Of a DNA stretch of 36,839 nt, positions 1 through 36,839 are shown piece by piece. The position numbers and the translations under genes are program-made. The notes under the pieces are model-generated. The model searched no databases. It was not told the DNA's origin and worked only from the letters and a program-made list of their open reading frames with translations. Location of the stretch: positions 1 to 36,839 of the forward strand of contig JADLEH010000364.1 of NCBI GenBank assembly GCA_020846255.1, read 5' to 3'. This DNA comes from Propionibacteriaceae bacterium. Lineage in GTDB: Bacteria; Actinomycetota; Actinomycetes; Propionibacteriales; Propionibacteriaceae. Every line of letters begins with the position of its first letter. The first letter of the stretch is position 1.

Positions 1-195
1 CGATAGGACATGCCAGAGGTGTGTGATGGTTGAGAACTTCCGAAATCGGGGTTTCGGCGTCGACTGGCTACATGGACTGGGGACGTCGTCGGCGCGGTCT
101 TGGAGGATTCTTCGGAATCTGCTCGGTGTCGGGTGTCCGGATCGACCGGGTTGATGGGCTTAAGGGGTGAGTCGACCCCGAACAAGGAGCCCACG

Positions 196-519
196 ATGGT
201 CAGACAGGGATTCAAACAGGACGCACGCCGCCGAATCACCGAGGCGCTGTCGGCCCAACGCAAGGAACGCCTCGAGAAGGAGCGCCGGCTCGCTGATCTC
301 GCCGTCGGGATACTGGCCGCGATCGCCGAACGCGACGAAGCGATCCAGTCCGCCGAGCAGCAGGCAGCGGACGCCGTCCGCGCACTGCTCGCCGAGCACT
401 TCAGCCTCGCCGAGATCGCCGACCTGTGCGGGGGCCAGATCGGCGTCAAGGAACTCGCCAGGCTGTCGCGGATCATGCCCGCGGCGGCACTGTCCGCGGC
501 GTCCGTGGTGAAGTCGTGA
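196..519 (+). CDS. small charged helical hypothetical protein (~107 aa)
   Basis: ORF in track; internal ATG at 196 preceded by an AAGGAG-like RBS; GTGA overlap with the next ORF at 516-519. Confidence 0.6.
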   Translation: MVRQGFKQDARRRITEALSAQRKERLEKERRLADLAVGILAAIAERDEAIQSAEQQAADAVRALLAEHFSLAEIADLCGGQIGVKELARLSRIMPAAALSAASVVKS

Positions 520-1394
520 ACGGCTGGTACGGCTATTGGGCGGCGGCGCAGATCACAGGCGTCATCTTCAGCAGCCTGGTATGGGTCGTCGTCTGGGGAC
601 TCTCGCTCCCGGCCCTCGTCATGATGGCGGCCATCGGCGCCGCCATGGTGATCGGACGGAACACCCGGCCCATGTTGTGGTGGCGCTTCGGCGCAGCGCC
701 GACGAAAGACTTCCAGCGCGACACTGTGCTCACCGCGACAGTCCCCGTCGCCTCACTCCGGGGACGCCACCAGCCCTCAGTGTGGATCGGCTGGCGGCTC
801 GTCGGCGCGCAGGTCATCATGCCCTCGAGCACCATTCTGGTTGTCAGCCCAGAGTTCGTTCGCCGTGTCGCCAGCGGGCAAGTGACCGACCGCCAGGCGA
901 GCGCCACTATCAGCCAGGCGCTGGGCCACGTCGAGGTGGTCGACTCGGCGCTGGTCAACCTGCTCGAGGCCTACTGCGCGCCGTGGAGGCTCGTACAGGT
1001 CCTCACCGGGGTGGTCGGCCAGTTCGCGGCCCAACATGCGACGTTCCGGTGCTCCTGGAAGATCCGCTGGATCGTCTTCGGCGTCGCCATCGTCGACAAC
1101 TACCTCAACGACCGGTGGCCGGCGTTCGTCGGGGTGAGCCTGATCACGGTGCTCTCCTGGACCACCGGCCACCTCCATAACCGATGGGCCCGAAGGAGCC
1201 AGGACCTGGGCGAGCAACGCGCGACCTCCGAAGGTCTTGGTCCCGGGGTCGCCGACCTCATGCAGCGGGGTCACGGTTCCCTTGGCGTCAGCGAACGTGC
1301 CGAACGGGTGTGCCGAGGCACTCCCGACCGGGAGGTTGAAAGCCGGTGTCCTACCGTTTGGCGCCGCGCGGGACTCAGGAGCGCGACTCGATGA
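516..1394 (+). CDS. membrane protein, possibly M48-peptidase-like but without an intact HExxH motif
   Basis: GTG start overlapping the upstream stop; N-terminal hydrophobic segments; 'SQALGHVEVVDSALVNLLEAYCAPWRLV' resembles an M48 HELGHV region in degenerate form. The C-terminal tail is Arg-rich and less convincing. Confidence 0.5.
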   Translation: MNGWYGYWAAAQITGVIFSSLVWVVVWGLSLPALVMMAAIGAAMVIGRNTRPMLWWRFGAAPTKDFQRDTVLTATVPVASLRGRHQPSVWIGWRLVGAQVIMPSSTILVVSPEFVRRVASGQVTDRQASATISQALGHVEVVDSALVNLLEAYCAPWRLVQVLTGVVGQFAAQHATFRCSWKIRWIVFGVAIVDNYLNDRWPAFVGVSLITVLSWTTGHLHNRWARRSQDLGEQRATSEGLGPGVADLMQRGHGSLGVSERAERVCRGTPDREVESRCPTVWRRAGLRSATR

Positions 1395-1831
1395 AGCATG
1401 CCGCCGGCGCCTGGGGTTCGGCCCGCGCCCTGAACATGCGTGACAATGCTCTAGTGGCCTCCGTACAGACTCCAGACGAGATCGCGTCGACCATCGAGCG
1501 CCTTCAGGGGAAGCGGATCACTCGGCTCCAGGTGCTCGGGATCAACTCGCTGAAGTCACTCCCCTCGCTCTTGGTCGCTCTCGTCGGCGACACCGTCGAG
1601 GGCAGTGTGGTCGACGAACGCATCCTCACCGTGCGGACAAGCCACCACCTGATTGCGTTCGACCTCCAGCGGACTGGCAAGGTCGTCTGGCTCAAGACGA
1701 GCGAGCCGTTCCGTATCGGGACCGGGCCGATGCCTACGGTCCGGCTGATTACCGACGACGGCGCGGTCGACCTGACTGAACCTGCCAAGACGAAGCGGAT
1801 CACCGTGGTGGTCGAACAAGGCTGCGAATGA
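1391..1831 (+). CDS. small hypothetical protein of the defence operon
   Basis: ORF MKHAAGAWGS...VVVEQGCE; ATGA overlaps at both ends (1391-1394, 1828-1831). Confidence 0.6.
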   Translation: MKHAAGAWGSARALNMRDNALVASVQTPDEIASTIERLQGKRITRLQVLGINSLKSLPSLLVALVGDTVEGSVVDERILTVRTSHHLIAFDLQRTGKVVWLKTSEPFRIGTGPMPTVRLITDDGAVDLTEPAKTKRITVVVEQGCE

Positions 1832-3372
1832 GGTCGCCTTACCTGCGCGCGGCGCCCGAAAAGGGGACCGCCGCCGAGCTACCCTCATCCAGTGGTCAGG
1901 CGAACGAGACAGGAGCGGTAATGGGTCGGCAATCCCCGGGTGTCGACGATCTGGTGGTGGCATCGAACTTCATTCGGGCGGTACGGGAGTCGGGCTATCT
2001 GAGCCTCTCGACCGCGCTGGCCGAACTCGTCGACAACTCCCTCCAGGCGGGCGCGGCGGCGGTCGAGATCTCGCTACACCGCCCTGAAAGCTCTCCCTTT
2101 CCAGAGATCGAGGTCCTCGACAACGGTTCGGGCATGAACCGTCGAGAGCTTGAACAGTCCCTTCGCTTCGGAGGGTCGTCGCGCTTCGGCCAGCGAGAGT
2201 CCTTTGGCCGGTTCGGCATGGGGCTGCCAGCAGCCTCGCTCAGCCAGGCCCGTCGAGTGGAGGTTGTCGCCTGGCAGCACGACGGTCCGAAGATGGAGGT
2301 CGTACTTGACGTCGACGCCATCGCTGAGGGTGACGTGTCGCCTTTGCGGGCTCGGAGGGTCGGTCCGTCCGAGACTCCGTCCGGGTGTCGGGTGACCTGG
2401 CGGGTCTGCGACCGAATCGAGTACCGACGCCTTGGCTGGCTCGAACGAACGCTTCGGCGTGACCTCGGACGGATGTACCGCCGCTTCCTGGCCGGCGGCC
2501 TGACGTTAACGCTCAATGGGTCAGCCATCGAGGCCGATGACCCGCTGATGCTCACAACCAGGGCAGATGGCGCGAGCGCAGAGATCGCCTTCGAACCGCT
2601 GGAGTACGAACTCCAAACGGTCGACGGTGGCTCGGCCTGCGTTCGCGTTCGGTTTGCCAGCCTGCCGGTTCACCGTTGGCACCACCTGGACAATCTGACT
2701 AAGCGACGTCTGGGCGTCGTCGGCGGCGGCGGCGTATCAATACTGCGAGCCGGTCGCGAGATCGCCTACGGCTGGTACCTCATGGGCGGTAAACGCCGGG
2801 AGAACTATGACGACTGGTGGCGCTGCGAGATTGAGTTCGAGCCGTCGCTCGACGAACAATTCGGTATCACGATCAACAAGCAGGGCATCCGCCCGTCGGC
2901 AGAACTGCGCGAGGCGCTGGAACCGGAGCTTGAGTCCGTCGCTCGACTGCTCAATTCCCGTGTCCGCAAGGCCTTCGAGGACGTCAAGTTCCAGGCTGCC
3001 ACCGAAGCCTCGTGCCGGATCGCGGAGGCCGCTGATCGGGACCTACCGATCCTGCGCAGGGGTCGTGGCCGCGGTGGCCACGGGCCACTCGCGTATCGGA
3101 TCAGTACGACCCACCTGTCACCCGACGCCCTATTCGCGACCTCGTTGAAGTCGAACACCCTCGATGTCCAACTCAACGTCGACCACCCAGCCTTCGCTTC
3201 GCTGTACGAGCCGCTGCAGGCACTTCCCGACGGCTCCGCCGCCGAACTGCGGACGGCGGTCGAACTGCTGCTCCTTGCGTTCGCGCGAAGCGCCGCTGGC
3301 AGTACAGACCCAACCGCTCCCCTGGTTGCCGAATGGGGATCGACCTACGCACGAATGCTCCAGAAGTCATGA
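1828..3372 (+). CDS. GHKL-type ATPase (MORC/HSP90-like ATP-binding protein)
   Basis: N box 'ALAELVDNSLQAGA', G1 'EVLDNGSGMNRRELEQSLRFGGSSR', G2 'FGRFGMGLPAASL'. Alternative start at 1921 with an AGGAG RBS. Confidence 0.85.
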   Translation: MRSPYLRAAPEKGTAAELPSSSGQANETGAVMGRQSPGVDDLVVASNFIRAVRESGYLSLSTALAELVDNSLQAGAAAVEISLHRPESSPFPEIEVLDNGSGMNRRELEQSLRFGGSSRFGQRESFGRFGMGLPAASLSQARRVEVVAWQHDGPKMEVVLDVDAIAEGDVSPLRARRVGPSETPSGCRVTWRVCDRIEYRRLGWLERTLRRDLGRMYRRFLAGGLTLTLNGSAIEADDPLMLTTRADGASAEIAFEPLEYELQTVDGGSACVRVRFASLPVHRWHHLDNLTKRRLGVVGGGGVSILRAGREIAYGWYLMGGKRRENYDDWWRCEIEFEPSLDEQFGITINKQGIRPSAELREALEPELESVARLLNSRVRKAFEDVKFQAATEASCRIAEAADRDLPILRRGRGRGGHGPLAYRISTTHLSPDALFATSLKSNTLDVQLNVDHPAFASLYEPLQALPDGSAAELRTAVELLLLAFARSAAGSTDPTAPLVAEWGSTYARMLQKS

Positions 3373-5339
3373 CCGAGCCCAAGTACCTACCCCTCAACCT
3401 GCCCAGCGGATCCCCGCGTGGTGAGCGACACGGCTACCTCCGGCTCTGCAAGCTCTTGGCCGCACAGACTCCAGGCCCGCTGGCCGGTCTCAACCACGAC
3501 CAGTGGGTGGCTGCCGCCAAGCTTGGTGATCTCTACACCCAACCAACCCTGGCAGCTGCGGCGCACACCGCCATTGATCTGGTAGCCCAAGGCTGGACAG
3601 TCAAGGTCGATCGTCTCGGTCCGCTGTTCTCGCTGCCAGCGATTCAGGTTGACCGCGATGCCGAGAAGGAACGGATCCGCACCCAGGAGCACCTGCGTCG
3701 CGATGAGCAGTTGCGTAAGCCCAGCGTCCGCCGGTTCGTCAAGGGAATGGAGCGGCCCCGCCCGCACCAGGGTCAGCTAGTGTCGATCTTCGACCTGATG
3801 CGGGACGGGCGTGAACTCGCAGAGGCCCTCAAGGGGGATCAGAGCGAACGAACTGCCATCCAGCCGTACGTGCAGATCGTGGATGACTCGACTTGTGATT
3901 TGACCGGCTTCAAGCTCCAAGACATCTGGCGCTACTTCCGTCACACCTGGTCGAACGCCTACGCCACTGTGCCGGGGCGGTCAATGCCGATCCTGGTGCG
4001 GGACCGAGCCACTCCACATCACGTGGTGATCGGGCTCGCGGCCATCTCCAGTCCGGTGGTGCAGATCGCCGAACGCGACACCTGGATGGGTTGGGAGACG
4101 GATCAGTTTCTGCGCGATCTACGGGAGGACCCGAGCGACGAGCTGGCCCGCTGGATCGCGCACCGCATCCAGGTCCAGCAGGCCGAGGTTTACGTGGACG
4201 ACCTGCTCAAAGACAGCTTGCTGCAACCATCGGATCTAGCGAAGCCGACCGACGACGTGATCGCTCGTCTCAAGGCCGACGCCGAACGCCACCGGCAGCG
4301 ACACCATCGGTCCGCGACTATCCGTGAGGTCCGCAACATCGAGCACGATGCCTGGATCGTGCGAGCCGAGACAGACCTGTTCCGCAGCAAGCGGTCGGCC
4401 GCACTGGCCGAAGCACTGGATATCCGCATGACGCTCGGGCCTTACCTGCTACCCGAACCAACCGCCGACGGCCTTCGACGGGCGCTTGGTGACCACCGCG
4501 CTATCGCTCGGCTCCGTCGGCTGATTCGGCGCGCACGTGGCGAGCGTGTCGGCACCGTGATCGCCGACCTGACGGTCTGCGGTGCGGTCGCCCCGTACAA
4601 CGCACTCACGGCAGGCAAGCTCGTCGGCGCCCTGGCCGTTTCCCCGACGGTGCTGGCTGCCTACAGCCAGAAGTACGCCCGACCGAGCGAGATCGCCTCA
4701 GCCATGGCGGGCCGGGCAATCGTCCGCGAAGCACGACTTTCAATGATCGCCACCACCTCGCTCTACGGCACTGGGTCGAGTCAGTACAACCGGTTGGTCT
4801 GGCCGGCCGAGGTGGTTGGTGGCGAACCGGGACAGCGTATGGGCTTCTACGAGCTTGGTCGATCGCGGTCTTTCGGAACATCGCAATTCACCGACATATC
4901 TGTGGAAGCCCTCGTCAGGCTCTCCACGCTTAAGGATGCCTCCGTCCGAGTGAACAGTTTGTTCGGCGAGGGCGTCAGCCCGCGGCTGCGTAAAGTGCGC
5001 CTCGGTCTGGCTGCGCTCGGCTGGCCAACCAATGAACTGCTTAAGCACGGCCGCGAACGCATCCTTTACGGCGTCCCGCTAGTGAGCAACCTGCGCGACT
5101 ACTCCCTCGGCATCGACCGCACACCCGACTACCTGATGGACGTCTCACTGCCGGACGGTGACGCTCGTGTCTCAGCTTGGTGGCTGGACCGTTGGGCGCT
5201 GCGCCGAGCAGTGCAGCCACACGTCCAGGAAGCGATGCAGAGCCACCGGCTAATCCGTCCTGTCACCCACGGGGCACGCGTTCCGCTTCCACCAGACGAG
5301 GATGAGGGATTGCTGTCGATGGCCGCGCAGGCCCGTTAG
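3369..5339 (+). CDS. DUF4338/DruA-like Druantia-type anti-phage protein
   Basis: 'IWRYFRHTWSNAYATVPGRSMPILVRDRATPHHVVIGLAAISSPVVQIAERDTWMGW' and 'CGAVAPYNALTAGKLVGALAVSP...SLYGTGSSQYNRLVWP' match remembered DUF4338/DruA motifs; ATGA overlap with the GHKL gene. Confidence 0.65.
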   Translation: MTEPKYLPLNLPSGSPRGERHGYLRLCKLLAAQTPGPLAGLNHDQWVAAAKLGDLYTQPTLAAAAHTAIDLVAQGWTVKVDRLGPLFSLPAIQVDRDAEKERIRTQEHLRRDEQLRKPSVRRFVKGMERPRPHQGQLVSIFDLMRDGRELAEALKGDQSERTAIQPYVQIVDDSTCDLTGFKLQDIWRYFRHTWSNAYATVPGRSMPILVRDRATPHHVVIGLAAISSPVVQIAERDTWMGWETDQFLRDLREDPSDELARWIAHRIQVQQAEVYVDDLLKDSLLQPSDLAKPTDDVIARLKADAERHRQRHHRSATIREVRNIEHDAWIVRAETDLFRSKRSAALAEALDIRMTLGPYLLPEPTADGLRRALGDHRAIARLRRLIRRARGERVGTVIADLTVCGAVAPYNALTAGKLVGALAVSPTVLAAYSQKYARPSEIASAMAGRAIVREARLSMIATTSLYGTGSSQYNRLVWPAEVVGGEPGQRMGFYELGRSRSFGTSQFTDISVEALVRLSTLKDASVRVNSLFGEGVSPRLRKVRLGLAALGWPTNELLKHGRERILYGVPLVSNLRDYSLGIDRTPDYLMDVSLPDGDARVSAWWLDRWALRRAVQPHVQEAMQSHRLIRPVTHGARVPLPPDEDEGLLSMAAQAR

Positions 5340-6578
5340 CTACGACCCCAGCGGGTACCACTCCGACGTCCCGACCATTGAGATCACAAGACGGTCCGGG
5401 TCGTCGGGATCCTGACTGCGCCGGACTCCGAGCAGGCGCACACGCCGTCCGGCCTGGAACGCCACGTCGGTCTCCACGGTGCGGACGAGCACCTGGGCGG
5501 GCGGTTGTGCGAGAGTCTCGGCGAACCAGCTCTTGGAGCCGTTCTGCCGCAGTATTCGGCCTTCGAAGTCGAACCACTGCCCGGTAGACACAGCTGTGAC
5601 CGCCGGTGGCAACGCTGACCAATAGGCATCGCAAAGGTGCCTAACGCTGCAGTACCTGCAGTTCTCCTCGATCGGGTTCGCTGTTGGCGGAGGCTGCTGA
5701 GTGACCGTGTCGGCCGCCTGGACGCGGGCAGACGTCGCGTCCTCGAGAGACTGCAACTCCGCTCGATCCGGTGTCTCTATGGCCTGCTCGCCGGCTGGAT
5801 AGACGACATGGAGCTCGGTCGCCAACTTGCGGTCGGGGTTCACCTGCGCATCCAAGTACCACAGGAGCGCGTATAGGCGGACCTGGTCGCCGCGATCTTG
5901 ACTCTCGGCACCAGTCTTGAAGTCGACAATGCTGACCTGGGCGTCATCGACGACCAACAGATCGATCCGTCCCGTGAGCCGCATTGCTTCGGCGACCACC
6001 TCGAGTTCGGCGTGCGCCCCCGATCCAACTGGCCTGCGCGGCACCGGCCCGCCCAAAGCCGAGGTGCCTCCGACTGCACTGATGCCGATCTCCGAGACCG
6101 ATGGGAAGGTGCCGCGCCCCAGAAAGACCTTTGCCTGGTCAGCGGCTTCGGGCGCCCGCCGAATGAGTTCTTCACGTAGTCGGTCGACCTGCTCGGCGCT
6201 AACGCGCGGGTTGTCACGGAATCGCGCGAGTTGACGTTCGATCCCGTCAAGCACGATGGTCCGCCAGCCCCCAAGTGACCTCAGGATGCCGACAGCATCT
6301 CCGGTGTCGGGCGACTCAACGCCGGCGGCACCAAGCTCTCTTGCCAGGCGCTCGACCACGCCATGGACGACGTTGCCGAAGATCGCCGGGACTACCGGAA
6401 GGGCCGGATAGCCGTGCCGATCCCACAAGTCAGGAAAGTCGGCCCGCGACAACATCCACTGACTCGGGCAGGCTTCGATGGCCTTGAGGGATGAGTAACT
6501 CCAGTGCGGTGGCGTCAGCGGCCACAGCCCCCAGATACCGGGAACCTCGGTCTCAAAGCGAGTGCGCTCCTCGGTCAC
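5340..6578 (-). CDS. PD-(D/E)XK nuclease, RecB/AddB/Cas4-like, with putative 4Fe-4S cysteines
   Basis: 'SYSSLKAIEACPSQWMLSR' N-terminus, 'IDLLVVDDAQVSIVDFKTG...DQVRLYALLWYL' catalytic core, 'CRYCSVRHLCDAYW' cysteine cluster; start overlaps the helicase stop (6575-6578). Confidence 0.8.
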   Translation of the reverse strand: MTEERTRFETEVPGIWGLWPLTPPHWSYSSLKAIEACPSQWMLSRADFPDLWDRHGYPALPVVPAIFGNVVHGVVERLARELGAAGVESPDTGDAVGILRSLGGWRTIVLDGIERQLARFRDNPRVSAEQVDRLREELIRRAPEAADQAKVFLGRGTFPSVSEIGISAVGGTSALGGPVPRRPVGSGAHAELEVVAEAMRLTGRIDLLVVDDAQVSIVDFKTGAESQDRGDQVRLYALLWYLDAQVNPDRKLATELHVVYPAGEQAIETPDRAELQSLEDATSARVQAADTVTQQPPPTANPIEENCRYCSVRHLCDAYWSALPPAVTAVSTGQWFDFEGRILRQNGSKSWFAETLAQPPAQVLVRTVETDVAFQAGRRVRLLGVRRSQDPDDPDRLVISMVGTSEWYPLGS

Positions 6579-9500
6579 TTGACGAACTCCAGCACCTCAC
6601 GCGCAGCATTGGGCAGGCTTCGCGCAATGATCAGGTCATCGACGAGCATCACGCGCTCGAAGGTCTCCTGCGCGGCGCGGCGCAGTTCGGGGGTTGGTGC
6701 CACATCTGGTGTCAACGGCCCGTGGACTCCAATCAGCGCACGGGCACCGCTGTCCCCAGTGGCCAGGATGGGGACGAGCACCGGTCCGATACCGGCGACA
6801 TCAACCGTGACGTTTCGCTCGAAATGAACGCCCTCCAGGCCCGACCGATCCAGGTCCTCGTAGAGCTTCTTGGCCGATCTTTCGAGGCGTCCCGGCGCCA
6901 GGGTCGGCAGCGTTCCGTACAGGAGGTAGCGCAACAGACTGGCTCCAACGTGGCGGTCGAGATGGGTGTGCTCGAACCGGTTACGGAAGCTCCGTAGGCA
7001 CCGATAACAGGACTCGTCGCAATCGGCTGGGCAGCGCTCAAGCCGTTCCAAAGCCAGCTCGAAGATCTCGCGTCCGAGTTCGCTCACCTGTTGCGTGAAG
7101 CCAGCGCCACCCGACAGCGTGTCGTAGAGGTAGATCTCCGCCTCCCGACCGTGACCACCCCACTGTGTCAGCGCCGGACGAAACTCGGCCTGCAGTTCGT
7201 TGGATTCGATCTCCAGACGTGCCGTCGCTGCGATCGTCAGGGCTTCGGCGACGGTACGGAGCGCCACCTGCGAGGACAGGTAGGACGGCCGCAGTGTCAC
7301 CGGATCCGACACAGTCATCCGTATGAGCAGAACATCCGAGATGAAGTCGGTTCCGAGGACCAGCCCGCGGGATGCACGGCCACCTGGGCACATTGCATCC
7401 TTGGGATCGGTTGGGAAGGGCTTGCGGTGCGTACCGGCGAGCAGTGGCGTCGGCATAGCCGTCGGCTCGATCAGGCCACACCAGGTGCAGAATGTATAGC
7501 CCTCGTTGCGCGGACCTGTGTTCGACACAAGCAGTGTCTGTCGATCGAAGTTCTGCTGGATCCGATCGGTTACGTGCTGCCACAGGTTTTCGTTACCCGG
7601 ACCGTCCGCGATCAGCTTCGCCCTGGTCGCGTAGGACACCGCCGGTTGGTCATCTGGGCTGGTTCCGGGCGGCTCGCTGGTCGGATGGGCGAAGCCTGGC
7701 GGCCGCAGCCAGTTCATGCCGGGTCCGAAGCGTTCGCCCTTGCAGGCCGGGCAGAAGTCCGTTCGTCCACGGTCCGCCTGCTCCCACGGAATGTGTGTCG
7801 CGTAGTGGCAGTCCTGGCACTCGAAGTACATCAGCCGCTCACGCCACGCGTCGGTCAACTCCTTGCGCATTGGGGAATAGAGGGCGCCCGACGTCCATTC
7901 CCGCTTGTCGACCCACACCACCTTGCCGGGGGCGTACTGGCTGAGTGCAACGGTCAGGCCTTGGCTGGGCGCGTACTGGAACACCGGCCGGTACGACGTC
8001 GAACGGTCTTCGTCGAAGATGTGGAAGCTGACGACGTCGGTTGGGAACGCGTAGCGCGGCAGCACACCCTTGTAGAGCAGTCGGTCTAGCAGCTTGGTGC
8101 GGGCACGCTGCGAGTTGAGTTCCTCACCAGTGTCCTCACTTGGGTCGGCGTCACCGGGCGCGTCGTCGGCCGCAGAGCCGTCATAGCTCGCCCCCGTGTC
8201 CTCGGTGGCTGCCTCAGTGGCGTCCGAATCCGTCTCCGCGTCTGCATCGCTGGCCGACTGGGGGCCCAGGGCGTAGTCGATGCTTCCAAGCGTCGTCTTG
8301 ACGAGGCCGTCAAGAACCTCATCGCGGGCGTCGCCCTTGATCTCGCTCGGCAGCCAGTCGTCGACGTCGGCCCGAAGTGCGGGCTCGTTCGACGCCAGCC
8401 ACTTCTCAAAGTCCGTCCGGTTGAGAGCGGCGCTCTTCGACAAGAAGTCGGTGACAGCCCCCAGCACTTCGAACAGGTTGGCCGGCATGGTGTTGGGGTC
8501 AAAGACCTGGACCCGATCCTGGTGGTATCGCTGAAGCAGGAACGCGGTGACGTGCCGCTTGGCGATCTCGATGTTGCTCATTGTGAGGATCGGATCGGCG
8601 ACCTCCCCACTGATCATGTCCTTGGGCTCACGGAAGTAGTGGTCGTCGTGGGTGTCGGCGCTCCCGAAGGCCACGACTGTCGCTACGGTATTGCCGCGAC
8701 GCCCTGCCCGGCCGGCACGCTGCTGGTAGTTGGCCCGCGACGGCGGCATGTTGCGTAGGGCCACACCGCTCAGCGACCCGATGTCGATACCAACTTCCAT
8801 CGTCGTCGTGCACGACAGCAGGTCGATAGCGACTTCAGGCTGTTCACCCGGCGCTGGTACGGCGATATTGACGTCCTGGAAGAGCAGTTCGTACATCTCC
8901 GCCTTAGAGAAGACGTCGTCGGCCTGGGAAGAGTTCAACTGCGCGGTGTGCTCGGCCGCGACGATGCTCATGACCTCGCCCGGCGGCGTGGCGAGTGCTC
9001 GCTTGGAACTCGACCGGTAGTAGCCCTTGCGCGCCTTGAACACCTCGTCGGTATCCGGGTCGAGTGCACGAACCTTGTTGGCACCACACGAGATGCAGAT
9101 GGTTCGTCCTGGGAACGGACGCTGGGTGAAGCGGCACTTGTCGCAGTAGCCCCAGGCATCGTCGAGTTCGAGCGCGACCGTCCTGGCCATGAGCTGGTAT
9201 TTGTCGCCCACCTTCTGGCAGAACTTGGCCTGCAGAACCGGCAGCCACTCGGCCTCAAACACTCGGCGGGCTTCGCGCGTAGCCAACCACTTCGTGAGCT
9301 TGGTGAACTTGCCGCTGGCACCCTGGACTTTGTTCCCCTTCCAGTCGGCGCTCATAGCCGAGAACCAGATGCCGGGGCGCATCCAGAGCGATAGCCACAG
9401 GCGAACCAGTGCCAGCTTCTCGTCAGCCGATACCGCAACGCCAGGGATGTCGACAAGTCCAGCCAGTACTGAGTCCTTGAGATTGGCGCGCTCGCGCAGT

Positions 9501-12181
9501 GACGCCAGACCAAGCGCCTGGAAGCTGTAGTACTGGCTGGTCAGTGTCGGAACCAGACTGCGCAGCAGTGATTGTGGTGGCGGGTCCTGAATCGAGCGAA
9601 GCTGCTCGAACTCGTTAGGGTCGTTCAGGGCTCCGCGGTCGATCGACTCAGCGACCTCCGTGAAGGCCTGGAAGTTCTCCGTGCCGGTCAGCTCCGGGCG
9701 GAGACGGACGCCGAGCAGCTTCGCCCCCACCATGGCGGCGAGGTACAGATTTTCCAGGCTCAGGCTCGGGCCGATCACCTGCCGTGACAGCTCACGCCAG
9801 CCCTTCAGGACGATGGGGCGGACCGCGTCGCGCAGGGAGTAGTCCTGGACGTTCGGGGCCAGCCGTGCCGCTACCTGACGCGAGTCGGAGAAGGCGAGCA
9901 CCTTGCGACCACGCAGGGGAGCGAAGTCGTCAGCGGGCTGAGGTCCCGGCGACTGAACTTCGAGTTGCCGACTGACCAGGGCCTGGAATGGCTGGTCGCC
10001 CTTCGTCTGGTGATCCTGAACGCTGGTTCGACCGAAGTTGGCGCGCTCGCCACAGACACCGCACGGCACGAACTCTCCGGTGATCCCGGTCTTGGGCGAG
10101 TCTCCGTCGTCGTCGTCGCCGTCCTGCTGCTGCTCGCCGTGGCGGGGGTAGCGCAGCCAGACTGGACGCCACCGTTCGCCCAGGTCGTGAGGGTTCAAGC
10201 GACCGGTAACGAGGTCGAGTTCCTTGAGCTCAGCATTTCCGACATCCTCGGAAGGATCCTCGAGTAGCAGGTCGATGGGCTGCAACTCCGTCAGCGGCCC
10301 GGAGGCTGTGTTGAACGCCTTGCCGGGCTCCTGCCACAAGAACGACGGGTTCTCGATGTCGTCGGTGTAGGCGCGGGCATACGCCGTGCCGCATTGTCGA
10401 CAGGTGAACAGTTCGAAGACTCGCGCCCCACAGTCACAGGTGTTGCGTGGTTGGCCGTACATGGCGCCGATTGGTCCCGGCGGGATGCCGTCGCGGTCGG
10501 CAGTGCAGTTGGGGTCAAGGCAGGCCCAGAGCCCGGGCAGCCCTCGGAAGAAGGCATGGACACGGCACGGCAGCAGGCCGGCCTCGTTGGGCTTCAGCCG
10601 AGCGGCACTTCCCAGTGAGATGAGCGTCGAAACTGCCCGATCAGCGATTTCGGCGGCAGCGGCGGGAAACACCAGCGCACCGAGTTCGCTGACCGGCAGC
10701 GCCTTGCTCATCGTCTCGTTGACCAACTTGGCCAGCGGCGGAAAGTCGCAAAGCGCCCGGTAGAGCACCGAACTTGATGCCTCACCCGCTTCTGGCACAA
10801 CGCCCCGGTGGTTCAAGAGCGTCGTGGTAGCGACGACGCGTGCATTGTCGTTCTCGGCCTTGCTGTACTGCTCCATCGGAATGCTGGCCAGGATCGCGGC
10901 GTCCGTCGGCGAGCCAACTCCTTCTGGCTTCCGCATGTCGAGCGTGCCTACCACCGCATCAAAGTCGTCGACTTTCTTGCCGCTCAGCTGGGCCGCGAAG
11001 GCTCGGGCGTACTCGGTGTCGGAGAAGCTGGCGCTGGTGGCGATCACCTGGAGGCGGTCGGCGGGGATGCCGAGCCGTGCCCGCAGGCGGCGCAGCAGGA
11101 GTGCCACCTCCGCACCGGCCGCGCCTCGGTACAGGTGGGCCTCATCAATGATTAGGAAGAAATTCTCGTTCGGGTTGTCGTGTAGCCACTGCTTGGTCGC
11201 ATCGAAGATCGGCCGCTCCAGCGGCCGCATCAGCATGTATTCCAACATCGAGTAGTTGGTGATCAGGATGTCCGGCGGCCAATTCAGCACCTCATGACGG
11301 GTCAGCAGTTCTGGGTCGTCGGGCAACATGGTGGCGCGCTGGAATTCGCCAGTGCGCGGATTCTGCCATCGCTGGTTACTGGCGCCGTACCAGGCCTTGA
11401 GGTCGGGCTTGGCCGGCCACTTCCCGCGGGCCTTGAGCTCTTTGATGAGTTGCTCGGCTCGCTTCTGGCGAGGCGAACCAGCCTTGGCAGCTTCGTCGAT
11501 GAGGGCGATGTAGTACTTCTCAAGCGCCTTGAGCTTGACCTGGTCCTTCTTGGCGGTGCGCACACCTGGGTAGAGAGTGCGGCTGGTGTAGCGGGCAAAT
11601 CGAGCCGGACGACCGGCCCAGTTGGCAAACTGCTTCGTCACCCGCTCATCCCCGAGCAGCAGCCGCAGGCGTCCCAGCTGGTCATTGACTAGGGCGTTCA
11701 TCGGGTAGAGCACCAGCGCCCGGATGGCCGGCGTCCCAAACGACTTCGGTCGGTTGGCGGCCTCCTCGGCCAGCTTCGCTAGCGTCGGCAGAAGGAAGGT
11801 CTCTGTCTTGCCCGACCCGGTACCGGTCGTGACGACCAGGCTCCGGCCGTCCCGGGCTGTGGCTTCGAGTGCCGTCGCTTGGTGGGTGTAGGGCGGGTCG
11901 AAGAGCAGCGGCTTGACGCCGCCAGTCGTGGAGGTCAAAGCGGCGAACAGCTCACGGGCGGCGGGGTCGAGGTCCAGATCGGCGAAGTGCCCGCCCGGCG
12001 TGTAGCGCGGCGTGCTCTCCAAGAACGGCGCCCGATAGGTGTTGCCCTCCTTGTCGAGGAGCAACTGTCTCTGCCGGATCAGGGATGGGTGCCCAATGTG
12101 GTAGGTCGCCTCGATGTACTCGCGCAGGGCGGTTCGGATCTCGCTGATCGTCTCCGCAATGGTGAGAGCACGCGTTGTCAT
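6575..12181 (-). CDS. large DEAD/DEAH-box helicase with DUF1998-type C-terminal region (DruE-like)
   Basis: Walker A 'TGTGSGKTE', '[11 protein letters not shown]', '[39 protein letters not shown]', Zn-binding Cys pairs (CDKC...CISC, CRQC), '[30 protein letters not shown]'; ATG at 12181 overlaps the upstream stop. Confidence 0.88.
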   Translation of the reverse strand: [1868 protein letters not shown]

Positions 12182-13260
12182 TTCCCTACACTTTCGACGA
12201 CTTGCATCCACAGCGACTTGGACAGGAATAGCGTGATGTCGCACTGGGCGGCATCACGTACACGGTAGGAGAACAACGCCCCCTGTGACCTTGAGACCGG
12301 CAGACCGGTTAGGTCGAGATATCGCTCGGCCCACGACGGGAGCGGCCCGAAGAAGTCGAAGATGAAGTCGCCGTCGGGCTGCCCAGTTGGACGGACGCGC
12401 AAGATCTGGGGGCTGCCGCGCTGAGCGTCGAGCGCGGCCTGCACCCTCCGAGCATCGTCCCAGCCGGGCGCGACCGCGGAATCAACGGGCAGGTCCAGCA
12501 CCGCCTGCGGTATCCCATCGGTGAGTTCAACCACGCACCAGAGCGGCGCGCCATATGCCTGCGGACGTCGACCTACGAAGATCCCTTGATCGGAAGCCAG
12601 CGGCTCGCGCCACCGCCCCCGGTAGTAGCGCACTGGCGTCGCCGGGTCGATAAGCGTCAGGCCGCTGACCTGTCCAGGTATCCTGTGTGCCGGCAACTGG
12701 CTACGCACTCGCTCGATCACTGCGGTGGTTGCCTCTACCCTGGGCGTCCTCGTCCACTGCTCGCGAGTCAGCGGGTGCAGACCCGCAGCGGCGAGCATCT
12801 CGGCCGCGGTATCTGGGTCCAGTTCGACCGACCTGGTGTGGGCCTCGTACGAGACTGCGGTGTCAACCGACTGCTCATCGAGGATAGGGCCGGCGTTAGG
12901 CCGAATGCCCAACAGCAAGAAGCTGCCAGGTTGCTTCTCGACATAGGAGGGTGGGCCGAGAAAGAGCAAGCGGGTCCTGAGGTTGGTCGGTCGCAGTTCC
13001 AGCAGGTCGCCGGTGCTGATCAGGGTGTCGAGCGCGTCGTTGACCTCCTCCCGCTCCAGGTCGGTGCCCAGCGGTGCCAGAGCGTCGAGAACCGCATCGA
13101 CGATCTGACGTGGTGAGGCCGGACACAAGAAGGACGCCGCCCGTCGCAGTGATGCACACAAGCCCTCGACCGAGAAGAGGTCGATTACCTTGTCGTCAAG
13201 GCCGAGGATGCTGGCGGCGCGCGCGGCCACCTCTTCGCGTCCGATCCGCTGAATGCTCAC
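12178..13260 (-). CDS. hypothetical defence-operon protein (~360 aa)
   Basis: GTG start at 13260 in a GTGA overlap with the upstream gene; overlaps the helicase start downstream. Confidence 0.75.
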   Translation of the reverse strand: MSIQRIGREEVAARAASILGLDDKVIDLFSVEGLCASLRRAASFLCPASPRQIVDAVLDALAPLGTDLEREEVNDALDTLISTGDLLELRPTNLRTRLLFLGPPSYVEKQPGSFLLLGIRPNAGPILDEQSVDTAVSYEAHTRSVELDPDTAAEMLAAAGLHPLTREQWTRTPRVEATTAVIERVRSQLPAHRIPGQVSGLTLIDPATPVRYYRGRWREPLASDQGIFVGRRPQAYGAPLWCVVELTDGIPQAVLDLPVDSAVAPGWDDARRVQAALDAQRGSPQILRVRPTGQPDGDFIFDFFGPLPSWAERYLDLTGLPVSRSQGALFSYRVRDAAQCDITLFLSKSLWMQVVESVGK

Positions 13261-16103
13261 CCAACACCACCTGCCACTTCCTCGACGGAGCCGAGCACCG
13301 CGAACCGGGCGACTCGGATCAGTACTGGATCGGTAAGGACGCAGCGCAGATACCGATTGCGTTCGGCCTCGTCCCAATCCAGCAGTTCGCCTGGGGAACT
13401 GGCCAACTGCAGGAGCAGCCGAGCGCCCTTGAGCGTGTTGGACATTCCGGCGGAGGTGATCAGACTGGCCGCTGCCTGACTGAAGCCCTCGATGAAGGTC
13501 TCAGCACTGTTCCACTGCCAAAGATTGGTCGCGATCGCCTTGGCCGCGCCGCGCTGGGCCGGCGATTCGCCCACGAGCGCCTGCGCTTGGTCGAGGTCCA
13601 CGTCCGTTGCCGCAACGCCGACAATCCGATGCTCGAACCGAGCCCAATGTCCCGGAGCCAGCATCACGGCCATAGCCGTCGTGATCGCGTCGAGTACCCG
13701 CTTCCGTTCATGCACCCCGAAGGGATGGGCGGGCAGTTCCGCATCCCGCCAATGACGGTGGTGGCGGATCAGCTTGTCTACCTCCAGGAGTGACTTCTGG
13801 GCGGTCGGCACCGAAGGCTGGAAGACCCCCAGCTGGAGCAGTTGGTTTGGATCTGGCGGAACGATCTGGCCGGCCACTTCCCTGCCATTGGTTGCCCACA
13901 GCAGGCCGCCGCGAGCCTGGCTGACGAAGACCTGATCCATGGAGCACGTCTGTGCGACCAGCGGTCGCTCGACCGGGAAGAACTCGACCGTGACGGGATC
14001 GCCGTCGGTTCGGTCAATGAGGCGTGCGGTGTAGCCACCCTCGCGATGGCGAGCCGAGAGCACCCAACGAAGTCCCTGGAAGCCACGCTCGCACGTCAGC
14101 GTGGCGAACCCAACTCCGGCCCGGCTGACTGCCAGATGGGCGACGTCGGCCTCGTCGTAGCGCTTAGCAAGCTCGTCGCGAAGCTTGTGGAAAAAGCGCT
14201 GCCACTCGTCGCCGGTGACCGGCAGCCTCAGGGTGCGCCGATGAAAGTCGAGTTCGACTCCTTCCCCGTCACAAAGGGTGACCTTGAGATCCGCGGTTGT
14301 GCCATCCGGACCATCCAGTTCGACCACAGCACGGCCGTCCCACAACTCGGGCAGGCTGGGCTGGGCAGGCACGGTCCGCAGCCGGATGCCCTCACCGGCG
14401 GTCGCGCCCTCGTCCTGCACCTGGGGGTCGCGGATGGTCGCAAGTAACGTTCCGCCGGTCTTGTGCCCGTCCCCGTCGGGGTCGCCGAGGGAAACGACGA
14501 TCTCGTGCGCCCCCACGTCGAGGCCGTCGAGTGACAAGAACAGATCGGTCTCGCCGGTAGGCCACTCGACGTAGTAGGGCTCATTGTTGATTGTTAGCCG
14601 CGCCTTCTGCGGGGCGTACTGGGCGTGGATCGCGATAAGCGCGGGCTCACCTGCCAGCCATTCGACCGAACCCTCACCATCCCAACTGCTCGCCACTACG
14701 CCGACCGGGCGAATGTTCACGTCGGAGATGACCGATAGGCGGGAGTTCAGCAGCGCCCGGACGTCAGGGTCACTCAGAACGGGGGGTACCTGGAGGTCGT
14801 ATGCACGAACACCATCGACCGCAATCTCCGCCCGTTGGCACCAGGCGACATCTGGCGGAGCTAGCTCCGGTACGCCCACGATGCAGTAGAGACGGCCCGG
14901 CCGAACAACCTTGCCCTTGACCTCGGTAGCCGGCCCACCCGGCTCGCGCCGAAACACCCACCAGGGACCGCTGGTGGTGCGGCATTGGTCAGCGATCAGA
15001 AGGTTGACTTCCCGCGACGCCCCCTGGAGTTGGAGGAACGGATCGGTTGGCGCTGGCCAAGTGGCTAACTCGACTGGAGCGGTCGCGAACAACAACCCAC
15101 CGGTGGGAATGACCTGTCGGGCACCTGCGACGACAGTGCGGTGCTTGCGTAGTTCGTCGTAGACGCTCGGCAGGGTGTGCTGCAGGGGCTTCAGATCAGG
15201 CAGAACGGCGTACGCCTTCCACGCCCCGCCATCCCGCCGCAGTTGCAACTTCGGGTCGGTCGCGGCCGGCAGGCGCTTCTCCTGGCTCCCCTGGTTGTCG
15301 GTGCCCGTCGTCGGTCGGAAGTTTCGCGTCCGCACCTTGCTGGCCGAGTGGCGAGCATCCTGCAACCAACGACGCGACTGGCGTTCGCTGTTGAGGCTCT
15401 CAACGATGCGCGCCAGGGCGGCCGACTCAATGTACGGCGACTCCTCGTCATCCCCAGAAAGCAGCAGCGCCACGGCGACATGCCCGACCAGCGCGGTGTT
15501 CTGACAGAACTTCTCAAGACGATCACTGTAGTGCCGCGACCAAGAGTGGAGCCGTATGCCAAGAGCGAGCGGATCATCGAGCAGTCCGGGCCACCCGGAT
15601 CGGTAGTCCGACAACATCTTGGCGAGTTGCACCTGGAGGTAGCGGGGTAGCACGGCGTGCGTGATGGGCCACGCGATCTTCCGAAATGTGTTTGCCCATG
15701 CTCCCTGTGGGATCGCCCCGCCGTACTGCTCAGCGAACTTCGTGAACCAGTCACGCACGCGACCACGCTCATACTCGCTGTCCACCCAGCCCGGGGTCGC
15801 CTCGGCGTAGATCGGCCAGTATTCGGCGCCGTCGTAGTTGTAGCCGACTTCGGCGGCATGAACCACGAAGGGCAGGAACCAGCGTCCGCTCGTCCGGGCC
15901 GTAAGGTGCTCCCGATGAGCCGAACGAACGGCTTCTTGAAGCGCTCCGAGATCTCCACCCAGGAGGCCGTGCTCTAGCGCAAAGACGTGTATGGAACCGC
16001 CGATCTGCTGACGACGCTCGTGCAGTGCGCGGAAATGGGCGTCCAGTTCACCGTGGAGGAACTCCACAGTCTCCGAGGTGCTCGCGCGAGCGAGTTCCAC
16101 CAT
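13257..16103 (-). CDS. large hypothetical defence-operon protein (~948 aa)
   Basis: Long ORF; ATG at 16103 with GAGG-type RBS upstream; coupled to the next gene. No family confidently recognised. Confidence 0.75.
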   Translation of the reverse strand: MVELARASTSETVEFLHGELDAHFRALHERRQQIGGSIHVFALEHGLLGGDLGALQEAVRSAHREHLTARTSGRWFLPFVVHAAEVGYNYDGAEYWPIYAEATPGWVDSEYERGRVRDWFTKFAEQYGGAIPQGAWANTFRKIAWPITHAVLPRYLQVQLAKMLSDYRSGWPGLLDDPLALGIRLHSWSRHYSDRLEKFCQNTALVGHVAVALLLSGDDEESPYIESAALARIVESLNSERQSRRWLQDARHSASKVRTRNFRPTTGTDNQGSQEKRLPAATDPKLQLRRDGGAWKAYAVLPDLKPLQHTLPSVYDELRKHRTVVAGARQVIPTGGLLFATAPVELATWPAPTDPFLQLQGASREVNLLIADQCRTTSGPWWVFRREPGGPATEVKGKVVRPGRLYCIVGVPELAPPDVAWCQRAEIAVDGVRAYDLQVPPVLSDPDVRALLNSRLSVISDVNIRPVGVVASSWDGEGSVEWLAGEPALIAIHAQYAPQKARLTINNEPYYVEWPTGETDLFLSLDGLDVGAHEIVVSLGDPDGDGHKTGGTLLATIRDPQVQDEGATAGEGIRLRTVPAQPSLPELWDGRAVVELDGPDGTTADLKVTLCDGEGVELDFHRRTLRLPVTGDEWQRFFHKLRDELAKRYDEADVAHLAVSRAGVGFATLTCERGFQGLRWVLSARHREGGYTARLIDRTDGDPVTVEFFPVERPLVAQTCSMDQVFVSQARGGLLWATNGREVAGQIVPPDPNQLLQLGVFQPSVPTAQKSLLEVDKLIRHHRHWRDAELPAHPFGVHERKRVLDAITTAMAVMLAPGHWARFEHRIVGVAATDVDLDQAQALVGESPAQRGAAKAIATNLWQWNSAETFIEGFSQAAASLITSAGMSNTLKGARLLLQLASSPGELLDWDEAERNRYLRCVLTDPVLIRVARFAVLGSVEEVAGGVG

Positions 16104-16497
16104 CGGATGCCCCCTCAACCTCGGTCTGGCAGTGTGTTCCTGCCTCGGTGACAGTCTGGCGGAAAACGTCTGACAGTTCATGCGCGAATAGACGGGAACA
16201 TCCTGATTCAGCGCAGCATTGATCCGTCCTGTGATCGGCTTGCCGAGCAGCACGCGTACATGCAGAGGCCGAATCGCCAGCACGCCGAATCCCGGAGGCG
16301 GTCATTGCGCCGTCGAGGATGACGCATTGGCCCGGGTTCGCTTTCTACGGCCTAGTGGCCCGGTCCCGCACCGCGTCGGAAGCCTATTGCGCGTCTGGCT
16401 GGTGCCACGCGCGAACGGACTCGGAAGAAGCGGTGTGGGGCTCGGGTAGGATGCGCCGCCGACTGCTGCACTTGAGCAGGTGAGTACCAAGCCCAAC

Positions 16498-16526
16498 GAG
16501 GGTCGTCGAGTTTCTCGACGACCCTC
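16498..16526 (-). terminator. strong hairpin, likely terminator between the sigma/small-gene unit and the defence operon
   Basis: Perfect 13-bp stem GAGGGTCGTCGAG-TTT-CTCGACGACCCTC, 3' of the minus-strand ORF at 16544-16753. Confidence 0.7.
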
Positions 16527-16543
16527 GCCTTGTGGCCCAGGGC

Positions 16544-16753
16544 TTACACCCGCTGCGTGACCGTCCCGCTCGGATCGCTCTTGCCCCGACTGGCGGGAAC
16601 GAAGCGTCCGGTCGAGGCCGAACGCGTCACGGTGCGACTGTTGCCAGTCCCCGAGCCGACGCGCTCAGTCGTGGTCTTCCCCGGCCACCGCGCAGCAGCG
16701 GCACGAGAAACGAAGCGTCCACTGGACGCACTGCGGCTAACGGAACGAGCCAT
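16544..16753 (-). CDS. 69-aa basic protein with internal tandem repeat (RSA[ST]GRFV family)
   Basis: ATG at 16753 preceded by GGAGGAG; two ~28-aa units 'VSRSASSGRFVSRAAAARWPGKTTTERV' / 'VTRSASTGRFVPASRGKSDPSGTVTQRV'. Confidence 0.75.
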   Translation of the reverse strand: MARSVSRSASSGRFVSRAAAARWPGKTTTERVGSGTGNSRTVTRSASTGRFVPASRGKSDPSGTVTQRV

Positions 16754-16873
16754 GATGGCTCCTCCTTCGAACTCACCCCGAGGAGGAGGGCCACCGCATC
16801 TGTACGACGACCGACGACTCCGGCTACGATCGAAGCTCAACACCTAGTTGGTCTCCGAGTCGACCTCGGGGTA

Positions 16874-16907
16874 ACGGGGCGGGCCTGCTGAAACAGGTTC
16901 GCCCCGT
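16874..16907 (-). promoter_or_regulatory. stem-loop in intergenic region between two small genes
   Basis: ACGGGGCG-gg-CCTG-ctgaaa-CAGG-tt-CGCCCCGT, interrupted 12-bp stem. Confidence 0.5.
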
Positions 16908-16975
16908 CTGAGGTTCGCCTTCCGGGCGCCCTCACTAGGTTGTATATGTCTCGCTCGCGAAAACCTCCCGCGATT

Positions 16976-17143
16976 TCAGGAAGGCTCTTTGCGCTGTGGC
17001 TCTTTATGACCTTCGCTAGGTGATTTGCTGGCTGACAAGACCGCGCGTGCGCTGCTCTTGGAGGCCCAGATACGAGCGGCGGTCACCTGGCGCGACCCGA
17101 GCGACGACTTCTCGACCTTGTGCTTGAAGTTGCTGTTGTTCAT
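16976..17143 (-). CDS. 55-aa basic small protein, coupled to the sigma-factor-like gene
   Basis: ATG at 17143 preceded by GAGGAGG; ATGA overlap with the stop of the upstream gene (17140-17143). Confidence 0.6.
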   Translation of the reverse strand: MNNSNFKHKVEKSSLGSRQVTAARIWASKSSARAVLSASKSPSEGHKEPQRKEPS

Positions 17144-17943
17144 GCCGGCCTCCTCTGAGACTCCCACTGATCCCTGGCGACCGCTTCCAAGTGATGCTTC
17201 TCGCGGTCCAACAACTGTGCGACTGCCTTGACGGTGCAGCCAAGTTCCTCAGCGATCTCCTTCTGAGAGTAGCCGAAGTACTTCATCTCCAGAGCGCGGC
17301 GGCCTCGGTCGGTCTTCGCGCCGGACAGCAGGGCATCGGCCAGAAGCGCGGTCAGCACTTCATCTTCACTGTCGCTGGCCTGGCCGGCTGGAACCAAGTC
17401 GGCCATGTCCGCATCGTCGACCGGGATGGCTTTGACTCCTCCTGGGCTCCGCCCGACCAACCATGCCTGCGCCGCGTTGGGGTATTGGATCAAACACTGC
17501 CCGATGAAGTACGTGCTCAGCGCGGCGCCCTTGGCCGGTTTCCAGAGTCCCTTCGGGAGGATCACCGTCTGGAACTGGCGGATCGAGGTCGCGACGATCA
17601 AGTTGGTTAGGTCATCGCAATCGACACGACTGGTCCACACCCACTCAGGCAGGCGCACCGACTTGATGTTCTTCTCGGCGCACTTCGCGTTGATCTTCCC
17701 CTGGCGAATCCAAGCGCCGATGACGGATAAGCCGTACTCCGCCAGAATCTGCGCCACAAAGTTCCACTCCTCGCCTGCCCAGCGGGCTTCGGCGAGGGCT
17801 TGTACGAGTTCCGCGTCCCCGGCCAGTCGGTCAATCTGCTCCTCCGGCGAGAGGCCTTGGACATGCTTCCAGGCATCGAACGCCCGCAGGGTGTCGCTGC
17901 GATCACCCTGCTCGGCTGACACCGGCCTCTGGTTCATTGCCAT
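17140..17943 (-). CDS. sigma-70-family RNA polymerase sigma factor-like protein
   Basis: Region-2-like 'GAALSTYFIGQCLIQYPNAAQAWL' and C-terminal region-4-like HTH 'RRALEMKYFGYSQKEIAEELGCTVKAVAQLLDREKHHLE'. Confidence 0.65.
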   Translation of the reverse strand: MAMNQRPVSAEQGDRSDTLRAFDAWKHVQGLSPEEQIDRLAGDAELVQALAEARWAGEEWNFVAQILAEYGLSVIGAWIRQGKINAKCAEKNIKSVRLPEWVWTSRVDCDDLTNLIVATSIRQFQTVILPKGLWKPAKGAALSTYFIGQCLIQYPNAAQAWLVGRSPGGVKAIPVDDADMADLVPAGQASDSEDEVLTALLADALLSGAKTDRGRRALEMKYFGYSQKEIAEELGCTVKAVAQLLDREKHHLEAVARDQWESQRRPA

Positions 17944-18087
17944 CAAGCATGACAGCCTCAACCGACATGCGGAGTGACCTCCGTGTCCCGGCGTGACGCT
18001 AAGCCGCGACGACCGGAAGCGCGGTGAAGTAGCGCTTGGCCTCGCGGCGCCTCGATACTCGACGACCCCGCATCGCTGTCATCCGCT

Positions 18088-18257
18088 CCCGGTCGTATCG
18101 GTGGTGCCGAACGCAGCAGATGGTTTGCCGCATCACCGGAAATCGGCCGTTTCTGAACGGCTTGCCGAGCTAATCCTCGATCAGTGAGATCGGAGACTCG
18201 ACGAGATCTGCAGGCGTGTTCCGGCAACTGTGGGGATCCCACAAGCGTGGGCACTCC
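18088..18257. repeat. possible divergent copy (D) of the cassette-boundary repeat
   Basis: AAATCGGCCGTTTCT (18140-18154) is identical to copy B; upstream GGTCGTATCGGTGGTGCC; downstream TGTGGG-GAT-CCCACA palindrome followed by ACAAGCGTG at the same offset (~98 nt) as in copy B. Confidence 0.45.
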
Positions 18258-18298
18258 GCAGTGCGAAGGGTCTACTGGTGGCTCCGAGATCTGGCCCT

Positions 18299-20002
18299 CT
18301 AGTGCTTTGAGCGTTGGTGGGTGTGGTAGTTGTTGTTGCCGCCGGAGAGGTTGTAGACGGTGCCGAACCCGAGGCGGAGCAGGATGTTCTGGCCGGCGTT
18401 TCCGGAGACGCCCTTGTTGCAGTAGGTGACGGTGGGGGTTCCGGGGTCGAGTTCGCTGACGCGTTCGCGGAGGTTGGCCAGGGGGATGTTGATGGCGCCT
18501 TCGATGTGGCTCTTGGTGTAGTCGCGGCCGGAGCGGACGTCGACGATTTGCAGGGTGTCACCGGCCTGCAGGCGTGCATCGAGGTCTTCGGGGGTGATGA
18601 GTGGCGCCTTGCCGGTGAGGGCGTTGTCGAGGGCCATGCCGGTGTAGTGGATGGGGTCCTTGGTGGTGGCGAAGGGTGGTGAGTAGGCCAGGTCGAGGTG
18701 GAACAGGTCCTCGGCGTGGGCGCCGAAGCTGATCGCGGTGGCCAGGACGTCGATGCGTTTGTCGACGCCTTGGGGGCCGATGGCTTGGGCGCCGAGGAGT
18801 CGTCCGGTGCCGCGTTCGGCGATGGCTTTGATGATCAGTTCGCGTCCACCGACGTAGGTGGCGTGGGCCGGTTTGATGTTGTGGACCACTTCGATGTCGA
18901 AGCCTTGGGCTTTGGCTTCGGTTTCGGTGAGCCCGGTGTGGCCGACGCCCAGCTCGAACACGCGCACGATGCCGGTGCCCAGAATGCCTCGGTGGCTCAG
19001 GGTGCCGCCGGTGATGGCATCGCCGGCGATCCGTCCCATCTTGTTGGCGGTGGAGCCGAGAGGGCGCCAGATGGGGTTCCCGGTGATGAGGGAGTAGCTT
19101 TCGGCGACGTCGCCGACGGCGTAGATGTCGTCGACGGTGGTGCGCATGGTGTGGTCGACCTTGATGGCGCCGGTGGGGCCGAGTTCGGCCCCGACCTGGA
19201 CGGCGAGGGTGGTGTCGGGCCGGACGCCGACCGACAGGATCACCACATCGGCGGGGAGGGTATCGCCGTTGTCGAGATGTACCCCGGTGACGCGGTCGTC
19301 GGTGGCGTCGACGGCGGTCACGCTGCGGGCCAGGTGGACTGTCACGTCGTGGCGGACGAGTTCTTCCTGGACGCGGAACGCCATGTCGGGATCCAGTGCG
19401 GGCATGACCTGGGGTAGGCGTTCCACGATGGTGACCTGGAGGCCGGCTTCGGTGAGTTGTTCGGCCATCTCGAGTCCGATGAAGCCGGAGCCGACCACAA
19501 CTGCGGTCTTTGCCTGGCGGGTGAGGATCCAGGCCCGGATCGCCTCGGCGTTCTGCACGTTGCGGACGGTGAACACTCCTGGGGCGTTGACGCCTGGGAT
19601 GGGCGGCACGATGCTTCGAGCTCCGGTGGCCAGGACAAGGGTGTCGTAGCTGTCGGTGAACTCGGTTCCTGTGTCCAGGTCGACGACCCGGATCGTCCGG
19701 TTGGGGTGGTCGACCGCGATCACCTCGTGTCCGGTGCGGATGCCCATGTTGTAGCGCTTGGCGAACCAGGCCGGGTCTCGGGGGTGGAGTTCGTCGGCGT
19801 CGGCGACCTGGCCGCCGACGTAGTAGGGGAGTCCGCAGCCGGAGTAGGAGATGTCACGGTCGCGGTCGTACACGACGATCTCGAGTTGTTCGTCGTTGCG
19901 GCGCGCCTTCGCACCCACGGAGGTGCCGGCGGCGACCGCGCCGATGATCACCAACCGCCGCACGGTGTGGCTGGCGGGCTGGGACGGGGCAGTGCTGGGC
20001 AT
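18299..20002 (-). CDS. FAD/NAD(P)-dependent disulfide oxidoreductase (CoA-disulfide-reductase-like) with C-terminal rhodanese domain
   Basis: 'RRLVIIGAVAAGTSVGAKARR', 'YSGCGLPYYVGG', 'AVVVGSGFIGLEMAEQL', 'IYAVGDVAE', C-terminal rhodanese 'LQIVDVRSGRDYTKSHIEGAINIPL...VTYCNKGVSG'. Confidence 0.88.
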   Translation of the reverse strand: MPSTAPSQPASHTVRRLVIIGAVAAGTSVGAKARRNDEQLEIVVYDRDRDISYSGCGLPYYVGGQVADADELHPRDPAWFAKRYNMGIRTGHEVIAVDHPNRTIRVVDLDTGTEFTDSYDTLVLATGARSIVPPIPGVNAPGVFTVRNVQNAEAIRAWILTRQAKTAVVVGSGFIGLEMAEQLTEAGLQVTIVERLPQVMPALDPDMAFRVQEELVRHDVTVHLARSVTAVDATDDRVTGVHLDNGDTLPADVVILSVGVRPDTTLAVQVGAELGPTGAIKVDHTMRTTVDDIYAVGDVAESYSLITGNPIWRPLGSTANKMGRIAGDAITGGTLSHRGILGTGIVRVFELGVGHTGLTETEAKAQGFDIEVVHNIKPAHATYVGGRELIIKAIAERGTGRLLGAQAIGPQGVDKRIDVLATAISFGAHAEDLFHLDLAYSPPFATTKDPIHYTGMALDNALTGKAPLITPEDLDARLQAGDTLQIVDVRSGRDYTKSHIEGAINIPLANLRERVSELDPGTPTVTYCNKGVSGNAGQNILLRLGFGTVYNLSGGNNNYHTHQRSKH

Positions 20003-20089
20003 GGTGAACCTCCACAAGACGGTGGCACGACGATGAGACGCAAAGGTGACCGGCAGGCAACCACGCGGTGACCGGCCGGCCGCGGTTGG

Positions 20090-20494
20090 CTAGCTGGCGG
20101 GTGCGAGTTCGGCGATCAGGGCTTCGACGCGTCCGCGGATCTTGTCGCGGATCGGGCGGACGGCTTCGATGCCCTGGCCGGCGGGGTCGTCGAGGACCCA
20201 GTCCTCGTAGCGCTTGCCGGGGTAGAACGGGCACGTGTCGCCGCAGCCCATGGTGATCACCACATCGGAGGCCTTGACCGCATCAGTTGTCAGGATCTTG
20301 GGCTGCTCGTTGGCGATGTCGATGCCCTCTTCGGCCATCGCGAGGATGGCCATCGAGTTGACCGCGTCGGCGGGCGTCGAGCCGGCCGACAGCACCTCGA
20401 TCCGGCCCTCACCGAGGTGACGCAGGTAGCCTGCGGCCATCTGGGAACGGCCGGCGTTGTGGATGCACACGAACAGGACGGTGGGCTTGCTCAT
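20090..20494 (-). CDS. arsC: arsenate reductase, LMW-PTP family
   Basis: 'VLFVCIHNAGRSQMAAGYLRHLG' (CX5R), 'VITMGCGDTCPFYPGKRYEDWVLDDPAGQ'. Confidence 0.92.
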   Translation of the reverse strand: MSKPTVLFVCIHNAGRSQMAAGYLRHLGEGRIEVLSAGSTPADAVNSMAILAMAEEGIDIANEQPKILTTDAVKASDVVITMGCGDTCPFYPGKRYEDWVLDDPAGQGIEAVRPIRDKIRGRVEALIAELAPAS

Positions 20495-20538
20495 CTGCGT
20501 ACTCCTCGAATCTCCGGCGGACGGTGTCTCCGCCGGGC

Positions 20539-20566
20539 TTGACTCTCATGGTAGCTCAGTTACCAT
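20539..20566 (+). promoter_or_regulatory. candidate promoter/operator between divergent arsC and arsR-arsC genes
   Basis: TTGACT-N16-TACCAT with inverted repeat ATGGTA-gctcagt-TACCAT (20548-20566) over the -10-like element. Confidence 0.5.
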
Positions 20567-20596
20567 TGCCTCAATTGTTATGGAGGCAAACAGGAC

Positions 20597-21268
20597 ATGT
20601 CAATGTGGAATCTCGAAGCGAGGGCCCGCGCCTACGCCGCCCTTGGCGATCCGTCCCGGCTGGCGATCATCGACCTGCTGGCAAACGCCGACCTCGCCTC
20701 CGGCGAACTGGGGAACCAGCTGGACATCCCCACCAACCTGGTCGCGCACCACCTGCGCGTGCTGGAGGAGGCCGGGCTGATCCTGCGCAGACGATCCGAG
20801 GGTGACGGCCGCCGCACCTACGTCACCCGCACGCCCGCCGGCAACCAGCTGATCGGCGCAGGCCGTCACCTACCGCGCCCCCACAAGGTGGCCTTCATCT
20901 GCTCGCAGAACTCCGCCCGCTCCCAGCTCGCCGAGTCCTACTGGCGCACCGTCAGCGACATCCCGGTGGTCTCGGCCGGCACCCACCCCGCAAGCCGCGT
21001 CCATCCCCGCGCGATCACAGTGGGGCGGCGCCACGGCCTCGACCTCACCACGGCCCGACCCCGCCTCGCCGCCGACGTACTCAGCGGCGACGAGCTGGTC
21101 ATCGCCGTGTGTGACCGCGCCTACGAAGACCTCGACAACCAACCGCTGCACTGGTCGGTCCCCGACCCTGCCCTCGCCGAGAACACGAGTGCCTTCGAGG
21201 GCGCCTACGACGACATCACCGGCCGGATCACCCGCCTGGCCGCCAGCTTCGAAGGAGAAGCCCCATGA
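20597..21268 (+). CDS. ArsR-type winged-helix domain fused to LMW-PTP/ArsC-like domain
   Basis: 'YAALGDPSRLAIIDLLANADLASGELGNQLDIPTNLVAHHLRVLEEAGLI' followed by 'KVAFICSQNSARSQLAESYWR' (CX5R). Confidence 0.9.
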   Translation: MSMWNLEARARAYAALGDPSRLAIIDLLANADLASGELGNQLDIPTNLVAHHLRVLEEAGLILRRRSEGDGRRTYVTRTPAGNQLIGAGRHLPRPHKVAFICSQNSARSQLAESYWRTVSDIPVVSAGTHPASRVHPRAITVGRRHGLDLTTARPRLAADVLSGDELVIAVCDRAYEDLDNQPLHWSVPDPALAENTSAFEGAYDDITGRITRLAASFEGEAP

Positions 21269-21927
21269 CCACCGCCCCACATCCTGTCTCGGAACGCAGC
21301 TGGGAAAGCCTGCGCACCCCCGAGAAGCTCGCCCTCAAGCAGGCCTCGGCCCGTCTCGCCGACGACTTCGCCGGCCTGTACGGCAAAGAGACCATCGAAC
21401 GCTTCCTCGCCAGCTCGTTCGACCAGTTCGCCGGTCACGCCAAAGTCACCAGGTTCCTCCCGCTGCTGGCCGAACGGTTCGCCCACCAACGCCTCCAGGC
21501 CCTGGCCCGGATCGAAGGGCTCCACGACGACGGCAAACCCGTCGTGCTGTTCCTGTGCACCCACAACGCCGGCCGCTCCCAGATGGCACTCGGGTTCTTC
21601 CAAGCGCTCACCGGCGACAAGGCCGTGGCCTGGTCCGGTGGCTCCGAGCCAGGTATCGAGGTCAACCCGGCAGCGATCGCCGCCATGGCCGAACGCGGCA
21701 TCGACATCTCCAAAGAGTTCCCCAAGCCGTGGACCGACGAAACCGTCCGCGCCGCGGACGTCGTGGTGACGATGGGCTGCGGGGATGCCTGCCCGATCTT
21801 CCCCGGCAAACGCTACGAGAACTGGGACGTCGAGGACCCGGCAGGACAAACCGTCGAAGATGTCCGCCCCATTCGAGATGAGGTCGAGCGCAACGTTCGC
21901 ACCCTGATGGCTTCACTCAACCTGTAG
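21265..21927 (+). CDS. arsC: arsenate reductase with N-terminal helical domain (mycothiol-type ArsC)
   Basis: 'VLFLCTHNAGRSQMALGFFQAL', 'VVTMGCGDACPIFPGKRYENWDVEDPAGQ'; ATGA overlap with the fusion gene. Confidence 0.92.
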   Translation: MTTAPHPVSERSWESLRTPEKLALKQASARLADDFAGLYGKETIERFLASSFDQFAGHAKVTRFLPLLAERFAHQRLQALARIEGLHDDGKPVVLFLCTHNAGRSQMALGFFQALTGDKAVAWSGGSEPGIEVNPAAIAAMAERGIDISKEFPKPWTDETVRAADVVVTMGCGDACPIFPGKRYENWDVEDPAGQTVEDVRPIRDEVERNVRTLMASLNL

Positions 21928-21968
21928 CACGGCCCGGTGGTGCCGGCCGTGCTCCTCGAGTCACGAGG

Positions 21969-22847
21969 TCACAGTTTCGGTGGTTGGTGCTCAACGGCGA
22001 TGGTTTGCCGGCTCGGGTCCAGGTGTGCGACGACGCACGCGCCAGGTTTGAGCGACATCGCCGGGATGCCGAGGGCGGCAAGCATCGCCGGAAGGACGGG
22101 TCGATGTCCGCAGATGGCCATTGGCATGCCTGAATCCAGGGTCTGGTCGATCAGCCGCCGCATCAGGTTGTCGACGGCCTTGAGGCTGAGCTCGGCCTGC
22201 TCCTCGCTAAAGGTGGCCCACCCCTCGATCTCTAGTTGCTCGGCCGTACCGTATGGCACCAGCGTCTTTACGCACCGGGCAGAGGTGGAGGATGCCAACC
22301 GGGTGACCCCGTAGGCGAGTAGCAGCGGCTTTAGAGCGGATGCCTGCCGCCGGCCGCGGGCAGTGAGGGGACGGGCCTGGTCGCGGCCGCTCCAGTTCGA
22401 CCGTGCCATCGCCCTTCCATGCCGCACGATCAGGATCGGCACCGTGTTGGACAGGGCAACTCCTTCCCGGATCACCAAGTCCTGCCCGGTGCCGGCCGTC
22501 CGGGCGATCGCCTCCTCGGCGGGTACCCACGCGACGTGGTCGATGCTGTCCCCTGGAGTCACAATCTCGGGGGTTGTCGTCTGGGCCCGCCACCACTCCA
22601 CCGGTGATCCTGCCTTGCCCGAGGTGGTGGCTGTGATGGGACCGCCGAGCCGGATTCCTAGGTGGGCGTCGGTTCTTGCTGCCCGGGCAGCGCAGGCCGC
22701 CAGGTACTCGTCGGGACCCAGAGATTCCATCGGCAGACGCCACCCCGCGCCATGCCCCACCTGAACCATCAGCACATCCAGGCCCGGGGCATCGCCTCGC
22801 ACCACGACAGCGCCCGCAGCTGAAGGATGCTTCGCCACTGACCGCAT
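21969..22847 (-). CDS. NUDIX-like domain (degenerate) fused to histidine phosphatase, MutT1-like
   Basis: N-terminal 'AAGAVVVRGDAPGLDVLMVQVGHGAGWRLPMESLGPDEYLAACAAR'; C-terminal 'ILIVRHGRAMARSNWSGRDQARPLTARGRRQA' and 'ICGHRPVLPAML'. Confidence 0.8.
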   Translation of the reverse strand: MRSVAKHPSAAGAVVVRGDAPGLDVLMVQVGHGAGWRLPMESLGPDEYLAACAARAARTDAHLGIRLGGPITATTSGKAGSPVEWWRAQTTTPEIVTPGDSIDHVAWVPAEEAIARTAGTGQDLVIREGVALSNTVPILIVRHGRAMARSNWSGRDQARPLTARGRRQASALKPLLLAYGVTRLASSTSARCVKTLVPYGTAEQLEIEGWATFSEEQAELSLKAVDNLMRRLIDQTLDSGMPMAICGHRPVLPAMLAALGIPAMSLKPGACVVAHLDPSRQTIAVEHQPPKL

Positions 22848-23128
22848 GCCAACAGGATGCCCTGCCCGGCGACGCCACTACCGCGATACCGCGAAGAGTT
22901 CATCTTGGACCTCCGCCAGGCACTCTCCGGCCAACCGGGACAATCGAGCCGTGCGGCGCAGGCTCAACGACCGCCGAGGACACGCCAGGAGGTTGCGTTG
23001 AACCTGCAGTCGTCGGTGCTGTCCCTACGTGTGAGCAACCGCTGAAGGTGCTGACCCCGGCTGCCCCGCCCCGTAACCTGTAGCCACGTACGGGACCGAC
23101 TTTCTAGCGGGGCCGCCTACGGATCTTC

Positions 23129-23185
23129 TCGGATCGACACCTGTCGATCCGAATGGGTCTATGGTTCATATCGACAACCGTCGAT
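23129..23185 (+). promoter_or_regulatory. two tandem ArsR-type operator candidates upstream of arsD
   Basis: Perfect palindrome TCGGATCGACA-CC-TGTCGATCCGA (23129-23152) and ATCGAC-AACC-GTCGAT (23170-23185); both contain ATCGAC-N4-GTCGAT, 37 bp apart. Confidence 0.65.
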
Positions 23186-23205
23186 GTCCCAATGGAGGAG
23201 TGACC

Positions 23206-23589
23206 ATGGTCAGTATTCGTGTCTTCGAGCCCGCGCTGTGTTGCAACACTGGCGTCTGTGGAGAGGACGTGGACCAGGCGCTGGTCGACTTCAGCGCTGA
23301 TCTGGACTTCTTCAAGCAGCAGGGTGTCGATATCGCTCGGCACAATCTGGCCAACGACCCGGCGGTCTTCGTGCAGAACCCGATGGTGACCAACTTCCTC
23401 ACCGCCGCTGGCTCCGAAGGCCTCCCGCTGGTGCTGGTTGATGACGTGACGGTGCTCACCGGCCGGTACCCGACCCGCGACATGCTGGCTCGTTATGCCG
23501 GACTCGCGACGGCTGAACCGAAGACGCTCACGCTTGCCACGGCGACCTCCCAGGGCTGTTGCGGCGGCTCCAGCAGCAGCTGCTGCTAA
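23206..23589 (+). CDS. arsD: ArsD arsenic metallochaperone/regulator
   Basis: 'MVSIRVFEPALCCNTGVCGEDVDQALVDFSADLDFFKQQGVDIARHNLA', C-terminal CC pairs; GGAGGAG RBS. Confidence 0.93.
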   Translation: MVSIRVFEPALCCNTGVCGEDVDQALVDFSADLDFFKQQGVDIARHNLANDPAVFVQNPMVTNFLTAAGSEGLPLVLVDDVTVLTGRYPTRDMLARYAGLATAEPKTLTLATATSQGCCGGSSSSCC

Positions 23590-23602
23590 GCCTGCTGTCC
23601 CG

Positions 23603-25354
23603 ATGAGATTCCTGGATGCACCCACCCGTTTCCTGTTCTTCACCGGCAAGGGCGGGGTGGGCAAGACCTCCCTGGCCTGCGCCACTGCATTGCGGCTGGC
23701 CGACGCTGGCCGGCGCGTGCTGCTGGTGAGTACCGACCCGGCCTCCAACGTGGGGCAGGTGTTCGGCCAAACGATCGGCAACACCATCACCCCGGTGGAC
23801 TCGGTCCCTGGGCTGGATGCTCTGGAGATCGATCCCGAGCAGGCCGCTGCCGCCTACCGGGAGCGGATCATCGGGCCCGTGCGGGGCCTGCTGCCGGCCA
23901 AGGAGATCGCCTCGATCACCGAGCAGCTGTCTGGTTCGTGCACCACCGAGATCGCCTCGTTCAACGAGTTCACCGGCCTGCTGGCCGACCCCACCCTTTC
24001 AGCCGGCTATGACCACGTCATCTTCGACACCGCCCCCACCGGGCACACGATCCGGCTCCTGAAGCTCCCCGGGGACTGGACGGGTTTCCTCGACGACGGC
24101 AAGGGCGACGCGTCCTGCCTTGGACCGCTGTCAGGACTGGAGAAGCAGCGCACGATTTATGCAGGTGCGGTGACGGCCCTGGCCGACCCATCGATGACCA
24201 GCCTTGTCCTTGTGGCCCGGGCTCAGCCTTCGAGCCTTGCCGAGATTGCCCGCACCGCCGACGAGTTGTCGACCACCGGCATCACGCCGAGCGCTGTCGT
24301 CATCAACGGTGTCCTTCCCGCCGCTGCGGCGGCCGCCGACAGTCTGGGTCTGGCGGTGCGGGAGCGTGAGCAGGCAGCCATCGCTGACATGCCCGCCGGC
24401 CTGGCAGGAGTCCCGGTGGACATCATCGAGCTCAAGCCCGAGAACATGGTGGGAGTGGCAGCCCTCCGCTCGCTGCTCGGCGGTGCCACAGCCGTCCCGC
24501 AAGACGATGGCGCGCACGAACTTGTCGACCTGCCCTCCTCGCTGGACGCCCTGATCGACGAGATCGCTGTCGATGGTCACGGCCTGATCATGTGCATGGG
24601 CAAGGGTGGGGTGGGCAAGACCACCGTCGCATCCGCGATCGCTACCCGACTGGCCGAGCTGGGGCACCCGGTGCACCTGACCACCACCGATCCGGCCGGG
24701 CATCTGGACACCACCCTTGGCGGCGATGGTGCCGCGAAGAACCTCACCATGTCGCGGGTCGATCCCGTACAAGCCGTCGCCGACTACCGCGCTCACGTCA
24801 TGAACACCAAGGGCAAGAACCTCGACGAGGCCGGCCGCGCGGTGCTGGCAGAAGACCTGATGTCGCCATGCACAGAAGAGGTTGCGGTCTTTCAGCAGTT
24901 CTCCCGCCTCGTCAGCCAGGCTCGTCGCACCTTCGTCGTGATGGACACCGCACCCACCGGACACACCCTGCTGCTGATGGATGCGGCCGGCTCCTACCAC
25001 CGCGAGATCGCCCGCAACATGCCCGCCGGTACGGACTACACCACGCCGATGATGCGGCTCCAGGACCCGGACTACACCAAGATCCTGCTCGTCACCCTTC
25101 CAGAAACCACCCCTGTCCTGGAGGCCAGCGTCCTCGAAGACGACCTCAAGCGGGCTGGCATCCAGCCCTGGGCCTGGGTCATCAACCAATCGCTCGCCGC
25201 CGCAGACACCACCTCTGCGCTGTTCCGCCACCGGGCCGGCCAGGAATCCGGCCCGATCGACGCCGTCCGAAGCCGCGCCCACCGGCTGGCTATCGTCCCC
25301 TTGCTTGAGCAGGAGCCGATCGGTCGCGGACACTTTGCCCTGGTCGCGTCATGA
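23603..25354 (+). CDS. arsA: ArsA arsenical pump-driving ATPase (tandem P-loops)
   Basis: Two 'GKGGVGKT' P-loops, two 'DTAPTGHT' signatures, conserved Cys contexts 'SGSCTTEIASFNEF', 'DASCLGPLSG', 'MSPCTEEVAVFQQF'. Confidence 0.95.
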   Translation: MRFLDAPTRFLFFTGKGGVGKTSLACATALRLADAGRRVLLVSTDPASNVGQVFGQTIGNTITPVDSVPGLDALEIDPEQAAAAYRERIIGPVRGLLPAKEIASITEQLSGSCTTEIASFNEFTGLLADPTLSAGYDHVIFDTAPTGHTIRLLKLPGDWTGFLDDGKGDASCLGPLSGLEKQRTIYAGAVTALADPSMTSLVLVARAQPSSLAEIARTADELSTTGITPSAVVINGVLPAAAAAADSLGLAVREREQAAIADMPAGLAGVPVDIIELKPENMVGVAALRSLLGGATAVPQDDGAHELVDLPSSLDALIDEIAVDGHGLIMCMGKGGVGKTTVASAIATRLAELGHPVHLTTTDPAGHLDTTLGGDGAAKNLTMSRVDPVQAVADYRAHVMNTKGKNLDEAGRAVLAEDLMSPCTEEVAVFQQFSRLVSQARRTFVVMDTAPTGHTLLLMDAAGSYHREIARNMPAGTDYTTPMMRLQDPDYTKILLVTLPETTPVLEASVLEDDLKRAGIQPWAWVINQSLAAADTTSALFRHRAGQESGPIDAVRSRAHRLAIVPLLEQEPIGRGHFALVAS

Positions 25355-25689
25355 ACCGAACCCTGGCAACGATCGAGTGCGACGCCGCTGAGCCCGAAAA
25401 GCTCATGCCCGCCCCCGACGCCGAACAGCTCGCCGACCTGCTCAAGGCGCTCGCCGACCCGGTCAGGCTCCGACTGCTGCGCCTGGTCGCCGAATCCCCA
25501 GACACGACAGCGTGCGCCTGCCACCTGCCCACAGCCCTGGGAATCTCCCAACCCACCCTCTCCCACCACCTCAAGAAGCTGGTCGACGCCGGGCTCCTGG
25601 TCCGGGAACAGCGGGGGCGTTGGGCTCACTACCAGCTCGAAGCGACGGCCTTGGGTCCAGTGTGGGGTTACCTCGAAGCGTGCCGCTGA
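25351..25689 (+). CDS. arsR: ArsR-family transcriptional repressor
   Basis: 'LLKALADPVRLRLLRLVAES...ACACHLPTALGISQPTLSHHLKKLVDAGLLV' with Cys residues near the ELCVCDL position; ATGA overlap with arsA. Confidence 0.92.
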   Translation: MNRTLATIECDAAEPEKLMPAPDAEQLADLLKALADPVRLRLLRLVAESPDTTACACHLPTALGISQPTLSHHLKKLVDAGLLVREQRGRWAHYQLEATALGPVWGYLEACR

Positions 25690-25849
25690 CCTGTCGAAGT
25701 GTGAGAACACTTGGGCTCGCTGGGGCGACTCCAAGCTCGCTCTCCTGCCGTCGTGACGGTCGCGCAATCGGGGTGCAGCGGCGGACTCAGGGTCCTTCCC
25801 GATGCGACGATGATCGCCCCGGGTTCCGGCGTCGGTAAGAGCGCAGCGC

Positions 25850-26025
25850 GCTCATCAGCGGTTGCGGTCGTTTGGATGGGCGGCGCGAGCCGGTAGCCGG
25901 ATGAAGCTTCGCGCTTGTTCGATTCCCACAATTCGTGCGTTTTTGGGGGACCGACGGGCCGAGATTGCCATCATGTCCCGGCCTCTGATGGCGCCCAGGT
26001 CGCCAACTTGTCAGAACCGCACAAC
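25850..26025. repeat. cassette-boundary repeat, copy A
   Basis: CTTGTTCGATTCCCACAATTCGTGCGTTTTTGGGG core; upstream GCTCATCAGCGGTTGCGGTCGTTTGGATGG; downstream CTTGTCAGAAC...ACAAC. Confidence 0.65.
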
Positions 26026-26373
26026 CACCCGACTGCGGCACCGCCGCGAACGATCCGGACCCTTGTTGGCTAACTGAGGACATTTGTCTGGCCACTTGGT
26101 GCCAGCCCTTTCGGAAGAGCGGTTGGCTCGAGCGAGAGCGCCATCGCGCTGAGGTCGCCCGCCAGTGGGCGGAGCTGGGCGACTGCGACGCTTGCGGGTA
26201 TCGGTGGTCCACGCATGCCGGTTAGCACAAAGATCCCGATGGCATGTGCGGCGAGTGCGCGGTCGAGTTCGTACACGGTGAACGCACAGCCGTCATGGGA
26301 ACTTGTCTGGCCGTCGACAGATAGAAACCCCCGACTCTGGACCGAACGAACCGGAGAATGCTTGGCTTCAACC

Positions 26374-27948
26374 ATGGACGGAGATGAGGCACCCCGCCCC
26401 CCGCGCTACGACTGGTTCGGTTGGAGCGTCGACGCCATGGAAGTTGATGTAACAGCTGGGCGCTTGGCTGAAACGCACGAGTACTTCCACCGCCAACTCG
26501 ATGACACCACTGCCTTCGGCGGGCTGACTACCACCGTAGCCGCGCTTGCAGATGCGCTTCCGAACGAGCACTGGGCTGAAGTGCGAGACCGGCTGCAGGC
26601 GATGAGTGACCTCGTCCACGAGGGTTTCGCAGTGGGACTGAGCCTGCTTGCTACGCAGCAGACAATTCGAGCCATCGTGGGCTACCCGATCTACGACCGC
26701 CACGTGCGGAACGTGGCCCGGCTACTCGGCGAGGACCGGCATCCGTGGGTAGCGCTGGCCGCGCTGCGGGCTGCATCGACGGCGTGCATGCAGTCGCCAG
26801 CGCTCGCGCGGGCGGCCAGCGACGGCCTCAGCAGGTTTGACCCAATCTCGATCGTCCCTCTCGAGCGCCCGAATCATCGGCTGGCCGCACTTCTGACCGG
26901 CGGGTTCCGCGAGCGCGTAGCCGCTGCCGAGGAGGCGGCCGCCGGACAGCACGGATCGGAGACGTGGTGGCGACCCAGAGGAAAGATCCTGCTCGATCCA
27001 GAGGCCATGGACGGAACCGCCGGCGAGGCGTCGGCCGAGTTGCACCGACGGTTGCTCGCCGATGCGGAGCAAGTCCTAGCGAAGGTCGGGGCCTCCATGG
27101 TGACCGAGGTCGACTATCATCCTCACCTTCGCTCGTTGCTGATGCAGGCACAAGCCATCGCTCCGGTCGGGCTGACGCGCATTGGCGCGCTGGTCGAGGC
27201 GCCTGGTGGTGATTTGCTGCAAAGTGGGGCGCTCGACAGCCAGACAATCCGGCTCACGGCCGCCCCAGACCGAGCCGTTGTCCTGCCCCGTGCGGGGGTA
27301 TCGGGTCTGAGCGGCGAGGGCGAGTCGGCACATGGCTTTGTCGTGGTGACGCGCCCTGAGCGAATCCGGAGTGCCCACGGGCGCATCGATGGCATCAAGC
27401 TACCTGACGCCCCGGTGGCTGCGTTTCTGCGCAGCACCGTGTATGACGGTGAGCGACGTGACTGCGTCCTGCACATATTGGTCGACGACCCCGTGCAGTT
27501 GGACTCTGACATCTCCATGTATGTGTCGGTTCTCAGCAGCGCCGCAGCGACCGAGCCCGCGACTGCTGAGCGGTGGATGCGCTGGGCCGACCCTGACCAT
27601 CTTTCCCTCGTGATGGACACGCCCGCTACTGCTGCGTTGCGTCGCTGGTGCGTTCGTGGTGCGCGGTTTCGCACACAGACACGTCTCATCCGTGTGGAGC
27701 GGATGGAGGTGCGAGTGATCGCCGGGCGTGTCGAGCGGGAGGGGAGCCGCTCGGCACTCGTGATCATCCCCACGACCGAGTTCGGTGCTCGCTGGTTCGA
27801 AGCGGCTCGTGCTGAGGACCCGGCGTTGAGCGCAGCCATTGTCGAGGATCCGGACTTCTTCGAGAGCGAGAAAACGCACCTGGACATTGTTCTGAATCAT
27901 CTACTCTTCGAGGAGCGCTACGTCGGTACGGGAAGCTGGAGGCGATGA
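26374..27948 (+). CDS. hypothetical protein (~524 aa) of an unknown two-gene unit
   Basis: Long ORF; plausible ATG at 26374 (MDGDEAPRPPRYDWFGWSVDAMEV); ATGA overlap with the next gene. Confidence 0.7.
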   Translation: MDGDEAPRPPRYDWFGWSVDAMEVDVTAGRLAETHEYFHRQLDDTTAFGGLTTTVAALADALPNEHWAEVRDRLQAMSDLVHEGFAVGLSLLATQQTIRAIVGYPIYDRHVRNVARLLGEDRHPWVALAALRAASTACMQSPALARAASDGLSRFDPISIVPLERPNHRLAALLTGGFRERVAAAEEAAAGQHGSETWWRPRGKILLDPEAMDGTAGEASAELHRRLLADAEQVLAKVGASMVTEVDYHPHLRSLLMQAQAIAPVGLTRIGALVEAPGGDLLQSGALDSQTIRLTAAPDRAVVLPRAGVSGLSGEGESAHGFVVVTRPERIRSAHGRIDGIKLPDAPVAAFLRSTVYDGERRDCVLHILVDDPVQLDSDISMYVSVLSSAAATEPATAERWMRWADPDHLSLVMDTPATAALRRWCVRGARFRTQTRLIRVERMEVRVIAGRVEREGSRSALVIIPTTEFGARWFEAARAEDPALSAAIVEDPDFFESEKTHLDIVLNHLLFEERYVGTGSWRR

Positions 27949-28532
27949 GCGAGGCCCACGATGAGCTGGTGACGCTCGACTTCGAGGACGCCGAGGGCAT
28001 CTGGAACGCTTTTACGCCGCCCGGACCCGAGGACATCTTGGCCCGACCGGCGTTTGAGCGGGAGTTGCGGTTCTTCATTGGCCTCGAGGACGAGGGCCTC
28101 TACTTTCGTCCTGGCGGGTGGACCATCGATCTGCCCGTCACTGTCGCTCGCGTAGCCATAGTGGCCGCCGTACTTGCTGCCGGCTTCCAGCTCGCAGGAC
28201 TGGAGGACTTGGACCGAGAGGTCATCATCGCCACGGCCGGACTGATCGCCGGCATGGACCTGCGCCCTGTCCGCTTGGCACGACGCGACCGGCAGCTCGC
28301 CGATCGTCTCGACCAAGCCGGGCTGGCTGGAGTCCCTCTCAGTGCAGCTCAAGCGCGCCGCGCGCTCCCCAAGGCCCGCCGACGGGATGTGACCCCGGAC
28401 GAAATGGCCGAGGTCCTCGAGCGCCTCGTCGCCGCGGGCTTGGCCGACCGACATGGGCACGACGAGTGGACGCTGCGAGCCAAAGGGAGTGAGGCGTGGA
28501 TCAGGCTGAGACTGTCGCGAGACAGCGCGTAG
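27945..28532 (+). CDS. hypothetical protein with probable C-terminal winged-helix-like region
   Basis: ATG in ATGA overlap at 27945-27948; 'TPDEMAEVLERLVAAGLADRHGHDEWTLRAKG' resembles a winged helix. Confidence 0.65.
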   Translation: MSEAHDELVTLDFEDAEGIWNAFTPPGPEDILARPAFERELRFFIGLEDEGLYFRPGGWTIDLPVTVARVAIVAAVLAAGFQLAGLEDLDREVIIATAGLIAGMDLRPVRLARRDRQLADRLDQAGLAGVPLSAAQARRALPKARRRDVTPDEMAEVLERLVAAGLADRHGHDEWTLRAKGSEAWIRLRLSRDSA

Positions 28533-28605
28533 AGCGAAGGGAGCAGCTGCCCTCCAGCAAGCAAGACTCAAAGCTGTCCCTTAGGGCTGTGGCCTGAGGA
28601 TCTCG

Positions 28606-28733
28606 CTCTTGCTCGATTCCCACAAATCGGCCGTTTCTAGCGCGCCCAGCTTGTGTGACACCCGTTGCGGATCCGGCCCACCCCGACCTTGGGTCAGGCG
28701 CGCACCACCCGCTTGTCGGGACTCGACAAGCGT
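28606..28733. repeat. cassette-boundary repeat, copy B
   Basis: CTCTTGCTCGATTCCCACAAATCGGCCGTTTCTAGCGCGC, ~36/40 identical to copy C; downstream palindrome at 28710-28732. Confidence 0.75.
28710..28732. promoter_or_regulatory. perfect 9-bp inverted repeat within copy B (recombinase site, operator or terminator)
   Basis: CGCTTGTCG-GGACT-CGACAAGCG. Confidence 0.6.
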
Positions 28734-29057
28734 GACATTGGTCACCAAGGATGACCGTTCAGCAAGCCCGCTCCCGTCGTGCCGTAAATGGAACCAGTGA
28801 CAGCCGCTCGAGTGACCTCATCTGCGCGCGAACATCCAGCCCCTGCTCGGCCAGCGCGAGCAAATCCATGACCAGACCGTCACCCGACGCCTGGGCACTG
28901 GCTGCTGGAACTCATGATGCAGTGGCCTCGCGATCTCGACGTGGCTGGTGTCAGTGATCGTGACCCTGCGGGACACACCCGTGGATGCTCGGCGATCCGT
29001 AGGCCATCCAAGCGGACCTAGACCCTCGAAGGTCCCTGCCGAGCAGAGGTTCCCTCC

Positions 29058-29810
29058 TCACTCGAACCGCGCATCTCCGAAGATAATCCCAAATACTGGA
29101 TGATCCTCGGCAAGGAGTGCGATGGTGACGGTCTTCAGTCCACGTACATCCCAAGCGACGTCCTGATCGCCCCCGTAGATCACCTCATGCTTCTGGCAAG
29201 CGCTGTATTCCTCGTCGTCGCCGACTGGTATGCGCTCTCGCAGGATCCCGTCGAGTCTGACGAGAACGACGTATTGATGGCATGGTACCTCGGTGGCGCC
29301 GACCGAGGCCTTGAAGGTCGTTGCTCCGGGCGGCACGGCAAATGTGACGTGTCCTGACTGGTTATCCGCGTTAAGTGTGAATCCGCTTCTGTAGCTATTG
29401 TCAACGGTCTTTACGCGCCCGTACGTTGGCGTCCCTTTTCCCACCTGCTCTGTTCGGCTGATGTACCGAACTGGAAAGCCTGGATTGGGCGGCACATAGC
29501 TCGGCCATTGCCAGATCGGCCGACCGCTCGTGGTCTCGCTGTACTTGTCGACCGATGTAATCACGATGGCGCCCGCAATGAGCACAGCTGCGATCGTCCA
29601 AGCCGCCACCCGCGTACGGTTTCGCTTGATGATGGCCACGGCGCCCGAGATCGTGGCTAGGACGGCAAGGGTCAATACCACGGCCTGCGGCAAGCCCCGA
29701 GAGGGAAGTGTGTCCAACGCTGCACCTGCGCTAAGGGCGCCCACCACAAATAGGACCACGGCTGGCGTCTCGGATCTAGACGTCGGCTGGTCATCGGTCA
29801 CGCCTCGCAT
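29058..29810 (-). CDS. membrane protein with three N-terminal TM helices and a C-terminal extracytoplasmic (NPCBM-like) domain
   Basis: Hydrophobic segments 'AVVLFVVGALSAGAA', 'AVVLTLAVLATISGAVAII', 'AAWTIAAVLIAGAIVI'; C-terminal 'NADNQSGHVTFAVPPGATTFKASVGA...LVRLDG...VAWDVRGLKTVTIAL'. Confidence 0.7.
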   Translation of the reverse strand: MRGVTDDQPTSRSETPAVVLFVVGALSAGAALDTLPSRGLPQAVVLTLAVLATISGAVAIIKRNRTRVAAWTIAAVLIAGAIVITSVDKYSETTSGRPIWQWPSYVPPNPGFPVRYISRTEQVGKGTPTYGRVKTVDNSYRSGFTLNADNQSGHVTFAVPPGATTFKASVGATEVPCHQYVVLVRLDGILRERIPVGDDEEYSACQKHEVIYGGDQDVAWDVRGLKTVTIALLAEDHPVFGIIFGDARFE

Positions 29811-30111
29811 GTTAGCGGCGTCCACTCGACGGGCGTGGGGTGGTCTTGATTCCTGCCGTCCGGCACGCGCCCGTCAGCTGAGACATTGAGGATTCTGATC
29901 CCTCTTGGTAGCGGTGTCCGCAGGGGGCACGAGGGTTCGGTCCCCTCAAACCCACGCTGGACTGTTGATGTGCACCCCCAGAATCTAGGCGCTACTTGGC
30001 GCCGCCCGGCACTACGCCAAGGTGGGCAAGTCCGCACATGAGGATCCCCCTGTCGTTGGCCTTCCATACACCCAGCACTTCGCCGCACGACTCGTAGGGA
30101 AGATTATGCGA

Positions 30112-31050
30112 TCAATAGAGGTCATCCGGTCCGCGTTTCCTACGCACCGACTTAAGCATCACGGCGACGAGCCACACGACAACTGCCGGTGCCAACGCCG
30201 TGATAACGAATCTTGCTGCCGGCGAGATACCTTCCCCATTGAGTGCGAGCCAGAACTGGTCCGGGAGGATCAGGAAAGCGAGGGATCCAGCAAGCACCAC
30301 GACCGCCAGCCATAGGAGGCTCAGTTGACGCTGCAACCGGTTCGTGTCGCTGGTGTCGATGCCTAACGGGGGCGGTTGCCCCTGCGATCGTCTGGCGGGA
30401 AGATGCGCGGCCGCTACGTCGTTCCGAAGCGCCTGGAGCTCGGACCGCACGATGTCAACGTCCTTGGCCAACGCTCGAGGCGAAGACTCTCCGCGCTCGT
30501 AAGGGATGTCGCGCCAACTACCTCGCTTGAGGCGCTCGGCTCGATCCCCGAGAACGTAGAACTGCGCGCGTCCAATAGGGAACCCGACCGGAATGATGAC
30601 GTCTGCATCCGACACGTTGCTAACCGAAAGGTAGATGCGATTGCGAGTGCCCGGGTCGACATAGGTACTACCTACAGACAGGCCGGCGGCATATAACTGG
30701 CCCAGGCCAATGACGCTGGCGTACACGTCGGGCGGCAACTCGAACGCCTCCTTCGTAAAAAGCCGCACCGTTGCTCCAGGGGCGATTCGTATACGACCGT
30801 CTGCCCCGGCGGGAGTCCGGTGCTCCCTCAGTCCCTCGCCTGCAGTGAGGTAGTCGATCGTGCCTACGTCCCCGGAGGCATGCACTTCGTACGAGGCGTA
30901 GGCAGCGTGGGCCGGGTCGTACGCCGTTTCGCGATCAAGGAGAATTCCCAATTCCTCGATCGCGACACGGATCTGCCTATCGGTCAGTTGCGCGGTTGGC
31001 TTGAGGGGTCGGTCGCCCCACAACTGCCGGAACGACGGCTCCGTCGCCAC
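30112..31050 (-). CDS. dCTP deaminase/dUTPase-fold-like protein with C-terminal TM helices
   Basis: 'ELPPDVYASVIGLGQLYAAGLSVGSTYVDPGTRNRIYLSVSNVSDADVIIPVGFPIGRAQFYVLG' resembles the Dcd/Dut core; two C-terminal hydrophobic segments. Confidence 0.7.
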   Translation of the reverse strand: MATEPSFRQLWGDRPLKPTAQLTDRQIRVAIEELGILLDRETAYDPAHAAYASYEVHASGDVGTIDYLTAGEGLREHRTPAGADGRIRIAPGATVRLFTKEAFELPPDVYASVIGLGQLYAAGLSVGSTYVDPGTRNRIYLSVSNVSDADVIIPVGFPIGRAQFYVLGDRAERLKRGSWRDIPYERGESSPRALAKDVDIVRSELQALRNDVAAAHLPARRSQGQPPPLGIDTSDTNRLQRQLSLLWLAVVVLAGSLAFLILPDQFWLALNGEGISPAARFVITALAPAVVVWLVAVMLKSVRRKRGPDDLY

Positions 31051-31270
31051 ATGCCCCCCCGATGCTCGATCAGCCCATCGATATCCTCTAGAGACGCAGA
31101 GTATTGGGAGTCATAGCCTGTGCGAGCCAATTTCGACGCGTTGCGGCGGTTGGGCTCCGACAGGTTTGCGAACAACCAGCTACCTGGCAGTCCGGGTCGC
31201 TTGGTTGATCTGATCCAGTCCGGCGCTCAGGCACCCGATTTGTTCCGACTCATTGATGCGGTGGAAACCG

Positions 31271-31372
31271 GCCGCAATCGGCCGTTTGTGGGGCGCAGGA
31301 GGGACCGATTGGATCGAGACGCTCGGCGCCACACGAAGGTTGGGCGCCCGATTGTGCAAGTTCGACAAACGC
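31271..31372. repeat. weak candidate copy (E) of the boundary repeat
   Basis: CAATCGGCCGTTTGTGGGGCGC resembles the copy C core CAAATCGTCCGTTTCTGGGGCGC; downstream TTCGACAAACG at about the copy A offset. Confidence 0.3.
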
Positions 31373-31811
31373 CCGCACTCCTCGCGGAGGGAAGGGTCCC
31401 GCGGCGTCGGTGGCAGATGCGGACGATCGCCCGGGGGACTGACCGTCGATTTCAGTGCACTCGGGCAGCATGCATCATTCATGACCCATGGTCGAGAGCT
31501 CTGCTCTGGTCGACTCCAGGGCAGGCGCGCTAGCGTTCTGAGCGGCGCATCGGCAGTGAACTCCTCCGACGCATGCTCGGCCGTACCCAGCGAAGAATCA
31601 CGCCGATGGTCCGCCTACACGATCAGGCCACGCCGGTCCCCGAAACCCACGTAGTGGCGTGGTTGGCCCGGATCCATGTCAGCGACGATTATCGACGGCT
31701 CGTCTTCGACGTTGAGGGTCCCACTCGGGTGCGCCCACTGGGGTTGAACCGTCGCAAAGTCCCTTCGGCAAGGCGCGCGCCCACGGGTGGGTCGGAGCCC
31801 GGCCGGCAAAT

Positions 31812-32525
31812 CTAGCGCGGCAGCATCGGGTAACGGTCGTACGTGGAAGATCCTGGTTGCCAAATGTCGGCCACCGCCGAGCCTGGCACGTCCGCGAAGT
31901 AGTGCACGTCGCCCCACGCCATCGCCAAACCAGCCAGGTGCCCGGCGAAAACCGGGCCCAGACCGGGGAACGCGTGGAAGCTAACACCGAGCAGGGGCAG
32001 GTCAACGACGACGATGGACGGGCGGCCGAGTTCAGCGAGGCGGACGCGGGCCTCTGGCGCGGCACGCCAGTAGATCGCCTCGCCGCCCCAGGTTGACAGC
32101 AGCGGGCGAACCCCTGACGGAAAGTCTGCGAATGTCGAGCGGCTCACAACCGCACACACACGTCCGTCGCGCTCACCGGGCCCAGGGATGGCGTAGACCG
32201 TCCCGGCTCGGAACATGGCTGCGTCGTGCTTAGTGATCGAGCCTGCCGCGACCGCGGCCGAGATGCGTCGCTCTACATGTTCGGGAGTAAGCATGCGGAG
32301 GCCGTCCCGACGGATGCCGATCACCTCGTGCTCAAGCAGCCGTGTAGCGTGGTATGCCCGCAATGGGCGTCCTTCAAGGAGCATGACGAGCCGCTCATTG
32401 CTAAGGGGGATGGCGAGGTCGGATGCATACTCGGTGGTTGGGAACTTGGTGAGCGCATCACTCAATTCCGCCAGCAGTGCAGTGGGCCAAGTGCTCAGGT
32501 CGTCAGGATCAACAGCGGTGGTCAT
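31812..32525 (-). CDS. hypothetical protein, possibly ADP-ribosyltransferase-like
   Basis: ORF with ATG start; 'LRAYHATRLLEHEVIGIRRDGLRMLT' and 'STWGGEAIYW' are suggestive only. Confidence 0.55.
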   Translation of the reverse strand: MTTAVDPDDLSTWPTALLAELSDALTKFPTTEYASDLAIPLSNERLVMLLEGRPLRAYHATRLLEHEVIGIRRDGLRMLTPEHVERRISAAVAAGSITKHDAAMFRAGTVYAIPGPGERDGRVCAVVSRSTFADFPSGVRPLLSTWGGEAIYWRAAPEARVRLAELGRPSIVVVDLPLLGVSFHAFPGLGPVFAGHLAGLAMAWGDVHYFADVPGSAVADIWQPGSSTYDRYPMLPR

Positions 32526-32540
32526 GCGTGCGGACTCGCG

Positions 32541-33218
32541 CTAACTCGACTGGGAGTGGGTTCGGGCGAACTTGCGGAGGCCGGCCACCTTGGGCACATC
32601 CACCCACAGCACGACGCTATTCGGGGTGGTCCCGGTACCGGTCACCCGGTAGCCGTCAGCGCCGAGCCGAGTGAGGATCGGCGCGATTGTGCCTGCCCGG
32701 GCGGTGGACAGGTAGCCCACCCTGCGGCCCTTTCCGTACACCGCCACTGCACTTGGGTCGATCGGGTTGTCAGGCTCCGGGATCAGGAGATACTCGGTGC
32801 CCCCGTACAGCTTCCGTCCTGCGTCCGTCACGCAGTATCCCGAGCCCTTGATCCGTGTCCGCACGGAGTCCAAGCCGGAGAGGTCCACCACCCGCAGCGC
32901 CGCGACGTTGACTGTGCGGACGCGGAGCGGCTCGGGGGCGGGCAGCGGCTCGCTGAACCTGGCCACGAGCCGCGCGATCGTCTCGGGCTTGAACCCTGCG
33001 GTCTCCGCCCGCTCCCGGATCACTTCGGGCGGTATCTCGTCCGGGTACTCCCGCAGCAAGTCATTGGCGAGCGTCGCGGGGGTGAGTTCTCGCGGCGGCA
33101 TGGTGCGGTGAACCTCAATCAGGGGCCCTGTGGGGTGGACCGAGAGCGCGGGTGCGTCGGCCGAGCGCGCCCGAGGTTCGCCCCAGAGAGCGCGCTTGAT
33201 TCGATCGAACAATCCCAC
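32541..33218 (-). CDS. HIRAN-like domain protein
   Basis: 'EYLLIPEPDNPIDPSAVAVYGKGRRVGYLSTARAGTIAPIL' matches the HIRAN pattern (xEPxNpxDpxAVaV...GYL); likely GTG start at 33218 (VGLFDRIKRALWG). Confidence 0.7.
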   Translation of the reverse strand: MGLFDRIKRALWGEPRARSADAPALSVHPTGPLIEVHRTMPPRELTPATLANDLLREYPDEIPPEVIRERAETAGFKPETIARLVARFSEPLPAPEPLRVRTVNVAALRVVDLSGLDSVRTRIKGSGYCVTDAGRKLYGGTEYLLIPEPDNPIDPSAVAVYGKGRRVGYLSTARAGTIAPILTRLGADGYRVTGTGTTPNSVVLWVDVPKVAGLRKFARTHSQSS

Positions 33219-33776
33219 GGCCGGAGCGTATCGACTGCGGATCGTTGCCGTACACAAAAGGCGGCGCAGGAGAGCGGACAAGAACGGACGAGAGCGGACG
33301 GTTTGGGACCTTCTGGCGGTGGGTGGCCGGAGGAGCCGTCATGGTCATGGGACAGCGGCAGCCGTACGTGCGCAACGCACGATCCGAAGCGCGGCGAGCA
33401 GTGCCCTGCTCACCAAGTCTTCCGGCTTCGCCGTTCCGGTCCCTGAGTTGGTGGTCCCGGTGGACGCAGCCGGCTTCACAGGTCGAAAGCGGCCCATCGG
33501 TGTCCATGTCGGTAACCGAGGGAGGCTCGTCGGCTTATTGAGCAACCAGCCTGCGCTCATCGACGAGCCCAGGTCGTGTTTGGGCGCTCTCTCAAGGAGG
33601 TTGAAGCGGCCGTCAGACCTGGTCGAGTCGCACCGCAGTTCGGCTGAGAGTGTCACGCCAGTCGAGCTCGCGACGGCGAACTACCCTACCGTTGCATCGG
33701 ATGCGCGCCTTGCTCGGCGCCAAGCGGAATCGGTTCGCGAATCCTCACGAGCACTAGCGACGGAGGGCTTGAAGGG

Positions 33777-36302
33777 ATGGGCAAGAAGAACCGCCAACGG
33801 CGGTATCAACGCCGGTCATTGGCACCCTCGGCTGACTCGCACGCTCAAGCAGTCCTCAAGTCGGTCGGTGCCCAACTCAGTCTGCGTGCGGAGCTGCTCT
33901 CCGCCGACGACCCATCCGCCCGCGCCGAGCAACTGCTTGCCGAAGCGATTGACGAACTGTCGACGGCGATCGCCGAGTTCGATACCGCTCGCGTCATTGA
34001 AGTTGCCCGGCTTAAGTGCCTCCCGTGGTCGTTCTTTCCTCAGGCTGGAGCCGCTGAGGGAGGTCTGACGCGTGCCGAAGTACTAGCCCTTCTAGCGGTC
34101 ACGAGTCATGCAAGCCGCGGTAGCGAAGCGGGACCTACCAAGACCGAGCTTGTTGGGGGCGAAGAGGCCGGCCGGGGACCTTCGCATGCCCAGCCCATCA
34201 CCGACGCCGTCTACGGCCGGATAGACGCCGTGGACACAATCCTGAATCTTGCACAGGTAAGGGATCTCCTAGATGCGGATCCGGAGGACGTCATCGGATT
34301 GATCACGGCGAAGATCCGTGGTGCGGAAGTCTGGATAAGGAACTCGTCCTACCCTGACCGAGTCGAGATCACCGTGCGGGAACTTTTCTCTCACGAAGGT
34401 GTTGACCAAGCCCTTAAGGCGCGCCTCGGATTCGGTGTCGATGAGGCCCTCCGCGCCCTCCAAGGGTGCCACCAGATGCAGGTGGACCGATTCAGCGCCC
34501 GCACGGAGAGATGGCGCGATGACATGACCGGTGCCATGCAAGCGCACCCAGACGGACTCAACGAACAAGAGCGCAGCCACTGGATCGGACAATGGCAGGC
34601 ATTCTGGGAGCCGGAGAGCCAGTTCGTCACGCTGAGCGCGCAAGAAATCGCCGACCACACAGGTCTCGACGGCGCCGCCGTCCAGGCAACACTCGAGTTC
34701 TTCGCACTGGACCTGTACGGATCGACGCCGCGGTCGGTGATCAACGCTTTCGCAGCGGGTGACAACCCGCTGCGCACGAACCCAGTCATCGCCGGTACGG
34801 ATGGACGTTTCATGCTCGTCCACGACGCCCATATCGTGGTCGCCGTTCGCGAAGCCTTCGAGCAATACCTCAAAGGCACCCCGGCCTGGGATCAGTATCA
34901 AGCCCACCGAGGGAAGGTCCTCGAGGAGCGAACCCAGAAGGCGCTCGCCAGCGTTCTCCCTGAGGCAACTGCCTTACACGGATTCCAGTACTACGTACCG
35001 GCCACCGAGGCCGAAGAAGCCGGTCCGGTCGAGGGCTACACGAAGCGCGTCGAGGGGGACCACCTCTTCGTCCTCGACGACGTTGCGATCATCGTGGAAG
35101 ACAAAGCAGTCGCCGTCGCTCCGGCCGCGAGAGCAGGGGACACAAGGCGCCTCCGAAACGACCTGACACGCATCATTGAGCGAGCAGTCTCTCAGGCCCG
35201 ACGCCTCCGAGACCGCATCGAAACCGACCAAGGACTCAGGCTCCACGGGGCGGAGTGGATGGACTTGAGTTCCGTCCGAGAGATCCACACAATCGCCGTG
35301 AGCCTCGAGGATCTTGCAGCGACGACGACCGGAACAGCTGAACTCATCCGCGCCGGTTTCATCGACAAAGACTGCATCGCATGGACCGTGTCCCTACACG
35401 ACTTGGACCTCGTCGCCGAACTCATTGACCACCCGGCCGAGTTTCTCCTGTACCTCCGGCGGCGAACCGACCCGCTAGCGACTGTCATCTATACGGCGTC
35501 CGACGAACTCGACCTCTTCCTTCACTTCCAGCAGAAGGGTCTCTACGTCGAACCGGATCCAGACGAGCTGCGCAATAAGCTTCCATGTCTTCCGGCGGCG
35601 ACGGCCGCAGAACGCCGTCGCTTCAAAAGACAGACACCCGTGTACATCACGAGTCTCACCGACCAGCTTGATGTATGGCACCGCCAACGTATCGCTTCGA
35701 CAGCAAATAGCACTCACGGCGCTGGCGAGGATCAGGGAGTCGACTTCGAGACGACTCCCACCGGAAGACCAGCGATGGTTCCTACCCCTCTTCGAGCACT
35801 ACTGGAGGAGCTGCGAGCCAGCCGAACGTTCGCCTGGCTGAGCATTGGCGCCACTTTGCTCTCAGGAGCAACGGACGCGCAGGAGGAGATGGCGCGCATA
35901 CCTCGCGATCTGCTGAGACACCCTTTTGGCGATGGCCGCGGACGATCCATGACGATTCCCGTCGTTGACGTCCGCGGAGACGGGTGGCTACTGGCCTGGA
36001 TAACACGGCCCCCGCCTAGGAGCTTCGACGATTTTGCCGACGAGATGAGCATCTACATCCAGGCGAAGGCTCATCAACTGGGGATGAGGCGAGCCGCTGC
36101 CTTCCTTTACGACGAAGCGACCGGCGCGCTGGAGCGCACCCTTTTCGAGTCGCACCTTGGCGAACCGATACCTGAAGTACTTGCGGCCTTGGGCAAGCTC
36201 CGGCCTGCGGACGCATGGTCTGCGAAACCCCCGCCGAAAGCAAAGGCTCGGGCTGGAGGCCGGTCGACTGCGAAGCGGAAAGCGCAACGGAGTCGCCGGT
36301 AG
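33777..36302 (+). CDS. large protein with PD-(D/E)XK-like nuclease core
   Basis: 'GYTKRVEGDHLFVLDDVAIIVEDKAVAVAPAARAGDTRRLRNDLTRIIERAVSQARRL' fits the D-(x)n-ExK pattern followed by a helix. Confidence 0.7.
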   Translation: MGKKNRQRRYQRRSLAPSADSHAQAVLKSVGAQLSLRAELLSADDPSARAEQLLAEAIDELSTAIAEFDTARVIEVARLKCLPWSFFPQAGAAEGGLTRAEVLALLAVTSHASRGSEAGPTKTELVGGEEAGRGPSHAQPITDAVYGRIDAVDTILNLAQVRDLLDADPEDVIGLITAKIRGAEVWIRNSSYPDRVEITVRELFSHEGVDQALKARLGFGVDEALRALQGCHQMQVDRFSARTERWRDDMTGAMQAHPDGLNEQERSHWIGQWQAFWEPESQFVTLSAQEIADHTGLDGAAVQATLEFFALDLYGSTPRSVINAFAAGDNPLRTNPVIAGTDGRFMLVHDAHIVVAVREAFEQYLKGTPAWDQYQAHRGKVLEERTQKALASVLPEATALHGFQYYVPATEAEEAGPVEGYTKRVEGDHLFVLDDVAIIVEDKAVAVAPAARAGDTRRLRNDLTRIIERAVSQARRLRDRIETDQGLRLHGAEWMDLSSVREIHTIAVSLEDLAATTTGTAELIRAGFIDKDCIAWTVSLHDLDLVAELIDHPAEFLLYLRRRTDPLATVIYTASDELDLFLHFQQKGLYVEPDPDELRNKLPCLPAATAAERRRFKRQTPVYITSLTDQLDVWHRQRIASTANSTHGAGEDQGVDFETTPTGRPAMVPTPLRALLEELRASRTFAWLSIGATLLSGATDAQEEMARIPRDLLRHPFGDGRGRSMTIPVVDVRGDGWLLAWITRPPPRSFDDFADEMSIYIQAKAHQLGMRRAAAFLYDEATGALERTLFESHLGEPIPEVLAALGKLRPADAWSAKPPPKAKARAGGRSTAKRKAQRSRR

Positions 36303-36534
36303 GCAGCCGACAACCGAGAATGGCCGCTAGCCACGTAGCGACGCGCAAGGACATCCGAGGCGCTTGGAAGAGTCGCTAGTCGATGCCCTTCCCCTTCCCT
36401 TGCTCTGGAAGTACGAGCTTGATACGAGACTCTGCCGCTTCCGGATTGCGGAAGCCGCCCTCACTCCTCCGACGACTTGTGAGGGTGTGCCTGAGCGGAC
36501 TAAGCGACACGTCCAACCACGGCCAGTGAAGGAC

Positions 36535-36712
36535 GCTCATCGGCAGTAGCGGTCGTTTCGACGGTGCCCAATCGGGGGACTCAGGAGCGCCGCCTCTTGT
36601 TCGATTCCCACAAATCGTCCGTTTCTGGGGCGCTTCAAGCACGATCTTGGCCCTCCGTCCCTGGCCGATTGACTCCCCGCCACTGCCGGTACCCGGGATC
36701 TGTTGGGACTCG
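36535..36712. repeat. cassette-boundary repeat, copy C
   Basis: GCTCATCGGCAGTAGCGGTCGTTTCGACGG ... CTCTTGTTCGATTCCCACAAATCGTCCGTTTCTGGGGCGC ... TGTTGGGACTCG. Confidence 0.75.
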
Positions 36713-36839
36713 TGTCGGTGCCGCTCGAAAACTGGTCAGTTTCGCCGCCGCAAAAGTGAACGGTTGCGGGCAGCTTAGCCCTGGGTTTCGTTGGTGGTTG
36801 TTCTGATGCTGGGGAGGGTGTCGATGCCTCGGTTGCGGA
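36713..36839 (-). mobile_element. probable end of an IS21-family element, truncated by the window edge
   Basis: TGTCGGTGCCGCTCGAAAACTGGTCAGTTTCGCCGCCGCAAAAGTGAACG resembles the repeated-motif ends of IS21-like elements; minus-strand ORF tail '...RNRGIDTLPSIRTTTNETQG*' ends at 36775. Confidence 0.6.

What the first reader, a model, noticed from the sequence alone, without database searches (positions are those of the whole stretch)
30112..31050. Membrane-anchored dCTP-deaminase/dUTPase-fold protein with substituted catalytic positions
The Dcd/Dut core is recognisable (LPPDVYASVIG...YVDPG...LSVSN...IIPVGFPIGRAQF), but the usual R-S-S and LE-L-N catalytic contexts read GLGQL and LSVSN. Two TM helices follow a linker. 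Dcd enzymes act in known anti-phage dNTP depletion; an inactive membrane-tethered version could sense nucleotides and act on the membrane.
Basis: partly seen in the sequence, partly recalled or inferred. Interest (0 to 1): 0.6.

Follow-up and report, generated by a model that had tools for sequence, protein, structure and literature searches.

The report
Membrane-anchored, catalytically altered dCTP-deaminase-fold protein
A gene in a bacterial island that also carries an anti-virus (Druantia) system encodes a nucleotide-enzyme fold that has lost its deaminase residues and is tied to the cell membrane; it is a rare branch of a scattered, apparently undescribed family whose other members travel with nucleotide-handling enzymes, so it may be a membrane-linked nucleotide sensor.

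Summary
The ORF (30112-31050, minus strand, 312 aa) is real. It has a DCD-fold domain (Pfam DCD, E 9e-10; AlphaFold core pLDDT above 90; best PDB matches are all dCTP deaminase/dUTPases) and a C-terminal hairpin of two TM helices. The deaminase Glu and the Arg-Ser-Ser triphosphate motif are gone. The aspartate that serves the dUTPase reaction is kept, so 'inactive' is likely but unproven.

The protein is not a one-off. I found 25 loci in many phyla, plasmids and viral contigs with the same DCD-2TM architecture (group A). Of these, 23 lie beside an old-yellow-enzyme-like FMN oxidoreductase, and most also carry a MazG, NUDIX or thymidylate-kinase gene. I found no description of this operon. The window protein forms a sister branch (group B, tree support 100/98) with one intact and one decayed Streptomyces-type copy. 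Group B lacks those neighbours and has also lost the phosphate lid that group A keeps.

Best reading: a membrane-tethered nucleotide sensor/effector or scaffold in a nucleotide-centred conflict system, analogous to 2TM effectors such as Cap15/OptE but not homologous. Fold, substitutions, TM hairpin and family are shown; sensing, trimerisation and membrane action are inferred.

The parts
30112..31050 (-). DCD-2TM protein, 312 aa, GTG start
   Evidence: Pfam DCD PF22769 E 9.2e-10
30547..30987 (-). DCD/dUTPase-fold domain, about aa 22-168
   Evidence: pLDDT above 90 over most of it, best PDB matches dCTP deaminase/dUTPases
30688..30708 (-). GLGQLYA (aa 115-121) in place of the triphosphate/catalytic motif (R/K)SSL.R
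   Evidence: alignment with canonical enzymes
30649..30666 (-). TYVDPG (aa 129-134): T-Y signature of the DCD-2TM family plus the retained Asp132 of the DPG motif
   Evidence: invariant in alignments
30616..30630 (-). LSVSN (aa 141-145): deaminase Glu (E138 in E. coli) replaced by Ser142
30337..30546 (-). mostly low-confidence linker (aa 169-238); lacks the Y.GQHG lid kept in group A
   Evidence: (pLDDT mostly 43-70)
30268..30324 (-). TM helix 1 (aa 243-261)
   Evidence: hydropathy 2.58; helix in the model
30154..30210 (-). TM helix 2 (aa 281-299)
   Evidence: hydropathy 2.62; helix in the model
30133..30144 (-). basic tail RRKR (aa 303-306), expected cytoplasmic side; basic ends recur in the family

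Best explanation
The protein is a DCD/dUTPase-fold domain facing the cytoplasm, tied to the inner membrane by a C-terminal two-helix hairpin. It can very probably no longer deaminate dCTP. It most likely works as a non-catalytic nucleotide (or partner-protein) sensor that, as the trimer typical of this fold, brings six TM helices together and changes membrane integrity or recruits partners when phage infection disturbs its ligand. It descends from a wider DCD-2TM family that in most lineages is coupled in an operon with an OYE-like flavoenzyme and a nucleotide-processing enzyme (MazG, NUDIX or thymidylate kinase), which would make or remove the ligand. The window branch lacks those partners next to it. 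Shown: fold (predicted), substitutions, TM hairpin, family, operon in the sister group, island with Druantia. Inferred: topology, trimer, ligand, membrane effect, defence role.
For: Fold: Pfam DCD, AF2 core pLDDT above 90, Foldseek best hits 4xjc/2qlp with target-normalised TM 0.79-0.80. Deaminase Glu and RSS motif are lost in window and L054 and, in other letters, in all group A members. Two C-terminal TM helices by a simple hydropathy rule in 23 of 24 full-length group A members; one predicted in L043 and in L054. A+B form a clade apart from canonical enzymes, support 100/98. Group A operon: OYE neighbour at 23 of 25 loci, MazG at 15, NUDIX at L046/L049, thymidylate kinase at L038/L039/L045/L047/L050; DCD and OYE/MazG distances correlate (r 0.80 and 0.92, 0 of 5000 permutations). 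Patchy spread over many phyla, conjugative plasmids and two viral contigs. Some group A loci lie next to defence genes, e.g. Gabija GajA/GajB in Rhizobium. The window carries Druantia I genes DruA1, DruD1, DruE1.
Against: No phage, binding or membrane data exist. Group B has no conserved partner gene and lost the lid, so its pocket may be dead. Druantia lies about 14 kb away across an arsenic-resistance cluster, so the link to defence is loose. The retained Asp132 leaves room for hydrolysis. Only three group B copies were found, one of them decayed.
Confidence: 0.42

Rival explanations
1. Scaffold: the dead DCD trimer is a membrane platform that recruits partner proteins. In group A it would hold MazG and the OYE-like enzyme at the membrane; in group B another partner. 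It neither senses nucleotides nor perforates the membrane.
For: Tight operon and co-divergence with two soluble enzymes in group A; loss of catalytic residues with the fold kept.
Against: Group A keeps a segment resembling the phosphate lid (Y.GQHG), which points to nucleotide binding; no partner gene is seen beside group B.
Confidence: 0.2
2. Membrane-tethered enzyme: still a dUTPase-type or other pyrophosphohydrolase using the retained Asp, with an altered substrate.
For: Asp132 is invariant across the family; the nearest PDB profile matches include archaeal-type dUTPases that also lack the Glu (Met at that position).
Against: Those dUTPases keep RSSLAR, which the whole DCD-2TM family has lost; group B also lost the lid. 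In M. tuberculosis Dut, removing the C-terminal phosphate-positioning motif almost abolishes activity (PMC5519681).
Confidence: 0.15
3. A decaying gene: a former member of the DCD-2TM system that lost its partners after transfer and is on its way to becoming a pseudogene.
For: No operon partners in either intact group B locus; a further copy (G784) is a pseudogene with a premature stop and an internal deletion; long branches.
Against: The window and Streptomyces NBC_01669 copies are both intact at 41% identity, with GLGQLYA, TYVDPG and IPVG.PIGRAQF conserved, which suggests long purifying selection.
Confidence: 0.15
4. Ordinary housekeeping or phage-derived dCTP deaminase with a membrane tail.
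For: Domain annotation only.
Against: 30.3 bits against a dCTP_deam cut-off of 92.8; Glu and RSS absent; outside the canonical clade.
Confidence: 0.03

Closest known systems
DCD-2TM + MazG/NUDIX/TMK + OYE-like operons (group A, found here; no published description found)
   Same: DCD fold, C-terminal 2TM hairpin, T-Y-x-D-P-G signature, lost deaminase Glu and RSS motif, common clade
   Different: Window lacks the SKG motif, the Y.GQHG lid and the operon partners; about 18-30% identity
dCTP deaminase / bifunctional DCD-DUT (TIGR02274; PDB 4xjc, 2qlp, 1xs1)
   Same: Fold; Asp of the DPG motif
   Different: Glu138 and Arg-Ser-Ser-x-x-Arg lost; membrane hairpin added; far below the curated cut-off
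Archaeal-type monofunctional dUTPases of DCD fold (PDB 8y1w, 9ln0)
   Same: Best profile matches of the family in the PDB; same short hairpin length before DPG; also no Glu
   Different: They keep RSSLAR; no TM helices
2TM nucleotide-sensor effectors of CBASS/Panoptes (Cap15, OptE; PMC12657218)
   Same: Small beta-rich nucleotide-binding domain joined to two TM helices (analogy of layout)
   Different: Different fold and reversed order (TM C-terminal here); no cyclase gene recognised nearby; no structural match among the best hits
dCTP deaminase anti-phage defence (AvcD and relatives)
   Same: Reaction named after the same kind of substrate
   Different: To my knowledge a zinc-dependent cytidine-deaminase fold; no PADLOC hit for the window protein

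Membership tests
dCTP deaminase (TIGR02274) | score above the curated cut-off | tested here: not met
   30.3 bits against 92.8
dCTP deaminase (TIGR02274) | catalytic Glu (E138 in E. coli) | tested here: not met
   Ser142
dCTP deaminase (TIGR02274) | Arg/Lys-Ser-Ser-x-x-Arg motif | tested here: not met
   LGQLYA
DCD/dUTPase fold | predicted structure matches the fold | tested here: met
   E 3e-11 to 4xjc, target TM 0.79
dUTPase (catalytically active) | catalytic Asp | tested here: met
   Asp132 invariant
dUTPase (catalytically active) | motif 2 Ser for the phosphates | tested here: not met
   Gly117-Gln118
dUTPase (catalytically active) | dUTP turnover | not testable with these tools
   needs protein
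DCD-2TM group A system | DCD domain plus two C-terminal TM helices | tested here: met
DCD-2TM group A system | SKG motif and Y.GQHG lid | tested here: not met
DCD-2TM group A system | adjacent OYE-like gene and MazG/NUDIX/TMK | tested here: not met
   no ORF in window 21001-36839 matches the MazG or OYE profiles; Pfam scans of the neighbours gave none
DCD-2TM clade (A+B) | common descent apart from canonical enzymes | tested here: met
   100/98 support, with a long-branch caveat for the window row
S-2TMbeta effectors (Cap15/OptE) | 2TM joined to the beta-barrel of that family | tested here: not met
   TM helices are C-terminal; the 50 best PDB fold matches shown are DCD/dUTPase
Known anti-phage families (PADLOC-DB 2.0.0) | profile match | tested here: not met
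   no family at E up to 0.1
Anti-phage defence system | protection against phage | not testable with these tools
   needs a phage challenge

The most novel reading that the evidence does not exclude
DCD-2TM proteins are a new class of membrane effector in which a dead dUTPase/dCTP-deaminase trimer reads the pyrimidine nucleotide pool, or a modified nucleotide made by the linked flavoenzyme and MazG/NUDIX/TMK, and opens or disrupts the membrane during phage infection. The window protein would be a partner-free branch that reads a different ligand.
Probability: 0.25. Interest if true: 0.85.

Novelty: new variant of a known kind. Interest (0 to 1): 0.55.

Why it matters
If right, a housekeeping nucleotide enzyme has been turned into a membrane-bound sensor/effector, parallel to CBASS/Panoptes 2TM effectors but built on another fold. 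It also brings out a widely transferred operon (DCD-2TM, MazG/NUDIX/TMK, OYE-like flavoenzyme) for which I found no description, and which can be tested in laboratory strains.

Tried and rejected
A direct genome-contig scan with the window protein found nothing; the family profile worked. In 298 genomes of the order, the matches inspected were soluble Dcd enzymes, apart from self and G237 (L003), a distinct DCD protein with a TM segment. Group B was not found in 397 phylum genomes at a meaningful score (the matches that could be read were soluble enzymes), in 38 genomes of genus g27, or in viral contigs. One partial copy turned up in 394 genomes of genus g39. Single-sequence AlphaFold gave a poor model (pLDDT 49) and was replaced by the 22-row alignment model. 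Promoter/terminator scans around the gene found nothing. Literature searches for the operon or a TM-anchored DCD gave no description; the 2015 Burroughs paper on nucleotide-centric conflict systems, the likeliest place, is not held, so prior mention cannot be excluded. DefensePredictor lists MazG and a dUTPase only as predicted, unvalidated defence domains.

Full report
Observation. The ORF at 30112-31050 (minus strand, GTG start, 312 aa) is as described. Pfam gives only the DCD domain above its cut-off (E 9.2e-10). The dCTP-deaminase equivalog model matches weakly, far below its cut-off (30.3 against 92.8 bits). Hydropathy gives two TM segments, aa 243-261 and 281-299. An AlphaFold model made with 21 relatives has a confident DCD core and two long C-terminal helices (mean pLDDT 75; core blocks mostly above 90). 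Its best PDB matches are dCTP deaminase-dUTPases (4xjc E 3e-11, target TM 0.79; 2qlp 0.80). So the fold and the anchor stand, as predictions.

Active site. Alignment with canonical enzymes shows (R/K)SSL.R replaced by LGQLYA and the deaminase Glu replaced by Ser142; Asp132 in DPG is kept. In E. coli numbering (my knowledge, consistent with the E138 mutant structures listed) these are R110-R115, E138 and D128. Deamination is therefore very unlikely. Hydrolysis is unlikely because the phosphate-binding Ser is gone, but it is not excluded. The best profile matches in the PDB (8y1w, 9ln0) are described as dUTPases and also lack the Glu, so lack of Glu alone does not make a dead enzyme; they keep RSSLAR.

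Family. Relatives with the same layout first appeared on Rhizobium, Sinorhizobium and Priestia plasmids. A profile scan of 84,980 species genomes added loci from Pseudomonadota, Planctomycetota, Bacillota, Actinomycetota, Bacteroidota, Verrucomicrobiota, Nitrospinota and other lineages, and a viral-contig scan two more. Of 25 group A loci, 23 carry an OYE-like FMN oxidoreductase next to the DCD-2TM gene and 15 a MazG gene, usually overlapping or a few bases apart. Others carry NUDIX (L046, L049) or thymidylate kinase (L038, L039, L045, L047, L050; L045 and L050 have MazG as well). A few loci are near-duplicates (L038/L039, L055/L056), so independent counts are slightly lower. Distances of DCD-2TM and its partners correlate (r 0.80 for OYE, 0.92 for MazG; no permutation of 5000 reached it), as expected of operons inherited as a unit. 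Neighbours of some loci are defence genes (Gabija, type I methyltransferase) but many are not, and no background rate was measured.

Place of the window protein. The three form group B. The tree places A and B together (100/98) away from canonical enzymes, with B on its own long branch; the program warns that the window row is long, and the pseudogene was not in the tree. Group A keeps a Y.GQHG segment resembling the Y.GQ.G lid of canonical enzymes; group B does not. Neither intact group B locus has MazG or OYE neighbours.

Setting. The window holds Druantia type I genes (DruA1 3333-5339, DruE1 6575-12244, DruD1 12178-13377), an MzaB-like ATPase (1828-3372), arsenic-resistance genes (ArsD, ArsA, ArsR), a HIRAN protein (32541-33281) and an 841-aa protein with a sub-threshold GapS1 resemblance (33777-36302). 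This looks like an accessory island. It makes a defence or stress role reasonable without proving it.

Mechanism. The layout (nucleotide-type beta domain plus 2TM) resembles effectors such as Cap15 and OptE, where a nucleotide-binding beta-barrel fused to two TM helices controls membrane disruption (PMC12657218). This is analogy: the fold differs and the order is reversed. I favour a sensor/effector (0.42) over scaffold, altered hydrolase or decaying relic.

Noticed in passing
L031:7995-10085, L032:5827-7917, L034-L056: Mobile operon DCD-2TM + MazG (or NUDIX / thymidylate kinase) + OYE-like FMN oxidoreductase across many phyla; no published description found.
   Followed up: partly
window 1828-13377: Druantia type I genes (DruA1, DruD1, DruE1), a DruK/Cas4-like PD-(D/E)XK nuclease at 5340-6578 and an MzaB-like HATPase protein at 1828-3372. 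The 1008-aa ORF 13257-16283 has no PADLOC or Pfam hit although it sits where further Druantia genes would be expected.
   Followed up: partly
window 33777-36302: 841-aa protein with weak, sub-threshold similarity to anti-phage GapS1 (13 bits against a cut-off of 320).
   Followed up: no
window 32541-33281 and 31812-32525: HIRAN-domain protein followed after 15 bases by an uncharacterised 237-aa ORF, possibly an operon.
   Followed up: no
window 29058-29825: 255-aa protein with three N-terminal TM helices and a C-terminal domain without a family match, next downstream of the finding on the same strand.
   Followed up: no
L003:1270-2337: A different DCD protein (G237) that keeps RSSYAR, has Thr for the Glu and a C-terminal TM segment; likely an independent membrane-tethered DCD branch.
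   Followed up: partly
   Followed up: yes
G000:C83:9397-9666: Second DCD-like match in the same genome, 48.7 bits, below the dCTP_deam cut-off; no match over the cut-off in this 97.5%-complete assembly.
   Followed up: no
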